Shown here one piece after another: positions 1-64,000 of a stretch of 64,000 bases of DNA. The position numbers were made by a program, and so were the translations under genes. The notes below the pieces were generated by a model, which was not told the origin of the DNA, ran no database searches, and worked only from the letters and a program-made list of their open reading frames with translations. The DNA is taken from positions 1-64,000 of the forward strand of contig JAUSAX010000089.1 in NCBI GenBank assembly GCA_030652315.1. Reading direction: 5' to 3'. Source of the stretch: Afipia sp. (GTDB taxonomy: Bacteria > Pseudomonadota > Alphaproteobacteria > Rhizobiales > Xanthobacteraceae). Within the stretch, counting starts at the first letter, position 1, and every line of letters starts with the position of its first letter.

Positions 1-2225
1 AGCGCCCCAAGGTCCCGCACCGGTGCCAGCAACGGACCCACCAGATAACGCGACCGATAGGTGATCTGGCAATCGACCAGCGTCAGCAGCAGATCGAGAT
101 CCTCGCCGGTTGCGGCGTCATAAGCGAACTGGCGTGCGAAACGGGCGGTGTTGATCGCGCGCTCCACGCGCCGTCCCACTTCCAGAAAGCGCCAGCCAGC
201 CGCGCGGTTCATGTTCTCCTGCGCGAGACCTGCGAATGTCGCCAGCGATTGCAAAGTCCACTCCGTGGCCTCAAGCAACGCTTCATCGTCCTCGGCTTTC
301 TCCGACAGACGCTCCACCATGCCGGTGATGATATGCCATGCATCCGGCGACAGTCGCTCGCGCAGCGTCCTCGCCGTGCGCTGCGCCGAGCGAACCAGCG
401 ACAGTGCAGACCCGAATTTGTCGTGAGCCTGCAACGACTGCGCGGCGGTGGTGGCCAGTTTGGCGCGTGCCGAGGGCGTGGTCGCCCCCCAGGCAACAAG
501 CAGACGCTGAATCCGCTCGATCACCGGCTGCATTGGTGACGGACCTTTGCCGGGCTCTCGCAGCGCGCCACCCAGCGCGCGCACCAGCCGCAGCGTGGCT
601 TCGGCCCGTTCCAGATAGCGGCCTAGCCAGAACAGGTTATCTGCTGCGCGGCTCGGGACCCACCCGGCGATGCGCTTGATACGAACGGAATCGCTCGGCG
701 GCAGCAATGTCGAGGTAGCGACCTCATTCTCGGACACCACCCAGACGTCAGCGGCACGCGCGCCCTCACCCATCGAAACGGCCCGCGCATCCGGCTGATC
801 GGCGATACGGCAGAATCCACCCGGCAGGATGGTCCAGCCGTTCGGTGTCGCGGCCGCAAACACCCGAAGCACGAACGGGCGTGGAGCAATATGTCCGTTG
901 TCCCACACCGGCGTGGTGGAAAGACGAACCATCTCCTGCCCGACATAGTCGATGCCACGCTTGCCGATGGCGTCTACCAATCGCGAGCGCTCATCCCTGG
1001 ACAGCGAGCCGCCGATAATTGGACCACGCCCCGGAAAGCCGGGGACCGATTGGCCGTAAGCGCCTTCGATCGCCATCTCGTCGAGCCGCGACAGCACTTC
1101 CTCGCGCGCCGACTTCTGCCCGCACCACCATGTCGCGATATGTGGCATCTTCAGCTCTTCGCCGAAGAAGCGTTGGCTGAGACTCGGCAGGAATCCAAGC
1201 AGCGTTCGCGCCTCCATCACGCCGGATCCGGGCATGTTGGCGACGGCGACACCACCCTTACGGATCACATCGATCAAGCCCGGCACTCCGAGCATGGATC
1301 GGGCGTCAAGTTCGATCGGATCGAGAAAGTTCGAATCGACCCGCCGCAACAGCACGTCGAGTCGTTTCAGGCCCGCAACAGTACGGACATGCAGGCGGTC
1401 TTCGCTTACTGCGAGATCGTCGCCCTCAACCAGTAAGAAACCGAGATACCGCGCGAGTGTCGCATGTTCAGAATAAGTCTCGCTCGAATTTCCGGGCGTT
1501 AGCAAACCGATGCGCGGCTCGTCGCGATCCGCAAGCCCCCGCAAGCTATCGCGGAACGCTTCAAAAAACGGAGCGACGCGTTCGACATTCATCGATGTGT
1601 AGAGGTTTGTCAGCGCACGCGACAACACCAGCCGGTTCTCAAGCGCATAGCCCGCGCCGGACGGCGCCTGTGTGCGATCATTCAACACCCACCAGCGTCC
1701 GTCGGGGCCACGGCCGATGTCGGCGGCATAGAGATTGAGATACTGGCCGCCGGGTGGCGACACGCCGCAGACGGAGCGCAGATACTCGGCGCTTCCCGCG
1801 ATAGCCGTGGCCGGCAACGCGCCGTCGGCGATCAACCGGCCCTCGCCATACAGATCGCGCAAGATCAATTCGAACAGTTGAGCCCTCTGCGCGACACCCT
1901 CGGAAATCTGCTTCCATTCGGCTTCGTCGATCAGCAGAGGCAGGTGACTGAGCGGCCACATCCGGTCCGCCGCATCCCCCGGCGTCCGGTAGGTGACACC
2001 GGCTTCACGCATATGCTGATCGGCTGACGCAAAACGGCGCTCGATCTCGCCCGGCGCAAGCGTGGAAAACGCATCAAAGAACCGCGCCCAGACCTCGCGA
2101 GGCTGGCCTTTGGCGTCGAGAAACTCGTCCGGGATTCCAGGGAGCGGCGCATAGCCACGCGTGCAGTCCAGAAGATCTTGCTGCACCCGCCGCGATCCGG
2201 TCTCTCCGTTACTCGTATCCGCCAT
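1..2225 (-). CDS. Circularly permuted ATP-grasp / alpha-E domain protein (C-terminus cut by window edge)
   Basis: The minus-strand frame is open from an ATG at 2225 to the window edge, about 741 codons without a stop. The N-terminal part (about residues 60-480) looks like the permuted ATP-grasp type 2 fold (DUF404/DUF407), including a G-R-G-P-D-G-R-W-W-V-L-N-D-R-T stretch. From about residue 520 an alpha-E domain begins (S-R-A-A-D-N-L-F-W-L-G-R-Y-L-E-R). In many bacteria these are two adjacent genes; here they are fused. The family is thought to make peptide-like amide bonds (COOH-NH2 ligases); the substrate is unknown. It lies 52 bp downstream of the transglutaminase/DUF2126 gene on the same strand, so the two are probably co-transcribed. 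The true C-terminus lies outside the window. Confidence 0.85.
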   Translation of the reverse strand, partial: MADTSNGETGSRRVQQDLLDCTRGYAPLPGIPDEFLDAKGQPREVWARFFDAFSTLAPGEIERRFASADQHMREAGVTYRTPGDAADRMWPLSHLPLLIDEAEWKQISEGVAQRAQLFELILRDLYGEGRLIADGALPATAIAGSAEYLRSVCGVSPPGGQYLNLYAADIGRGPDGRWWVLNDRTQAPSGAGYALENRLVLSRALTNLYTSMNVERVAPFFEAFRDSLRGLADRDEPRIGLLTPGNSSETYSEHATLARYLGFLLVEGDDLAVSEDRLHVRTVAGLKRLDVLLRRVDSNFLDPIELDARSMLGVPGLIDVIRKGGVAVANMPGSGVMEARTLLGFLPSLSQRFFGEELKMPHIATWWCGQKSAREEVLSRLDEMAIEGAYGQSVPGFPGRGPIIGGSLSRDERSRLVDAIGKRGIDYVGQEMVRLSTTPVWDNGHIAPRPFVLRVFAAATPNGWTILPGGFCRIADQPDARAVSMGEGARAADVWVVSENEVATSTLLPPSDSVRIKRIAGWVPSRAADNLFWLGRYLERAEATLRLVRALGGALREPGKGPSPMQPVIERIQRLLVAWGATTPSARAKLATTAAQSLQAHDKFGSALSLVRSAQRTARTLRERLSPDAWHIITGMVERLSEKAEDDEALLEATEWTLQSLATFAGLAQENMNRAAGWRFLEVGRRVERAINTARFARQFAYDAATGEDLDLLLTLVDCQITYRSRYLVGPLLAPVRDLGA

Positions 2226-2277
2226 CCCGACTCGCTTTCTGCTTCCGGAGACAATTTCGCCGATTATGGCGGCGGCC

Positions 2278-5200
2278 TCAATGCGGGAGCGGCGTTCGGA
2301 GGTCCAGAGTCAGAGGAAATTCGAGGGTTCTTTCCTCGGAAGGCACGGATATTGGGCCGGGCGAGTGGCCATGGTCCTGAAACCGGGCCAATCGCCGCGC
2401 CTCGGCCTCATAGCTGTTGACCGGTTTGGTCTCGTAACTACGCCCGCCAGGGTGAGCGACATGATAGACGCAGCCGCCGAGCGAGCGCCCGTTCCAGGTG
2501 TCGAGGATATCGAACGTCAGCGGCGCGTGAACCGGGATGGTCGGGTGAAGCCCGGACGATGGCTGCCAAGCCTTGAAACGCACGCCCGCGATGGCCTCGC
2601 CCGAACGCCCGGTGTCCATCAACGGCAGGCGGCGGCCATTGCAAGTGATGACGTGCCGTCCCTGAACAATGCCATTGACCTTGACCTGCAGTCGCTCCAC
2701 GGAAGAGTCCACATAACGCACCGTACCGCCGCCGGTGCTTTCCTCGCCGAGCACATGCCATGGCTCCAACGCCTGACGCAGTTCCAGCGTCACGCCGCCA
2801 TGCTGCACGCTGCCGAAAAGCGGGAAGCGGAATTCAAGCTGCGCTTCGAACCATTCAGGTTCGAAATCGTAACCCGCCTCGTTAAGACCTGACAGCACAT
2901 CCTTGAAGTCCTGCCACAGGAAGTACGGCAGCATGAAGCGATCGTGCAGCGTGGTGCCCCAGCGCACGAACTGGCCATCCTGCGGCTCGCGCCAGAATTT
3001 TGCGATCAGCGCGCGGATCACAAGTTGTTGCGCCAGGCTCATGCGCGCATCGGGTGGCATTTCCAGCGCGCGGAATTCAACCAGACCGAGACGGCCCGTC
3101 GGACTGTCCGGCGAGTACAGTTTATCGATGCAGATTTCCGCGCGATGGGTGTTGCCGGTGATATCCACCAGCAAATGGCGAAACGTGCGATCGACCAGCC
3201 ACAGCGGGATCTTTTCTCCCTTCGGTGGAATCTGCGCCATGGCGATCTCAAGTTCATAAAGCGCGTCGTGCCGCGCTTCGTCGATGCGCGGCGCCTGGCT
3301 GGTCGGGCCGATGAACATGCCCGAGAACAGGTACGACAGCGACGGATGACGTTGCCAAAACAGCACCACACTCTTGAGCAGGTCAGGCCGCCGCAGGAAC
3401 GGCGAGTCCGCGGGCGTGCCGCCACCAATTACGACATGATTGCCGCCACCCGTTCCGGTGTGGCGGCCATCGATCAGAAAACGGTTCGCGCCCAAGCGAA
3501 CATGAGCCGCTTCCTGATAAAGGCCGATGGTCGTATCGGCGATCTCGCGCCAGTTTTTCGCCGGATGAATATTGATCTCGATCACGCCGGGATCAGGCGT
3601 GACCTTGATGACCTCGACACGCGGATCGTAAGGCGGCGCATAGCCTTCGACATGAACCTGAAGATTCATGTCTTCGGCTGTCGCCTCGACAACTGCGATC
3701 AATTCCAGATAATCGTCGAGTTTCTCGACCGGCGGCATGAACGCGCACAGAATGCCGTCACGAATTTCGATCGACAAGGCCGTTCGGACACCGCCCTTGC
3801 CGTCCCCGACCTGCTGTTCCTGGATGAACTGACGCGGAGCGCCGGCCATCTGCGCGCCATCGTCGAAGACGGGAGGGTGCGCGGCCGGCTCGGGCGGTGA
3901 CGAGCCGCCGTCGAAGACCGGCAGCGGCTCGCGTTCCTCCATCGGATCCTGCTCAACAATATAAGGATAGTCGTCAGGCGGAATCCATTGCAGCGAGTTC
4001 ATTGGCAGCCGCAGCCCAAGGGGTGAATCGCCCGGCATCAGAAACAGATTTCCCCGCCGCGAACTCCATTTCTCACTGCGCCAACGGCTTGCTGCTTTGG
4101 CGTTCCAGCGCTGTACCGGAAGGACAAAGCCACGCGGTACGTTCAGCCCCTGCTGAAACACCTGCGCCATGCGTGATCGTTCTTCCGGGTCGGCCAGTTT
4201 TGAATCGCTCGGATCGACGTTGCCGGGAAGGCTGTTCTCCTTCAGCAGCCAGTGCGCCTGATCCTCGTATGCGGGCAGCACGTTGCTCGTATCCACGCCA
4301 AGTTTCTCGGCAACATGCGTTGCAAATTTTTCAGCCTGCTCGATCTTCGCCGAACGCGGACCATCCATCGGCGCGATCAGATCAGGATTCCGCCAGATCG
4401 GCACGCCATCCTTGCGCCAATAGAGTCCGAATGCCCAACGCGGCAGGCTTTCGCCGGGGTACCATTTACCCTGCCCGTAATGCAGCAATCCTCCCGGCGC
4501 GAACCGCGTGCGCAACCGGCGAATGAGGTCGTCAGCGATACCGCGTTTTGTCGGACCGACCGCAGCGGTATTCCACTCGGCGGATTCCAGATCGTCGATG
4601 GAAACGAATGTCGGCTCGCCGCCCATCGTCAGGCGCACGTCATCGGCCGCGAGATCGGCATCAACCTTCTCGCCCAGCGTATCGAGACGCCGCCACGAGT
4701 CGTCGGAGAACGGCTTGGTGATGCGCGGCGCTTCATTGATGCGCGTCACCTTCATTTCGAAACCGAATTCGACGTTCGCCGAACTGACATTGCCGCTGAT
4801 CGGCGCCGCCGTGCGGTAGTGCGGCGACGCAGCCACCGGAATGTGCCCCTCGCCCGTCAACATGCCGGATGTCACGTCGAGGCCTATCCACCCTGCGCCC
4901 GGCAGATAGACCTCCGCCCATGCGTGCAAATCGGTGAAGTCAGCCTCGACCTCGCGCGGTCCCTGTAGCGGATCGATGTCGGGGCGCAATTGAATGAGAT
5001 AACCGGAGACAAACCGCGCGGCCAATCCGAGATGGCGCAGTGCCTGTATCAGAAGCCACGCGGAATCGCGGCAAGAACCCGCACCACTTCGCAGCGTTTC
5101 CTCGGGCGTCTGGATGCCCGGTTCCATCCGAATGACGTAGTTGATCCTGTCGCGCAGCTTTGCGTTGAGATCGACAAGGAAGTTCACGGTATTGGTTGGC

Positions 5201-5610
5201 ACGCGCGGAATGCTCGCAAGATACTGGGCGAGCAGCGGTGTCACCGGTTCGGTTTTCAAATACGGCGCGAGTTCGTCGGCGAGATCCGGCGGATACAGAA
5301 ACGGAAACGTCTCCGCAGAAGGCTCTACAAAGAAATCGAACGGATTGACCACCGCCATGTTGGCGATGAAGTCCACTTCGATCTTGAACTCGCGCGTCGG
5401 TTCGGGAAACACGAAGCGTGCGAGCCAGTTCCCCTGCGGATCCTGCTGCCAGTTGACGAAATGCGTCTCGGGTAGAATTTTCAGGGAATAACTGGAAACG
5501 CGGGTGCGGGAATGCGGCGCCGGCCTCAACCGGATGACCTGGGGCCCAAGGCTGACAGGCTGGTCGTACCTATAATGTGTGACGTGGTGCAGAGCGACGG
5601 CAATGGACAC
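2278..5610 (-). CDS. Transglutaminase-like / DUF2126 protein
   Basis: The protein has about 1110 residues. The start chosen is the GTG at 5610, because the family normally begins just before a [12 protein letters not shown] motif; an upstream in-frame start at 5679 would add 23 unlikely residues. The N-terminal third is a transglutaminase-like thiol protease fold with a visible triad: Cys about 180 (G-S-C-R-D-S), His about 229 (D-L-H-A-W) and Asp about 245 (G-L-D-V-T). The large C-terminal part is DUF2126, an amidoligase-type domain. It precedes the ATP-grasp/alpha-E gene. Such sets recur in bacteria, often near an Anbu proteasome-like gene, and are proposed to make or trim a peptide-like product. 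No Anbu gene is visible here, but the cluster runs off the left edge. Confidence 0.88.
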
Positions 5611-5693
5611 GGCGCGACAACCTCGATGGCTCGTTTTTTGAGCAGAACACCTGAACACGCCGCTATCAAGCGCTAACAACGGGCAAGGACTGC

Positions 5694-7622
5694 CTAACGC
5701 ATTGGCGAATCGAGGTTTCGTGCCGAAATTCCGAGCGATTTGATCCGAGACGCCAGTGTGGTCGGCTTGATGGCCAGCAGTTCCGCTGCGCCGTCCTTGC
5801 CGAAGACCTTGCCGCCGGACGCCTTCAACGCGGCCAGAATGTTATTGCGCTCGTGCTCACGCATTTCATCGTCGGTCATAATGGGCTGCGGCGCACCATT
5901 CTTCGGACGCCGTGAGGTCGGTGATAATTCCGCTCCGCCTTGCTGGATCGGCAGATCAATCCGCAGCCGTCCGTTCTGTGCCAGAATGGCGGCGCGTTCG
6001 ATCACATTCTGCAGCTCGCGGACATTGCCAGGCCAGTCATATTGCATCAGGCGGCGCACATCGCCTTCGGACAATCGCAGATCGGACTTGAACGATTTGC
6101 TTTCGCTGGCGAGGAAGTGCTGCGCCAGCTGCGGAATGTCTTCGCGGCGATCGCGCAGCGGCACAGTCTCAACCGGAAACACATTGAGCCGGAAGTAAAG
6201 GTCCTCGCGAAAGCGTCCCTGCTTCACTTCCTGTTTCAGTTCGCGATTGGTTGCGGCGATGACGCGGACATTGACGGCGCGGGTGCGTTCCTCGCCGACG
6301 CGCTCGAAATGCCCCTCCTGCAACACGCGCAGCAACTTGCCCTGAAGCTCCAGCGGAATTTCGCCGACCTCGTCCAAAAAGAGCGTGCCGCCATCGGCCA
6401 GTTCAAACCGTCCGATGCGGTCGCGCAGCGCGCCGGTGAACGCGCCGCGTACATGGCCGAAAAATTCGCTCTCGAACAGTTCGCGCGGAATCGCCGCGCA
6501 GTTGACGCGGATCAGCGGACGGTCGCTACGCTGGCTCGCCTCGTGAATGGCCCGCGCGATCAATTCCTTGCCGGTGCCAGATTCACCAGTGATCATTACG
6601 GTCGCGTCGGTCGGCGCGACGAGGCTGACCTGCCGTAGCGTCTTCTGCACCGCCGCAGTACGGCCGATGATGCCGCGCGGATTGGTCTCGGTGCGGATTT
6701 CCTCTTGCAAATAGGCGTTTTCCTGCTCGAGCCGTTCGCGCAATTGATCGACCTCGGTAAGCGCCGCACGCAGTTTTTCATCGGCCTCGCGACGCTGGCT
6801 GACGTCGCGGAAAACGATCACCGCGCCGACCACCACGCCGCGATCGCGAATCGGCGTTGACGTGTACTCAACCCAGACCGGCGTGCCGTCTTTGCGCCAG
6901 AACACCTCGTCATCGACCTGGTGCACTGCGCCGTCGCGGAACGCAGCATAGATCGGACAATCCTCGTGCGGATAATGCCGGCCATCGTGATGGGTATGAT
7001 GGACGGTCGAATGAATGTTGGTCCCGACAAGTTCCTCCGCTGACCAGCCGAGGATGCGTTCGGCCACCGGATTAACGAACGTGGTTTTGCCCTCCGCGTT
7101 GACACCGTAGATGCCCTCGCCTGCGGCACGCAGAATGAGCTGGTTTTCGCGTTCGATGTCGCGGAATACCCGTTCGACACGCTGCCAGGCCGCGATGCCG
7201 CCGCGCATGTGATCTTCCGCGGTCAGATCGACCAGACGGCGGCGCCGCTGTTCGAGATCATTCATGGCGAGGAGCACAAGCGGCGTCCCGTCCTGCGGGA
7301 TCAGCGAGCCGGTATATTCCAGCCGCAGCTTGTTTCCGGCCGCATGGCGCGGCGTCAGCGAGGTAGTCCAGAACGAGCCTTTGTCGAACACCGCCTGCGT
7401 GAAAACGATCAGCGCAGGCACCTGCCCCACATGCAATGCGCTGATCTTCATTTGCCGCAGCAATGCGCGGTCATATCCCAACAACGTGCAAACGGCCGGA
7501 TTGGCATCGACGATCCGGTCGCCGTGAGGGTCGAGCAACATCATCGGCTCGGTCGCAAAATCGAACGCCGCGCCCCACAGATCATGGTCCCTTGCCGGCA
7601 CCGCCGATAATGAAACGTCCAT
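5694..7622 (-). CDS. PAS-domain sigma-54-dependent transcriptional activator
   Basis: 642 residues. Two PAS-like sensor domains occupy about residues 15-125 and 155-280. A short coiled coil (about 285-315) follows, then an AAA+ domain with Walker A G-E-S-G-T-G-K-E near residue 345, the sigma-54 contact motif G-A-F-T-G-A and a Walker B-like F-L-D-E-V-G-E. A Fis-type helix-turn-helix closes the protein ([15 protein letters not shown]). There is no receiver domain, so input is probably a ligand or redox signal through PAS. The ATG at 7622 has GAGG upstream. The gene diverges from the cyanate-type transporter operon, whose control region holds a -24/-12 promoter and three repeated inverted sites, so it is the obvious regulator of that operon. 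The inducer is not shown by the sequence. Confidence 0.93.
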
Positions 7623-7633
7623 CGAGCCTCGCT

Positions 7634-7683
7634 ACGAAAAATCGTAATTCAATCACGAATATTCGTATATCACGACATTTCGT
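7634..7683. promoter_or_regulatory. Three ACGA-N4-TCGT inverted repeats, probable activator binding sites
   Basis: Three copies of the dyad ACGA-N4-TCGT lie at 7634-7645 (spacer AAAA), 7655-7666 (ATAT) and 7672-7683 (CATT). Centres are 21 and 17 bp apart. They sit 59-108 bp upstream of the -24 element of the transporter promoter and directly upstream of the sigma-54 activator start at 7622. This is where enhancer sites for such an activator are expected. Site 1 ends 12 bp before the activator start codon, which suggests autoregulation as well. The match is seen directly; binding is inferred. Confidence 0.8.
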
Positions 7684-7740
7684 GACAGACAATGTTACCG
7701 CTGCAGCGCAGCCACATTGATAAATCGCGCAAAACGCCCT

Positions 7741-7756
7741 TGGCATGCCCCTTGCG
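7741..7756 (+). promoter_or_regulatory. Sigma-54 (-24/-12) promoter of the cyanate transporter operon
   Basis: TGGCATG-CCCC-TTGCG fits the consensus TGGCAYR-N4-TTGCW except for the last base. The invariant GG (7742-7743) and GC (7754-7755) are exactly 10 nt apart. Transcription would start near 7767, giving a leader of about 20 nt before the ATG at 7789. Confidence 0.85.
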
Positions 7757-7788
7757 TAGTGAATGGAAACATCACGCTGGAGGCTTTC

Positions 7789-9171
7789 ATGTCCACCTTT
7801 GACAACCCGTTCGATCCCAACCGCCGCCTCTCCTCGTTCGGCTGCGCTTGCGGCCAGCATTCGAGCGACGTCGAGCACGAAGCAGCACTCCAGCTCCAGG
7901 CGGTGCCCGCGCAAAACGATGAGCGGCGCTATGAGGGCGTCGTCGCCTCGGCAGTCATGCGTGCGATGTTCCCACAGGACGCCGCGCGCCGCGCGTTCCT
8001 GAAGTCTGTCGGCGCGGCAACCGCAGTCGCCGCGGTCTCGCAGTTCTTCCCGCTGAAGACAGCGACCGAGGTCTTCGCTCAAGGCGCCCCGCTCGAGAAG
8101 AAGGATCTCAAGGTCGGCTTCATCCCGATCACCTGCGCCACCCCGATCATCATGGCGGCGCCGATGGGCTTCTACGCCAAGAACGGCCTCAACGTCGAAG
8201 TCATCAAGACCGCCGGCTGGGCTGTCATCCGCGACAAGACCGTCAACAAGGAATACGACGCCGCGCACATGCTCTCACCAATGCCGCTGGCGCTGACGCT
8301 GGGCGCGGGATCGAACCCGGTACCCTACACCATGCCCGCGGTGGAGAACATCAACGGCCAGGCCATCACGCTGGCGCTGAAGCACAAGGACAAGCGCAAC
8401 CCGAAGGACTGGAAGGGCTTCAAGTTCGCCGTGCCGTTCGACTATTCGATGCACAACTACCTGCTGCGTTACTATCTCGCCGAACACGGCATTGATCCCG
8501 ACACCGATGTGCAGATCCGCTCGGTGCCGCCGCCGGAAATGGTCGCGAACCTGCGCGCCGATAATATCGACGGTTTCCTCGGTCCAGATCCGATGAACCA
8601 GCGTGCCGTCTACGACAATGTCGGCTTCATCCACATCCTGACCAAGGATATCTGGGAAGGCCATCCGTGCTGCGCCTTCGCCGCGTCGAAGGAATTCGTC
8701 ACCACGATGCCAGGCACCTACGCGGCACTGCTGAAATCGATCATCGACGCCACCGCGTTCGCCCACAAGGCTGAGAACCGCAAACAGATCGCTGAAGCGA
8801 TCGCACCAGCGAACTATCTCAACCAGCCACAGATCGTGCTGGAGCAGATCCTCACCGGTACATTCGCGGACGGGCTCGGCAACATCGTCACACAACCGAA
8901 CCGCGTCGATTTCGATCCGTTCCCCTGGCAGTCATTCGCCATCTGGATCATGACCCAGATGAAGCGTTGGGGTCAGATCAAGGGCGATGTGGATTACAAG
9001 GCCGTCGCCGAGCAGGTCTACCTTGCGACCGACACCGCGAAGCTGATGAAGGAGGTCGGCCTCACACCGCCAACAACCACCACGAAGAGCTTCTCTGTCA
9101 TGGGCAAGCCGTTCGATCCGGCCAAGCCTGAAGAGTATCTCAGCAGCTTCAAAATCAAGAAGGCGAGCTGA
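7789..9171 (+). CDS. cynA: Cyanate/nitrate-type ABC transporter substrate-binding protein
   Basis: 460 residues from the ATG at 7789, chosen for its GGAGG 6 bp upstream; an earlier in-frame codon at 7717 would precede the sigma-54 promoter. The mature part is a NrtA/CmpA/SsuA-type periplasmic binding protein (C-x3-P-I-I-M-A-A-P-M-G-F-Y near residue 110). A twin-arginine-like segment (A-R-R-A-F-L-K-S-V-G-A) followed by a hydrophobic run sits about 65 residues in. It is preceded by an unusual hydrophilic extension with C-A-C-G and several histidines. It is the first gene of an operon with a permease, an ATPase and cyanase, which points to cyanate import, but nitrate, bicarbonate or another small anion cannot be excluded from sequence alone. 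Confidence 0.85.
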   Translation: MSTFDNPFDPNRRLSSFGCACGQHSSDVEHEAALQLQAVPAQNDERRYEGVVASAVMRAMFPQDAARRAFLKSVGAATAVAAVSQFFPLKTATEVFAQGAPLEKKDLKVGFIPITCATPIIMAAPMGFYAKNGLNVEVIKTAGWAVIRDKTVNKEYDAAHMLSPMPLALTLGAGSNPVPYTMPAVENINGQAITLALKHKDKRNPKDWKGFKFAVPFDYSMHNYLLRYYLAEHGIDPDTDVQIRSVPPPEMVANLRADNIDGFLGPDPMNQRAVYDNVGFIHILTKDIWEGHPCCAFAASKEFVTTMPGTYAALLKSIIDATAFAHKAENRKQIAEAIAPANYLNQPQIVLEQILTGTFADGLGNIVTQPNRVDFDPFPWQSFAIWIMTQMKRWGQIKGDVDYKAVAEQVYLATDTAKLMKEVGLTPPTTTTKSFSVMGKPFDPAKPEEYLSSFKIKKAS

Positions 9172-9173
9172 GC

Positions 9174-10013
9174 ATGTCTTCGTCGCTAAGACTCCGCGCC
9201 GCGATCGTCTCGATAGCCATCTTCCTCGCCTTTGTTGGCGCGTGGCACCTTGCCACGCGCAGCACGGGATCGGTCGCGGCGATGAGTCCGGAATACGCCA
9301 AACTGATGGGCCTCAACGCCACGCAGGGCAAGTCCGCCATGCCGGGCCCGCTCGATGTCGGCGCGAAGCTCTGGGAGCACATCAAGCGCCCATTCTACGA
9401 CAACGGGCCGAATGACAAAGGTCTCGGCATCCAGCTCGCCTACTCCATTGCGCGCGTGATGATCGGCTACCTCCTCGCGGTCGCCGTGGCCATCCCGCTC
9501 GGCTTTCTGATCGGGATGTCGCCGCTGCTCAGCAAGGCGCTTGATCCGTTCATTCAAATCCTGAAACCGATCTCGCCGCTCGCCTGGATGCCGCTGGCGC
9601 TCTACACCATCAAAGATTCCGGCCTCTCGGCGATTTTCGTCATTTTCATCTGCTCGGTTTGGCCGATGCTGATGAACACCGCGTTCGGCGTGTCGGCCGT
9701 GCGCAAGGAATGGATCAACGTCGCTCGCACGCTCGAGGTTGGCAACGTGCGCCGCGCCTTCACGGTGATCCTTCCCGCCGCCGCCCCCACAATTCTCACC
9801 GGCATGCGCATCTCGATCGGCATCGCCTGGCTCGTAATCGTTGCTGCAGAGATGCTCGTGGGTGGAACTGGCATCGGTTACTTCGTCTGGAACGAATGGA
9901 ACAACCTGTCGATCACCAACGTCATCATCGCCATCTTTGTTATCGGCCTCGTCGGCATGATCCTCGACCAGATCCTTGCGCGGTTCACGCGCATGGTCAC
10001 GTTCCCGGAGTAA
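9174..10013 (+). CDS. cynB: ABC transporter permease, cyanate/nitrate/taurine type
   Basis: 279 residues with about six hydrophobic segments. It has the BPD-transporter inner-membrane signature around E-W-I-N-V-A-R-T-L-E-V-G-N-V-R-R-A-F (the EAA loop that contacts the ATPase). A single N-terminal helix precedes a periplasmic stretch (about residues 30-85), as in NrtB/SsuC relatives. The ATG lies 2 nt after the binding-protein stop, so translation is coupled. It is the membrane channel of the importer encoded by its neighbours. Confidence 0.88.
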   Translation: MSSSLRLRAAIVSIAIFLAFVGAWHLATRSTGSVAAMSPEYAKLMGLNATQGKSAMPGPLDVGAKLWEHIKRPFYDNGPNDKGLGIQLAYSIARVMIGYLLAVAVAIPLGFLIGMSPLLSKALDPFIQILKPISPLAWMPLALYTIKDSGLSAIFVIFICSVWPMLMNTAFGVSAVRKEWINVARTLEVGNVRRAFTVILPAAAPTILTGMRISIGIAWLVIVAAEMLVGGTGIGYFVWNEWNNLSITNVIIAIFVIGLVGMILDQILARFTRMVTFPE

Positions 10014-10017
10014 GGTC

Positions 10018-10932
10018 ATGATCGAAAAATTCATCTCCATTGAAGGTATCGCCAAGCGCTATCCTGCGCAGTTCGGTGGCAACACGACGATATTCGAAGA
10101 CCTTTGGCTGTCGATGCCTCGGGGCGAGTTCGGCTGCGTGATAGGCCATTCCGGCTGCGGCAAGACCACGGTGCTCAACATCCTTGCCGGACTCGATGAA
10201 CCAAGCGAAGGCACGGTGATCGTTGATGGCCAAGCCATTGAGGGGACGAGCCTTGATCGCGCGGTGATCTTCCAGAGCCATGCTTTGCTGCCGTGGCGCA
10301 CGGTGATGGGCAACGTCGCCTACGCCGTCACATCGAAATGGCGCAAATGGGACAAGGCACGGGTTCGCGCCCACGCGCAGAAGTTCATCGACATCGTCGG
10401 CCTTACCGGCTCAGAGCATAAGCGTCCGTCGGAACTGTCTGGCGGCATGAAACAGCGCGTCGGTATCGCTCGCGCGCTCTCGATCACGCCGAAGATCATG
10501 CTGATGGACGAGCCGTTTTCCGCACTCGACGCGCTGACCCGGGGCACGCTGCAGGATGAAGTCCGGCGCATCTGTCTAGAAACCGGCCAGACCGCGTTCA
10601 TGATCACCCATGATGTCGATGAGGCAATCTATCTCGCCGACAAGATTTTCCTGATGACAAACGGCCCCGGCGCGGTGCTGGCGGAGGTGCTGGAGAATCC
10701 GTTGCCGAAAGACCGCGGTCGCATCGATCTGCACAGGCATCCGCACTACTACGCGCTGCGCAACCACATCATCGATTTTCTGGTGACCCGCAGCAAGACG
10801 TTCGTCGAGACCAATAAAGATCATGATCCCCGCAACGTGCCGGTGGTTCGTCCCGGGTTCGCAGAACCCGCGATCGTCAACACAACCGAGTCCTTTCAAA
10901 TGCCGCAGGCCGGACAGGCCAGCGCGCGATAA
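10018..10932 (+). CDS. cynD: ABC transporter ATP-binding protein, cyanate/nitrate type
   Basis: 304 residues from the ATG at 10018, which follows the permease stop by 4 nt. Walker A is G-H-S-G-C-G-K-T-T (about residues 43-51), the signature is L-S-G-G-M-K-Q-R, Walker B is I-M-L-M-D-E-P-F-S-A-L-D, and the switch His lies in M-I-T-H-D-V-D-E-A. The domain is NrtD/SsuB-like, with about 60 extra C-terminal residues. It energises the importer. It is followed by cynS after a 24-bp gap with a good ribosome-binding site (AAGGAG). Confidence 0.9.
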   Translation: MIEKFISIEGIAKRYPAQFGGNTTIFEDLWLSMPRGEFGCVIGHSGCGKTTVLNILAGLDEPSEGTVIVDGQAIEGTSLDRAVIFQSHALLPWRTVMGNVAYAVTSKWRKWDKARVRAHAQKFIDIVGLTGSEHKRPSELSGGMKQRVGIARALSITPKIMLMDEPFSALDALTRGTLQDEVRRICLETGQTAFMITHDVDEAIYLADKIFLMTNGPGAVLAEVLENPLPKDRGRIDLHRHPHYYALRNHIIDFLVTRSKTFVETNKDHDPRNVPVVRPGFAEPAIVNTTESFQMPQAGQASAR

Positions 10933-10956
10933 CCTCGATAACTCAAGGAGACAAAA

Positions 10957-11445
10957 ATGAAGCGATCCGACCTCACCGAAAAGCTGCTCGACATCAAGCG
11001 CGAGAACGTCTGGACGTGGTAGCACATTTGCGAGAAGATCGGCGGACACTCGGACGCGTTAATAGTCGGCGCGATTCTCGGCCAGATGAAACTCACCAAG
11101 CCCCAGGCATCTAACGCCGCAACGCTGTTCGGCCTCTCGAAAGCTGAAACCGCGATGATCAATGAAATCCCGATGCGCGGTGACGGCACGCAGATGCCGC
11201 CAACCGATCCTCTGATCTATCGCTTCTATGAAATGGTCATGGTGAACGGGCCCGCGTGGAAGGCCCTGATTGAAGAAGAATTCGGCGACGGCATCATGTC
11301 CGCCATCGATTTCGATTTTACGATGGAACGTGTCGCCAACCCGAAGGGAGATCGCGTCAAGTTCGTGATGACAGGAAAATTCCTGCCATTTAAATACTAC
11401 GGCGCGACTGGCAACAATATGGAGTACGGCTTCAAAGAAGCTTGA
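10957..11445 (+). pseudogene. cynS: Cyanate hydratase (cyanase) interrupted by an amber codon
   Basis: Reading from the ATG at 10957 (AAGGAG 6 bp upstream) gives a cyanase-like protein with an in-frame TAG at codon 22 (11020-11022), in W-T-W-stop-H-I-C. Relatives as I remember them carry Lys (AAG) here, so one A-to-T change explains it. The rest of the frame is intact to the TGA at 11443-11445. It keeps the catalytic Arg, Glu (Y-R-F-Y-E, codons 89 and 92) and Ser (S-A-I-D, codon 115). Cyanase converts cyanate and bicarbonate to ammonia and CO2 as a decamer, so loss of the N-terminal helical domain should matter. An internal ATG at 11086 could give a 119-residue catalytic fragment but has no clear ribosome-binding site. 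It could be a recent pseudogene, a sequencing error, or amber readthrough. Confidence 0.85.
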
Positions 11446-11446
11446 C

Positions 11447-12721
11447 TTACGGCATCAGGCGGATGGCGTCGTTAAAGAAATCCGGACCGCCAAAATTACC
11501 AGACTTCAGCGCCATCACGGCCTCGCCCTTGCCCCAGCCGATACAACGTAGGACCGGAACGCCAGCGGCGATTTCCGGTCCCACCAGAAACGCCGGGATG
11601 CCAAGGCGATCCACCACGGCACCCGATGTTTCGCCGCCCGCGATAACGAGACGCCGCACGCCAGCGGCGACGAGTCCTTCGCTGATCGCGGCCATCGTCT
11701 GCTCGATAGCGTGACCGGCGGCATCGCGCCCATGCTTCGCCTGGATTGCGGAAACCTGATCGGGCGTCGAGCTGCTGGCAATCAGCACCGGTCCCTTACC
11801 GATATTCGCGCGCGCCCATTCAAGCGCGCGTTCGGCTTCCCCTCCATCCGCCACGATTTTTTCCGGATCGAGCCGCAGCACCGGCATGGATTTTTCAGCC
11901 TGCGTGATCTGCGCCAGCGTTGCCTGCGAGCAGCTTCCGGCGAGACATGCAGCAGGTCCGCCAATCGCCTTGTGATCCATCCCCGATGAAACGGGCTTAA
12001 CCTGACCTGACGCGACCAGTCCTCGTGCGAGCCCCAGCCCCATTCCCGATGCCCCGACCGACAGCCGATGATCGAGGGCGACCTGACCGATGATCTCAAG
12101 CTCGGGATCGAACACCGCATCGATAATGGCAGCGCCAATCCCCTGCTTCGCAAGTTCCGCAAGACGCGCGAGGATCGCGTCAGCGCCCTTCGCGACGGTC
12201 GCAAGATCAATGAGCCCGACCCCGGACTTGCTCTGCCGCGCCAGCACGCGCACGAGGTTGGAATCGTGCATCGGATTGAGCGGATGATCCTTCAGCGGGC
12301 TTTCGTTGAGCGGGACGCTGCCGACGAACAGATTGCCCTGATAGACCGTGCGCCCTGTTCCGGGAAACGCTGGCGTCACAAGAACGATATCGTCACCGGA
12401 GTCCGCGCGCAGTGCATCCATCACCGGGCCGATGTTTCCCGCGTCGGTGGAATCGAATGTCGAACAAATCTTGAAAAGGACATGGGGTGCACCGCGTGCG
12501 CGCAGCCATTTGTCGGCCTCGCGCGAACGCGCCACCGCCTGAGACGCCTCGATAGAGCGGCTTTTCAGCGACACCACCACGGCATCGACTTCGGGCAGCG
12601 CCAGCGCGTCGTCCGGGACGCCAATGGTCTGCACCGTACGCAGACCGCAACGGGTCAGCATGTTGGCGAGATCGGATGCACCGGTGTAATCATCGGCAAT
12701 GCAGCCCAGCGCCAGCGTCAC
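11447..12721 (-). CDS. otnK: 3-oxo-tetronate kinase (four-carbon acid sugar kinase)
   Basis: 424 residues from the GTG at 12721, which overlaps the otnI stop as GTGA; starting further upstream would add residues lying inside otnI. The N-terminal substrate domain opens with C-I-A-D-D-Y-T-G-A-S-D-L-A-N. The C-terminal nucleotide domain carries G-S-C-S-Q-A-T and I-A-G-G-E-T-S-G-A-V. The family (formerly DUF1537) phosphorylates 3-oxo-tetronates in L-threonate or D-erythronate breakdown. Otn-type neighbours support this over the D-threonate kinase branch. Its 3' end faces cynS with a single base between the two stop codons. Confidence 0.88.
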   Translation of the reverse strand: MTLALGCIADDYTGASDLANMLTRCGLRTVQTIGVPDDALALPEVDAVVVSLKSRSIEASQAVARSREADKWLRARGAPHVLFKICSTFDSTDAGNIGPVMDALRADSGDDIVLVTPAFPGTGRTVYQGNLFVGSVPLNESPLKDHPLNPMHDSNLVRVLARQSKSGVGLIDLATVAKGADAILARLAELAKQGIGAAIIDAVFDPELEIIGQVALDHRLSVGASGMGLGLARGLVASGQVKPVSSGMDHKAIGGPAACLAGSCSQATLAQITQAEKSMPVLRLDPEKIVADGGEAERALEWARANIGKGPVLIASSSTPDQVSAIQAKHGRDAAGHAIEQTMAAISEGLVAAGVRRLVIAGGETSGAVVDRLGIPAFLVGPEIAAGVPVLRCIGWGKGEAVMALKSGNFGGPDFFNDAIRLMP

Positions 12722-13509
12722 GCGCTCGCTCCCGTTTTCGCGGCATACGGCGCGAACCAGCCGAGGCCGTCGACCGTATTTCCCTTTGGTCGATACTCGC
12801 AACCAACGAAGCCGTCATAGCCGAGCCGGTCGAGTTCATCGAACAGAAACGGATAGTTCAGTTCCTCTCCTGCCGGCTCATTGCGAGATGGCACGCTGGC
12901 GATCTGAATATGTCCAATCATCGGCATCACCTTGCGTAGCGCCATAGTCACGTCGCCGTGGACGATCTGCCGATGATAGATGTCGAACTGCAATTTCAGG
13001 TTCGCGATTCTGAGATCATCGATCACGCCCGCTGCGAAATTGAAATCGTTCAGGAAGTATCCAGGAACATCCCTCGGATTGATCGGCTCCAGCATGAGAT
13101 CGATGTTTTCTTTTGCCAGCGCCTCGGCGGTCCATACCACCGAGCGGCAAAACGCATCGACCGCCTTCGGATCGCTCCGGTTGGCGATACCCGCCATCAA
13201 ATGCAGCCGTTTGACGCCCGTCGCCTTGGCGTAAGGGAGAGCCTGCTTGACGCTGGCCTGCACATCGGCGAAACGATCCGGCAATGCCGCAAATCCGCGC
13301 TCACCCTTGTTCCAATCACCCGGAAACAGGTTGAAGAGTGCTTGCGTCAGCCCGTTGCCGTGGAGCCTCGCGCCCACGTCATCAGGCGAATGCTCGTAGG
13401 GAAACAGAAATTCCACCGCTTTGAAGCCGGCCTTCGCCGCCGCGTCGAAGCGATCGAGAAACGGCACTTCATTGAACATCATGCTGAGATTGGCGGCAAA
13501 GCGAGGCAT
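12718..13509 (-). CDS. otnI: 2-oxo-tetronate isomerase (hydroxypyruvate isomerase family)
   Basis: 263 residues, a TIM-barrel of the xylose-isomerase-like/AP endonuclease 2 family. Features include the N-terminal R-F-A-A-N-L-S-M-M-F-N-E, the E-P-I-N-P-R-D-V-P-G-Y motif and a metal-site region near the C-terminus (Q-I-A-S-V-P-S-R-N-E-P). OtnI interconverts 2-oxo- and 3-oxo-tetronate between the dehydrogenase and kinase steps. The gene lies between ltnD and otnK on the same strand, which separates it from a general hydroxypyruvate isomerase (Hyi), its main alternative name. Confidence 0.85.
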   Translation of the reverse strand: MPRFAANLSMMFNEVPFLDRFDAAAKAGFKAVEFLFPYEHSPDDVGARLHGNGLTQALFNLFPGDWNKGERGFAALPDRFADVQASVKQALPYAKATGVKRLHLMAGIANRSDPKAVDAFCRSVVWTAEALAKENIDLMLEPINPRDVPGYFLNDFNFAAGVIDDLRIANLKLQFDIYHRQIVHGDVTMALRKVMPMIGHIQIASVPSRNEPAGEELNYPFLFDELDRLGYDGFVGCEYRPKGNTVDGLGWFAPYAAKTGASA

Positions 13510-13533
13510 CTCGACTCCTGTCGAAGTATAAAC

Positions 13534-14445
13534 TTAGTTCTTCTCACCCGGCAGCTTCGTTCCGGTCACGCGTGCATACATCCGCGCCACCGAGGCATCG
13601 TCATCGCGGCCCATACCGGCCGCGGATGTCATCAGAAACATCTGCAAGGCCGCCGCCGATATCGGTACCGGGAACTTCGCGGTTCGCGCCATGTCCTGAA
13701 TGATGCCGAGATCCTTGACGAAGATGTCGACCGCGCTGCGCGGCGTGTAGTCACCGTCCAGCACATGCGGCATCCGGTTCTCGAACATCCAGGAATTGCC
13801 AGCGGATGCCGTGATCACTTCATAAACTTTGCGAATATCGAGCCCCTGCTTCGCCGCGAAGGCGATCGCTTCACTGGCCGCGGCTATGTGCACGCCAGCG
13901 AGAAGCTGATTGATCATCTTGAACGCCGCACCTTGCCCCGGTTGATCTCCCAGTTCGTAGAGTTTCGCAGACATCGCGTCGAGCGCGGGCCTTGCCTTGG
14001 CGAATGCAGCCTGGCTGCCCGACGCGAGAATGGTCAATTCACCATGCGCGGCTCGCTGCGCGCCTCCGCTAATCGGCGCATCGAGATAGTGCCTGCCACT
14101 TCCTTCAAGCTGCCGGGCCAAACGCCGGGCAACATCCGGATCCATGGTGGCGGAGGATATGAAAACCGCGCCTTCCGGCAGTGTTTCGGCCACGCCTTGG
14201 GCACCGAACAGAATGGTTTCCGTCTGCGCCGCGTTCACCACCACGCTGATTACGGCATCGGCGTCCTTCGCCACTTCCGCTGGTGACGCAGCGCCCCGTC
14301 CGCCCTCGGCAACAAGCCGCGCAGTAACCTCTGGCGCAACATCGCAACCCGTGACATCGAAGCCGGCACGTTTGAGCGACAGCGCCATGCCAAAGCCCAT
14401 CGATCCGAGACCGATGACTCCGACGCGCCCCATCTTGACGGACAT
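13534..14445 (-). CDS. ltnD: L-threonate dehydrogenase (beta-hydroxyacid dehydrogenase family)
   Basis: 303 residues. The Rossmann motif is G-V-I-G-L-G-S-M-G-F-G-M at the N-terminus. The substrate motif D-A-P-I-S-G-G-A-Q-R-A and the catalytic Lys in G-Q-G-A-A-F-K-M-I-N-Q-L-L follow. The ATG at 14445 has AGGAA just upstream. In this context it oxidises L-threonate (or erythronate) to 2-oxo-tetronate with NAD, feeding OtnI, OtnK and OtnC. It leads the minus-strand ltnD-otnI-otnK run and diverges from otnC across a 134-bp shared promoter region. Exact substrate stereochemistry cannot be read from sequence. Confidence 0.88.
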   Translation of the reverse strand: MSVKMGRVGVIGLGSMGFGMALSLKRAGFDVTGCDVAPEVTARLVAEGGRGAASPAEVAKDADAVISVVVNAAQTETILFGAQGVAETLPEGAVFISSATMDPDVARRLARQLEGSGRHYLDAPISGGAQRAAHGELTILASGSQAAFAKARPALDAMSAKLYELGDQPGQGAAFKMINQLLAGVHIAAASEAIAFAAKQGLDIRKVYEVITASAGNSWMFENRMPHVLDGDYTPRSAVDIFVKDLGIIQDMARTAKFPVPISAAALQMFLMTSAAGMGRDDDASVARMYARVTGTKLPGEKN

Positions 14446-14579
14446 ATTTCCTCATTTTGTTGCGTGCTCGTACGTTGGCGTCGAGCGGTTACAGGTTTGG
14501 TAGCATGACCCGCAGCGCGTCCAAAATGGCATTTGAGCCACACGCAAAACCGTGAGAAAACGCGACCCGAAAGGCGCCC

Positions 14580-15236
14580 ATGACGGAAACACGGCTTCGC
14601 GATCAAATCTGCCAGTTCGGCCGCTCGTTGTTCGAACGAGGCCTTACCCCGGGGTCTTCGGGAAATATCAGCGTCCGCCTTGACGACGGCGGCTGGCTGG
14701 TCACGCCGACCAACGCATCACTTGGGTTCCTCGACCCCGCCCGGCTCTCGCGGCTGAATGAATCCGGGCACCTGCTGTCAGGGGATGCGCCGACCAAGGA
14801 AATCCCGCTGCATGGGGCGCTTTATGAAACCAGACGTGGCGCAAGGGCTATTGTGCACCTGCACTGTGCGCATTGTGTAGCCGTATCGATGCTCCCCGAG
14901 ATCGACCCGAAGGCGGCGCTGCCGCCGCTGACGCCCTATTACATAATGCGTTGTGGCGCCACGGCGTTGTTGCCCTACTACCGTCCGGGCGATGCGGCGG
15001 TGGCCGATGCGATCCGCGGGCTCGCCGGACAATACTCCTGCGTGCTGCTATCCAATCATGGTCCGGTTGTTTCCGGCGATACGCTCGAAGCTGCCGTCTT
15101 CGCCACGGAAGAGCTTGAAGAAACGGCAAAGCTCTATCTGATGACCCGTGGCATGAGCCCGCGTACGCTCACACCAGAGCAGGTCACCGACCTTGCTGCA
15201 GCATTTGGTAAATCGAAACCGGATACAACGTCATGA
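14580..15236 (+). CDS. otnC: 3-oxo-tetronate 4-phosphate decarboxylase (class II aldolase family)
   Basis: 218 residues. The class II aldolase/adducin fold shows the phosphate loop T-P-G-S-S-G-N-I-S-V-R near residue 23, the zinc-binding H-L-H-C-A-H near residue 98, and a third His in S-N-H-G-P-V-V. OtnC releases CO2 from 3-oxo-tetronate 4-phosphate to give dihydroxyacetone phosphate, completing the pathway. It diverges from ltnD. It overlaps the following arsC-like gene by 4 bp (ATGA), so that gene is translationally coupled to it. Confidence 0.88.
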   Translation: MTETRLRDQICQFGRSLFERGLTPGSSGNISVRLDDGGWLVTPTNASLGFLDPARLSRLNESGHLLSGDAPTKEIPLHGALYETRRGARAIVHLHCAHCVAVSMLPEIDPKAALPPLTPYYIMRCGATALLPYYRPGDAAVADAIRGLAGQYSCVLLSNHGPVVSGDTLEAAVFATEELEETAKLYLMTRGMSPRTLTPEQVTDLAAAFGKSKPDTTS

Positions 15237-15640
15237 CCGTCACCATCTATCACAACCCCGCCTGCGGAACGTCGCGGAACACGCTTGCGATGATCCGGCA
15301 GAGCGGCGAAGCGCCAACTGTCATCGAGTATCTAGAGACACCGCCTTCCCGCGACCAACTGGTCTCTCTGATCAAGGCGATGAACATTCCGGTGCGCGCG
15401 TTGCTCCGTGAAAAAGGCACACCGTTCGTAGCGCTCGGCCTTTCCGATCCGGCTTTGACCGACGACCAATTGCTGGATGCGATGATGGCGCACCCGATTC
15501 TGATCAATCGACCTATCGTCCAGACGCCCAAAGGCGTGCGCCTCTGCCGTCCTTCGGAACTGGTGCTTGAACTACTGCAAAATCCCGTCACCTCGTTTGT
15601 CAAAGAGGATGGCGAGATCGTTGGTGTCACACAGCCGTAA
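15233..15640 (+). CDS. arsC: ArsC-type arsenate reductase (glutaredoxin-dependent)
   Basis: 135 residues. I-Y-H-N-P-A-C-G-T-S-R-N-T at the N-terminus contains the catalytic Cys. The R-P-I-V-Q-T-P-K-G-V-R-L-C-R-P block matches the arginine pocket of plasmid-type ArsC. It would reduce arsenate to arsenite with glutathione and glutaredoxin. No arsR, arsB or acr3 gene is nearby; instead it is coupled to a sugar-acid pathway. A Spx/ArsC-like redox role cannot be excluded. Confidence 0.85.
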   Translation: MTVTIYHNPACGTSRNTLAMIRQSGEAPTVIEYLETPPSRDQLVSLIKAMNIPVRALLREKGTPFVALGLSDPALTDDQLLDAMMAHPILINRPIVQTPKGVRLCRPSELVLELLQNPVTSFVKEDGEIVGVTQP

Positions 15641-15909
15641 ACCGCCTTGGTAAAGGCGCACCGGCAGACGTATCGGCCTTCGCGATCGCAAAACTGATCC
15701 GCACGTCGTTGGACGTCTCGGCGTAGTCAACGCTCGACCGGCTTATTGTCTCCGCTTTCATTACAAATCACAATCGCGCGATACCATCGCGGCGAATTGC
15801 TGCGTCGCCATAAAACGTTTCTGCGGCGGTTCACCTTGCGTAACGGCGATGACGCGATAGGCTCTCGCCCGTAAAACGCCAAAAATCAGACCCTACCGGG
15901 AGGATAATC

Positions 15910-17187
15910 ATGTTTTACGCTTTCAGAGATCAAGCCCTCACTTCAGTCGCTGCTGCTGCGTTTCTTTGCGCATCAGCAATTTCAGCATCGGCTCAAGCCC
16001 CGAACAACAATCTGGACAAGCTCGGCAATTTCCAGAAGACAGGCATCACTGAAATTCCGACCGTGCCGCAAACAGGCCGCAAGGTCGATGCGATCAAGAC
16101 CAATCTCGCCAAGATCAAACTGCCGCCAGGCTTCAAGATCAGTCTTTATGCGCTCGTTCCCGATGCGCGGCATATCGCCGTCGGACCGCAAGGCGTCGTG
16201 ACGTTCGTCGGCACACGAAAGAGCAAAGTCTACGCGGTCACCGACCGCGGCAAGGCTGGTTTCGCGGAGGAAGTGAAGGAGTTCGCGCCGTCCGTCAGTT
16301 TCACCATTCCGAACGGCGTCTGCTTCTCAAAGGATGGTTTCCTCTTCGTCGCCGAGCAGAACCGCATCCTTAACTTCCCTGCCGCTGAGTTCTTCTATGA
16401 AAGCCCGGATATCGCGGTCGCCGTGGTCGTCCCGCAGGGTGAGTTGATCCCCAAGGACGATGAAAGCTTCAATCACACCGCTCGTGTCTGCCGCGTCGGC
16501 GCCGACAACAAGATCTATGTGACACTTGGACAGCCGTTCAACGTGCCGGCGAAGGACAAACTCGAAGGCTATGCGAAACATGGTATCGGCGGCATCATCC
16601 GCGTCGATCAGGACGGCAAAAACAAGGAGGTTTACGCCCAAGGCGTCCGTAATTCAGTCGGCATGGATTTCAACCCGAAGAATAACCAGCTCTGGTTTAC
16701 GGACAATCAAGTCGATGGCATGGGTGACAATATTCCACCCGGCGAGCTGAACCGTGCGACCCAGATCGGACAGAACTTCGGCTTCCCCTATTTCGGCGGC
16801 GGCAAGGTCCGCACCGTTGAATACAAGGCCGATACCCCGCCGGCCAACGTCGTGTATCCGGAAGTCGAGATGGACGCTCACGCCGCCGATCTCGGCATGA
16901 CGTTCTATAATGGCAAATCGTTCCCGGCGAAGTATCGCGGCGGCATTTTCTCAGCCCAGCATGGATCGTGGAACCGCACCGATCCGGTCGGCGCACGGGT
17001 GATGTTCACATCGCTCAAAGCCGACGGTAGCGCGGACAAGACAGAAGTCTTCGCATCCGGTTGGTTGACGGCGGACGGCGAATACACGGGACGGCCGGTC
17101 GACATCGCAACTCTGCGTGACGGCTCGATCCTGGTGTCCGACGATCTGGCCGGCGCGCTCTATAGGATTACCTACGACAGTAAGTAA
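15910..17187 (+). CDS. PQQ-type sorbosone/sugar dehydrogenase, secreted beta-propeller
   Basis: 425 residues with a signal peptide (hydrophobic core at about residues 11-24, likely cleavage near A-S-A-Q-A). The mature part is a six-bladed propeller of the soluble glucose/L-sorbosone dehydrogenase family. Characteristic stretches are L-P-P-G-F-K-I-S-L-Y, G-V-R-N-S-V-G-M-D-F-N-P and H-G-S-W-N-R. GGAGG precedes the ATG by 7 bp. It would oxidise an aldose or aldehyde in the periplasm. The cytochrome c just downstream is a plausible electron acceptor, and the pqq operon lies 1.5 kb away on the other strand. Substrate unknown; some relatives do not need PQQ. Confidence 0.85.
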   Translation: MFYAFRDQALTSVAAAAFLCASAISASAQAPNNNLDKLGNFQKTGITEIPTVPQTGRKVDAIKTNLAKIKLPPGFKISLYALVPDARHIAVGPQGVVTFVGTRKSKVYAVTDRGKAGFAEEVKEFAPSVSFTIPNGVCFSKDGFLFVAEQNRILNFPAAEFFYESPDIAVAVVVPQGELIPKDDESFNHTARVCRVGADNKIYVTLGQPFNVPAKDKLEGYAKHGIGGIIRVDQDGKNKEVYAQGVRNSVGMDFNPKNNQLWFTDNQVDGMGDNIPPGELNRATQIGQNFGFPYFGGGKVRTVEYKADTPPANVVYPEVEMDAHAADLGMTFYNGKSFPAKYRGGIFSAQHGSWNRTDPVGARVMFTSLKADGSADKTEVFASGWLTADGEYTGRPVDIATLRDGSILVSDDLAGALYRITYDSK

Positions 17188-17207
17188 GCACTGCGTGTAA
17201 AGTACAC

Positions 17208-17241
17208 CCTCCGCGAAAAGGGCCAGACCTTTTCGCGGAGG
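17208..17241 (+). terminator. Strong stem-loop between the sorbosone dehydrogenase and cytochrome c genes
   Basis: Arms at 17208-17221 and 17228-17241 are a perfect 14-bp inverted repeat (CCTCCGCGAAAAGG and its complement) around a 6-nt loop. No T-run follows, so it is either a weak terminator or an mRNA-stabilising element that sets dehydrogenase and cytochrome levels apart. Confidence 0.65.
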
Positions 17242-17291
17242 CGCTTCACAGGAAGTCATTACGTGACGACGCAAAAGCGGAAGCAAGAAAA

Positions 17292-17624
17292 ATGAACGTG
17301 CGCGCACTTGTCAGCCTGCTTGTCTTGAGCGTGATGGTTTCCTCTGGCAGCACGGCCCAAGCGGCCGACGCCAAGGCCGGACGCAAAAAGGCTCAGATGT
17401 GCTCAGCCTGTCACGGCATCGACGGCATTTCCAAAATGCCAATGGCACCCAACATCGCCGGATCGCCCGCGATGTATCTGGAAAAGCAGATGAAGGCCTT
17501 CCGCTCCGAGGAGCGCAAGGACGAAACCATGAATGTGGTTGCCAAGCCGCTGTCCGATGCGGACATCGCCGATCTCTCCGCCTGGTATTCGGGGCTGACG
17601 GTTGACGTCATACTTCCAAACTGA
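17292..17624 (+). CDS. Small secreted c-type cytochrome
   Basis: 110 residues. A signal peptide (about residues 1-24, ending T-A-Q-A-A) precedes a class I cytochrome c domain with one heme site, C-S-A-C-H at about residues 37-41. A distal Met is likely in the M-N-V-V-A-K-P-L-S region typical of the cytochrome c553 type. It is probably the periplasmic electron acceptor for the upstream PQQ-type dehydrogenase. It is separated from that gene by a strong stem-loop and may be transcribed at a different level. Confidence 0.85.
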   Translation: MNVRALVSLLVLSVMVSSGSTAQAADAKAGRKKAQMCSACHGIDGISKMPMAPNIAGSPAMYLEKQMKAFRSEERKDETMNVVAKPLSDADIADLSAWYSGLTVDVILPN

Positions 17625-17702
17625 AATTCGTGCGAAACGCTCAGCACAAGCGAGCGATGTCCTCAGCCAGATCGACGCTCAAAAACCTCCGCTGCATCGC
17701 GG

Positions 17703-18686
17703 TTATGCGCGTGACAGTCCGTCGATAGCCTCGATAACTGCATCTCTCACACCGGGGTCATACAGCGAATGACCAGCAGCCTCGACCATTCGCAAGGTTG
17801 CGTCCGGCCAGACCTTCAACAATGCGTGCGCTGTCGAAGGCGGGCAAAGCAGATCGTAACGCCCCTGCACGATCGTGCCGGGAATCCCTTTTAACTGTCC
17901 GGCATTTTCCAGAAGTTGTCCGGGTTTCAGGAAGCAACCGTTCTGGAAGTAATGCGCCTCCATGAACGGCGTCGATGGAAGCCCGCGCGTAGCGTCGTTC
18001 ACCGAAGCAAGATCAAGCCGAGTCTTCGCGGGCTTATGCTCCGACAGGATGCGCTCGGTGTCGTGCCATGCACGAGACGCGGGCCCGTGGAGAGCAGGAT
18101 CGTTATCAAGAATGCGCTGCCAGTAGGCCTCGAGCGACCGCGCGCGTTCCTCCGGGGGAAGCAGACTGAGAAAATCATCGTACAAACCCGGATAGAGACA
18201 GGGCAGCCGGTCGAGAAACGCCCCCTCCAATTCCTCTCGCGTCCCGAGAAACGTCGCGCGTAGAACAATGCCGCTAACGCATTGCGGATAAGCCTGCGCG
18301 TAGGCGAGCGCCAGCGTCGCGCCCCATGAGCCGCCGACAACGAGCCATCGCTCGAACCCGAGGCTTTCGCGAATGGCTTCCATGTCAGCAATCAGATGCG
18401 GCAGCGTATTGGCTTCACGCGATCCCTTGGCACGGCTTCTGCCCGCGCCGCGCTGATCGAACAGCACCGCGTGAAACCTCTGTGGGTCGAACAATCGCCG
18501 ATGATCGGGTTGGCAGCCGCTGCCGGGACCGCCATGGAGGTAAACCGCAGGAATGCCGTCTGCACGACCAACCGTCTCAACATAGATCTCATGGCCGTCG
18601 CCGACCGACATGTACTGCACAGAGAGCGGCGCAAAGCGATCTGCTCGCTTGCCCGAGGTTGCGATGTCGGTGGCGTCAGGCCCCAT
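17703..18686 (-). CDS. pip: Prolyl aminopeptidase (alpha/beta hydrolase S33), end of pqq operon
   Basis: 327 residues from the ATG at 18686 (GAGG 9 bp upstream); a GTG at 18710 in the same frame is an alternative. Proline iminopeptidase features are the oxyanion motif H-G-G-P-G-S-G, D-Q-R-G-A-G-R-S, the nucleophile elbow G-G-S-W-G-A-T, and the C-terminal Asp and His (G-R-Y-D-L-L-C-P-P and G-H-S-L-Y-D). It overlaps the 3' end of pqqE by 11 bp, so it is part of the pqq transcript. PQQ formation needs proteolysis of the PqqA peptide, done by PqqF/G elsewhere, and none is visible here. A role in peptide trimming is attractive but unproven, since this family removes N-terminal proline. Confidence 0.85.
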   Translation of the reverse strand: MGPDATDIATSGKRADRFAPLSVQYMSVGDGHEIYVETVGRADGIPAVYLHGGPGSGCQPDHRRLFDPQRFHAVLFDQRGAGRSRAKGSREANTLPHLIADMEAIRESLGFERWLVVGGSWGATLALAYAQAYPQCVSGIVLRATFLGTREELEGAFLDRLPCLYPGLYDDFLSLLPPEERARSLEAYWQRILDNDPALHGPASRAWHDTERILSEHKPAKTRLDLASVNDATRGLPSTPFMEAHYFQNGCFLKPGQLLENAGQLKGIPGTIVQGRYDLLCPPSTAHALLKVWPDATLRMVEAAGHSLYDPGVRDAVIEAIDGLSRA

Positions 18687-19878
18687 GTGAATCAGCCTCG
18701 AGCGTGCCACCGGCGAAATTGCGATAGATGAATCGGCTGTTGTCGCCGGCCGCCTCGCTCATCGCTGTCTTGAAGATCTGCTCATGCGCAGGCGAGAGCG
18801 CGCAGGCCGGATCGGTATTGCCAGCATTCCCGGTCAGCGCGAACGCCTGGCACCGGCAGCCGCCATAATCGACCTCCTTGTACTCGCAGCTCTGACACGG
18901 CTCCGGCATCCAGCCGGTGCCGCGATAGCGATTGAATGCTTCCGAATTCTGCCAGATCCACGCGATCGGATGATCCCGCACCGACTCGAATTCCAGACCC
19001 GTAATCGTTTCGGCGGCGTGACACGGCAGAATCTTGCCCGACGGCGATATATTGAAGAACTGCCTTCCCCAGCCGCCCATACATTTTTTCGGACGCAGCG
19101 CATAGTAATCCGGCACGACGTAGTCGATGGCGAGAATGCCCTTCAGCCGCGCCTCCGCCTCTTCGACGATGCGGGAGGTCTCGTCGATCTGATCCATCGT
19201 GGGCATCAGCGCCGCGCGGTTCTTCAGCGCCCAGCCGTAATACTGGACATTGGCCACTTCGAGCCGATCGGCATCGAGATCGACAGCCATCTGAATGATG
19301 TCCGCGAGCTGAAACAGGTTCTGGCGGTGCATCACCGCGTTTACCGTCAGCGGCAGACCAAGCTCACGGGCCCAGCCCGCAGCCTCGATCTTCTTCGCAT
19401 GGGCGTCCTTCAATCCGGCGACGCGGTCGGCAACACCCTGCTCACTGCCCTGAAAACTGATCTGGATGTGACAAAGCCCGGCATCGGCCAAAGCGGCAAG
19501 TTTGTCCTTCGTGAGCAGCACGGCGGACGTAATGAGGTTTGAATACAGTCCAACATCTGTGGCGTGCTGAATGATCTCAACAAGATCCTTGCGCGCCGTG
19601 GGCTCACCGCCGGAAAAATGAATCTGGAGCACGCCGATTTCGGCGAGTTCGCTCAGCACGCGCTTCCACTCGGCTGTCGATAGCTCCGCGCTTCCGCGTT
19701 CAAGCTCCAGCGGGTTCGAGCAATAGGGGCATTGCAGCGGACAGCGATGCGTGAGTTCCGCAAGGACCGCCAGCGGAATGCCGAAGGTTTCCGCCTGCGA
19801 CTTGCGCGCCTCCAGCACCGCCAATCCATCGGCTGGATCGGCGCGAACAGGAGAAGCATCGGTCAGCGTCGGACTCAT
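18676..19878 (-). CDS. pqqE: PqqA peptide cyclase (radical SAM/SPASM), PQQ biosynthesis
   Basis: 400 residues. The radical SAM cluster is in H-R-C-P-L-Q-C-P-Y-C (about residues 48-57). The C-terminal SPASM region has several Cys (C-M-G-G-W, C-H-A-A-E, C-Q-S-C-E-Y, G-G-C-R-C-Q) for auxiliary clusters. PqqE cross-links Glu and Tyr of PqqA, presented by PqqD. The ATG overlaps the pqqD stop by 4 bp. It is in the correct position in the pqqA-B-C-D-E order. Confidence 0.96.
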   Translation of the reverse strand: MSPTLTDASPVRADPADGLAVLEARKSQAETFGIPLAVLAELTHRCPLQCPYCSNPLELERGSAELSTAEWKRVLSELAEIGVLQIHFSGGEPTARKDLVEIIQHATDVGLYSNLITSAVLLTKDKLAALADAGLCHIQISFQGSEQGVADRVAGLKDAHAKKIEAAGWARELGLPLTVNAVMHRQNLFQLADIIQMAVDLDADRLEVANVQYYGWALKNRAALMPTMDQIDETSRIVEEAEARLKGILAIDYVVPDYYALRPKKCMGGWGRQFFNISPSGKILPCHAAETITGLEFESVRDHPIAWIWQNSEAFNRYRGTGWMPEPCQSCEYKEVDYGGCRCQAFALTGNAGNTDPACALSPAHEQIFKTAMSEAAGDNSRFIYRNFAGGTLEADSHGA

Positions 19879-20189
19879 GGCTTGGTGTCCTGTACCTCCG
19901 CGAGAAAACCCTTCTCGGCGAGATCCCGCAGCATGGCGATGACATCGGCACTGATTATCCCGCGATCGGCGGCATACTTGGCGGCGAGCATGTCGATGAT
20001 CTGATCGACATTGCGGACGCCATCGCAGAGCTGCAGAATCTCCACCGCGATCTCGTCCGGCGCAAGCACCCTCTCAGGCACCAGAATAACCCAAACCTGC
20101 CGTGCTTCGTCGAATTTCAGTTTGGCATGCCGCGCCAGAACGAGGCGACTTCCTTCAGTTATGTCGATCCGACGATTTCGCAATGCCAT
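19875..20189 (-). CDS. pqqD: PQQ biosynthesis peptide chaperone PqqD
   Basis: 104 residues from the ATG at 20189, whose first base is also the last base of the pqqC stop (TGATG). A longer reading from 20303 would lie within pqqC. The small winged-helix protein binds the PqqA precursor (R-R element) and hands it to PqqE. The typical core is L-V-P-E-R-V-L-A-P-D-E-I-A-V-E-I-L-Q-L-C-D-G. Confidence 0.95.
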   Translation of the reverse strand: MALRNRRIDITEGSRLVLARHAKLKFDEARQVWVILVPERVLAPDEIAVEILQLCDGVRNVDQIIDMLAAKYAADRGIISADVIAMLRDLAEKGFLAEVQDTKP

Positions 20190-20953
20190 CAGCCCTTCTC
20201 CGGCACAAAAGCGCCCGGCGGAACGTGGCCGTCGACATAGGCGTGATAGAGCGCGTCGAGTTGAACCCAGAGCACGTTGGTCTTGAAGATCAGCGCATTG
20301 CACACAGCTTCGCGCTCTTCCGGAGTTTTCGCATGTTTCTTGACGAAATCGAGGGCGAAACTGGCGTCACGCGGTGCCTGCTCCATGCGACGTTTGAAAT
20401 AGCTCATGATGTTCGGGTTGATGAAGTCGTAATGCGCCAGCATCCCCGAAATGCGCTCTTCGTGCAGGTTCGGCGCAAACAGCTCGGTCAAAGACGACGC
20501 GATGGCCTCCAGCGGCGTCCGGTCGCGGACGAAATGGACGTAGGCATCCACGGCAAAGCGCGTTGCCGGAAGAATTCCCTCGGCGGATTCGACGTAGGCG
20601 CTGTCGAGACCTAGCCCCTCGGTCAGCTTCAGCCAGCGTTCAATTCCACCCTCGGTGTCCACATCGCCGTCGTGATCTTCGATGCGGTGCCGCCACTCCA
20701 GCCGGATACTGCGATCGCGAAACCGCGAAATCACCACCGCATCCTTGATCGGAATAGAACTCTGATAATAGTAGCGATTAAGCGCCCAGGCCTGCACCTG
20801 CCCTTTGTTGAGCTTGCCGCCATGCAGCAACCGGTGGAACGGATGCAGGTTGTGATAACGCGTGGCGCCGATGCCTCGAAGCGCCGTCTCAAGTTCGTCC
20901 GGCGTCGCAAGCGGCGTTCCGGTCTTCAATGCAAACACGCTCGTCGCGATCAA
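20189..20953 (-). CDS. pqqC: Pyrroloquinoline-quinone synthase
   Basis: 254 residues. PqqC is a cofactor-free oxidase that performs the last ring closure and eight-electron oxidation to PQQ. Diagnostic segments include Y-H-N-L-H-P-F-H-R-L-L-H-G-G, K-G-Q-V-Q-A-W-A-L-N-R-Y-Y-Y-Q and R-I-E-D-H-D-G-D. It overlaps pqqB by 4 bp and pqqD by 1 bp. Confidence 0.96.
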   Translation of the reverse strand: MIATSVFALKTGTPLATPDELETALRGIGATRYHNLHPFHRLLHGGKLNKGQVQAWALNRYYYQSSIPIKDAVVISRFRDRSIRLEWRHRIEDHDGDVDTEGGIERWLKLTEGLGLDSAYVESAEGILPATRFAVDAYVHFVRDRTPLEAIASSLTELFAPNLHEERISGMLAHYDFINPNIMSYFKRRMEQAPRDASFALDFVKKHAKTPEEREAVCNALIFKTNVLWVQLDALYHAYVDGHVPPGAFVPEKG

Positions 20954-21867
20954 ATGGTGATCTCCACTCCGTCCGAAGGAATTTGCCAGCCCGCGCGCTC
21001 GGCCGCCTGACGTTCGGCAGAGCCCGGAAGCAGAACCGGATTCGAATTATTGATATGCAGGAAAATCTTGCGGGCAATGCCGAGGTCCGCAAACGCGGCT
21101 ATCGCGCCGTCCTCGCCGGACATCGCCATGTGGCCCATTCGCTGCCCCGTCTTGGTGCCAAGCCCTGCAGCAATCAGTTCATCGTCGCGCCACAGCGTCC
21201 CATCGAAGAAAATCAGTGGGGCCCCGTGAAGGCGTTGCTTCAGCTCAGGGGTCAGCGCAGCGCAGGCAGCGAGGAAATACAGGTGCTCCCCGCTTTGTTT
21301 GTCGGAAATCCGCAGACCCAGTGTATCCCCGGAGTCGTCGGTGCCGCTTTCGCCTTCAAGATACCACGCCCGCTTCCCCGGCACGGCGAATGGAAGAACC
21401 TCGAGGCCAGAGAGAGAGCCGTCGGAAAGTTTCGGTTCAAACGCCACGTCAAACTCAATCGGCTCGCGCCGCACGCGCTTCTCGTCGAGCACGTTGAAGA
21501 TACTGTTCGACTTGAGAATGGAGAGTACCCGCTGATGAGCATAGATCGTGAACGGCCATCCCTCACGGAGTGACAGCAGCCCGGCCACGGCGTCCACCTC
21601 GCCGTTGGTCAGAATGACGCCGGCAACGGGACTGTGCCGTAACTGACCTGCCTTTGGATGAAGCTGCGGCGTCGCGATCACCTGCTGGCGCAGGTCCGGC
21701 GAGGCATTCACCAGAAACCAGTGTTCCTCGTCTGCGCTAACGGCGATGGAAGCCTGTGTCGCGCGCAGTTCCGGACGCCCATCGCGCGCGGTCCGGCAGA
21801 TCTCACAATTGCAGTTCCATTGAGGAACGCCGCCGCCCGCCGCAGCCCCAAGAACGACGACGCGCAT
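20950..21867 (-). CDS. pqqB: PQQ biosynthesis protein PqqB (metallo-beta-lactamase fold)
   Basis: 305 residues from the ATG at 21867, where the family's M-R-V-V-V-L-G-A-A-A-G-G-G begins; a TTG at 21888 would add seven residues. The zinc-knuckle motif W-N-C-N-C-E-I-C is present. The usual HxHxDH of the fold is replaced by N-G-E-V-D-A-V, which fits the atypical PqqB branch. It is thought to hydroxylate a tyrosine-derived intermediate. It lies 156 bp downstream of pqqA. Confidence 0.95.
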   Translation of the reverse strand: MRVVVLGAAAGGGVPQWNCNCEICRTARDGRPELRATQASIAVSADEEHWFLVNASPDLRQQVIATPQLHPKAGQLRHSPVAGVILTNGEVDAVAGLLSLREGWPFTIYAHQRVLSILKSNSIFNVLDEKRVRREPIEFDVAFEPKLSDGSLSGLEVLPFAVPGKRAWYLEGESGTDDSGDTLGLRISDKQSGEHLYFLAACAALTPELKQRLHGAPLIFFDGTLWRDDELIAAGLGTKTGQRMGHMAMSGEDGAIAAFADLGIARKIFLHINNSNPVLLPGSAERQAAERAGWQIPSDGVEITI

Positions 21868-22023
21868 GAGATTCCGCCCTCGATTCAATGACAGGATTAG
21901 TGATGGCAGAATTCAACGTCACAGACGCCAACAACCCGGCCTCGCGCAGGAACACCTCTTCCTTCGAGGAATTCCTGGCGCAAACCGGATCGCTTCATTG
22001 CGAGCCTGATGGCGGGATGCGGT

Positions 22024-22104
22024 CTATTTTCGGGCCGCGCAGGCGTACATATTGATTTCCATGCCCACTGGCACTTCGACGATCCTTGGGGTCTTCCAGG
22101 CCAT
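22024..22104 (-). CDS. pqqA: PQQ precursor peptide PqqA
   Basis: 26 codons from the ATG at 22104 to a TAG at 22024, with a strong AAGGAG 6-7 bp upstream. The peptide contains E-V-P-V-G-M-E-I-N-M-Y; the second Glu and the Tyr (three residues apart in E-I-N-M-Y) are the pair that become PQQ. It is the first gene of pqqABCDE. The 156-bp gap to pqqB, larger than all others in the operon, is usual and may set a high peptide-to-enzyme ratio. Confidence 0.96.
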   Translation of the reverse strand: MAWKTPRIVEVPVGMEINMYACAARK

Positions 22105-22446
22105 TTTGGTCTCCTTGCCCATTAGGGGGACGAGATTCTGCATCCTCGTCAACGGCAAAGCTAACATGGAGTTTCCGAACCGTGCCATCGAATTTGAGAT
22201 GCGAGTGGCACAAGTTTGTGACCTAGTCGGCGATGTGTGCATCGCACCAACGCTCGATCCCTTTCTCGCGGCGATGCACAAAAAACTCCGCCTTTGCGAA
22301 AAAGCACTTTACGCCGATACCTGTCACTCTCAACCTGTGGTCAATAACGACGCCACAACGGCGCGATTCTTCACAACAGCATGGGTCGCTACAGCCTTCC
22401 GAGCCGAAGGACGGAGGACTCTGTAGTGAAAGGGAGGGAATCCACG
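22105..22446. promoter_or_regulatory. Divergent upstream region of pqqA and a hypothetical gene
   Basis: No convincing gene is seen. It should hold the pqqA promoter (minus strand) and that of the hypothetical gene on the plus strand. The one clear structure is a perfect 10-bp inverted repeat at 22236-22245 and 22271-22280, listed separately. No recognisable -35/-10 pair stands out. Confidence 0.5.
22230..22280. repeat. Nested inverted repeats upstream of pqqA
   Basis: TGTGCATCGC at 22236-22245 is exactly complementary to GCGATGCACA at 22271-22280 (25-nt spacer). The left arm is itself part of a short dyad GCGATG-TGTG-CATCGC at 22230-22245. The right arm is followed by AAAAA on the plus strand. 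Could be an operator pair or alternative RNA hairpins; function unknown. Confidence 0.5.
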
Positions 22447-22794
22447 TTGAGCTTGCCCCGCGCACGCATCAAAATGTCCGATGCAGATATCGTCAGCCGG
22501 TTCGAACGGCTCGGCTACAAACTCGCCATCGATCAGATCGCCTTCACATCGGAAAGCGTCGAGGATTTCTACGACGCACGGGAAACACTTTGGACAGGTG
22601 TAGGTACGGTAAAGATCTACGAGGAAGGCGGATTGCTGCTTGTTGAAAAAGCACAGCCGCGCGCAGGCCAGCCCTCGCGCGACATAGCGGTCATCAGCCT
22701 CGGACATGCGCGTGCTGTGATGGGCGTCCTCAAACCGGACAAGTCAGCGGAGTTGCCGCGGTATGCCGGGCGAATGGAATTACCCGAACGCTAG
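22447..22794 (+). CDS. Hypothetical protein, divergent from pqqA
   Basis: 115 residues from a TTG at 22447 preceded by GGAGGG at 8 bp; an ATG at 22474 without such a site is the alternative. It is a soluble, mixed alpha/beta-looking protein with no signal peptide or membrane segment. It opens with S-D-A-D-I-V-S-R-F-E-R-L-G-Y and has a compact core W-T-G-V-G-T-V-K-I-Y-E-E-G-G. I do not recognise a family. It converges on phoB, whose stop lies 44 bp away. Codon use looks native, so a real gene is likely, but the product is unknown. Confidence 0.6.
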   Translation: MSLPRARIKMSDADIVSRFERLGYKLAIDQIAFTSESVEDFYDARETLWTGVGTVKIYEEGGLLLVEKAQPRAGQPSRDIAVISLGHARAVMGVLKPDKSAELPRYAGRMELPER

Positions 22795-22838
22795 AACGGA
22801 TCACCTTCGCGCACCAATCGACGGCTCTCAGCCTGACG

Positions 22839-23540
22839 CTATTCGGCCTTGGCAAATCGATCGTCGAGCGCATAGCCCGCGCCGCGAACGGTGCGGATCG
22901 GATCGGATTCTCGCCCGGGATTCAGAAGCTTCCGCAGTCGCCCGATGTGAACGTCCACGGTACGCTCATCGATATAGATGTCGCGCCCCCATACGCCGTC
23001 GAGCAACTGCTCGCGGCTAAACACACGTCCCGGGTGCTCAAGGAAGAACTCCAGCAGCCGATATTCGGTCGGTCCGAGATCGATCGGGCGACCCGAGCGC
23101 GCAACCCGGCGTCTGTCCCGATCCAGTTCGATGTCGCCGAACGCTAGAACAGTGGCAAGACGCTCGGGACTGGCACGACGCAAAAGACCCTTCACGCGTG
23201 CAAGCAGTTCCGGCACCGAGAACGGCTTCACGATGTAATCGTCCGCACCGGTTGCAAGTCCCCTCACCCGTTCGCTTTCCTCGCCGCGCGCGGTCAGCAT
23301 GATGATTGGAACCTGCTTGGTCTCGGGCCGCGCACGGAGCCTGCGGCACAACTCAATCCCGGACAGACCGGGAAGCATCCAGTCAAGAACGATAAGATCT
23401 GGAACGTGTTCCTTGAGCCGCGTATCCGCGTCGTCGCCACGTGCGACCGTTTCGACGTCGTAGCCCTCGGCATCAAGGTTGTAGCGAAGCAGCGTTGTCA
23501 ACGCTTCTTCGTCCTCGACCACAAGAATTCGGGCGCTCAT
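22839..23540 (-). CDS. phoB: Phosphate regulon response regulator PhoB
   Basis: 233 residues. The receiver domain (about 1-120) shows acidic E-D-E-E, the phospho-Asp in V-L-D-W-M-L-P-G and the conserved Lys in I-V-K-P-F-S. The OmpR/PhoB winged helix follows (R-T-V-D-V-H-I-G-R-L-R-K-L-L, V-R-G-A-G-Y-A-L). It is last in the pst operon, 24 bp after phoU. The histidine kinase PhoR is not in the window. Confidence 0.95.
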   Translation of the reverse strand: MSARILVVEDEEALTTLLRYNLDAEGYDVETVARGDDADTRLKEHVPDLIVLDWMLPGLSGIELCRRLRARPETKQVPIIMLTARGEESERVRGLATGADDYIVKPFSVPELLARVKGLLRRASPERLATVLAFGDIELDRDRRRVARSGRPIDLGPTEYRLLEFFLEHPGRVFSREQLLDGVWGRDIYIDERTVDVHIGRLRKLLNPGRESDPIRTVRGAGYALDDRFAKAE

Positions 23541-23564
23541 GCTCGATCCTTCAATTGAGACACA

Positions 23565-24281
23565 TTAGTTTCCGGACGCTGCGGTTGCAAAGTTCGTCAT
23601 ATCGCCCTTTGGGCGCTGATCGATCATCTGCTGACCTTCGATCATATAGAACACCGTCTCGGCGATATTGGTCGCGTGATCGCCAATCCGTTCGATGTTC
23701 TTGGCGCAAAACATCAGATGGATACAGAAGCCGATGTTGCGCGGGTCTTCCATCATGTAGGTCAGGAGTTCGCGGAACAGCGAGGTGCAAATCGCATCGA
23801 CCTCCTCGTCACCCTTCCAGACCACCATGGCGGCGGGAAGATCATGCGCCGCGTAGGCGTCGAGTACAGATTTCACCTGCGACTGCACAAGATCGGTCAT
23901 GTGCTCCAGGCCGCGGATCAATTTCAGCGGATGAAAATCACTATCGAGCGCCGCAACGCGCTTACCTATATTCTTGGACAGGTCGCCAATGCGCTCAAGG
24001 TCGGTCGCGACACGCATTGAGCTGACGATCTCACGCAAGTCGACCGCCATCGGCTGACGGCGCGCGATCGTCAGAACTGCCCGCTCCTCGATCAGATGCT
24101 GCAGCTTGTCGATGTCGAGGTCTGCGGCGACGACACGCTTGCCAAGCGCAACGTCGCGTCGGATCAAGGCATCGACGGAATCGACGATCTGCCGTTCGGC
24201 CAAGCCGCCCATCTCGGCCACCAGCCGATTGAGCTCCTGAAGATCGTCATCGAACGCCTTAGCGGTATGATCTGAACCCAT
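23565..24281 (-). CDS. phoU: Phosphate signalling protein PhoU
   Basis: 238 residues from the ATG at 24281, which has GGGAGA upstream; an in-frame codon at 24299 is less likely. The sequence is two helical PhoU repeats with the metal-binding E/D-x3-D pattern (D-L-E-R-I-G-D-L-S-K-N-I and N-I-E-R-I-G-D-H-A-T-N-I). PhoU damps PhoR signalling when phosphate is plentiful, through PstB. It lies between pstB and phoB. Confidence 0.95.
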   Translation of the reverse strand: MGSDHTAKAFDDDLQELNRLVAEMGGLAERQIVDSVDALIRRDVALGKRVVAADLDIDKLQHLIEERAVLTIARRQPMAVDLREIVSSMRVATDLERIGDLSKNIGKRVAALDSDFHPLKLIRGLEHMTDLVQSQVKSVLDAYAAHDLPAAMVVWKGDEEVDAICTSLFRELLTYMMEDPRNIGFCIHLMFCAKNIERIGDHATNIAETVFYMIEGQQMIDQRPKGDMTNFATAASGN

Positions 24282-24307
24282 GATATTTCTCTCCCGCAAA
24301 ATGCGCG

Positions 24308-25135
24308 TCAGCCGAAGCGGCCGGTGATGTAGTCTTGCGTGCGCCGATCGGTCGGCGAGGTGAAAATCTTGTTGGTGTCGTCGAACTCGATCAGTTCGCC
24401 GAGATACATGAACGCGGTCTTGTCCGATACACGCGCCGCCTGCTGCATATTATGCGTCACGATGGCGATCGTGTAGTCTTCCTTCAGTTCCTGGATCAGC
24501 TCCTCGATCTTAGCGGTCGAGATCGGATCGAGCGCCGAGCAAGGCTCATCAAACAGGATCACCTCAGGACGAACCGCAACGGTGCGCGCGATGCACAGGC
24601 GTTGCTGCTGGCCGCCCGACAGGCTGAGACCGCTGGCGTTCAGCTTGTCCTTGACTTCATTCCACAACGCCCCGCCCTTCAGCGCGGCTTCTACGCGGCC
24701 GTCCATTTCCGACTTCGAGATCTTCTCATAGAGCCTGATGCCAAACGCGATGTTCTCATAGATCGTCATCGGAAACGGTGTCGGCTTCTGGAACACCATT
24801 CCGATCCGGGCGCGCAACAGGTTGAGATCGATTTTCGGATCGAGAATGTTGGTCGAATCCAGCATGAGCTGTCCGACTGCGCGCTGGCCTGGATAGAGAT
24901 CATACATCCGGTTGAAGACGCGCAGTAACGTCGACTTGCCGCAGCCCGACGGACCGATGAACGCGGTGACGCGGTTCTCGCCGAGAGTGATGTTGATGTT
25001 CTTCAGGGCGTGGTGTTCGCCGTAGTAGAAATTCAGGTCACGCGCTGTCACCTTGGCACGCGGTTCGACATGGCCTGCCATTCCCGACACATGCCCGCGC
25101 GGAAGATCAACACTCACTGAAAGCTGCTCGCTCAT
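24308..25135 (-). CDS. pstB: Phosphate ABC transporter ATP-binding protein
   Basis: 275 residues. Walker [10 protein letters not shown], signature L-S-G-G-Q-Q-Q-R, Walker [17 protein letters not shown] (the Cys and the D-P-I are typical of PstB), switch T-H-N-M-Q-Q-A. The start overlaps the pstA stop by 4 bp. Confidence 0.97.
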
Positions 25136-25977
25136 TTCGATGTCCTCTCGGCGCTAAGAATGCGTGCGCCAATGTTAAGGGCAAGTACGGTCAAGGTGAT
25201 AAGCAGCGCCCCGCTCCATGCGAGCTGCTTCCAGTACTCGTAGGGGCTCTGGACGAAGTTGTTGATGGTCACCGGCAGGTTGGCCATGGTCTTGGTAAGG
25301 TCGAGACTGAAGAACTGGTTGCTGAGCGCGGTGAACAGCAACGGTGCGGTTTCACCGGCGACACGTGCTGTTGCCAGCAACACGCCGGTGATAAGGCCCG
25401 AGCGCGCAGCACGATAGGCGATGCGCTTGATGACCAGCGAGCGCGGCAAGCCGAGTGCAGACGCAGCCTCGCGCAGAGGGTTGGGGACAAGGCCGAGCAT
25501 GTCTTCGGTGGTGCGCACCACCACTGGAATAACGATGACCGCCAGCGCCAGTGTGCCTGCAAGTGCCGAGAACCCACCCATCGGCACAACGACTGCACCG
25601 TAGACAAACAAGCCGATGATAATCGATGGCGCACTCAACAGGATGTCGTTGATAAAGCGGATCACCGACGTCAACCTGTCGTGCTTGCCGTATTCAGCAA
25701 GATAGGTGCCGGCGAACAGTCCAACCGGCGCACCGATGCCGACACCCAGCACCGTCATGATGATCGAACCAACGATAGCATTGAGCAATCCGCCGTCGGT
25801 GGAGCCCGGCGGCGGAGTATTCTCGGTGAAGATACTAAGGTTCAGGCCCGCAAGGCCGTTGTAGAACAGCGTGAACAGGATCAGCGCAAGCCAGGTGACG
25901 CCGAACAACGCAGCGCCGAGACACAGAAATCGAATCACAATGTCCGAGCGGCGGCGGGAGGCATAAATCGGATTCAT
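25132..25977 (-). CDS. pstA: Phosphate ABC transporter permease PstA
   Basis: 281 residues with about six membrane segments and the permease loop [13 protein letters not shown]. The N-terminal helix is followed by a periplasmic stretch rich in Pro and Gly ([13 protein letters not shown]), typical of PstA. It starts 3 bp after pstC and overlaps pstB. Confidence 0.95.
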
Positions 25978-25980
25978 GGC

Positions 25981-26997
25981 TCAGTTCCCCGCCTTCTTCT
26001 CAAGGCGCATCAGCATCAGCCGCGCTGACGCCAGCACGAAGAATGTGAGCACGAACAGCAGCAGACCGAGCAGGATGAGGCCCGACTGGTGCAGACCATC
26101 GCTTTCTGCAAATTCGCTGGCGATAGCTGCTGAAATTGTCGTGCCGGGTGCAAAGACTGAGGTGGATATCCTGAACGAGTTTCCGATGATGAAGGTGACG
26201 GCCATCGTCTCGCCGAGCGCGCGGCCGAGCGCCAGCATGATGCCGCCGATCACACCCACCCGCGTATAGGGAATGACGACGTTACGGACGACTTCCCACG
26301 TCGTACAACCAACGCCGTAGGCTGCTTCCTTCAAGACCGGCGGAACCGTCTTGAACACATCGACCGAAATCGAGGTGATGAAAGGCAGCACCATGATCGC
26401 GAGGATCAGTGCAGCATTGAACAGGCTGAGATACGACGGCGGGCCCGCGAAAATGGCGCCGAGAATGGGCACGCCATCGAATATCTTGATCATGAAGGGC
26501 TGAAAGGTGTTCGCCAGGAACGGGCCGAGCACGAAGAAACCCCACATGCCGTAGATGATCGACGGAACGCCGGCGAGCAGTTCGACCGCCATTCCGATTG
26601 GGCGGCGCAGCCATTGTGGACACAACTCAGTGAGGAAGATCGCGATGCCGATCCCGATGGGAATGGCGATCATCATCGCGATCACCGATGTTACCAGCGT
26701 GCCGTAGATCGGGCCAAGCGCACCGAGCACCGGTGGATCCGCGGACGGCGCCCAGCGCTGCGTCCACAGGAACGCGAACCCATATTCCTTCATCGCAGGC
26801 CATGCGCCCGCGATCAGGGAGAGAATGATGCCGCCGAGAATGAGAAGAACCGCGAGCGCACAGGCCCGGGTGGTCCAGTAGAATGCTTTGTCCCCGAACT
26901 TGAATGCGCTCAGAGCTTTCGCGCGATCGTATGGTCCGGCTTCGTCTATGGAGGTGCTCTGAACGGCCATCTCTGCCACGCTCGTCCCCTGTCCCAT
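25981..26997 (-). CDS. pstC: Phosphate ABC transporter permease PstC
   Basis: 338 residues from the ATG at 26997; a second in-frame ATG at 26967 is possible. It has about six membrane helices and the permease loop around V-L-K-E-A-A-Y-G-V-G-C-T-T-W-E. The long cytoplasmic N-terminus before the first helix (about 35 residues) is usual. It is separated from pstS by 99 bp that contain a strong stem-loop. Confidence 0.94.
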   Translation of the reverse strand: MGQGTSVAEMAVQSTSIDEAGPYDRAKALSAFKFGDKAFYWTTRACALAVLLILGGIILSLIAGAWPAMKEYGFAFLWTQRWAPSADPPVLGALGPIYGTLVTSVIAMMIAIPIGIGIAIFLTELCPQWLRRPIGMAVELLAGVPSIIYGMWGFFVLGPFLANTFQPFMIKIFDGVPILGAIFAGPPSYLSLFNAALILAIMVLPFITSISVDVFKTVPPVLKEAAYGVGCTTWEVVRNVVIPYTRVGVIGGIMLALGRALGETMAVTFIIGNSFRISTSVFAPGTTISAAIASEFAESDGLHQSGLILLGLLLFVLTFFVLASARLMLMRLEKKAGN

Positions 26998-27059
26998 TCA
27001 CTCTAATTGAAGTCTGCCGGCCGCACACGTCTCGATTGGCGCCCGGGCCGTCAAAGGAA

Positions 27060-27087
27060 CCGGAGGAGAGGCAGGCCTCTCCTCCGG
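27060..27087 (-). terminator. Stem-loop between pstS and pstC
   Basis: A perfect 12-bp inverted repeat with a 4-nt loop (arms CCGGAGGAGAGG and CCTCTCCTCCGG). No T-run follows on the minus strand. It probably causes partial termination or protects the pstS mRNA end, giving more binding protein than permease. Confidence 0.65.
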
Positions 27088-27096
27088 AACACTTGC

Positions 27097-28107
27097 TTAA
27101 CTCTTGATGTCGGCTGACCAGGTCTTTTCGATCAGCTTGACCACCGGCTCAGGCATCGGAATGTAATCGAGATCCTCAGCCATCTTGTCGCCCTTCTCGA
27201 ACGACCATTTGAAGAACTTGATCGCTTCCGCGGACGCGGCTTTGTCGACCGGAACCTTGTGCATCAGGATGAAGGTTGCGGCAGTGATCGGCCACGAGGA
27301 TTCACCCGGCTGGTCGGTCAGGATCACGTAGTAACCGGGAGCCTTGGCCCAATCGGCGTTGGACGCTGCGGCCTGGAACGTCGCCACGGTCGGCTGGACG
27401 GTCTTGCCGGCCTTGTTGGTCATCGCCGCATAGGTCAGCTTGTTCTGCTTGGCATAAGCGTACTCGACATAACCGATCGAGTTCTTGGTCTGGCCGACGT
27501 TGCCTGCAACGCCTTCGTTGCCCTTGGCGCCGACGCCGGTGGGCCATTCAACAGCCGTCCCCAGGCCGACCTTGGCCTTCCACTCAGCGTTAACCTTCGA
27601 CAGGTAGTCGGTGAAGTTGAAGGTCGTTCCCGAACCGTCCGAGCGGCGCACCACAGTGATGGCGTCGGTCGGCAGGGTGAGCTTCGGGTTCAGCTTGGCA
27701 ATGGCTGGATCGTTCCACTTGGTAATCTTGCCGAGATAGATGTCGCCGAGCAGTTCGCCGGAGAGCACCAGTTCGCCCGGCTTGATGCCTTGTAGGTTCA
27801 CAACAGGCACGATCGCGCCCATCACCATCGGCCACTGAATGAGGCCATCCTTCTCGAGCTGTTCAGCCTTGAGCGGCGCGTCGGTCGCGCCGAAGGTCAC
27901 GGTCTTGGCCTGGATCTGCTTGATGCCGGCGCCGGAACCGATCGACTGGTAGTTCAGGCCATTGCCGGTCTCCTTCTTGTAGGCGTCAGCCCATTTCGAA
28001 TAGACGGGGAACGGGAACGTCGCACCCGCACCGGTGATGTCGGCGGCGAAGGCCGAGGTCGATGCGGCGACAAGGCCAGCAGCGACGGCTGTTTTGACGA
28101 AATTCAC
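27097..28107 (-). CDS. pstS: Phosphate ABC transporter substrate-binding protein PstS
   Basis: 336 residues from the GTG at 28107, chosen because GGAGAG lies 5 bp upstream and it starts right at a signal peptide ([12 protein letters not shown], cleavage near A-F-A-A-D). The mature protein begins [13 protein letters not shown] and has the phosphate-contacting R-S-D-G-S-G-T-T and I-G-S-G-A-G-I-K-Q motifs. A Pho box lies about 100 bp upstream. Confidence 0.96.
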
Positions 28108-28205
28108 TGGGTCTCTCCATCGTGTGAGCGGGTGCACAATCATCGGAGATTGCTTCCCGAGGCCGTCTCTTTAGAGGTCCGGCATAGAGCTTTTATGGAG
28201 GTTGG

Positions 28206-28233
28206 ATGACAGTCGTGTGACACCCTGTGACAG
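28206..28233 (-). promoter_or_regulatory. Pho box upstream of pstS (PhoB binding site)
   Basis: On the minus strand three 7-mers follow each other at 10-11 bp steps: CTGTCAC (28227-28233), GTGTCAC (28217-28223) and CTGTCAT (28206-28212). This is the tandem pattern of PhoB half-sites, and the last one equals the consensus. It is correctly placed about 100 bp before the pstS start, so the whole pst-phoUB operon should be induced by low phosphate. Confidence 0.88.
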
Positions 28234-28598
28234 CACAGGATACCGCTAAAGACCTTCGACTATCGCATTGAAATAGCTGATATAATTCAACTTTCGCTCA
28301 AAGCTTCATCTTGTGAGCGGAAAGGAATTTTTAACAACTGTGTACGGCGCGCGCGAGGTGCGTTTTCCCCCGGCTCCCGCGTGATATCGCAGCGATCTAG
28401 TGGAATCGAAGGTGAGAAGCACGCTGTCCGCGGAATACTCCTGCGGCGCGTCCGCGAGCATCCTGCCACGAATTCGCCCAGGTGGCAGGGTGAGCCCCAA
28501 GTTACGCGAACGGCCGTGTTATTTGCCCCGTGGCATCCACTCGTAAGAATGACGAAGGTCGCAACCGTGCCTTGCAGCGTGAGGCGATGGCCTCCTAC
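28234..28598. other. 365-bp gap between the Pho box and fdsA
   Basis: No gene is supported; the short open frames here have no ribosome-binding sites or family resemblance. It includes the 3' side of fdsA (minus strand). A small stem GAGGC-GATG-GCCTC lies at 28579-28592. An imperfect stem CTTTCGCTCA / TGAGCGgAAAG at 28291-28324 is followed by a short T-run on the plus strand. No clear terminator or promoter otherwise. Confidence 0.45.
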
Positions 28599-31364
28599 CT
28601 ACTCCGCCGCGGTGCGAAGCTCAGCGCGCTCCACCTTCACCGCGCAGAACTTAAACTCCGGAATTTTTCCATACGGGTCCAGCGCCGGGTTAGTCAGCAG
28701 GTTCGCGGCTGCCTCGGCGTAACAGAACGGCATGAACACCATGTTCTCGGGTACGTCGCGATCCGAACGGACCTTGACCTCGATGGCGCCGCGGCGCGTC
28801 TCCAGCCGAACGAAATCGCCCGGCCAGATATTGATCCTGCGCATGTCCTTCGGCGACATGAACGCCGTCGCCTCCGGCTCGATGCTGTCGAGCACTTCAG
28901 ACCGGCGCGTCATCGAACCCGTGTGCCAGTGTTCAAGCACGCGGCCAGTCGAAAGCACCATCGGGTATTCATCGTCGGGAATCTCGTCCGGCGCCGTGAC
29001 GCGTGCCGGCACGATCTTGCCGCGGCCGCTTTCGGTCGGGAACCCGGTGGTGAAAATGATCTCGTTACCGGGCTTGAACGGATCGTCGACCGGATAAGTC
29101 ACTGCACCTTCGCGCTCGAGCCGTTCCCACGTGATGTTTTTCAGCGACGGCATAAGCTGCGTCATCTCGGTGAACACATCGGCAGGACCGCTGTAATTCC
29201 AGTCGAGCCCCATTCGCTTTGCGATTTCCTGAATGATCCAAAGATCCTGACGGGCATCCCCGGGCGGCTTGATCACCTGACGCGCGATCTGCACGCGACG
29301 ATCGGTGTTGGTGAACGAGCCTTCCTTCTCGGCGAAAGCCGATGCCGGCAATATCACGTCGGCGTGGAACGCTGTCTCAGTTACAAACAAATCCTGCACC
29401 ACCAGATGCTCAAGCATGGCTAGCGCCTGACGGGCGTGCTGCAAATCAGGATCTGACATCGCTGGGTTTTCCCCCTCAATGTACATGCCGGTAATATCAC
29501 CTGCATGGATTGCATCCATGATCTCTACAACAGTCAATCCTCGGACCGGATCGATCTCCTGATGCCAGAGTTGCTCGAACGGCTGACGCAAGTCGACACG
29601 ACCCACAGGTTGATAATCCGGCAGAAACATCGGAATGAGACCCGCATCCGATGCGCCTTGCACGTTGTTCTGTCCGCGCAGCGGATGCAGACCCGTGCCG
29701 GGACGACCAATCTGTCCTGTGGTCAGCGCGAGTGCGATCAGGCATCGCGCGTTGTCAGTACCGTGGACGTGCTGGCTGATACCCATGCCCCAGAATATGA
29801 GCGATGACTTTGCCTTCGCATACATGCGAGCGACTTCGCGCAACGTCTCGGCGGGAACACCGCAGATCGGCTCCATCTTCTCTGGCGGGAATTCCTTGAT
29901 CTTCTCCTTGAGGTCGTCAAATCCCTCAGTGTAACCGGCGATATACTGCGCGTCGGTCAAGCCTTCGGTGATGATCGTGTGCAGCATCGCGTTCAACATC
30001 GCGACATCGCTGCCGGGCTTGAATTGCAGATGCATAGTGGCGTGACGCGACAAGGCTTGCCGGCGCGGATCCATCACGATCAGCTTCGCGCCCTTCTTCA
30101 CCGCGTTCTTGATGAAGGTCGCCGCGACAGGATGATTGACGGTCGGATTGGCGCCAATGACGATAATCACTTCCGCGTCCGCAGCGGCCGAGAACGGCGC
30201 CGACACAGCACCCGAGTTCAGGCCTTCCATCAGGGCTGCAACCGAGGACGCGTGGCACAACCGCGTACAATGATCGACGTTGTTCGAGCCGAAGCCGGTG
30301 CGGACCAATTTCTGGAACAGATAGGCTTCCTCGTTTGAACCTTTTGCCGACCCGAAACCTGCCAGCGCCTTGACGCCCTTGGTGTCGCGAATTTTTGTGA
30401 GGCCATTCGCAGCAATATCGAGGGCTTCTTCCCACGACGCTTCGCGGAAATGCGTGAACGGATTGGCCGGATCAACCTGATCGGTCGAACTCTTCTTAGC
30501 GTTCGGCAAGCGCACCAGCGGCTTGGTGATACGGTGAGGGTGGTGAATGTAGTCGAAGCCGAAGCGGCCCTTGACGCAAAGCCGGTTGTGGTTGGCCGGG
30601 CCGTCGCGGCCTTCAGCGTAAACGATCTTCTCTTCCTTGACCTGATACGTCACCTGACAACCGACGCCGCAGAACGGACAGAGCGAATCCACCTTCTTGT
30701 CGGGATAAACCGTGCGGGTCTGGTTGGCGTCGAGATACGCGGACGGCATCAGCGCGCCGGTGGGGCAAGCCTGCACGCATTCGCCGCATGCAACGCATGT
30801 GGACTCGCCCATCGGATCATCGAAGTCGAAGACGATTTTGGCGTCCGCATTGCGGTAGGCCATGCCGATGACATCGTTGACCTGAACTTCCCGGCATGCG
30901 CGTACGCAAAGCCCGCACTGGATGCAGGCATCGAGATTGACGCTCATCGCCGGATGGCTGCTGTCGCCTTGCCAGCGCTCGTTCGCCGGAAAGCGGCTTT
31001 CGGTGACTTCAACCTTGTCAGCCCAGTTCCAGAATTTCGAGTCGGGGTCGTGCGATGTCGCACGCGCAGGCTGATCGGCGACGAGCAACTCCATCACCAT
31101 CTTGCGGGCGGAGACAGCGCGCGTGCTCGCCGACTTCACCTTCATGCCGATCGACGGCGTACGCTTGCAGGACGCAGCCAGCACGCGCTCGCCTTCGATC
31201 TCGACCATGCAGGCGCGGCAGTTACCGTCAGCGCGGTAATCCGGCTCCGGCGAATAGCACAGATGCGGAATTTCGGTCCCTTCGCGCTTGGCGACCTGCC
31301 AGATCGACTCGCCCGCCTGGGCCTCGACCATTTTCCCGTCCAGTTCAAATTGGATCTTGGTCAT
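28599..31364 (-). CDS. fdsA: NAD-type formate dehydrogenase, molybdo/tungsto-pterin alpha subunit
   Basis: 921 residues from the ATG at 31364, which overlaps the FdsGB stop by 4 bp (ATGA). Order of domains: an N-terminal [2Fe-2S] ferredoxin (about 1-80; Cys in H-L-C-Y-S-P and N-C-R-A-C), a His-Cys cluster, two [4Fe-4S] sites (C-I-Q-C-G-L-C and C-V-A-C-G-E-C), the catalytic-core cluster (C-P-F-C-G-V-G-C) and a bis-MGD domain. The metal ligand is Cys, not selenocysteine (T-R-L-C-H-A-S, about residue 369). No Tat signal, so it is cytoplasmic. It oxidises formate to CO2 with electrons passing to the NAD-reducing partner, and such enzymes can also reduce CO2. Mo or W cannot be told from sequence. 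Confidence 0.93.
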   Translation of the reverse strand: MTKIQFELDGKMVEAQAGESIWQVAKREGTEIPHLCYSPEPDYRADGNCRACMVEIEGERVLAASCKRTPSIGMKVKSASTRAVSARKMVMELLVADQPARATSHDPDSKFWNWADKVEVTESRFPANERWQGDSSHPAMSVNLDACIQCGLCVRACREVQVNDVIGMAYRNADAKIVFDFDDPMGESTCVACGECVQACPTGALMPSAYLDANQTRTVYPDKKVDSLCPFCGVGCQVTYQVKEEKIVYAEGRDGPANHNRLCVKGRFGFDYIHHPHRITKPLVRLPNAKKSSTDQVDPANPFTHFREASWEEALDIAANGLTKIRDTKGVKALAGFGSAKGSNEEAYLFQKLVRTGFGSNNVDHCTRLCHASSVAALMEGLNSGAVSAPFSAAADAEVIIVIGANPTVNHPVAATFIKNAVKKGAKLIVMDPRRQALSRHATMHLQFKPGSDVAMLNAMLHTIITEGLTDAQYIAGYTEGFDDLKEKIKEFPPEKMEPICGVPAETLREVARMYAKAKSSLIFWGMGISQHVHGTDNARCLIALALTTGQIGRPGTGLHPLRGQNNVQGASDAGLIPMFLPDYQPVGRVDLRQPFEQLWHQEIDPVRGLTVVEIMDAIHAGDITGMYIEGENPAMSDPDLQHARQALAMLEHLVVQDLFVTETAFHADVILPASAFAEKEGSFTNTDRRVQIARQVIKPPGDARQDLWIIQEIAKRMGLDWNYSGPADVFTEMTQLMPSLKNITWERLEREGAVTYPVDDPFKPGNEIIFTTGFPTESGRGKIVPARVTAPDEIPDDEYPMVLSTGRVLEHWHTGSMTRRSEVLDSIEPEATAFMSPKDMRRINIWPGDFVRLETRRGAIEVKVRSDRDVPENMVFMPFCYAEAAANLLTNPALDPYGKIPEFKFCAVKVERAELRTAAE

Positions 31365-33070
31365 TCTGCGGCTTCCTTGGGCGCGAATTCCTCGGGAAAA
31401 TATTTGATGACGGTGGTCAGTGGGTTTGAAGCCGCCTGCCCCAAACCGCAAATAGATGCATCACGCATCGCCTGACTCAATTCATCGAGCAGATCGCGGT
31501 TCCAGACGCGCTGTTCCATCAGCGTCGCCGCCTTCTGCGTTCCGACGCGGCATGGCGTACACTGGCCGCAACTCTCATCCTCGAAGAAGCGCATCAGGTT
31601 CAGCGCTGCATCCTTGACCTGATCCTTGTCGGACAGGATGACGACAGCGGCGGAGCCGATAAAGCAGCCGTACTTTTCCAGCGTGCCGAAATCGAGCGGG
31701 ATGTTGTCCATCGACGCCGGCAGGATGCCACCCGAGGCGCCGCCCGGAAGGTAAGCGTGAAACGTGTGGCCCTCGGCCATGCCGCCGCAGAACTCATCGA
31801 TCAGTTCACGCACCGTTACGCCTGCTGGCGCGAGCTTCATGCCGGGGCTTTTCACACGCCCGGAGACCGAATAGCTGCGCAGGCCCTGACGTTCATTGCG
31901 GCCCTGCGATTTCCACCAGTCGCCGCCCTTCTCAACGATGTCGCGCACCCACCACAACGTCTCGATGTTATTGATCAGTGTTGGCAGACCAAACAAACCG
32001 ACCTGGAACGGATATGGCGGCTTGTGGCGAGGCAACCCGCGCTTGCCTTCGATGCTTTCAAGTAATGCGGATTCCTCTCCGCAAATGTACGCGCCCGCAC
32101 CTCGGCGCAGATGCAGCTTTGGACCGCCGGGCGGCAGCTTCTTGATTTCGCGTTCGATGATTTCGCGCGACGCCGGGTATTCGTCACGCAGGTAAATGTA
32201 GACATCGGGAGCTTCGACAACATGCGCGCCGATCAGCATGCCTTCGATAAAGCGATGCGGGTCGGTTTCGAGATAGTAGCGATCCTTGAAAGTCCCCGGT
32301 TCGCCTTCGTCACCATTGATCGCCATCAGGCGCGGCCCCGGCTCGCCAAGCACGGCGCGCCATTTGCGGCCTGTCGGGAAACCTGCGCCGCCAAGACCAC
32401 GCAGCGAAGCGTCATCAAGCGCCTTCAGCAAGTCTTCTTTCGTCATCGCACCGGAGCGCAACTTCGTCAGCAGTCCATAGCCTCCCTTGGAGACGTAGGA
32501 ATCGTAATCGATGTACTTCGGCAGATGTGCGTGGGTGTCTCCGCTTTTCGCCGCGGCCAGAACGCTCTCAACGCTCGCATGATCGACGAAATTATGTCCC
32601 ACCTCAGCAGCCGGCGCCGTGTCGCAGCGCCCGACGCAGGGCGCGCGCACCACGCGCACGCCGGGCCCGGCGCTCTTCTTCAGTTCACTCAGCAGCGTCT
32701 CCGCGCCGAGCATCGCGCAGGTGAGAGAATCGCAAACCCGGATGGTCAGTGGAGGAAGGTCCGGCTCGCCTTCTTTGACCACGTCGAAATGCGCGTAGAA
32801 GGTCGCGGTTTCAAACACCTCCGCGAAGGCCAGCTTCATCGAGTCGGCAAGCGCTGCCAGATGAGCCGCCGAAATCTGATTGTACCTGTCCTGGATCAGG
32901 TGGAGGTGCTCGATCAGCAGGTCACGCTGCCGGGAGCGGTCGCCGAGCAAAATCTCAATTTCTTCAGCAGCTTGCGGGTCAATCTGCCGGCCTTTTGGCG
33001 TCGATTTGGCGCGCCGGCGGCCCTCGCCGGGATGTTCGAATGGCTGAACTGTCTGGACGCTATGGCTCAT
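31361..33070 (-). CDS. fdsB: Fused FdsG-FdsB diaphorase subunit of NAD-dependent formate dehydrogenase
   Basis: 569 residues from the ATG at 33070 (GGAAGAG upstream). The N-terminal ~160 residues are NuoE/FdsG-like with [2Fe-2S] ligands (C-D-S-L-T-C and C-V-G-R-C-D). The remainder is NuoF/FdsB-like: NADH site G-L-G-G-A-G-F-P-T-G-R-K-W, FMN region G-D-E-G-E-P-G-T-F-K-D-R, and the C-terminal [4Fe-4S] ligands E-S-C-G-Q-C-T-P-C-R. In several bacteria these are two genes, fdsG and fdsB; here they form one chain. It passes electrons from FdsA to NAD. The small FdsD subunit and FdsC are not adjacent; an FdhD (FdsC type) is encoded at 48.6 kb. Confidence 0.92.
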   Translation of the reverse strand: MSHSVQTVQPFEHPGEGRRRAKSTPKGRQIDPQAAEEIEILLGDRSRQRDLLIEHLHLIQDRYNQISAAHLAALADSMKLAFAEVFETATFYAHFDVVKEGEPDLPPLTIRVCDSLTCAMLGAETLLSELKKSAGPGVRVVRAPCVGRCDTAPAAEVGHNFVDHASVESVLAAAKSGDTHAHLPKYIDYDSYVSKGGYGLLTKLRSGAMTKEDLLKALDDASLRGLGGAGFPTGRKWRAVLGEPGPRLMAINGDEGEPGTFKDRYYLETDPHRFIEGMLIGAHVVEAPDVYIYLRDEYPASREIIEREIKKLPPGGPKLHLRRGAGAYICGEESALLESIEGKRGLPRHKPPYPFQVGLFGLPTLINNIETLWWVRDIVEKGGDWWKSQGRNERQGLRSYSVSGRVKSPGMKLAPAGVTVRELIDEFCGGMAEGHTFHAYLPGGASGGILPASMDNIPLDFGTLEKYGCFIGSAAVVILSDKDQVKDAALNLMRFFEDESCGQCTPCRVGTQKAATLMEQRVWNRDLLDELSQAMRDASICGLGQAASNPLTTVIKYFPEEFAPKEAAE

Positions 33071-33248
33071 TCGAATGTCTCTTCCCAAGGTCTTCGAACC
33101 CCGGACGATAGTATCTGGCATTCAATATGCCAAGAATTATTCCAAGGTTACGCAATGACGCCGATTGCTAACTCTTTGCGCAATATGAAATGGAATTCCG
33201 GAGCTGCCGCTGGCCGACGCCACGGCTACGGACACGTGCAGCAAGCCG

Positions 33249-33635
33249 TTAACGTGTTCCGGGCTTGTCGCGGTCCAACTGCTTGGCAGCCAGATCATCA
33301 AGATAGTTTTGAAAGCGACGCTCGGCATTGATCCCGAGATCATGCAGGAACGCCCAGGAGTAAATCCCGGTGTTGTGCATATCGTCGAAACCGATCCGCA
33401 CCGCATAGTTGCCGACGGCATCGACGGAAAGAATGGCGACGTTACGCTTGCCACCGACAGTTTTCCGCTCCGCTTCGGAATGTCCCTGCACCTCGGCCGA
33501 AGGGCTGGTCACGCGCAGCAGTTCGGCGGAGAGATTGAAGACCTTGCCATCATCGAAGGCGATGATCAGAGAGCGCCTGTCTTTCGCAAGCCGGATTTCC
33601 ACCGGCCACGCCGGCGAAGTTTCCGGGCCGGTCAA
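33249..33635 (-). CDS. DUF971 (gamma-butyrobetaine hydroxylase-like N-terminal domain) protein
   Basis: 128 residues. It has the small GBBH-like domain pattern (W-P-V-E-I-R-L...L-I-I-A-F-D-D-G...Y-A-V-R-I-G-F-D-D-M-H-N-T-G-I-Y-S-W). This domain occurs alone in many bacteria and fused to Mrp/ApbC in others, so an Fe-S link is often suggested. It overlaps the TusA-like gene by 4 bp and lies 178 bp upstream of fdsGB on the same strand. An Mrp/ApbC gene lies at 47.8 kb. Function unknown. Confidence 0.82.
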   Translation of the reverse strand: MTGPETSPAWPVEIRLAKDRRSLIIAFDDGKVFNLSAELLRVTSPSAEVQGHSEAERKTVGGKRNVAILSVDAVGNYAVRIGFDDMHNTGIYSWAFLHDLGINAERRFQNYLDDLAAKQLDRDKPGTR

Positions 33636-33871
33636 GCGGAGGCTCCATCCGCCTTCTCGATCATGAATACGATTCGTTTTTCGGCGCGTTCGATGATCTC
33701 AACGCGATCACCGGTTTCCCGGATCAGATTGGGAATATCGATGACGGACAATGGATCGGTGCAATGCACCTCCAGCCGGTCGCCCGCGATCAACGTCTTC
33801 AACGCCTTTCGCGTCTTCAGTACCGGCAGCGGGCATTTAAGCCCTGTCAGATCGAGCTTGGTCATAGCCAT
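33632..33871 (-). CDS. TusA-family sulfur carrier protein
   Basis: 79 residues from the ATG at 33871 (GAGAGA just upstream); an ATG at 33865 is also possible. The invariant G-L-K-C-P-L-P-V-L-K-T carries the sulfur-accepting Cys. TusA-like proteins shuttle persulfide sulfur to tRNA thiolation and to molybdenum cofactor steps. Placement directly before DUF971 and the formate dehydrogenase genes suggests it serves cofactor sulfuration here, alongside FdhD. This is inference from context. Confidence 0.85.
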   Translation of the reverse strand: MAMTKLDLTGLKCPLPVLKTRKALKTLIAGDRLEVHCTDPLSVIDIPNLIRETGDRVEIIERAEKRIVFMIEKADGASA

Positions 33872-34060
33872 GTCTCTCAATGGCGGAGGCCATGTCCATC
33901 GTCAACTGGCACCTTAGCCATCTCTTGCATTGCATCATTCTGCAGGCATCTCCACCCTTGCGCCTCGGACGTGCGGCGAGAGCGCGACAATCGATTGCTT
34001 GCTTTGCCCGATTCCGACGCCCAAAATGTATTTGGAACAAATGATTTGCTGGGGAATGCC

Positions 34061-34216
34061 ATGAGAGTATTTATCGCGGCGTTGCTATTTGCCGGAATTG
34101 CCGCCGCCGGCACGTCAATGATCCTGAACGCCTTCCAAGAGCCTGGCTATGTCGCGTTCACGACCAGTGGAGCCCGCGTCGGCGACCCCGGCCACAACCT
34201 GGTCGGACCGGGCTGA
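34061..34216 (+). CDS. Small hypothetical membrane/secreted protein
   Basis: 51 codons from the ATG at 34061 (GGGGAA 5 bp upstream) to a TGA. Residues 4-23 are hydrophobic (signal peptide or single membrane helix), followed by a short polar tail ending G-D-P-G-H-N-L-V-G-P-G. It converges on moeA, with 7 bp between the stop codons, and diverges from the TusA-like gene. I recall similar short proteins in Bradyrhizobium relatives but no function. Confidence 0.6.
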   Translation: MRVFIAALLFAGIAAAGTSMILNAFQEPGYVAFTTSGARVGDPGHNLVGPG

Positions 34217-34223
34217 TCTGGCG

Positions 34224-35477
34224 CTAGACCAGACTTGAATAGTCCAGAAACCCGACCGTCTGGCCGGGCTCCACCGTTGTGACCTCTTCACCGAGTTCGA
34301 CTAATCCGTCGGTATCCACCAGCGACGAGAGAAGGCCCGCACCCTCGCGCGGAAATTTAATCGCCTCCAGCGCCCCCTCGCCTTTGCGTAAACTGACCCT
34401 CACGTACTCGCGGCGGCCGATCTTCTTTTTGTAGCTAAAGGCAGCGCGCACCGGCATCGGTACGGGCCTTTTCTGTGCTGTCCCAGCCAGCGCCAAAACG
34501 GTTGGGCGGACGACGTAGGTGAAAGTCACAAAGCTTGCCACGGGATTTCCCGGCAGCCCTATAAATGGCGTGCCGCCAATGATGCCCATTGCCACCGGAC
34601 GGCCCGGCTTGATCGCCATGCGCCAGAGCACCAGCGTCCCAACGCTCTCGACCGCGGCCTTGACGTGATCCTCTTCGCCGGTGGAAACGCCACCGGAAGT
34701 GAGGATGAGATCATGACTGCCAGCAGCTTCTTTTAACGCTGAAGCAAGGGAGGCCCGATCGTCGCGCAAAATGCCGAGATCGCTGACCTCGCAACCAAGC
34801 CGCTTCAGCATTGCCCTCATCATGAAGCGGTTCGAGTCGAAGAGTTGCGCAGCACCGCGCTGCGCACCGGGCGACACCACCTCATTGCCGGTCGAGAACA
34901 CGGCAATGCGCAGCCGACGCTTAACCTCAATGCGCGTCAGCCCGAATGCCGCGATCAGCGCGATGTCCTGCGGCCGCAATTGCCGCCCGGCGAGCAGCGC
35001 CGAATGACCTTCCGGAATATCCTCTCCGGCGGGACGCACATTGGCGCCGACTTTGAGACCCGGCGGCAGCACGACTTTGCCAGCCTGGTCGATCCGTACG
35101 TCCTCCTGCATGAACACAGTATCGGCGCCAGCGGGCATCGGTGCGCCGGTAAAAATGCGGACCGCCTCACCGGGGGCGATAGCAGTCGACGCTGATGCCC
35201 CCGCCTGAATACGCCCGGCGATCGGAAATGCCTGCTCGGTGTCGCGCGGCAAATCCGCGCCGCGCACCGCATACCCATCGACCGCTGAATTGGTGAATGG
35301 CGGCAACGCCAGCGGCGCTTTGATGTCGGCACCAAGGATGCGGCCATCGGCCTCGGCCAGATCGACCCATTCCGTATCCGTCACAGCATCGATGCGACTG
35401 GCAATAGTCGAGACAGCCTCATCGACCGACATCATGGGGCCGCCGAATGCGAAGCAGTCATCCGAGAGTTGTGCCAT
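34224..35477 (-). CDS. moeA: Molybdopterin molybdenumtransferase MoeA
   Basis: 417 residues, full length for MoeA. Motifs: N-S-A-V-D-G-Y-A-V-R, A-V-F-S-T-G-N-E-V-V-S-P-G, T-S-G-G-V-S-T-G-E-E-D-H-V, P-G-R-P-V-A-M-G and G-L-P-G-N-P-V-A-S. It inserts molybdate (or tungstate) into adenylylated molybdopterin. The start shares a base with the mobB stop (TGATG). This is the most canonical of three MoeA-like proteins in the window. Confidence 0.95.
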   Translation of the reverse strand: MAQLSDDCFAFGGPMMSVDEAVSTIASRIDAVTDTEWVDLAEADGRILGADIKAPLALPPFTNSAVDGYAVRGADLPRDTEQAFPIAGRIQAGASASTAIAPGEAVRIFTGAPMPAGADTVFMQEDVRIDQAGKVVLPPGLKVGANVRPAGEDIPEGHSALLAGRQLRPQDIALIAAFGLTRIEVKRRLRIAVFSTGNEVVSPGAQRGAAQLFDSNRFMMRAMLKRLGCEVSDLGILRDDRASLASALKEAAGSHDLILTSGGVSTGEEDHVKAAVESVGTLVLWRMAIKPGRPVAMGIIGGTPFIGLPGNPVASFVTFTYVVRPTVLALAGTAQKRPVPMPVRAAFSYKKKIGRREYVRVSLRKGEGALEAIKFPREGAGLLSSLVDTDGLVELGEEVTTVEPGQTVGFLDYSSLV

Positions 35478-36004
35478 CAGGCTCCCGCAGCCTCATGCGC
35501 AAACACATCCTCGATCCGCACCGCCGCCGCCTTCATGATGCGGGCGATGGCGGGAATGTCATCGAGATGAGCAGCAGGCAGCGTCGTGTTCACGACGATG
35601 TCGGCAGCGATACCGACAATGGTCGGGTCTGCAGGAAACATCAGCGGCTTGCCATTCGCGGTGCGATGCACCTCGATCTTGGGGTGCGGGTCCGCCTTGA
35701 AGCCCTCAACGATCAGCAAATCCACGCGAGACATCTTTGCCAGCAGTTCGGCCAAGGGAGCCTCCGGCGCGCCGCGCAATTCGTGCATCAATGCCCAGCG
35801 ACGCCCGGAAGAGACCAGCACTTCGGTAGCGCCCGCCTGCCGATGCAGCCACGAGTCCTTGCCCGGAACATCGACGTCAAAATTGCTATGGGCGTGCTTC
35901 ATTGTCGAGACGCGCAAGCCCTCGGCGATCAGATACGGGATAAGGCGCGAAAGCAGCGTCGTCTTGCCTGCCCCGCTCCACCCCGAAAGACCTATCACCC
36001 TCAT
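35477..36004 (-). CDS. mobB: Molybdopterin-guanine dinucleotide biosynthesis adaptor MobB
   Basis: 175 residues. P-loop G-W-S-G-A-G-K-T-T-L near the N-terminus, then M-K-H-A-H-S-N-F-D-V-D and D-L-L-I-V-E-G-F-K. It binds GTP and assists MobA in forming MGD. It lies between the fdhC cytochrome gene (84-bp gap) and moeA on the same strand, so the membrane formate dehydrogenase operon probably carries its own cofactor genes. Confidence 0.93.
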   Translation of the reverse strand: MRVIGLSGWSGAGKTTLLSRLIPYLIAEGLRVSTMKHAHSNFDVDVPGKDSWLHRQAGATEVLVSSGRRWALMHELRGAPEAPLAELLAKMSRVDLLIVEGFKADPHPKIEVHRTANGKPLMFPADPTIVGIAADIVVNTTLPAAHLDDIPAIARIMKAAAVRIEDVFAHEAAGA

Positions 36005-36087
36005 TCCGTACTCCGAAAACTCAAAGGACCATCCGGCTGTGCCGGACAGTCCCTTATATAGGTATGCGCTTTAGCGAATAGGCTGAA

Positions 36088-37098
36088 TTATTCGGCGGGC
36101 ATGGCCCGCGGACTGCCGGTGTCGGGCGCCCGGCCCTTGGCCTGCTCCTCCTCAACCCAGAGCGAGTGGTGCTCCTTGGCCCAATTGAGGTCCACCTCGC
36201 CGGTCCCCATCGCATCGAACGCGCCCTCCATACCGACAGAGCCGATATAAATGTGGGCGAGCATGGCAGCGATAAACAGCATGGCGATCACGGCATGGAT
36301 CACAGTCCAGAACTGCAGTGTCGTGACGTTGGCTGGAATATAGGGAAACAGCAGGTACCAGCCCGACACGGACATCAGCGCGCCGCCGATGATGACGATC
36401 CAGAAGATGCCCTTCTGGCCGGCATTGAAGCGCCTGGCCGGCGGGTGCTCGCCATTCTTCAGCATGCCTCCGCCCTTCTTGAGCCAATTGAGATCGACCT
36501 TTCCGGGAATGTTATCCTTGATCCAGATCAGGAACATGATCACGAGACCGAGCATGAACGGGAACGCAAGGTAGTTGTGCGCGATCTTGCCCCACGCCGT
36601 CATCGTGGAGAATGCCTCAGGCCCGAACAGCGGCAGGATCAGCATGCGGCCAAAGCTGATGTTAAGGCCCGATAGCGCGAGAATGATGAAACAACTCGCG
36701 GTCAGCCAATGCGTGAATCGTTCGAAGCTGGCGAAACGGAGAATCTTGATACCGGAAAAGCCATGTTCGACGCGAATACGGCCGCGCACCGCCAGAAAGA
36801 TCGCGAGAAGAGCCAGCATCCCGATGATGGCAACGCCGCCGATGATCGGCAGCTTGTTGCGCTGAAAGTCTCGCCAGTCGCGCCCGGCCGGTTGGATCAG
36901 ACTCGATGCCATAGGATCCGGAATGGTGATCCGGCCCGTGATCTTGTCGCCCTCCTTCAGAGCCTTGAGAAGCTGGTCTTCATGCACAGCATCGGCGGTG
37001 GGCTTGAAGGATAATTGCGCGGTGGCTGGATGCGCGAGCACGAACAGCAACGCGAAGGCGGCACACAGGGTCTTGAGGGTTGAGAGCGAGATCGACAT
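36088..37098 (-). CDS. Formate dehydrogenase gamma subunit (cytochrome b membrane anchor)
   Basis: 336 residues from the ATG at 37098 (GGAAGG upstream). A signal-like helix (to about P-A-T-A-Q, residue 28) and a ~65-residue periplasmic part precede an FdnI/FdoI-type four-helix cytochrome b. Heme-ligand histidines are likely in F-E-R-F-T-H-W, W-G-K-I-A-H-N-Y and I-H-A-V-I-A-M-L-F-I-A-A-M-L-A-H-I. It passes electrons from the Fe-S subunit to quinone. The extended N-terminus is longer than E. coli FdnI (about 217 residues). Confidence 0.92.
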   Translation of the reverse strand: MSISLSTLKTLCAAFALLFVLAHPATAQLSFKPTADAVHEDQLLKALKEGDKITGRITIPDPMASSLIQPAGRDWRDFQRNKLPIIGGVAIIGMLALLAIFLAVRGRIRVEHGFSGIKILRFASFERFTHWLTASCFIILALSGLNISFGRMLILPLFGPEAFSTMTAWGKIAHNYLAFPFMLGLVIMFLIWIKDNIPGKVDLNWLKKGGGMLKNGEHPPARRFNAGQKGIFWIVIIGGALMSVSGWYLLFPYIPANVTTLQFWTVIHAVIAMLFIAAMLAHIYIGSVGMEGAFDAMGTGEVDLNWAKEHHSLWVEEEQAKGRAPDTGSPRAMPAE

Positions 37099-37182
37099 CG
37101 GAACGACCTTCCAGTTTCCAATCAAGAGCAACCTCGAACACGGATGTTGTCCGAAGGCCACTTTGGCCTTCGGCAGCGCGTC

Positions 37183-37779
37183 CTAGCCTGTCGGTGAATC
37201 GCTGTAGGCTGTCTTCCAGCCCCACATGCCCGAACCGTAGCCGCGCTTCATCACGCGTTCCTTGTAGATCTCCGCAATGATGGCGCCATCGCCGGCGAGC
37301 AACGATTTGGTCGAACACATCTCGGCGCAGATGGGCAGCTTGCCTTGAGCAAGTCGGTTGGCACCGTATTTGGCGTATTCGGCCGGCGAGTTGTCAGCTT
37401 CCGGACCGCCCGCGCAATAGGTGCACTTGTCCATCTTGCCGCGCGAACCGAAGTTTCCGACCTTCGGATACTGCGGCGCGCCGAACGGACATGCGTAGAA
37501 GCAGTATCCGCAACCGATGCACAGGTCTTTCGAGTGAAGGACGACGCCGTCCGCCGTGGTGTAGAAGCACGACACCGGGCAGACCGCCGCGCAAGGCGCG
37601 TCGGTGCAATGCATGCAGGCCATGGACACCGAGCGCTCACCGGGCTTGCCGTCATTGATGGTGACGACGCGGCGGCGATTGATGCCCCACGGGACTTCAT
37701 GTTCGTTCTTACAGGCAGTCACGCAGGCGTTGCACTCAATGCAACGGTCAGCATCACAAAGAAATTTGACGCGAGCCAT
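37183..37779 (-). CDS. Formate dehydrogenase beta subunit (four [4Fe-4S] ferredoxin)
   Basis: 198 residues with four cysteine groups: C-I-E-C-N-A-C-V-T-A-C, C-M-H-C-T-D-A-P-C-A-A-V-C-P, C-I-G-C-G-Y-C-F-Y-A-C-P and C-T-Y-C with C-A-E-M-C. It links the catalytic subunit to the cytochrome b. Unlike E. coli FdnH it has no C-terminal membrane helix. It sits between the catalytic and gamma subunit genes. Confidence 0.94.
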   Translation of the reverse strand: MARVKFLCDADRCIECNACVTACKNEHEVPWGINRRRVVTINDGKPGERSVSMACMHCTDAPCAAVCPVSCFYTTADGVVLHSKDLCIGCGYCFYACPFGAPQYPKVGNFGSRGKMDKCTYCAGGPEADNSPAEYAKYGANRLAQGKLPICAEMCSTKSLLAGDGAIIAEIYKERVMKRGYGSGMWGWKTAYSDSPTG

Positions 37780-37793
37780 CGTTTATTCTCCCC

Positions 37794-40760
37794 TCACGCC
37801 GATTGAATTTGGCACAGGGTCGCTTTGCCCTCGTGCATGCCGGTGACCGGGTCGTAGCCATAACTGGTGATCGTATTGACGCTTTCGCCGAGCACGATCG
37901 GGTCCGCGCCCTTCGGATATTTGGAGCGCTGATCGACGCCCTGGAACCAGCCGGAAAAGTGGAAGGGCATGAAGGCCACGCCCTTGCCGACGCGATCGGT
38001 GACCAGCGCCTTGACGCGTGCCTTCGATCCGTTTTCCGGGCCGAACACCCAGACCCATCCGCCGTCTTTGATGCCGCGCTCGGCGGCGTCCGCCGTGTTT
38101 ACCTCGACGAACATGTCCTGCTGCAATTCGGCAAGCCAGCGGTTCGACCGCGTTTCTTCGCCGCCGCCTTCGTATTCCACCAGGCGCCCGGAGGTGAGGA
38201 TGATCGGGAATTGCTTGGCAATCCCCTTGTCCACCGCGGCCTTCTGAATCGAGAAGCCGAGATTGGCCATGCGGAACTGTCGTCCATCCGGACGTGTCGG
38301 ATACTTGGCGACCAGTTCAGGACGTGGCGTGTAAATCGGCTCGCGATGCACAGGTACCGGATCAGGCAAGTTCCACGCCACCGCGCGGGCCTTGCCGTTG
38401 CCATAGGCCATCACGCCGTGCTCGAGCGTGACTCGGATGATGCCGCCGGACAGATCGACCGCCCAGCCCACACCGTCCGGGTTGTTGCCGCCTATCTTGT
38501 TGATGGTGGCGAGTTCAGCCTCGGTGAGATCCTTGTCCCAGCCAAGCTTCTTCAACACGCCGTAGGTAAACTCGGGATAACCATCGGTCAGTTCTGAGCC
38601 CTTGGTGTAAGAACCCTCGGCCAGAAGATTGACGTTCTTCACCGAGCCATCCGGCTGTTTCTCTTCGTACACGACGCCGAAGCGCGCGCGGAACGTGCCG
38701 CCGCCATCCTTGGCATGAAGATTGGTGTTGTACAGCGTGTGCGTGCCTGGATGCTTGATCTGAGGCGTGCCCCAGCAGGGCCACGGCAATCCGTAATAAT
38801 CGCCGCCGATTTCAGGTTCGTCCGCCTTGGCGCGCAAGGTCACCAGGTCGAACTTGCCCTGGTTCTTCATGTGCGCTTTCAGCCGCTCAGGCGACTGACC
38901 GGAATATCCGGTCGAGAAACCGCCACGATTGATTTCGCGCAAGAGGTCTTCGGGGACAGGACGATTGTTCTCCACCTTGATGTTCTTGAACATCGGATCG
39001 GCGAATCCGAGCTTCTTCGAAAGCCGGTAGATGATTTCGTAGTCATCCTTGGATTCGAAGATCGGCTTGACGATCTGCTCACCCCACTGCAGCGAACGAT
39101 TGGACGCGGTGCGCGAACCCGAGGTCTCAAACTGGGTACAGGCCGGCAGCAGATATGTGCCGTTCTTCCGATCCGAGATCGCGGCGAACGTTGTCGGATG
39201 CGGATCCGCGACCACGAGCAATTCGAGCGCTTCAAGGCCTTTCACCATTTCGGTCATACGCGGGATGGTGTTGCCACCATGCCCCATGATGAACACGCCC
39301 TTCACGACGTCGCGCTGATCAACGTCATCTGGCTTGGCAAGTGTCGCGTCGAACCAGCGGGTCCATGGGATGCCCGGCAATTCCATGTTCTGTTTGCGAG
39401 TACGGGCCGGACGCCCGGCCTTTGCCGGGACTTCGTCGAACCGCGCCTGCAGGTAGTCGTACTCGACTTCCCATACACGCGCCCAGTGCTTCCAGGCGCC
39501 TTCAACCAGACCGTAGTAAAGCGGCAGCGAGGTGATATCGAGGCCGATGTCGGTCGCGCCCTGCACGTTGCAGTGCCCGCGGAAGATGTTGGCCCCTCCT
39601 CCGAAGACGCCGACGTTGCCGGTCGCGAGCAGAAGGTTGCAATAGGCGCGAACGTTCGCGGTGCCGACAGTGTGCTGCGTGCCGCCCATGCACCAGATGA
39701 AGGTTGAAGGACGCTGCTTGGCGAAGGTCTCGGCGACCTTCTTCACCTGCTCGCCGGGAATGCCCGTTACGCGTTCAACTTCTTCCGGAGTCCACTTCGC
39801 AACCTCAGCGCGGATCTGGTCCATGCCGTAAACGCGCTGGGCGATGTATTGCTTGTCTTCCCAGCCGTTGGCGAAGATGTGGTGCAGCATGCCCCATATC
39901 ACCGCGATGTCGGTGCCCGAGCGGAATCGCACGTACTCGGTTGCATGCGCCGCGGTGCGCGTGAAGCGCGGATCGAGCACGAACACGTTGGCGCGGTTGA
40001 TTTCCTTGCCCGTCAGGATGTGCTGCAGCGAAACCGGATGCGCCTCGGCGGCATTCGATCCCATGAACACGATGGTCTTCGAGTTTCGGATGTCGTTGTA
40101 GGAGTTCGTCATCGCACCGTAGCCCCAGGTGTTGGCAACACCCGCGACCGTGGTCGAATGACAAATGCGCGCCTGGTGGTCGATCGAGTTGGTGCCCCAG
40201 AACGCGGCGAACTTGCGGAACAGATAGCCGCCTTCATTGGAGAACTTCGCCGAACCCAGCAGATAAACCGAGTCGGCGCCGGACTTGGCGCGAATCTCGA
40301 GCATCTTGTCGCCGATTTCATTGATGGCCTGATCCCAGCCGATCTTCTGCCACTCGCCGTTGACCAGCTTCATCGGATACTTCAGGCGGCGGTCGCCATG
40401 CACGATTTCGCGAACCGACGCGCCCTTGGCGCAATGCGAGCCACGGTTGAGCGGGCTGTCCCAAGCTGGTTCCTGACCGACCCAGACACCGTTCTGCACT
40501 TCGGCGATGACCGTGCAGCCCACCGAACAATGCGTGCAGACGTTCTTTTTGATTTCCGTCGGTGCGCCGACGATTTTTGGCCCGGCCTGCGCCTTGCGCA
40601 CCGATCCCAGCGGCATCAATCCAATGGCAGCGCCCGCCCCCGCAACGAGGCCTGAGCGGCGCAGGAAGGTTCGGCGATCGAGAACACCGGAAGCGAGACC
40701 CGCGGCGATGCCCTGCAAGCGCGCGCGACCGGCAGATCCTTCTTTTCGCTTGATCAACAT
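37794..40760 (-). CDS. Tat-exported formate dehydrogenase catalytic subunit (FdnG/FdoG-type, Cys active site)
   Basis: 988 residues in one unbroken frame. A twin-arginine signal D-R-R-T-F-L-R-R-S-G at about residues 28-37 precedes a hydrophobic stretch. The [4Fe-4S] site is C-T-H-C-S-V-G-C. The metal ligand is Cys at about residue 198 (H-Q-A-R-I-C-H-S), where E. coli FdnG has selenocysteine. The bis-MGD domain runs to the C-terminus. It oxidises formate in the periplasm, with electrons going to the beta and gamma subunits. It is 13 bp after a small Tat-signal protein gene and depends on the nearby chaperone. Mo versus W is undetermined. Confidence 0.95.
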   Translation of the reverse strand: MLIKRKEGSAGRARLQGIAAGLASGVLDRRTFLRRSGLVAGAGAAIGLMPLGSVRKAQAGPKIVGAPTEIKKNVCTHCSVGCTVIAEVQNGVWVGQEPAWDSPLNRGSHCAKGASVREIVHGDRRLKYPMKLVNGEWQKIGWDQAINEIGDKMLEIRAKSGADSVYLLGSAKFSNEGGYLFRKFAAFWGTNSIDHQARICHSTTVAGVANTWGYGAMTNSYNDIRNSKTIVFMGSNAAEAHPVSLQHILTGKEINRANVFVLDPRFTRTAAHATEYVRFRSGTDIAVIWGMLHHIFANGWEDKQYIAQRVYGMDQIRAEVAKWTPEEVERVTGIPGEQVKKVAETFAKQRPSTFIWCMGGTQHTVGTANVRAYCNLLLATGNVGVFGGGANIFRGHCNVQGATDIGLDITSLPLYYGLVEGAWKHWARVWEVEYDYLQARFDEVPAKAGRPARTRKQNMELPGIPWTRWFDATLAKPDDVDQRDVVKGVFIMGHGGNTIPRMTEMVKGLEALELLVVADPHPTTFAAISDRKNGTYLLPACTQFETSGSRTASNRSLQWGEQIVKPIFESKDDYEIIYRLSKKLGFADPMFKNIKVENNRPVPEDLLREINRGGFSTGYSGQSPERLKAHMKNQGKFDLVTLRAKADEPEIGGDYYGLPWPCWGTPQIKHPGTHTLYNTNLHAKDGGGTFRARFGVVYEEKQPDGSVKNVNLLAEGSYTKGSELTDGYPEFTYGVLKKLGWDKDLTEAELATINKIGGNNPDGVGWAVDLSGGIIRVTLEHGVMAYGNGKARAVAWNLPDPVPVHREPIYTPRPELVAKYPTRPDGRQFRMANLGFSIQKAAVDKGIAKQFPIILTSGRLVEYEGGGEETRSNRWLAELQQDMFVEVNTADAAERGIKDGGWVWVFGPENGSKARVKALVTDRVGKGVAFMPFHFSGWFQGVDQRSKYPKGADPIVLGESVNTITSYGYDPVTGMHEGKATLCQIQSA

Positions 40761-40773
40761 GTGCGTGCTTCCA

Positions 40774-41001
40774 TCAATAACGGTTGACGCGATAGTAGTT
40801 TTTGACGTCCGGCGAATCCGCCTTGTAGCGAGCCTTGACCCGCTCGGCCTGAGACTCGTCTGCCTCCGCCTCCGTGGCTATCGGCACAATCGCGGCCGCG
40901 GCGACAGCCGATCCGCCCATCATGAAGAAACTGCGACGATCGAATCTCTTGGCATCTTGCGGCTTGTCTAGGGATGCCTTGCTCTTGGACTGCTTAATCA
41001 T
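40774..41001 (-). CDS. Formate dehydrogenase region Tat-signal small protein
   Basis: 75 residues from the ATG at 41001. A Tat signal F-D-R-R-S-F-F-M-M-G-G followed by a hydrophobic Ala/Val stretch, then a short tail of about 30 residues (A-R-Y-K-A-D-S-P-D-V-K-N-Y-Y). Small proteins like this recur just upstream of Tat-exported formate dehydrogenases (formate dehydrogenase region TAT target). It may be a small subunit or export partner; the role is unproven. Confidence 0.85.
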   Translation of the reverse strand: MIKQSKSKASLDKPQDAKRFDRRSFFMMGGSAVAAAAIVPIATEAEADESQAERVKARYKADSPDVKNYYRVNRY

Positions 41002-41042
41002 CGCGGTCTCCTCCAAGTCAATTTTCCAGTCCGGCCATCACG

Positions 41043-41831
41043 TCACTCGGACAGCGTGAAAGCCTCTGATTCCAGTTCTATAAAGATGCGACCAACGCGC
41101 CCGACAGCACGATAGAATTTGACGGATTGTGAAATTTCGAGATCGGCAAACATCCGCGCGGCCCATGGCTTGAGATGCCGCTCGAAAAACCGCGCTTGCG
41201 CTGCGAAGTCCGTTTCGAAGTCGTCGCGCGCGAAACCGGCCATGACCTCGAGCAGTATCGCAATGTGATCTTCCGGCTCTCGCGCCGAACCGGCGCGCTC
41301 GATCCCCAGCATGTCAAAATCTTCGCGGACGCGCGCGAGCGGCCGCTCGTGAAGGAAGCCCGTCAGATAATACGAGGCATAGGGCAGCAGTTCGCCGCGT
41401 CCCAAGCCAATGAACAGATCGAAGAACTCCTTGGAGATCGCGCGCTCATCGAATTCCGTCGCTGCTGCGGCGAGTTCGATATGCGCCATGCCAAGGTCAG
41501 ACGCATCGCCTTTCAGCATCGCAACTTTGGACAACGTGTCCGCAGTGGGCGCCTTGCCCATCAGCAACGACAACAGGCCGTACTCCGCGGCGCGGAGCTG
41601 ATCGATTTCATCGATGTCTGATTTCACTGAAATGTTATCCCCGGCTGATCCGTAGAGGTCGGGGCGGAGAAGTGAACGGGAGACTTGTGTCAGGGACTCA
41701 ACGGCGAGAACGCGCTCGGCCGGAATACGCGACCACGCCGAAACCGACGGCTGAGCAATTCCAATAGCTCTCGCCAGGGAGGCGACGCCGCCTGCTGCCT
41801 TGATTGCCCGCTCTAATCCTGAGTCCCGCAT
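41043..41831 (-). CDS. Helix-turn-helix (YdaS/Cro-like) - TorD-family chaperone fusion
   Basis: 262 residues from the ATG at 41831; a GTG at 41855 with GAGGG upstream would add eight. The N-terminal ~55 residues read as a Cro/YdaS-type DNA-binding domain (G-G-V-A-S-L-A-R-A-I-G-I-A-Q-P-S-V-S-A-W). The helical remainder resembles TorD/DmsD-type redox enzyme maturation chaperones (Y-A-S-Y-Y-L-T-G-F-L-H-E-R-P-L-A-R-V and E-P-E-D-H-I-A-I-L-L-E-V-M). It would hold the Tat formate dehydrogenase until cofactor insertion. The fused HTH and the perfect inverted repeat 54 bp upstream suggest it also controls transcription, possibly its own. It is first in the order chaperone, small Tat protein, fdh alpha, beta, gamma, mobB, moeA. 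Confidence 0.85.
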   Translation of the reverse strand: MRDSGLERAIKAAGGVASLARAIGIAQPSVSAWSRIPAERVLAVESLTQVSRSLLRPDLYGSAGDNISVKSDIDEIDQLRAAEYGLLSLLMGKAPTADTLSKVAMLKGDASDLGMAHIELAAAATEFDERAISKEFFDLFIGLGRGELLPYASYYLTGFLHERPLARVREDFDMLGIERAGSAREPEDHIAILLEVMAGFARDDFETDFAAQARFFERHLKPWAARMFADLEISQSVKFYRAVGRVGRIFIELESEAFTLSE

Positions 41832-41884
41832 GGTCCGAACCGAAGCCCTCCCCACCGTGCCCTCAAATCAGGCATCTTCCTTTA

Positions 41885-41907
41885 TTTGGAACTATTCTAG
41901 TTCCAAA
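41885..41907. promoter_or_regulatory. Perfect 10-bp inverted repeat, probable operator of the chaperone/formate dehydrogenase operon
   Basis: TTTGGAACTA (41885-41894) and TAGTTCCAAA (41898-41907) flank a TTC spacer. It is the most symmetrical short site in this part of the window and lies 54 bp before the HTH-TorD start. This fits a dimeric Cro-like repressor. The string TATTTGGAAC also occurs at 34029-34038, upstream of the TusA/fds operon. Confidence 0.7.
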
Positions 41908-41914
41908 TTTGTAT

Positions 41915-41931
41915 CATAGGTTCGTCCTATG
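41915..41931. repeat. Second short inverted repeat near the operator
   Basis: CATAGG (41915-41920) and CCTATG (41926-41931) around a 5-nt spacer. It lies between the first inverted repeat and the DUF3306 stop. Could be a secondary site or the loop of an RNA hairpin; no more can be said. Confidence 0.45.
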
Positions 41932-41947
41932 TCTCAAAGAATTTTGT

Positions 41948-42658
41948 CTAAACCCTTGGTTTTGCAGTGCCATGGCGTCGCACGCCTTGCTGCAGTGCAC
42001 TGGACTCGTTGAACACAGCATCCTCTGCGCGTTCACTCTGAGCGTACTCAGCGTGAGCTTCATCATCCGATACGGGATTTGAAGCTGTCGCCGGTGCAGA
42101 CAACCTTACTTGCTGAAGCGGCAATATCGGCTCCGGATTTTGCGGCGCGTCAACGTCCGCATCGGCGCTGGCACCATCGCTTGCATCACCATGTGACCTG
42201 TCGCCCGGCTCTTGCAGACCGGAGGTGACCGGATCGCTGCCCATGATCTGCAGAACCATTTTCGCGATGTCTGTGCCCGGCGCGAGTTCGCTGCTTCCGG
42301 GCACGCCGCCGGGCGTATTCCAGTCATAAGCGTAGTCGAGTGCGGGATTGACGTAGTTGCGGACCGCCGAATCCAGCGCCCAGGATTTCCGTAGCGCTGC
42401 ATTGCGCAAACTCTCGGGCACCCCCTTGCGCAAGAAGCCAGTGATATCGGTGGTTTCCGTGATCTCTTCCAGTTTCGGCAGGCTTGAAAGATCGAACTGC
42501 TCTTCGGCGTCGCTTTCGACACCGGGCGTGGGCAAAGCCTCCGCCTCGTCAGCCGGGTCTACAACCGCGCTGTCATTCTCCGGCAGTTTCGCCTCGCGCT
42601 TGCGTTGCGACCAGCGCGACAGAAAATTCTTGTCGCTCTCCTTCTCGTCCTGGCTCAT
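41948..42658 (-). CDS. DUF3306 domain protein
   Basis: 236 residues, acidic, with a short conserved block (F-L-R-K-G-V-P-E-S-L-R-N-A-A-L-R-K-S-W, then V-R-N-Y-V-N-P-A-L-D-Y-A-Y-D-W-N-T-P-G) between disordered-looking ends rich in Glu, Asp and Ala. The opening M-x7-K-N-F-L-S-R-W-S-Q-R-K is typical of DUF3306. The protein is soluble, with no cysteine or metal motif seen. It overlaps DUF3305 by 4 bp. The family is found with formate dehydrogenase genes; biochemical role unknown. Confidence 0.85.
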   Translation of the reverse strand: MSQDEKESDKNFLSRWSQRKREAKLPENDSAVVDPADEAEALPTPGVESDAEEQFDLSSLPKLEEITETTDITGFLRKGVPESLRNAALRKSWALDSAVRNYVNPALDYAYDWNTPGGVPGSSELAPGTDIAKMVLQIMGSDPVTSGLQEPGDRSHGDASDGASADADVDAPQNPEPILPLQQVRLSAPATASNPVSDDEAHAEYAQSERAEDAVFNESSALQQGVRRHGTAKPRV

Positions 42659-43164
42659 GTATCGTCCCTCCGTCCGCCGGATGGATCTTCACCACGCCTC
42701 CGGTCCTCACTCGTCCCATCGCGCTTACGCTTGTGAAATACGCGTTCAACATGGAATTCATCGACGAAGGCGGCGATCCAGGACGCAATATCCGGCGACA
42801 TCGGGACCGTACCGATCACGTCGGTGCCACTTTCGAACAACGCCTCCCCTTCGGTCGGATCGGCGGTCACCTTTGTCAGTTCAAGCTCCGCGCCGCCGTC
42901 CTGGCGCCGAAGCGCGATCCAGATTCGAGGCGCTCCGTCGGCAAGATTGTCGCGGTAGTTGGCGGTATCGGTGCTGAACAGATCGATCGTTGCAGGGCCG
43001 GCATAATACAACGTCGCATCGGGCTCCTGCGACAACACCGTCCAGGGCGCAGTCGCCGGCACGTCGTCCAGGACTGTCACCGGCGACCACATATGATCGA
43101 TCCAGGGATTGTCGATGACGCGGCGGCGCAGCACCACACCGACTTCACGAGATATCTCGGTCAT
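42655..43164 (-). CDS. DUF3305 domain protein
   Basis: 169 residues from the ATG at 43164 (GGGAGA upstream), where the family motif E-V-G-V-V-L-R-R-R-V-I-D-N-P-W begins soon after. Later conserved pieces are W-S-P-V-T-V-L and L-Y-Y-A-G-P-A-T-I-D-L-F-S-T-D-T-A-N-Y. The C-terminal tail is basic (K-R-K-R-D... R-R-R-G). Soluble, with no cofactor motif. It is coupled to DUF3306. Unknown function, always seen in formate dehydrogenase or related redox-enzyme settings as I recall. Confidence 0.86.
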   Translation of the reverse strand: MTEISREVGVVLRRRVIDNPWIDHMWSPVTVLDDVPATAPWTVLSQEPDATLYYAGPATIDLFSTDTANYRDNLADGAPRIWIALRRQDGGAELELTKVTADPTEGEALFESGTDVIGTVPMSPDIASWIAAFVDEFHVERVFHKRKRDGTSEDRRRGEDPSGGRRDDT

Positions 43165-43189
43165 TGCAGATTCTCCCGTCCCCGGTGAA

Positions 43190-44209
43190 TCACGCGACAT
43201 TCGCAGTGGACGCGAGCGGCAGGCCCGCGACGAGATTTTGCGGTTTCAGGCGCACCATCTTATCCGCGTCCATCGCCAGAATGAGGTAAACGGGCTTGTT
43301 GCCGACGCGCTCATCGACAAAACGCACGTCATCAAAACTTAGGCGTATCAAGGCGACAATCCGTCCGGCCGTATCCGAGCCGGCCGTATCCCCGTTCCAG
43401 AGAGCGTTGCCAATCCGGGTTCCTTCGCTGTCGAGGCCGACGAACCAGCGCCAGTCACGGTCCTCGATCGACGCGACCGTCTCTGCCTTCACGGCGACGC
43501 CGAGAAGATGGGCGATCCAGCGTTCAATCACCCGGCAGAGCGCATCGCGCGCTTTCGGATTGCCGCCGAGATTCATGACCATCGCATGGGCATCCGACCG
43601 CGACCAATAGGTCCAGGCATTTGCATCGTCCATGACATCCATCTCGCCGAAAGCCTGCGGCTGCAGCATCGCACTCAAGGGCGACGAATGGAGATCATGT
43701 TGCGCATGATGCTGCGCTTCGACGACTTCGGCATCGGCGAGCAGCAGCGCGCCGTCGTGAACCGTGGCCTTCTGACTGCGATAGAACAACTCGGCGGCGC
43801 GCAGAATATAGGGATCATCGCAACCCTCGAGCGCGTTGCGCAGGATCAGATGGCACAATTGCGAAAGAAAGATCGGCGGCAAGTCGGTTGCGCCCTTCCG
43901 TGCCAGCGACACATACACCGCTTCCAGCGACGGCGCTGCGACAAGCCGGTCGCGAAAAGCCATCATGAACGTCCAGTTCTCGCGCGCATCTGCGTCGGCG
44001 AGTGCGGCAATATCGGCTTTCGAGACCGGACGAAGCGGATCAGCCAGCAGACTGGCATGTAAATTTCGCTCGGCGTCGCACGCGTCATCAGGCGGCATCA
44101 ATTCCGGCCGCGCCAGATACGCCATGATCAGTTCCGGCGTCGCAATCAGCCCCCCGTGATCGGCGCGGCGCGTAAGGTGATGACCTGAAGCGACCCAGAA
44201 TTCTCTCAT
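43190..44209 (-). CDS. DUF6352 family protein
   Basis: 339 residues, soluble, helix-rich. Conserved-looking pieces are M-R-E-F-W-V-A-S-G-H-H-L at the start, P-P-I-F-L-S-Q-L-C-H-L-I-L-R-N near residue 112 and Y-W-S-R-S-D-A-H-A-M-V-M-N. No signal peptide. It is 25 bp before DUF3305 and overlaps DUF6505 by 4 bp. The Pfam number is from memory. No function is known to me; context points to formate dehydrogenase maturation. Confidence 0.75.
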   Translation of the reverse strand: MREFWVASGHHLTRRADHGGLIATPELIMAYLARPELMPPDDACDAERNLHASLLADPLRPVSKADIAALADADARENWTFMMAFRDRLVAAPSLEAVYVSLARKGATDLPPIFLSQLCHLILRNALEGCDDPYILRAAELFYRSQKATVHDGALLLADAEVVEAQHHAQHDLHSSPLSAMLQPQAFGEMDVMDDANAWTYWSRSDAHAMVMNLGGNPKARDALCRVIERWIAHLLGVAVKAETVASIEDRDWRWFVGLDSEGTRIGNALWNGDTAGSDTAGRIVALIRLSFDDVRFVDERVGNKPVYLILAMDADKMVRLKPQNLVAGLPLASTANVA

Positions 44210-44763
44210 GCACGATCCGCCTTTGTGAGCCCAAGAAGATCGACTTCCTCGGCCGGTTCGTCGCCTTCGACCTCGTGAAAGGTAAAGGCGCGTGCATGGG
44301 TGTGCAATCGATCCCCGCCCAATTCCGTCCCTCGCGGCTTCAGGGTGCGGAAGCGCTCGCGGATTTCTCCACTCTCAACGCTCCGAGCGACCGCAAGCAA
44401 GGTTTGTGGCGGGTGATCGCAAAGCGAAGCCGCAAACACGACTTCTTCCTCAGCGGCGGCACGCGCAGCGTCGATATCCGGCGCACCGAATTTCGTTACC
44501 AGTTGCTCCGCCAGCCGCGCGATCACACCCTGCCGTTCGACCTCGGTTGCCTCGGTGACGACTGCAAGCGTCGACCAGCCGAGACTGTCAATACCAAGAA
44601 AACCGGATCGCAGCGCGACGCGCTGCTTCTGGCCAAGCGTAGCAGGATCGCAGTCCCAGAACACAAACGCGCCGGACACGGCCCACTCGCCGGGCTCGGC
44701 GGCACGCTCGAACACGAATGTGTCCGAGGGATCGAGCCTGATGGTGCGCGGCAGTTTCAGCAT
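44206..44763 (-). CDS. DUF6505 family protein
   Basis: 185 residues from the ATG at 44763, 7 bp after the ligase-like gene. Features: L-P-R-T-I-R-L-D-P-S-D-T-F-V-F-E-R-A-A near the start, W-A-V-S-G-A-F-V-F-W-D and a later L-C-D-H-P-P-Q-T-L-L. No membrane segment. Family number from memory. It is one of five coupled genes with no clear enzyme motif. Confidence 0.75.
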   Translation of the reverse strand: MLKLPRTIRLDPSDTFVFERAAEPGEWAVSGAFVFWDCDPATLGQKQRVALRSGFLGIDSLGWSTLAVVTEATEVERQGVIARLAEQLVTKFGAPDIDAARAAAEEEVVFAASLCDHPPQTLLAVARSVESGEIRERFRTLKPRGTELGGDRLHTHARAFTFHEVEGDEPAEEVDLLGLTKADRA

Positions 44764-44770
44764 GTCCGCC

Positions 44771-45529
44771 TCACCCAAGTTTCGGGGCGCGGTATTCCGG
44801 ATCATACCACGAGACCTTGGCGAGAGCATTGACAAGACTGCTCCGCACAGGCGCCCCCTTCACTCCGGACGCTTTGAAAAGAAGGTCACCGTTGATGTCG
44901 ATCCCGCGCCGCTCCTCGGCGTTCTCCCTGGAAAGCCGCGCCAGATAGTCGCGTGCCACCGGATCAAAGCCGAGTTCCTTCCATTGATCGAAGGCCGTCA
45001 TGAGATGCCGGGCGAAACTGCCGATCATCGCCTCGGTATCGACCATCTCAAAGCCTTCGTTCAGGAGTGCAACCCCGCTTGCCGCCTCGACCTCTCCGAC
45101 AAGAGCCATGTCAGCGGCGCGTAGGATGACACCGAACACCAGCCATGCCGGGGTCTCGTCCTCGCGGCAGTCCTTCGGCCAGCCGATCCGCCCGCCGCCC
45201 AGCAATCCGCCGTCGAACAGGATCGTGTCCGGCCAGGTGATCTGCACCTCCCGTTCCGGCGGACAGTGCGCCGCAATGGCATCCGCGGTCGCATTCATAC
45301 CGGCGAAAAATGCCCGGCGCGCGGACCTTAGCGGCTCATCCGGCTCGAGCACGACGGCGAACTCCACCAGATCGTAGCGCTGGACCCAGACCAATGTTCC
45401 AGCGCCGGCTTTGGCTGCAATGGTGCAGCCGTGCACGAACGCGTCGCCATACTCGCGCAGCGATACGAGCGTGTAGCCCGGGGGGAGATCGAGCGGTTGC
45501 TCCGCTTGCGCTGTGCGCGAAACCATCAT
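44771..45529 (-). CDS. Biotin/lipoate protein ligase-like protein (DUF4444 type), catalytic lysine apparently missing
   Basis: 252 residues from the ATG at 45529 (AGGG upstream); a second ATG follows at 45526. The fold resembles biotin/lipoate protein ligases, with a C-terminal DUF4444-like part (D-I-N-G-D-L-L-F-K-A). Active ligases have a K-W-P-N-D motif and a GRGR-type loop. Here the first reads T-W-P-D-T (Lys to Thr) and the loop G-A-G-T-L-V-W, so classical ligase activity is doubtful. It leads the five-gene set and diverges from the large ferredoxin gene. Confidence 0.78.
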   Translation of the reverse strand: MMVSRTAQAEQPLDLPPGYTLVSLREYGDAFVHGCTIAAKAGAGTLVWVQRYDLVEFAVVLEPDEPLRSARRAFFAGMNATADAIAAHCPPEREVQITWPDTILFDGGLLGGGRIGWPKDCREDETPAWLVFGVILRAADMALVGEVEAASGVALLNEGFEMVDTEAMIGSFARHLMTAFDQWKELGFDPVARDYLARLSRENAEERRGIDINGDLLFKASGVKGAPVRSSLVNALAKVSWYDPEYRAPKLG

Positions 45530-45676
45530 CGTAGAAAATTTCCCTAAGCTCTTTGTATTTGGGCAGTCTATGCTATCCCGGTCAAGGTGGCGGCCTGCTT
45601 GCGCGAGCCGCTGCCGCGGCACCATATGATTGACATAACCACTCTGAGCAGACGCCAAGGGTCAAGGTTGCAGATC
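45530..45676. promoter_or_regulatory. Divergent promoter region of the accessory cassette and the ferredoxin operon
   Basis: 147 bp between two divergent starts (45529 and 45677). No strong dyad is present. TATTTGG at 45556-45562 matches part of the operator arm at 41883, too short to be convincing alone. The ribosome-binding site of the ferredoxin gene (AAGG, about 9 bp before ATG) lies at its right end. Confidence 0.5.
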
Positions 45677-47716
45677 ATGAACAGCGCAAAGTCCCGCCTT
45701 CTGGTTTGCAGTTGCGAGAAGACCATGCAGCTCGATGCGCAGGCGATAGGGCGCGGGTGTACCGCGCACATGACCCAGGCCAACCAGCTCTGCGGTCTGG
45801 ATCTTTCCCAGTTCAAGGCGGCGCTCACTGAGGGCGAAGCGATCACGGTGGCGTGTACGCAGGAAGCGCCGCTGTTTAAGGAGGTCGCCGAGGAGTTCCC
45901 CGACGTCCCCCTTACCTTCGTCAACATTCGCGAAACCGGTGGATGGTCGAAAGACGCGGCGGCAGCCGGGCCAAAAGCCGCGGCGCTGATCGCCGCCGCC
46001 GCGGAAGAGATGCCACCGATCTCGCTGGTCACACTGGAAAGCGGCGGTGTCGCGCTGATCTACGGCCATGACGAAGTTACCATCGAAGCGGCTAGGCGCC
46101 TCGCTGACCGCCTCGACATCACAGTCATTCTTACCAGGCCGGGCGATGTGACGCCGCGCTCGGTCAACGAGTTTCCCGTGCTCAAGGGTACGATCCGCAA
46201 TGCGCGCGGGTATCTCGGGCAATTTGAACTGACCATTGATGACTACGCACTGCCGGCGCCTTCCTCGCGGAACAAGCTCGTGTTCGGCGCTTCGCGCGAT
46301 GGCGCGATCTCGAACTGCGATCTCATTCTCGACCTCAGCGGCGGCCTGCCGCTGTTTCCGGCCCACGAACTGCGACCCGGCTATCTGCGCGCCGATCCGC
46401 GCGACCGCGCCGCCGTTGAACGCGCCATAGCGGAGGCGGGTCATCTTGTCGGCACCTTCGACAAGCCCAGGTTCATCCATTTCGAGGAATCGCTCTGCGC
46501 TCACTCCCGCTCCGGCATCACAGGCTGCACGCGCTGTCTCGACCTGTGCCCGACCGGCGCGATCACTCCGAACGGCAATGCCGTCGCGATCGATCCCAAC
46601 GTATGCGCCGGATGCGGGTCATGCGCTTCGGTCTGTCCGACCGGAGCCGCATCCTATTCGCTGCCGAGCGCCGATGCGCTGATGCGCCGCTTGCGCACGC
46701 TGCTGCAAACGTATCGCAAGTCCGGCGGCGAACAGGCCGTCGTGCTCTTTCATGACGGCGACCACGGCGAGCCATTGATTGACGCACTGGCGCGGTTCGG
46801 TGACGGCTTGCCCGCCAACGTGCTTCCGGTTCGCGTCAATGAAGTGACGCAACTCGGGCCGGAATCCCTCGCAGCGGTGTTCGCCTATGGCGGTACAGGC
46901 GTCGCGCTCCTGATGCGGGCGCAGCCCCGGCATGAAACCGCCGGCCTGCGCCGCGCTGCAGATATGTCAGGCGCAGTTGTCGCCGCACTCGGCTTTGGCC
47001 AAGGTGTCGTCCGCATTCTGGAAACCGACGACCCGGATCAGTTGCGCGCGATGCTCGATACCATGCCTGCCGGAGTTGCATCTCTGAACTCGGCCAGTTT
47101 CGTTCCGCGCGGCGCCAAGCGCGGCGTGCTGGAGACAATGTTCCGTGAACTGCATCTCGCGGCCCCTACCCCGGTTGACGTTGTTCCGCTGGCGTCCGGC
47201 GCACCGTTCGGCAGCATTCAATTGAACGTCGAAGGCTGCACGCTTTGCCACGCCTGCGTCACCGCCTGCCCCACGAACGCGCTCTCCGACAATCCCGACC
47301 GGGCGATGTTGCGCTTCACCGAAAGCCTTTGCGTTCAATGCGGGCTTTGCGAAGCCACCTGCCCTGAGGATGTCATCACACTGGAACCGCGGCTCGACTT
47401 CCAGGCGTGGAATGCACCGCTGCGCGTGCTGAAGGAAGAAGAGCCATTCCATTGCATCGCCTGCGGCACGCCGTTCGGCACCAGAAGCTCGATCGAGCGT
47501 GTGCTCTCGAAGTTGCAGGAAAAGCACTGGATGTTCGAAGGCGCCAACGCGCGGCGGCTTGATGTCATCAAGATGTGCGCGGATTGCCGCGTCGAAGCCG
47601 TCGTCAACGAAAGCTTCGATCCGCACGCTGCGCCACAACGCCCGCCGGTGATGTCTACCGAGGACTACTTGCGTGCGCGCGAAATCAAGAAGAACGATCC
47701 TTTCGGATCGCAATGA
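45677..47716 (+). CDS. Large multi-cluster ferredoxin, formate dehydrogenase accessory
   Basis: 679 residues from the ATG at 45677; an ATG at 45626 is an alternative. Order: an N-terminal C-S-C-E motif; a ferredoxin pair at about residues 280-330 (C-T-R-C-L-D-L-C-P and C-A-G-C-G-S-C-A-S-V-C-P); a long middle section with no motif; a second pair at about 525-575 (C-T-L-C-H-A-C-V-T-A-C-P and C-V-Q-C-G-L-C-E-A-T-C-P); and a C-terminal C-I-A-C-G with C-A-D-C, possibly a metal site. Soluble. It leads the ferredoxin, mrp, fdhD, mobA operon, so a role in electron supply or cluster delivery during maturation is suggested. The exact role is unknown. Confidence 0.85.
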   Translation: MNSAKSRLLVCSCEKTMQLDAQAIGRGCTAHMTQANQLCGLDLSQFKAALTEGEAITVACTQEAPLFKEVAEEFPDVPLTFVNIRETGGWSKDAAAAGPKAAALIAAAAEEMPPISLVTLESGGVALIYGHDEVTIEAARRLADRLDITVILTRPGDVTPRSVNEFPVLKGTIRNARGYLGQFELTIDDYALPAPSSRNKLVFGASRDGAISNCDLILDLSGGLPLFPAHELRPGYLRADPRDRAAVERAIAEAGHLVGTFDKPRFIHFEESLCAHSRSGITGCTRCLDLCPTGAITPNGNAVAIDPNVCAGCGSCASVCPTGAASYSLPSADALMRRLRTLLQTYRKSGGEQAVVLFHDGDHGEPLIDALARFGDGLPANVLPVRVNEVTQLGPESLAAVFAYGGTGVALLMRAQPRHETAGLRRAADMSGAVVAALGFGQGVVRILETDDPDQLRAMLDTMPAGVASLNSASFVPRGAKRGVLETMFRELHLAAPTPVDVVPLASGAPFGSIQLNVEGCTLCHACVTACPTNALSDNPDRAMLRFTESLCVQCGLCEATCPEDVITLEPRLDFQAWNAPLRVLKEEEPFHCIACGTPFGTRSSIERVLSKLQEKHWMFEGANARRLDVIKMCADCRVEAVVNESFDPHAAPQRPPVMSTEDYLRAREIKKNDPFGSQ

Positions 47717-47755
47717 GCCGGCGCGCCGCGAGCGCGATCGGTCAGGAGATCGAAT

Positions 47756-48607
47756 TTGTCAGTTACGCATGCTACCCCGAACGCATCCGCGACATCGAAG
47801 GCCGCGGGCATTCCAGGCGTGAAGCACGTCATTGCCGTGGCGTCCGGCAAGGGCGGCGTCGGCAAGTCGACGACCTCGTGTAACCTCGCACTCGGGTTTG
47901 CGACGCTGGGACTGAAAGTCGGCATTCTCGATGCCGATATCTACGGCCCATCACAGCCGAGGCTGTTCGGCCTGCGCGGCAAGCCGCGCCTGCTCGGGCC
48001 GCGCATGCTGGAGCCGCTGGAGCGGTTCGGGGTCAAGGTGATGTCGATCGGGTTTCTGGTCGAGGAAGACAACGCCATGGTCTGGCGTGGGCCAATGGTG
48101 ATCTCGGCCATCACACAGATGCTGCGCGAGGTCGCCTGGAATGATCTCGACATCCTTGTCGTTGATCTGCCACCGGGCACCGGCGACGCGCAACTCACCA
48201 TGGCACAGCAGACGCCGCTGGCAGGTGCGGTCATCGTCTCGACGCCACAGGACATCGCCCTGATCGACGCGCGGCGCGGCATCGAGATGTTCAAGAAGGT
48301 CAATGTGCCACTTTTGGGATTGATCGAGAACATGGCGAGCTTCTGCTGCCCGACCTGCAATCATGTCACGCCGATTTTTGGACACGGCGGCGCGCGGCTT
48401 GAAGCCGAAAAGCGCGGCATCCCGTTCCTCGGCGAAATTCCGCTCGACATGGCCATCCGCCAGACGTCGGACGACGGACGCCCGATCGTCGCAACCGATC
48501 CTGAGGGCGTTCATGCGAAGCACTATATCGGCATCGCGCGCCAGCTCTGGACGTCCATCACCACCGGCGCCGCGGCCAGACCCGCGCCGCGTATCGTGAT
48601 CGAGTAA
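47756..48607 (+). CDS. Mrp/ApbC-type iron-sulfur cluster carrier ATPase
   Basis: 283 residues from a TTG at 47756, supported by AGGAG 7 bp upstream. Deviant Walker A G-K-G-G-V-G-K-S-T, Walker B-like V-V-D-L-P-P-G-T-G-D, and the cluster-binding C-C-P-T-C near residue 198. Family members bind and transfer [4Fe-4S] clusters. Within the ferredoxin-fdhD-mobA operon it probably serves the Fe-S-rich formate dehydrogenases, but it is not necessarily the cell's only Mrp. Confidence 0.9.
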   Translation: MSVTHATPNASATSKAAGIPGVKHVIAVASGKGGVGKSTTSCNLALGFATLGLKVGILDADIYGPSQPRLFGLRGKPRLLGPRMLEPLERFGVKVMSIGFLVEEDNAMVWRGPMVISAITQMLREVAWNDLDILVVDLPPGTGDAQLTMAQQTPLAGAVIVSTPQDIALIDARRGIEMFKKVNVPLLGLIENMASFCCPTCNHVTPIFGHGGARLEAEKRGIPFLGEIPLDMAIRQTSDDGRPIVATDPEGVHAKHYIGIARQLWTSITTGAAARPAPRIVIE

Positions 48608-48610
48608 GCC

Positions 48611-49543
48611 ATGACAAACGCAACACGGATCATATCCGAAAGTGCAAAGATCAAAGAGGCAAAGCCCAAAGCTATGTCCGCACCGCGCGTGATGCCGGAT
48701 CCACAGAACCCGCGGCTGACCGAGCGCGTCGTGGGTATCGACCAAACCGGCGCATCAATCGAGATCAGTGTCCCGGTCGAGCGTCCGCTGACCCTCTATC
48801 TGAACGCGCAGGAGATCGTCACCATGATGACGATCAACGACTATCCGGAATATCTCGCGCTCGGCTATCTCCTCAATCAGAACATGCTCAAGCCAGACGA
48901 TGTCGTAACTGAAGTCGTCTACGACGACGATCTCCAAGTGGTGGTCGTCTACACTGAGCGCGGCACCAATTTTGAAGAGAAGCTGAAGAAAAAGACGCTC
49001 ACCTCAGGCTGCGCACAAGGCACCGCATTCGGCGACCTGATGGAAGCCATCGAGGGCGCTTCGCTGCCCCATGCCGAATTGCGCACATCATGGCTCTATC
49101 AGATGACCCACGCCGTCAACACCGCGCCCTCGCTCTATCTCGAAGCCGGCGCCATCCATGGCTGCGTGCTTTGCAAGGAAGGCGAACCGATCTGCTACAT
49201 GGAAGACGTCGGACGGCACAACGCCGTCGATAAGATTGCCGGCTGGGCCTGGCGGCACAAGGTCGATGTCGCCGACAAAATCATGTACACCACCGGACGC
49301 CTCACCTCCGAAATGGTGATTAAGACGGTGCGGATGGGCATTCCCATTCTGGTGTCGCGATCCGGCTTCACCGCATGGGGCGTTGAACTGGCCCGGCAGG
49401 TCGGACTGACATTGATCGGCCGGACCAAGGGCAAGCGGTTCATCGCCCTGTCAGGACAGGAACGGATCGTGTTCGACCAGAGCCTCGAATTTGTCGCGGA
49501 AGAATCTGCGCACCACCGGCGCAAGGGCAGCGACGATGACTGA
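48611..49543 (+). CDS. fdhD: Formate dehydrogenase accessory sulfurtransferase FdhD
   Basis: 310 residues. [10 protein letters not shown] holds the sulfur-carrying region (one Cys, where E. coli has CxxC). Later [19 protein letters not shown] and [10 protein letters not shown] are typical. It moves sulfur from IscS to bis-MGD before insertion into formate dehydrogenase. It starts 3 bp after the mrp stop and overlaps mobA. Confidence 0.95.
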
Positions 49544-50165
49544 CGACCGGCCACCGACGCTCGGCGTTCTCCTTGCCGGCGGACTAGCACGGCGCATGGG
49601 CGGCGGCGACAAGCCGATGAAAACCATTGGCGGCCGCACCATCCTCGAACGCGTGGTCGCTCGGCTTGCCCCGCAATGCGACGGGCTCATTCTCAATGCC
49701 AATGGAGATCCCGCACGCTTCGCGTCGTTTGGGCTGCCTGTCGTCGCGGATTCTGTCGAAGGATTTGCAGGTCCTCTCGCCGGCGTGCTGACGGCGCTCG
49801 ACTGGGCTGCCGTGCACCGGCCGGATGTCGAATGGGTGCTCAGCGCGGCGACAGATTGTCCGTTCCTGCCGCGCGATCTAGTCGAGCGCTTGCTGCATGC
49901 GCAGATCGAGGAAGGCGCACAACTCGCGGTCGCAGCGTCAGGGGACCAGACTCATCCGGTGATTGGGCTTTGGAACGTCGCACTGCGCGGCGAACTGCGG
50001 CACGCGCTGGTGGTGGAAGACATGCGCAAAATCGATCGCTGGACCGCCCGTTACAAGCTGGCGACGGTAACGTGGCCGGACAAGCCGGTCGATCCGTTCT
50101 TCAACGCCAACACCATCGAGGACGTCGCAGAGGCAGAGCAACTCGCAGCGCTCGACGACGCCTGA
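49536..50165 (+). CDS. mobA: Molybdenum cofactor guanylyltransferase MobA
   Basis: 209 residues from the ATG at 49536, overlapping fdhD by 8 bp. N-terminal [15 protein letters not shown], then A-A-T-D-C-P-F-L-P (metal-binding Asp) and F-F-N-A-N-T near the C-terminus. It links GMP to molybdopterin for bis-MGD. Its 3' end faces the moeA-PBP fusion gene, 10 bp away. Confidence 0.94.
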
Positions 50166-50175
50166 TCCGCCTAAA

Positions 50176-52125
50176 TTATGCCGGGCGGAATCCCGCCAGC
50201 TCCAGCGCCGCGCGCGTTTCTGGTGACGTCAGCGAACCCAGAAAAGCTTGCACGGCGGGACGCTGCTTTCGCGCGGTCACGAGCGCAAAATCGTAGTGCT
50301 CTTCGGCGAACGGAATAAATCCAAGTCCGGCCGCACGCGCGACCGGTGCGATGGTCATGCCCCAGTCAGCGCGATTCTGCGCAACCGCTGCCGCGACAGC
50401 ATTGTGCGAGCGCGGCTGATTCCAGTAACCGTCTGGCCGCGCTTCTCCCAGCAGACGATCAATCAGGATGCGTGTGCCTGCCCCCTGATTGCGGTTGACC
50501 ATCAAACAGGAAGGGTCCTTAAGCGCAGCGCGCACCGCGTCTTCGGCGTTGAGACCTTCAAAGCGTTTGTCCCCGGCGCGGAATACGATGCCCTGCATCC
50601 GCCGATAGCCCGGCACGAGTTCAAGGCCATCGGCAAGAAAAGGAACGTTGTATGTGTCTGTCTTCTCATCGAGCAGATGGATCGGTGCAAGATCGCATTC
50701 GCCGCGCCGTGCCGCGGACAATCCGCCAAGACTTCCTACCGAAATCGAACGCACCGACAGACCAGCGCGCGCCAATGGTCCAGTGACGAGATCGAGGCCA
50801 GTGCAATGACTCCCCACAATGACGAGATCCGGGACGCGCACATGCGGCGTGAACAGCGTCACCTCCGATTGAGTTCCTGCCGGCATCTGCTCGGCGAGCG
50901 CATCGATCTTCAGAAACCCGTCAGCCTGAGCAAACGACGTAATTGCGCCGGATCCCTTGCCGGTCGGATACGCAACCAATCCGTCATCGCCCTCGACCAG
51001 CGATACCATCACGAATTCCGTACGGCCGAGTTCCGAGGCAATCCGCACCGGCACCTTCGCCATCACGCGCGCATCGTTACGCGGCGGCAAACCGGCGAGA
51101 CGGCGCAATACGGGCACGATCATGTCGTGAAACGTGAACATCGCCGACGTGGGAAAGCCCGGCAGAATGACAACAGGCTTGCCATCGCATACCGCGAGGC
51201 ACAGCGGCTTGCCGGGCTTCAGTGCGACGCCGTGCGCGATGATACCTGGTTTACCTAGCCGCACAACGATACGGTGAGAGACATCGCCCTCGCCTTTCGA
51301 GGTGCCGCCGGAAAGAATGAGCATGTCGCTGGTCGCAAGCGCTTCGCGCATGACAGCTTCGAGCTTGTCCTCTTGGTCCGGAAACGCTCCGAGAAATACC
51401 GCCTCGCCCCCATTTTCGGATACCGCAGCCGCGACGATTGCGCCGTTGGTGTCGTAGATCGCAGCCGGACGCAGCGGCAAACCGGGTTGAACAAGTTCGT
51501 CGCCGGTGGAAATGATCGCAACGCGAGGTTTCCTCACCACGGAGACGCGTGCGACACCGGATGCAGCGAGCATGCCAATTTCGCGCGAGCCGATCAGCGT
51601 CCCTGCCCTTAACAAGATTTCGCCACGCGCGATGTCAGACCCTGCATATGACACGAACTGCCCCGGCGACGTCGCGCGCATGATCTCGATCGCACCCGCG
51701 CCCGCTGGCTGCGTGTGCTCGACCATCACGACGGCGTCGGCACCGCGCGGAATGGGACCACCCGTCGCAATCGGCGTCGCCGTACCTTTTACCACGGGCA
51801 ATTGCGGTGCGGTTCCGCATGCGATGACCTCGCTGTTCAGGCGAAGACAAACCGGGAACGCCTCACCCGCGGCAACGAGATCGGCGGAACGCACAGCAAA
51901 GCCATCGACGTTGGAGCGATCGAATGGCGGGACATCGACAACGGCAAATACATCGCTTGCCAGCGCGCCCCCAAGCGCTTCGGCCAACGCGCGGTTGTCT
52001 GCGGCCAGATCACGCGGAAACAGCGCGGCTTCAAAGCGGGCAAGCGCATCCTCGCGCGACAGGATCGTCAGAAACTGTTCCTGGTCGAGGCCTGCGGTGT
52101 TCAGCGACGCGTTCGGCTTGATCAT
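50176..52125 (-). CDS. MoeA fused to a PBP-like substrate-binding domain
   Basis: 649 residues. The first ~410 are a full MoeA with motifs N-V-D-G-F-A-V-R, I-S-T-G-D-E-L-V-Q-P-G, S-G-G-T-S-K-G-E-G-D-V, P-G-K-P-L-C-L-A-V and L-P-G-F-P-T-S-A-M. The C-terminal ~230 residues are a periplasmic-binding-protein-like domain used inside the cell (V-G-S-H-C-T-G-L-D-L, A-R-R-G-E-C-D-L-A-P-I-H-L-L, N-R-N-Q-G-A-G-T-R). The same kind of domain occurs in the regulator at 56.1 kb. It probably binds an oxyanion or cofactor ligand and may make metal insertion selective. Its pair partner is the MoeA-like gene directly upstream. Confidence 0.88.
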   Translation of the reverse strand: MIKPNASLNTAGLDQEQFLTILSREDALARFEAALFPRDLAADNRALAEALGGALASDVFAVVDVPPFDRSNVDGFAVRSADLVAAGEAFPVCLRLNSEVIACGTAPQLPVVKGTATPIATGGPIPRGADAVVMVEHTQPAGAGAIEIMRATSPGQFVSYAGSDIARGEILLRAGTLIGSREIGMLAASGVARVSVVRKPRVAIISTGDELVQPGLPLRPAAIYDTNGAIVAAAVSENGGEAVFLGAFPDQEDKLEAVMREALATSDMLILSGGTSKGEGDVSHRIVVRLGKPGIIAHGVALKPGKPLCLAVCDGKPVVILPGFPTSAMFTFHDMIVPVLRRLAGLPPRNDARVMAKVPVRIASELGRTEFVMVSLVEGDDGLVAYPTGKGSGAITSFAQADGFLKIDALAEQMPAGTQSEVTLFTPHVRVPDLVIVGSHCTGLDLVTGPLARAGLSVRSISVGSLGGLSAARRGECDLAPIHLLDEKTDTYNVPFLADGLELVPGYRRMQGIVFRAGDKRFEGLNAEDAVRAALKDPSCLMVNRNQGAGTRILIDRLLGEARPDGYWNQPRSHNAVAAAVAQNRADWGMTIAPVARAAGLGFIPFAEEHYDFALVTARKQRPAVQAFLGSLTSPETRAALELAGFRPA

Positions 52126-52134
52126 CTTATGGTC

Positions 52135-53259
52135 TCACGTCATATCGCGAAGCGGAAATGCGCCGACCGCCGTCCCGGCTGCATAGCCTTCGCTGTCTCC
52201 CGCTACAACGAGCCACGCTTCGCTACGAGCTATAGCGTCCAGCGAAAGCTGACCGGCTGCAATCGGCATCCACTTGTCATCCAGTGTTACCAACAGCATG
52301 ATCTCCGCAACACCGATAGACGAAGAAACCTTGCGCGCAAGGGAGCGAACGATTTCCTGTCGCGGCGGCCGCGCCGTGAGCAGGTCCAGTGCCGGTTGAA
52401 CCAGCATCAAGCAAACCGCCAACGCCTGATCGGGGAAGCCGGGAGTTGCTATAACCGGCGTTGTGCCGATCTTTGCGACCGCCGCCGTGCGCCCGGGCTG
52501 CAGCGCAAGTCCATGCGCCAAAACAACACCACGTGTTGCCAGCGCCTGAACCGTTGAATCAGTGCGGCCGACGCCTGTGCCCCCGACTGTTATCAACAAA
52601 TCGTAAGCGCCTTCGCCCACAGCGGTAGAAATGCTGGCGGCGTCGCGTCCCATTGTCCGCACACCAACCGCTCGGGCACCGGCAGCTTTCGCAAATTCAA
52701 GAATAAACTGCGAGGATGCTGTACTGTCATCTGTAGAAGGCACATCGATGACGCACACGCGCGGAGATCGTATCTGAATGCGATCCAGTCCTATGACGCG
52801 GAGAGCAAGCGTCTCGCGCGCATTTACCCGCCGCCCCGGCGAAATGACAAAACGCCCAGCCGAGACATCGTCTCCGGCTCGGCGAATGCCATGACCGGGA
52901 ACTGCCTCAGCGAGAACCTGAAACATCGGTCCGATCTGTTCGACCAGATCGGCATCAAGCACGCAGTCACAATGGTCCGGCAGACGATCGCCCGCCTCGA
53001 CCCAGACCGGCTGGACAGATAGAGGCAGTGGAGAATAGGACGATGCGCCGACAATATCGCGGGAGGGTAATGCCCAACCGTCAATGACCGCGATATTGAA
53101 CACTGGGTACGCCATTTGGAGCGACGCAGCCTCAGCTGCGATGCCGCCGACAGACTCCGCAAGCGACGCGTCGATGGGCTCAACCGGATTCACACCCTCG
53201 AGCAGAAAACGAAGGGCGACATCGAGCGGGGTTAACGCGGCCGGCAAACGCTGTGTCAT
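52135..53259 (-). CDS. Divergent MoeA-like molybdopterin-binding protein
   Basis: 374 residues from the ATG at 53259; an upstream in-frame ATG at 53265 is possible. MoeA-like throughout, but motifs are degraded. It keeps V-I-D-G-W-A-L, I-T-V-G-G-T-G-V-G-R-T-D and L-Q-P-G-R-T, with P-G-F-P-D-Q-A-L at the C-terminal loop. The usual T-G-(N/D)-E motif is replaced by V-P-S-T-D-D-S-T. It may bind cofactor without full catalysis, or act with the MoeA-PBP protein whose start lies 9 bp downstream. Confidence 0.82.
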   Translation of the reverse strand: MTQRLPAALTPLDVALRFLLEGVNPVEPIDASLAESVGGIAAEAASLQMAYPVFNIAVIDGWALPSRDIVGASSYSPLPLSVQPVWVEAGDRLPDHCDCVLDADLVEQIGPMFQVLAEAVPGHGIRRAGDDVSAGRFVISPGRRVNARETLALRVIGLDRIQIRSPRVCVIDVPSTDDSTASSQFILEFAKAAGARAVGVRTMGRDAASISTAVGEGAYDLLITVGGTGVGRTDSTVQALATRGVVLAHGLALQPGRTAAVAKIGTTPVIATPGFPDQALAVCLMLVQPALDLLTARPPRQEIVRSLARKVSSSIGVAEIMLLVTLDDKWMPIAAGQLSLDAIARSEAWLVVAGDSEGYAAGTAVGAFPLRDMT

Positions 53260-53376
53260 CTTCACGCTCGATGACGGCTCGTTGTGCGGGATATCAGCAG
53301 CGGACGCTCAGGAACCATCTCAAATATGGGACGTTGAGGAGGAGATCTCATTCAGCTTTACCCACAGAGGTTCAAA

Positions 53377-53667
53377 ATGCGCACTCAACTCATCGCGGCC
53401 GCCGTTGCGGGTCTATTTGCTGCAACGCAATCGCTGGCGCAATCTCCCGCGCCCGCAAGCGAAAAGCCCGAGACGAGTTGCAATACTACATCATCAGGCA
53501 CGACCACGGGCAATGCCGACACCAAGGCACAAACTTCGACAAGTATGGAAAAGAGCGCGATTCTGCCATCAGCAGGCGGACACGCCAGTTCCGCCGCCCC
53601 TACGGTGCAGAGCGACGGAAAACCGATGGAAGTGCGGCCGGATTGTCCGCCTGAAACGAAGAAGTAA
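53377..53667 (+). CDS. Small secreted hypothetical protein
   Basis: 96 residues. A clear signal peptide (A-A-A-V-A-G-L-F-A-A-T-Q-S-L-A-Q, cleavage about residue 22), then a low-complexity Ser/Thr/Ala/Pro-rich tail with two Cys (E-T-S-C-N and P-D-C-P-P). AGAGG precedes the ATG by 6 bp. It diverges from the MoeA-like gene and converges on tupA with 21 bp between stops. Family unknown. Confidence 0.65.
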   Translation: MRTQLIAAAVAGLFAATQSLAQSPAPASEKPETSCNTTSSGTTTGNADTKAQTSTSMEKSAILPSAGGHASSAAPTVQSDGKPMEVRPDCPPETKK

Positions 53668-53688
53668 ACCTCTCGCCCCGGCCCGTCC

Positions 53689-54525
53689 TCAGGATGCCTT
53701 TTTCTCGGCGTTGGGGAAGAAAAGCTGCTTGCCGTTGACCTGATAGGCCGCAATGGCGCTCTGCCCGTCAGGTGAGATCAACCAGTCGATAAAGCTTTGG
53801 CCGAGGTCTTTCTTCACCGCCGGATGCTTCTCCGGGTTCACCAGAATGACGCCATATTGGTTAAACAGCCGCTTGTCGCCCTCGACCGCGATGACGAGAT
53901 CACCGGGGTTCTTGAAAGAAAGCCAGGTGCCCCGGTCGGAAACCACGTAGGCATTCATCGCACCGGCTGTGTTAAGCGCGGCACCCATGCCCTGCCCGAT
54001 TTCGCGATACCACGGACCCTTGGTGGTCTCGAGATCGACACCGGCCTGTTTCCACAGCGCAAGTTCAGCCGAATGCGTACCTGATTTATCGCCTCGGGAG
54101 ACGAACGGCACAGCTTTTCCCTGAATAGCCTTTAGTGCGGCGATAATGTCCTTCGATCCACCGACGCCCGCCGGATCGCTTTTCGGGCCGATCAGGACGA
54201 AGTCATTATACATGACATCGAAGCGCTTCACGCCGTGCCCTTCGGCGACGAATTTTTCTTCCTGCGACTTTGCGTGCACGAAGACGACATCGGCATCGCC
54301 GCGCCGCGCTGTATCCAGCGCCTGTCCAGTGCCTTGCGCGATGACCTTCACCTCGATTCCGGTTTTGGCCTTGAACAAGGGCAAGATGTAACCGAACAGG
54401 CCGGAATCCTGCGTCGATGTGGTCGAAGCCACGACAATGGATTTGTCCTGCGCGGAGCTAGGTGTTGCGAACGCCACCGCGAGCAACGAGAGCGCAAAGG
54501 AAAGAGAAGCGTATAGGCGTTTCAT
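53689..54525 (-). CDS. tupA: Tungstate ABC transporter substrate-binding protein TupA
   Basis: 278 residues. Signal peptide to about A-T-P-S-S-A-Q, then A-S-T-T-S-T-Q-D-S-G-L near the mature N-terminus, the S/T-rich loop of the TupA/WtpA-like group. R-G-D-K-S-G-T-H further on is the second anion-binding loop. The TupA family binds tungstate with high preference over molybdate; the actual preference here is untested. It is last in the tupB-tupC-tupA order. Confidence 0.9.
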   Translation of the reverse strand: MKRLYASLSFALSLLAVAFATPSSAQDKSIVVASTTSTQDSGLFGYILPLFKAKTGIEVKVIAQGTGQALDTARRGDADVVFVHAKSQEEKFVAEGHGVKRFDVMYNDFVLIGPKSDPAGVGGSKDIIAALKAIQGKAVPFVSRGDKSGTHSAELALWKQAGVDLETTKGPWYREIGQGMGAALNTAGAMNAYVVSDRGTWLSFKNPGDLVIAVEGDKRLFNQYGVILVNPEKHPAVKKDLGQSFIDWLISPDGQSAIAAYQVNGKQLFFPNAEKKAS

Positions 54526-54548
54526 GACATGTCCCTCAAGAGTTCGGT

Positions 54549-55277
54549 TCAGACAACGAGATCGCCGTTTACGAAGGCCACAGCCTCCGACGTCGACGGG
54601 TTTTTGAGAAAATCTTTTGCCGGGGTCTGCTCGCGTACGCTGCCCCGCACCATGAAAACAACGTCTCCGGCAAGCCGCCGCACCTGGCCGAGATCGTGCG
54701 ACGCCATCACGATCTTGATGCCGGATTGGGCGGCAATCCGAATGATCTCCTCCACGCCGCGAGTGGCGGCCGGATCAAGACTCGCGGTCGGCTCGTCGAG
54801 CAGAAGCAGTTCGGGATCGCGCGCCAGAGCACGCGCCAGCGCCAGCCGCTGCTGCTCGCCCCCCGACAAGCGGCGAGCAGGACGCAGGGCCAGATCCGAC
54901 AGGCCCACGCGCTCGAGCAATTCGGTTGTGCGGGCAGCCAGTTTCTCCCGCGGATAGTCCGCATGGGTCAGCCCATAGGCGATGTTGGCCGCCACAGTCC
55001 GGCGCAACATTACCGGCCGCTGGAACACGAACGCGCGGCGTGTCGGCTTTGCGTCGGCGCGACCGCCCCACGTGATGCGGCCTTCGGTCGGCATCGCAAG
55101 CCCCATGCACAGGCGCAGCAAGGTGCTCTTGCCCGCGCCATTGGGCCCAATAACAAGCGTCGGCGAACCAGACGATAACGTCAGGGTGAGGCGATCGAGG
55201 ATCGTCGTGACGCCGGCCCGCACCGAGACGCGATCGAAGACAATGGGAAGATCGGTCACCGGCGCCCGCATCGTCAT
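54549..55277 (-). CDS. tupC: Tungstate ABC transporter ATP-binding protein TupC
   Basis: 242 residues from the ATG at 55277, overlapping tupB by 4 bp. Walker A G-P-N-G-A-G-K-S-T, signature L-S-G-G-E-Q-Q-R, Walker B L-L-L-L-D-E-P-T-A-S-L-D-P. It is shorter than ModC and has no C-terminal Mop domain, which agrees with the Tup type. It lies 23 bp before tupA. Confidence 0.9.
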   Translation of the reverse strand: MTMRAPVTDLPIVFDRVSVRAGVTTILDRLTLTLSSGSPTLVIGPNGAGKSTLLRLCMGLAMPTEGRITWGGRADAKPTRRAFVFQRPVMLRRTVAANIAYGLTHADYPREKLAARTTELLERVGLSDLALRPARRLSGGEQQRLALARALARDPELLLLDEPTASLDPAATRGVEEIIRIAAQSGIKIVMASHDLGQVRRLAGDVVFMVRGSVREQTPAKDFLKNPSTSEAVAFVNGDLVV

Positions 55278-55966
55278 CCCGCCTGCCGTTCGGACCAGAC
55301 CCGTGCACCCCACGCGGCGGCGTTGATCGCCAGAACGATCATCACAAGGATCATGCCCAGACCAAGCGCAAGCGGCAGATTGCCTTTCGACGTTTCAAGC
55401 GCAATCGCCGTGGTCATGGTGCGGGTGAAGCCTTCTATGTTGCCGCCGACAATCATGACGGCGCCGACTTCCGCCGCCGCGCGCCCAAATCCTGCAAGCA
55501 GCGCAGTCAGCAGACTGAACCGCGCGTCCCACAACAGTGTCGTTATGCGACCAAACGGACCAACATCCATCGCCGACAGTTCGTCGCGGTATTCGATCCA
55601 GAGATCTTCGATAGTTTGGCGCGTGAGGGCTGCGATGATCGGCACGATCAACACCGCCTGCGCGATAATCATCGCCGTCGGCGTAAACAGGATGCCGAGG
55701 TTGCCGAGCGGTCCGGAGCGCGACAGCAGGAGATAGACTGCAAGACCAACAACGACGGGCGGCAGCCCCATGAAGGCATTGACGATCACCACGATCGCGC
55801 TTCTTCCAGGGAAGCGCATCAGCGCAAGCAACGCACCAAGCGGCAAGCCGACAAGGGCCGCGAGAACAACCGCCGAAAGGCTGACGGCCAGCGACAATCT
55901 GACAATGGCGAACAGCGTCGCATCGCCGCTCATGATCAATTGCCAGGCACTCAATCCGTCCAGCAT
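55274..55966 (-). CDS. tupB: Tungstate ABC transporter permease TupB
   Basis: 230 residues with five or six membrane helices and the permease loop E-L-S-A-M-D-V-G-P-F-G. The N-terminal G-L-S-A-W-Q-L-I and the G-R-A-A-A-E-V-G-A-V-M-I-V-G-G-N-I motif are typical of TupB. It is the first gene of the operon; its start is 85 bp from the divergent regulator. Confidence 0.9.
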   Translation of the reverse strand: MLDGLSAWQLIMSGDATLFAIVRLSLAVSLSAVVLAALVGLPLGALLALMRFPGRSAIVVIVNAFMGLPPVVVGLAVYLLLSRSGPLGNLGILFTPTAMIIAQAVLIVPIIAALTRQTIEDLWIEYRDELSAMDVGPFGRITTLLWDARFSLLTALLAGFGRAAAEVGAVMIVGGNIEGFTRTMTTAIALETSKGNLPLALGLGMILVMIVLAINAAAWGARVWSERQAG

Positions 55967-55986
55967 GACTTCCCCCTTGTGTGTAA

Positions 55987-56052
55987 TCCTGCATATTTTT
56001 CAGCCATGTCAATGAATTGAAAAAAAACATGAATATGCATATAAATGCAGGA
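55987..56052. promoter_or_regulatory. Inverted repeats in the tupB / regulator divergent promoter
   Basis: TCCTGCAT at 55987-55994 is mirrored by ATGCAGGA at 56045-56052, with 50 bp between. Inside lies the 10-bp palindrome ATATGCATAT (56033-56042). The right arm ends on the first base of the regulator ATG. The spacing could allow two dimers or a DNA loop. Probable operator for the divergent HTH regulator. Confidence 0.65.
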
Positions 56053-56942
56053 TGGACCTGCTAACGACCAGTGAGGCATCGGAATACCTGCGACTCGGCG
56101 AACGCAAGCTCTACGAGCTGGTGGCTGAGGGCGCGATCCCATGCACCAAGGTGACGGGCAAGTGGCTCTTCCCGCGTGAAGAGCTTGATCGATGGGTGCT
56201 GTCAGGGTTGATGCGGCCAGCCGGCATGGGGCATGCCGATGCGCCTTTGATCGTTGGCGGAAGCCAGGACGCCCTGCTCGAGTGGAGTTTGCGCGAATCC
56301 GGCTCCGGCCTCGCGACTCTTGTGGAAGGGACTGAGAGCGGCGTCGGCCGTTTGCTGCGTGGTGAAGCAATCGCCGCAGCGATCCATTTCCATACCGAAC
56401 ATGACGTGCAGGATTCAGGCAAGGACGCCAATGTCTCTGCAGTACGGGCGCTCGCCACTTTGCATGATGCCGTGCTCGTAGGATTCGTGCGGCGCGAACA
56501 GGGACTTCTGCTCCAGCCGGGAAATCCGAAAGATCTCACCAGCATCGCGGGTGTTCTCGCGTCCGGGGCCACCATGGCTGTCAGGCAACCCGGCGCGGGC
56601 GCTCAAATGCTGCTCGATGCATTCCTGAAACAGCATGGCGCGAAGCCGAAGGATCTGCGTCGGCTCGATCCGCCATGCCTGACGGGACCTGATCTGGCCG
56701 CAGCAATTCGTGCGGGCGAAGCCGACTGCGGCATCGCGACACGCGCAGCCGCCAAAGCAGCCGGTCTCGATTTTGTGCCGCTGCTATGGGAAAACTTCGA
56801 TCTCCTGATGCATCAGCGTGATTACTTCAAGCCGTCCTTGCAGGCGCTGATAGGCATGTCGAAGCCCCTGCTCAAACAGCGCGCGAAAGATCTCACGGGC
56901 TACGACACCGCACCAGCCGGCACGATTCGCTATTTCGCCTAA
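56052..56942 (+). CDS. HTH - PBP-like domain transcriptional regulator (probable tungstate/molybdate regulator)
   Basis: 296 residues from the ATG at 56052. Residues 1-50 are an excisionase/MerR-like helix-turn-helix (T-S-E-A-S-E-Y-L-R-L-G-E-R-K-L-Y-E-L-V, with K-W-L-F-P-R-E-E-L-D-R-W). The rest is a PBP-like ligand domain (V-G-G-S-Q-D-A-L-L-E-W-S-L, R-Q-P-G-A-G-A-Q-M-L, A-I-R-A-G-E-A-D-C-G-I-A). No in-frame ATG, GTG or TTG lies between the upstream stop at 56013 and this ATG, and AGG abuts it, so the mRNA may be leaderless. It diverges from tupBCA and shares its PBP-like domain type with the MoeA fusion. It probably senses tungstate or molybdate and controls uptake. Confidence 0.86.
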   Translation: MDLLTTSEASEYLRLGERKLYELVAEGAIPCTKVTGKWLFPREELDRWVLSGLMRPAGMGHADAPLIVGGSQDALLEWSLRESGSGLATLVEGTESGVGRLLRGEAIAAAIHFHTEHDVQDSGKDANVSAVRALATLHDAVLVGFVRREQGLLLQPGNPKDLTSIAGVLASGATMAVRQPGAGAQMLLDAFLKQHGAKPKDLRRLDPPCLTGPDLAAAIRAGEADCGIATRAAAKAAGLDFVPLLWENFDLLMHQRDYFKPSLQALIGMSKPLLKQRAKDLTGYDTAPAGTIRYFA

Positions 56943-57050
56943 CGGTGGATTCGCACCCGTCATGCGAACCGTTGCAGCATCGGTTTATTGAACCTGATTT
57001 TCGTGCTTCGATACGGTTCAGACACGGATTGAGTTTCAAGGGAACCGCCG

Positions 57051-58388
57051 GTGCGAGACGCTGACCGTCACAGCAGACGATATCCGCTTCGCCTGACGCT
57101 GGTAATCGGCGCGCTCATTTCTGCGCTCGGCGCAATGCCCGCTGTCGCGCAATTGCGGGGGCACGGCGGACCGGTTCGGGCGCTGGCGATTTCATCCGAT
57201 GGACAGACGTTGCTCTCAGGAAGCTTTGACGGCAGCGCGATCCGCTGGTCGCTTGGTCGCGATGCCGCCGAACAAGTTCTTCGATTTCATGCCGACACCG
57301 TCAACGCAACAGCACTCCTCAAGGATGGTCGCGCGGTAACCGCTGGCGCCGATGGCCGCATCGCGATCTGGAGTTCCGGCAAGCAGCAGCCTGACGCTGT
57401 GCTTGAAGGCCACAAGGCACCTATCGCAGCGCTTGCATTGTCGCCAGACGGCGCAATGCTCGCCTCGGCAGCATGGGATCATACCGTCAGGCTATGGCCG
57501 CTCGCCGGTGGCGGACCGCGCGTACTTGAAGGGCACACGCAGAACGTCAACGGATTAACATTCAGCGGTGACGGCAGGAACCTCATCAGCGTCAGCTATG
57601 ATCTGACCCTCCGCATCTGGCCTCTCGATAGCTCCGCCGCGCCGTCCATCGTCACCCTGCCCGCGCCGCTCAACTCAGTTGTCGCGTTCACGGACGGGGA
57701 GATTGCCGCCGCCGGTGCCGATGGAAAAATCTACTTCCTTGACCGCACAGGCAAACTCGTCAGCGAGGCTGTCGCAGGGCCGATCCCGGTAATCGCGATG
57801 GCAATGTCGCAGAATGGCGCACTGCTCGCGGCCGCGGACGTTCGCGGATCTGTCGCGATTATCGACCGCAAGGCACGCACGCTTGCCCGCAGGCTGATCG
57901 GACCAGGGCTCCCGGTGTGGTCAGTGGCGTTCATGCCGGACAACGGCACACTGCTAACCGGTGGCGCGGACAGCGTGATCCGGCGCTGGAATACGCTCAC
58001 AGGTGAGCCGATCGGAGCGACCATTCAGGAAAGTCCGAACGATCCGCTTGCCGCATATGCGGGTGATCGCGGTGCAGAGGTTTTTCGCGCCTGCGTCGCC
58101 TGCCATACGCTCACGCCGGATCAGGGCAACAAGGCCGGTCCGACTCTGTCTGGGGTTTTCGGAAGAAGGATCGCAACCTTGCCGGGTTACAACTTCTCGG
58201 AGCCGCTGAAGAAGCTCGACATTGTCTGGACGCCGGAAACGGTGTCGAAACTCTTCGAGATTGGCCCTGCAGCCTATACGCCCGGCACAAAAATGCCCGA
58301 ACAACGCATCGGTTCGGACGAAGACCGCAAGGCGCTTGTGCAGTTTCTCGCGCGCGCGACTGAGGCACCTGTTAAACCCGGCCGATAG
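57051..58388 (+). CDS. WD40-repeat protein with C-terminal cytochrome c domain
   Basis: 445 residues from a GTG at 57051 (AAGGGAA upstream). A signal peptide (about residues 12-34, ending P-A-V-A-Q) is followed by about seven WD40-type repeats to about residue 320 (G-H-x-G-P-V-R-A-L-A-I-S, L-L-S-G-S-F-D-G-S, and so on). Then comes a cytochrome c domain with C-V-A-C-H near residue 346 and a likely Met ligand in G-T-K-M-P-E. Probably periplasmic. The propeller could be a docking or sensor surface. Partners unknown. Its 3' end overlaps phnN by 17 bp on the opposite strand. Confidence 0.85.
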   Translation: MRDADRHSRRYPLRLTLVIGALISALGAMPAVAQLRGHGGPVRALAISSDGQTLLSGSFDGSAIRWSLGRDAAEQVLRFHADTVNATALLKDGRAVTAGADGRIAIWSSGKQQPDAVLEGHKAPIAALALSPDGAMLASAAWDHTVRLWPLAGGGPRVLEGHTQNVNGLTFSGDGRNLISVSYDLTLRIWPLDSSAAPSIVTLPAPLNSVVAFTDGEIAAAGADGKIYFLDRTGKLVSEAVAGPIPVIAMAMSQNGALLAAADVRGSVAIIDRKARTLARRLIGPGLPVWSVAFMPDNGTLLTGGADSVIRRWNTLTGEPIGATIQESPNDPLAAYAGDRGAEVFRACVACHTLTPDQGNKAGPTLSGVFGRRIATLPGYNFSEPLKKLDIVWTPETVSKLFEIGPAAYTPGTKMPEQRIGSDEDRKALVQFLARATEAPVKPGR

Positions 58389-58950
58389 CCCTCAAAAGCT
58401 CAGCTGCGTGATCATCCGCCAGGCCGACATTAATGATGACGATATCAGGTACGGGAGCAACAACTACTCTGCGGAGCCTGTCGTCGATTTGTCCATCGCT
58501 CGGACGTGCGCGAGCCGCAAGGCGTTCCGCAAGCACGTCTGGCGGAGCCGTAACAGAAACCACCGTCACATTGGCATATGATCTGCGCGCGAACTCGATG
58601 ATGGTGCGGGACGCATTCACGATGACGACGCGCCCGGCCTTCACGTCTTCAACAATCGAGGATGGCACCCCATAACGTAGGCCATGCGCCTCCCATTGAA
58701 ATGCGAAATTACCCTGCGCCAGCATCTGCCCGAACAGCATCGCGCTGACCGCCTCGTTATTCTCAAAGGACGAGGCCTCCCGCGTCACCACCCGCTGCGG
58801 AAACACGATGCTGCTGTCACCGGCACATGCTGCCTGCGCAAGGCCGATCAGCGTATCCTTTCCAGCCCCACTCGGCCCGACGACCAGCACAAGCCGGCCG
58901 GGCCCGATCAAATCCATGCTGGGAGCAGGCAATGTCGCTACGTCGCTCAT
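58372..58950 (-). CDS. phnN: Ribose 1,5-bisphosphate phosphokinase PhnN
   Basis: 192 residues from the ATG at 58950, overlapping phnM by 4 bp. Guanylate-kinase-like P-loop G-P-S-G-A-G-K-D-T near the N-terminus. It converts ribose 1,5-bisphosphate to PRPP, recycling the C-P lyase product. Last of the phn genes here. Confidence 0.92.
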   Translation of the reverse strand: MSDVATLPAPSMDLIGPGRLVLVVGPSGAGKDTLIGLAQAACAGDSSIVFPQRVVTREASSFENNEAVSAMLFGQMLAQGNFAFQWEAHGLRYGVPSSIVEDVKAGRVVIVNASRTIIEFARRSYANVTVVSVTAPPDVLAERLAARARPSDGQIDDRLRRVVVAPVPDIVIINVGLADDHAAELLRAIGRV

Positions 58951-60104
58951 GCTACCCGATGCCCCTCGCGCCATACGCTGCGCACCACCGGCAGATCACG
59001 GGCGAGATGCACGCGGATCAAATCGGCACGCTTGCCAGCAACGATCTCTCCCCGATCGTTTAGTCCGACGGCCTCTGCCGCCGTTTTGGTGACGGTCCGC
59101 ACCGCCGATGCCAGATCAATCGCCGGTGCATGGCGAGGCAGTTGCAACGCTGCCATCAACAGACTCGATGGAATGTAATCCGACGACATGATGTCGAGCA
59201 GACCTTCGCGAGCAAGATCCACCGCGGCGATGTTGCCTGAGTGCGATCCGCCACGCACCACATTCGGCGCCCCCATCAGGACGGCAATGCCTGCCTGATG
59301 CAGCCCGCGCGCGGCCTCCATCGTGGTCGGAAATTCCGCGACAGATACGCGATCACGGATTGCGTCCGTGACGTTCTCCTCGGTCGTGTCGTCATGACTG
59401 GCGAGCGGAATGTTGTAGCTGTGCGCGAGCGCCACAATCTCGCGCATGTTGGCCTCGCCGTAGGTCTTTTGATAGAAAAACCGCCGTTCGAACATCACAT
59501 CGAGTTCAGCGTCCGTCAGGCCGCCGCTCTTGCCTCGGTAATAATCGCGCAGCTTGCCCTCATCGCGAAACTGGCGCTGGCCCGGTGTGTGGTCCATCAG
59601 GGACATCAGCCGCACGTCCGGGCGGCCGACCAACTCCTTCGCCTCTTCCACGACACTCGGCATTGGAATTTCGCAGCGCAGGTGAAGGAAATGCTCTGCA
59701 CGCAGCAACTTCGCATCGCGAGCCGATGAAATCGCTCCCGCCAAAATCTCCGCCTGGCCATCCACGTCCTCGGCACCCTCCTCGCGCCAGACGCGTAGAG
59801 AATCCAGCACTGTTGTGATGCCGCTGGTGGCAAGTTGCCCGTCATAGGACACTACGGCAGCAACCGGATCCCAGAATACCTTCGGGCGCGGCACATAATG
59901 CGCTTCGAGATGATCTGTATGCAGTTCGATCAGCCCCGGCATCAGGAGGTCGCCGCGCATATCATCGCCGCGTTCGGGGGCATCGCCCTCGCCAACCTCT
60001 GCGATCATTCCGTTTGCGGTCGCAACCCAGCCGCGTTCAATCACGCGGTCCTTCAGGACCACCTGGGCATTGCTAAAGATTCTGTCGGTTCGTTCGGAAA
60101 TCAT
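58947..60104 (-). CDS. phnM: Alpha-D-ribose 1-methylphosphonate 5-triphosphate diphosphatase PhnM
   Basis: 385 residues, amidohydrolase fold. Metal motif I-E-L-H-T-D-H-L-E, D-H-T-P-G-Q-R-Q-F, L-A-S-H-D-D-T-T and S-S-D-Y-I-P-S-S. It releases pyrophosphate from the activated phosphonate nucleoside before C-P cleavage. Ten bp after phnL. Confidence 0.94.
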   Translation of the reverse strand: MISERTDRIFSNAQVVLKDRVIERGWVATANGMIAEVGEGDAPERGDDMRGDLLMPGLIELHTDHLEAHYVPRPKVFWDPVAAVVSYDGQLATSGITTVLDSLRVWREEGAEDVDGQAEILAGAISSARDAKLLRAEHFLHLRCEIPMPSVVEEAKELVGRPDVRLMSLMDHTPGQRQFRDEGKLRDYYRGKSGGLTDAELDVMFERRFFYQKTYGEANMREIVALAHSYNIPLASHDDTTEENVTDAIRDRVSVAEFPTTMEAARGLHQAGIAVLMGAPNVVRGGSHSGNIAAVDLAREGLLDIMSSDYIPSSLLMAALQLPRHAPAIDLASAVRTVTKTAAEAVGLNDRGEIVAGKRADLIRVHLARDLPVVRSVWREGHRVA

Positions 60105-60114
60105 TCTCTTCCTC

Positions 60115-60813
60115 TTACGCTGCCGCCGCGAACGACGCCACGTCGATAATGCGATCCGCGATCAGGTTGCGGACCTCGTCGTCGTGAACGATCGCCACCA
60201 TCGCCACGCCGCTCACCTTTTTCTCAGCGACCAGATCGACTACGATCTTCCGATTGGCCCCGTCGAGCGACGCAGTCGGCTCATCCAGCAGCAGGATCGG
60301 CATGTCGGAAATGAAGCCACGCGCGATATTCACGCGCTGTTGTTCGCCGCCGGAGAAAGTCGAGGGCGGCAAGGTCCAGAGCCGTTCCGCGATGTTGAGC
60401 CGGCGCAGCAACGTCCCCGCCTGTACGCGGGCCTCATTACGGGCAATGCCGTTCGCGATCAATGGCTCCGCGACAACGTCGAGCGTCGCCACGCGCGGCA
60501 CCGCCCGCAAAAATTGGCTGACATAACCGATAGTTCGTCTGCGGACGCGCAAAATGTCACGCGGCTGCGCCGTTGCAATGTCAACCACGGCATCATCGTG
60601 GTGTACGGCAATGCGGCCATGGTCGCAGCGATAATTACCGAAGATCATTTTCAGAATCGACGATTTTCCGGCGCCCGAAGGGCCGGACAGCACGACGCAT
60701 TCACCGGCATTAACCTGCATCGACACACCCGACACCACAGGCAACCGCACACCATTCTGCAAATGCATGGTGAAAGTCTTCGAAGCGCTGGTGATCTCGA
60801 TCATTGGAGACAT
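60115..60813 (-). CDS. phnL: Phosphonate C-P lyase system ATP-binding protein PhnL
   Basis: 232 residues, ABC-type ATPase. Walker A G-P-S-G-A-G-K-S-S, signature F-S-G-G-E-Q-Q-R, Walker B I-L-L-L-D-E-P-T-A-S-L-D. PhnL belongs to the C-P lyase complex rather than to a transporter. Seven bp after phnK. Confidence 0.93.
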   Translation of the reverse strand: MSPMIEITSASKTFTMHLQNGVRLPVVSGVSMQVNAGECVVLSGPSGAGKSSILKMIFGNYRCDHGRIAVHHDDAVVDIATAQPRDILRVRRRTIGYVSQFLRAVPRVATLDVVAEPLIANGIARNEARVQAGTLLRRLNIAERLWTLPPSTFSGGEQQRVNIARGFISDMPILLLDEPTASLDGANRKIVVDLVAEKKVSGVAMVAIVHDDEVRNLIADRIIDVASFAAAA

Positions 60814-60820
60814 GCTATCC

Positions 60821-61603
60821 TCACGCGGGCAAAATCGAGGAAACGAGAAGCTGAGTGTATGGTTCGTGCGGATCGTCCAGCACCTGATCGGTCAATCCGG
60901 TTTCGATCACCTCTCCGCCCTTCATCACCATGACCCGATGTGACAATAGCCGTGCCACGGCGAGGTCGTGCGTGACGATGACGACCGCAAGTCCGAGTTC
61001 GTTGACCAGCCCCCGCACCAGGTCGAGAAGCCGCGCCTGAACCGAAACATCGAGTCCGCCGGTCGGCTCGTCCATGAACACAAGCCGCGGCTCAGTCACA
61101 AGATTGCGCGCGATCTGAAGCCGCTGCCGCATCCCGCCGGAGTATGTCTTTGGTGCGTCGTCGATCCGATCCGTCGAAATCTCGACGCGCTCCAGCCACG
61201 ACGACGACGTCTCGCGAATTTTGCCGTAATGCCCCCAGCCGACCGCCATCAGCCGCTCGCCAACATTAGCTCCGGCGGAGACCGCCATGCGGAGACCCAT
61301 GGCCGGGTCCTGATGGACATATCCCCAGTCGGTGCGGAACAGAAAACGCCGCTCGGCTTCGCCGAGGGTCGCGAGATCACGTGTTACGCCGTCACGCATC
61401 CGGTAAGATACGCGCCCCTTGCTGGGTGCAAGCTGCGTCGACAACATCTGCAACAGCGTCGACTTCCCCGAACCGGATTCACCGACAATGGCAAGCACCT
61501 CTCCCGGGTAAAGCTGAAACGAGATGTTCTCGCAGGCAAGCTGCCGGCCATAGGACTTGCTGAGACCTTCGCAGATGAGCAGCGGCTGATCGTCGTTACT
61601 CAT
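60821..61603 (-). CDS. phnK: Phosphonate C-P lyase system ATP-binding protein PhnK
   Basis: 260 residues from the ATG at 61603, overlapping phnJ by 4 bp. Walker A G-E-S-G-S-G-K-S-T, signature Y-S-G-G-M-R-Q-R, Walker B V-F-M-D-E-P-T-G-G-L-D. It docks on the PhnGHIJ core. Oligopeptide-transporter-like in sequence, but context fixes it as PhnK. Confidence 0.93.
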   Translation of the reverse strand: MSNDDQPLLICEGLSKSYGRQLACENISFQLYPGEVLAIVGESGSGKSTLLQMLSTQLAPSKGRVSYRMRDGVTRDLATLGEAERRFLFRTDWGYVHQDPAMGLRMAVSAGANVGERLMAVGWGHYGKIRETSSSWLERVEISTDRIDDAPKTYSGGMRQRLQIARNLVTEPRLVFMDEPTGGLDVSVQARLLDLVRGLVNELGLAVVIVTHDLAVARLLSHRVMVMKGGEVIETGLTDQVLDDPHEPYTQLLVSSILPA

Positions 61604-62478
61604 CGCGTCACCTGATGGTCGGCGCCGAAGCCCGCGCCCTGATGGCCGTCCGCGCGGCGCGTTTCGCAGTAATCCGTATCGGAGCAAACAAACATGCGTC
61701 CGCCTTTGTCATCGACCACGACCTCATCGAGATAGGAGACGCCAGATCCGCACAGCGCGCATGGCGCATCGAACCGGTAGGTCTCGAATGGATGATCCTC
61801 GAAATCAAGCGACGTCACTTTGGTGTGCGGCGGGATCGCATAGATGCGCTTCTCGCGCCCCGCCCCGAACAATTGCAGCGCCGCACAATTGTCCATCTTT
61901 GGATTGTCGAATTTCGGCGTCGGTGACGGATCCATCACGTAGCGGTCATTCACCTTCACGGGATAGGCATAGGTCGTCGCGATATGGCCGTGCCGCGCGA
62001 TGTCCTCATACAGCTTGACGTGCATCAGCCCATACTCGCCAAGCGCGTGCATACGGCGCGTCTCGGTTTCGCGCGGCTCAAGAAACCGAAGGGGCTCCGG
62101 AATCGGGACCTGATAGACCAGTATCTGATTGTCGTTCAGCGCGGTTTCGGGAATCCGATGCCGCGTCTGGATCACGGTCGCGTCAGAGGTCACCGTGGTG
62201 GTCTTCACACCGGCGGTCTTCTCGAAAAACTTGCGGATCGAGATCGCATTCGTCGTGTCGTCCGATCCCTGGTCGATTACTTTCAGCGTGTCGTCGTGGC
62301 CGAGAATCGCCGCCGTCACTTGAACGCCGCCGGTTCCCCAGCCGTAAGGCATCGGCATTTCGCGGCTGGCGAACGGGACCTGATAGCCGGGTATGGCGAT
62401 AGCCTTGAGGATTGCGCGGCGGATCATCCGCTTGGTCTGCTCGTCCAGATAGGCGAAATTGTAAACTGGTGCGTTCAT
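61600..62478 (-). CDS. phnJ: C-P lyase catalytic subunit PhnJ (radical SAM)
   Basis: 292 residues. Cluster cysteines at 240, 243 and 265 and the catalytic Cys at 271 are all present (C-A-L-C ... C-S-D-T-D-Y-C), spaced as in E. coli PhnJ. It cleaves the carbon-phosphorus bond to give the hydrocarbon and ribose cyclic phosphate. It overlaps phnI and phnK by 4 bp each. Confidence 0.96.
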   Translation of the reverse strand: MNAPVYNFAYLDEQTKRMIRRAILKAIAIPGYQVPFASREMPMPYGWGTGGVQVTAAILGHDDTLKVIDQGSDDTTNAISIRKFFEKTAGVKTTTVTSDATVIQTRHRIPETALNDNQILVYQVPIPEPLRFLEPRETETRRMHALGEYGLMHVKLYEDIARHGHIATTYAYPVKVNDRYVMDPSPTPKFDNPKMDNCAALQLFGAGREKRIYAIPPHTKVTSLDFEDHPFETYRFDAPCALCGSGVSYLDEVVVDDKGGRMFVCSDTDYCETRRADGHQGAGFGADHQVTR

Positions 62479-63581
62479 TCCGCGGCCTCCGCGAGCGTGA
62501 CATCGCTCTCCTTCGCGGCTTCAAATTCCTTGCGGAGCTTTCGCAGCAGACCCAGTTCGGACTGGAAGTCCACGTAATGTGGCAGCTTGAGATGCTCGAC
62601 GAATCCTGTCGCCTGTACATTGTCGGAATGCGACATGACGAACTCCTCGTCTTGCGCGGGGGATCGCGCCTCCTCGCCAAGTTCGCGCGCGCGCAGCGAG
62701 CGATCCACCAGAGCCATCGACATGGTCTTGCGTTCGCTTTGACCGAAAGCGAGGCCATAGCCACGTGTAAAGCACGGGGCTTCGGTCGCCGATCCCTTGA
62801 ACTGATTCACCATCTGACACTCCGTCAACGTGATCGATCCGAGCGGGACAGCAAAGCCGGCGTCTTCCGCCATGAACTCGACCTCAACCTCGCCGAAACG
62901 AATTTCACCGGCGAATGGGTGGGTCCGGCCGAAACCGCGTTGGGTTGAATAGCCCAACGCCAGCAGGAAGCCCTCGTCGCCCCGTGCCAGATTTTGCAGG
63001 CGCAGATCGCGGTCGGCCGGAAAGCTCAGCGGCTCACGAGTCAAATCTCCAATCGGCTGGTCAGGATCAGCATCAGGCGATGTTTCGATCAAACCATCCG
63101 CGCCGAGAATGTCGGTCACGCGCGGCATCGGCGCATTATCCACCTCGCCCTGAGCGGGCGCAGCTATCGGCGCATCCTGCGTCAATGAGGGATCCAGCAG
63201 CCGATGGGTGTAATCAAACGTCGGCCCAAGGATCTGCCCGCCGGGAATGTCCTTGAAGGTCGACGAGACACGGCGGCGCACCCGCATCGCTGCGGTATCG
63301 AGCGGCTCGGTCGCGCCGAACCGTGGCAGCGTGGCGCGGAATGCGCGCAGCAGGAAGATCGCCTCGATCAGATCGCCTCGCGCCTGTTTGATCGCCAGCG
63401 CCGCAAGCTCGCGGTCATAGAGCGACCCTTCGGTCATGACGCGATCGACGGCCAGCGTAAGCTGCCCAGAGATCTGTGCGAGCGAGAGATCCGGTACAGC
63501 CGGATCGCCGCGACGTTCGTGCGCAAGCAACTTGTGGGCGTTTTCGATGGCGCGCTCGCCGCCCTTGACCGCAACATACAT
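62475..63581 (-). CDS. phnI: C-P lyase core subunit PhnI
   Basis: 368 residues. N-terminal Y-V-A-V-K-G-G-E-R-A-I-E-N-A-H-K is diagnostic, with R-G-Y-G-L-A-F-G-Q-S-E-R-K-T later. PhnI acts as the nucleosidase that, with PhnGHL, makes the ribose-phosphonate triphosphate. It starts 3 bp after phnH. Confidence 0.95.
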   Translation of the reverse strand: MYVAVKGGERAIENAHKLLAHERRGDPAVPDLSLAQISGQLTLAVDRVMTEGSLYDRELAALAIKQARGDLIEAIFLLRAFRATLPRFGATEPLDTAAMRVRRRVSSTFKDIPGGQILGPTFDYTHRLLDPSLTQDAPIAAPAQGEVDNAPMPRVTDILGADGLIETSPDADPDQPIGDLTREPLSFPADRDLRLQNLARGDEGFLLALGYSTQRGFGRTHPFAGEIRFGEVEVEFMAEDAGFAVPLGSITLTECQMVNQFKGSATEAPCFTRGYGLAFGQSERKTMSMALVDRSLRARELGEEARSPAQDEEFVMSHSDNVQATGFVEHLKLPHYVDFQSELGLLRKLRKEFEAAKESDVTLAEAAE

Positions 63582-63584
63582 GGC

Positions 63585-64000
63585 TCAAGCCCCCTTTACG
63601 GTGACGTGTGTGCTGCGCGGCAAGGCCACGAGTTCACTCCCGCACGTCAACAGCACATCGACCCCGCGCGGGAATAGCGCGCGATTGGCCTGCATGCGCT
63701 CGACAAAATCGGATGGCATGCTCCCGGCACGCAACGACGCCGCGCCCTTGATGCCCGGACCACAAAGAACCAGTTCAGGCCCCTCGGTCAGCGTATCGAC
63801 CTGCACAACGAGCGTAGTCGAGCGGTCAGGATACTCCGGTGTCCCAAGCGCAAAGGTCTCGAAGTCCGGCAGTAATGCGCCCCTATGGATGAGAGCAAAG
63901 CTGGCCAGTGACGCGTCCACCGTAAGCGGCGCATCGCTCTGAAACCGTAGCCACGCGGAAATTGCCGAAATCCCGGCGAAATGATTGTCCAGCCAGATCG
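63585..64000 (-). CDS. phnH: C-P lyase core subunit PhnH (N-terminus cut by window edge)
   Basis: The frame is open from the right edge (first full codon at 63998) to its TGA at 63585, about 138 residues of a protein usually near 200. Recognisable parts are W-L-R-F-Q-S-D-A-P-L, L-G-T-P-E-Y-P-D-R-S-T-T and the C-terminal F-P-R-G-V-D-V. Start and phnG lie beyond the window. Confidence 0.93.
   Translation of the reverse strand, partial: IWLDNHFAGISAISAWLRFQSDAPLTVDASLASFALIHRGALLPDFETFALGTPEYPDRSTTLVVQVDTLTEGPELVLCGPGIKGAASLRAGSMPSDFVERMQANRALFPRGVDVLLTCGSELVALPRSTHVTVKGA

Follow-up and report, generated by a model that had tools for sequence, protein, structure and literature searches.

A TorD-family chaperone joined to a Cro/YdaS-type DNA-binding domain, and a covarying predicted operator ahead of formate dehydrogenase genes in Afipia

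Results

The window, by which we mean the whole 64,000-nt stretch of Afipia DNA analyzed here, carries on its minus strand a gene (41043..41831) for a protein of 262 residues in which a helix-turn-helix (HTH) domain is joined to a molybdoenzyme chaperone domain (hereafter HTH-TorD). It is preceded by DUF6505, DUF6352, DUF3305, and DUF3306 and followed by genes for a small Tat-signal protein and the alpha subunit of formate dehydrogenase. The DUF3306 gene (41948..42658, minus strand; PF11748, 4e-18) lies directly upstream, and the intergenic stretch after it holds the two inverted repeats considered below. Downstream on the same strand, the small Tat-signal protein (40774..41016) is FdhX-like, a type belonging to formate dehydrogenase regions (TIGR02811, 0.00024, 21.4 bits, under the cutoff of 48.45), and its gene occupies the same position as the Tat-signal gene of another fusion locus (L324). 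It is followed by open reading frames for the alpha subunit (37794..40760, named by gene order, as in the annotated Bradyrhizobium sp. 184), an iron–sulfur subunit (37183..37779, identified by eye from its cysteine motifs), and a cytochrome b subunit (36088..37161, named by reading), and then by a gene for a MobB without HTH (35477..36004; PF03205, 1.7e-48). In Bradyrhizobium sp. 184, the identical gene order is annotated and the fusion is labelled “molecular chaperone TorD family protein”, which is also all that plasmid records call it. Of 163 HTH-TorD loci, 162 have FdhX- and/or FdhA-like sequence downstream of the fusion, and such adjacency to a molybdoenzyme marks TorD chaperones. A YdaS/YdaT toxin–antitoxin or prophage pairing was also looked for, and neither of the two adjacent genes, DUF3306 and the Tat-signal gene, is such a partner. 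Within the same cluster, positions 28599-33121 hold a second formate dehydrogenase-like set, with a molybdopterin subunit and a fused NuoE/NuoF-like subunit. Elsewhere in the window, 56052-56942 encodes a protein with HTH_17 and PBP_like domains, which may be a regulator of the molybdate/tungstate type and lies near genes for a MoeA-PBP protein (50176-52125) and a solute-binding protein (53689-54525).

The first-pass annotation had read this protein as a TorD-like chaperone with an N-terminal Cro/YdaS HTH, a reading borne out by Pfam matches to YdaS_toxin (PF15943; 7.7e-16, 58.1 bits against a cutoff of 30), P22_Cro (PF14549; 3.1e-7, 30.5 bits against 30.2), and Nitrate_red_del/TorD (PF02613; 1.2e-29), all within a single continuous open frame. 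The Cro/YdaS domain spans residues 3–61 (41649..41825, minus strand) and the TorD/DmsD/NarJ-type chaperone domain residues 74–261 (41049..41612, minus strand). Structure prediction (pLDDT 84.6) returned a Cro fold for the N-terminus and an all-helical fold for the TorD part, with a helix at residues 27–31, in the recognition helix region QPSVSAW (residues 27–33; 41733..41753, minus strand). The chaperone structures that match the model align to residues 71–262 only, none of them covering the HTH as well, and the HTH of the fusion is the sole PF15943 match in its own genome. Although the mechanical open reading frame begins at GTG 41855, ATG 41831 is the better choice of start because M[RK][DE] opens 41 of 42 proteins (our own and 41 relatives, L037 being left untrimmed as its open frame extends far upstream); judged from this alignment, ATG 41831, which is kept in relatives, is most likely the start. 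The closest of the 41 relatives is an Afipia massiliensis protein, 95% identical.

As for the promoter, a 10-bp perfect inverted repeat with a 3-bp spacer, 54 bp upstream of the gene, had been put forward as an operator-like dyad. This repeat, dyad B (41884..41908), exists with its 3-nt spacer, but its arms measure 11 bp each (41884-41894 and 41898-41908) and it lies 52 nt from the ATG. Being one of 21 inverted repeats of at least 10 bp in the window, it is only mildly unusual by itself, and it has no further match at up to three mismatches within the window. Nor is its perfect form conserved across 41 aligned promoters (our own and those of 40 relatives, L040 excluded): the left outer arm is poorly kept, the commonest base reaching 34–63% at the G-G-A-A-C positions, and what is nearly invariant is a shifted core, TRGAATARTTCYA, the kept core of dyad B lying around GAATAGTTC. 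A second palindrome, which had been overlooked, lies 7 nt further from the gene. This dyad A, ATAG-N7-CTAT at 41916..41930 (extended form CATAGG-N5-CCTATG, 41915-41931), has its ATAG and CTAT 95–100% conserved in the 41 promoters and its center free.

We surveyed dyad A over 173 distinct HTH fusions, each with 100 nt or more of upstream sequence, 163 of them to TorD and 10 to MobB. Loci with a shorter upstream stretch (e.g., L247), exact duplicates over the HTH and 120 nt, and HTH matches that did not reach 1e-10 were dropped; the 1e-10 threshold removed L084, which has no dyad A in 300 nt. The HTH match is strong (E < 1e-20) in 160 of the 163 HTH-TorD proteins, the other three being L079 and L081 (both divergent YdaS) and L133 (decayed HTH). 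Upstream of 153 of these 160 genes, within 200 nt, stands a perfect dyad A, 63–144 nt from the start (median 99 nt); among the seven others, L022 and L250 have one mismatch, L039, L197, and L207 carry Ala29, and L239 and L254 have no site. Over 400 nt searched, dyad A occurs before none of 46 TorD genes without HTH, a control set of which just 11 come from the family of the window's genome (L115–L125) and which joins 31 genes to 15 from new genomes, six of the 21 rows of the latter set having repeated earlier genomes. In two genomes with a second TorD copy, the HTH-TorD copy has the site (L055, L127) and the other does not (L123, L117). Other matches number 26 in 6,997 tiles of 200 nt, some of them from loci retrieved by a variant of the same pattern, and in the window's own genome (92% complete) two strict matches against seven of a reversed control pattern make dyad A look local. 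Three fusions retrieved late (L300, L303, L324) are not counted in the 153 of 160; L300 (QPT) and L324 (QPP) have perfect ATAG/CTAT sites, that of L300 just 44 nt before the HTH and outside the usual range.

All fusions observed belong to the class of the window's genome; in the one survey that reached beyond this class, of 398 genomes from the phylum at E values up to 1e-20, matches outside the class begin no earlier than profile position 33, and none of them covers the HTH. A TorD protein with a decayed N-terminal HTH (L133:2847-3629) gives no Pfam HTH match at 0.01, is still matched by the family HMM, and retains only the right half-site of dyad A; judging from these remnants, HTH and dyad A seem to have decayed together. 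The TorD of Sinorhizobium meliloti (L325:1959-2717) has no HTH match, and its gene starts 23 nt after DUF3306, which leaves no space for an operator. An RGACNAAAG-like block recurs in several clades shortly upstream of dyad A (window 41940-41952; L131, L135, L181; also the HTH-MobB loci L102 and L103).

Dyad A co-varies with residues 29 and 32, both of which belong to the recognition helix or adjoin it. The covariation set comprised 159 site-bearing fusions (153 with a perfect site, three with Ala29, L022, and two to MobB; L239, L250, and L254 excluded); for ranking, filtering on HTH identity reduced it to 86. Residue 29 ranks first of 60 HTH positions for base 4 of the half-site (z 19.3, next 7.0), a ranking partly conditioned because rows were selected for having the site, and residue 32 ranks first of 60 for base 5, which falls outside the chosen motif (z 14.7, next 5.9). 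Across all 159 fusions, Asn32 goes with C at base 5 in 119 of 164 half-sites, and Ala32 or Gly32 with G there in 86 of 102. Phylogenetically independent pairs on the TorD tree behaved likewise: Ala, Gly, Ser, or Thr against Asn at residue 32 gave nine pairs as expected, none against, and four ties (Ala or Gly against Asn alone: four, none, and one tie), and all three S29A pairs were as expected.

The change from Ser29 to Ala parallels that from ATAG to ATAA, in both half-sites of L039 and L197 and in one half only of L207, whose near relative L227, with Ser29, has identical spacer bases and ATAG. A held-out case retrieved after the S29A rule had been stated, L303 (QPAISSW), has the site ATAAGGTCTCATTAT. 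An ATAA half-site thus accompanies four of four Ala29 proteins, L303 included, against 1 of the 158 others whose best match has at most two mismatches (Fisher 1.8e-7, relatedness ignored), the background of ATAA-N7-TTAT being 9 in 7,808 tiles. L022 violates the base-4 rule, pairing Ser29 with one ATAA half-site. Within one genome (G059), the paralogues differ as the rule predicts, HTH-TorD having Ala29 and ATAA/TTAT and HTH-MobB Ser29 and ATAG/CTAT. Across the sequences compared, the conserved palindrome dyad A is tied to both the presence and the sequence of the HTH. The earlier proposal of an operator-like dyad at the gene's own promoter is supported by strong comparative evidence in its linking of the HTH to a palindrome, but it had chosen dyad B when it is dyad A that co-varies.

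With regard to promoter layout, a scan of 41780-42050 found no sigma-70 consensus pair, which makes the candidate -10 hexamer TATGAT (41913..41918, minus strand), overlapping the right half of dyad A, a weak one. TTGAC follows dyad A within 35 nt in 75 of the 153 promoters and is missing from the other 78, and CTATNNT is kept in 59 of these 78 against 7 of the 75; CTATNNT contains TATNNT, a possible -10 overlapping the right half-site, and such a layout would point to steric repression. In the 63 promoters with both TTGAC and TANNNT, the operator-end offset is -1 in 40 and 7–10 in 23, with none at 0–6, and three TTGAC elements without a fitting TANNNT have offsets of 15, 19, and 22. This phasing would equally suit an activator contacting RNA polymerase.

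The same Cro-type HTH is also fused to another molybdenum-cofactor factor, MobB (PF03205; five proteins scanned, 2.2e-52 to 1e-48). Of these HTH-MobB loci (L102:6288-7136, L103:6017-6835, L104–L110, and L273), L102 and L103 have a perfect dyad A and the other 8 of 10 have none within 200 nt, L108–L110 keeping only its right half, before TTGACC. An HTH tree, a weak one as it was built on 64 residues, nests L102 and L103 within a clade of 49 members that are otherwise HTH-TorD proteins of the Afipia/Bradyrhizobium-like kind (support 0.87). The remaining MobB fusions fall elsewhere, so that HTH-MobB likely arose by fusion at least twice. Of the seven genomes of L104–L110, six (all but G142) had no TorD match among the up to eight candidates scored per genome, and L104 and L109 adjoin molybdenum-cofactor genes, by reading. 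A further family (f94: L081, L084, L284–L293) carries a different YdaS HTH (QANVWHW) on a formate dehydrogenase TorD. Dyad A was not found at L081 and L084, visual inspection of the alignment shows ACAAA-N4-TTTGT close to the start in 8 of 10 members, and the family is perhaps an independent fusion with its own predicted operator; GCRACT-GAG-AGTCGC was dropped as its dyad, being perfect in just 2 of 10. In a search for further partners over 297 genomes of the order, the 26 matches with E ≤ 7.8e-30 were all TorD fusions, followed by an 81-residue free-standing HTH (G939, 6.1e-24) and by weaker HTH matches (6e-19 and above), some in longer frames (e.g., L198, L200).

Discussion

Taken together, the comparative evidence suggests that the chaperone, a factor expected to load the metal cofactor into formate dehydrogenase, very probably doubles as a regulator of the genes for the enzyme whose assembly it aids and that dyad A is very probably the operator. 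In the mechanism that we propose, the TorD domain would handle the apo form of the catalytic subunit of the membrane formate dehydrogenase whose genes lie just downstream, as its family and the gene order suggest. A dimer of the Cro-type HTH would occupy dyad A (ATAG-N7-CTAT, 41916-41930), where, in each half-site, base 4 would be read by residue 29 and base 5 by residue 32. Given the covariation, we are confident that the HTH binds dyad A, as a dimer, in the promoter of its own operon. That binding there represses the operon is a less secure step, which we nonetheless consider probable, repression being favored because the operator overlaps a -10-like hexamer in this genus and in several other groups. 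Immature enzyme held by the TorD domain might in turn weaken DNA binding, so that transcription of the operon would follow the state of maturation; this last step is speculation drawn from the fusion itself, and we hold it to be possible without quite leaning toward it. As a whole, a bifunctional maturation factor that binds dyad A and represses its own operon is the best explanation we have, and one we moderately favor.

The readings that would take dyad A away from the HTH, or the HTH away from DNA, fare poorly. Dyad B might be the operator, sole or second: downstream of dyad A, its core GAANNNTTC is found in 71 of 153 promoters (control CTTNNNAAG, 5 of 153), and in 45 of 46 Afipia/Bradyrhizobium-like ones (a group defined by HTH E < 1e-36) against 26 of 107 others. 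Yet GAANNNTTC was not found in 82 of the 153 dyad-A promoters, and in L039 the shared core remains GAATAATTC while the adjacent dyad A changes along with the recognition helix; with its perfect form not conserved either, dyad B was set aside as the operator of the HTH, and we regard that role as improbable. An RNA hairpin is another conceivable role for dyad B. ATAG-N7-CTAT fits the T-N11-A box of LysR-type regulators, and the formate dehydrogenase promoters of one clade could have such a box in common, the link to the HTH then being a phylogenetic coincidence. The Pfam scan of 28 window genes found no LysR domain. Against such an owner of dyad A, two residues of the recognition helix stand out among the 60 HTH positions in covariation, which also holds in independent pairs and in the held-out L303, and on this ground we set the LysR-type box aside as very improbable. 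A structural relic without DNA binding has a possible precedent in the enzyme HppE, whose HTH-like domain may be one, but here the recognition-helix residues are conserved or change along with the DNA site, which makes this reading hardly credible.

The direction and the purpose of the control are more open to debate. HTH-TorD at dyad A could instead be an activator placed beside the -35, the enzyme being made only while free chaperone is in excess; a position beside the -35 is that of lambda cI, the homeostatic logic would be simpler, and the two sets of TTGAC/TANNNT offsets lie about one helical turn apart. The 59 of 78 TTGAC-less promoters with the operator over a TATNNT hexamer are, however, hard to fit to it, and we consider activation unlikely; autorepression is judged the more likely of the two. 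The HTH might also be a plain autoregulatory module that sets the level of the operon, with the TorD part having no role in switching, which we find quite possible but on balance doubt: all the evidence bears on the HTH and the DNA, and the HTH is found on MobB too, yet recurrent fusions with late molybdenum-cofactor factors, namely TorD and MobB, suggest, as an argument only, that the partner matters.

Compared with known systems, the likeness of this protein to phage Cro of the P22/Xfaso 1 type and to YdaS (PF14549, PF15943) is one of HTH family, as the HTH here sits on a chaperone, in a metabolic operon, with no YdaT partner in the adjacent genes. Its likeness to the TorD/DmsD/NarJ chaperones of molybdoenzymes (PF02613) concerns the TorD part, the matched structures covering residues 71–262 and no HTH. 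BirA, PutA, and NadR are bifunctional repressors that combine a metabolic or assembly function with DNA binding at their own operon; the proposed autorepressor would follow the same logic, its second function being that of a chaperone for the product of its own operon. In type III secretion and flagellar systems, chaperones (SicA/InvF, FlgN) let client occupancy inform gene expression through a separate factor, whereas here DNA binding would reside in the chaperone. Among the matches listed in the open-licence literature, there is no description of the HTH-TorD fusion or of its regulatory role, and in PMC10609526, a term search shows that “DNA-binding”, “helix-turn-helix”, and “MobB” do not occur.

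Cells need to match the production of a metalloenzyme to their capacity to finish it, and a chaperone that reads the state of maturation and acts on the promoter would, if the proposal is true, be a very short control loop. The fusion offers a concrete candidate for such a loop, one for which the operator and the base contacts have been predicted and nature supplies swaps (S29A with ATAA; the HTH on MobB). Pairs of HTH-TorD and dyad A also provide natural material for studying the Cro recognition code. Tentatively, and on the side of the less likely, a Cro-type HTH may repeatedly have moved onto TorD and MobB to yield self-reporting maturation factors that, depending on whether they hold unfinished enzyme or its cofactor, would open or shut the promoter of the enzyme operon, with a two-residue operator code guarding against cross-talk between paralogues. 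These observations also suggest that some proteins annotated merely as TorD chaperones are transcription factors.
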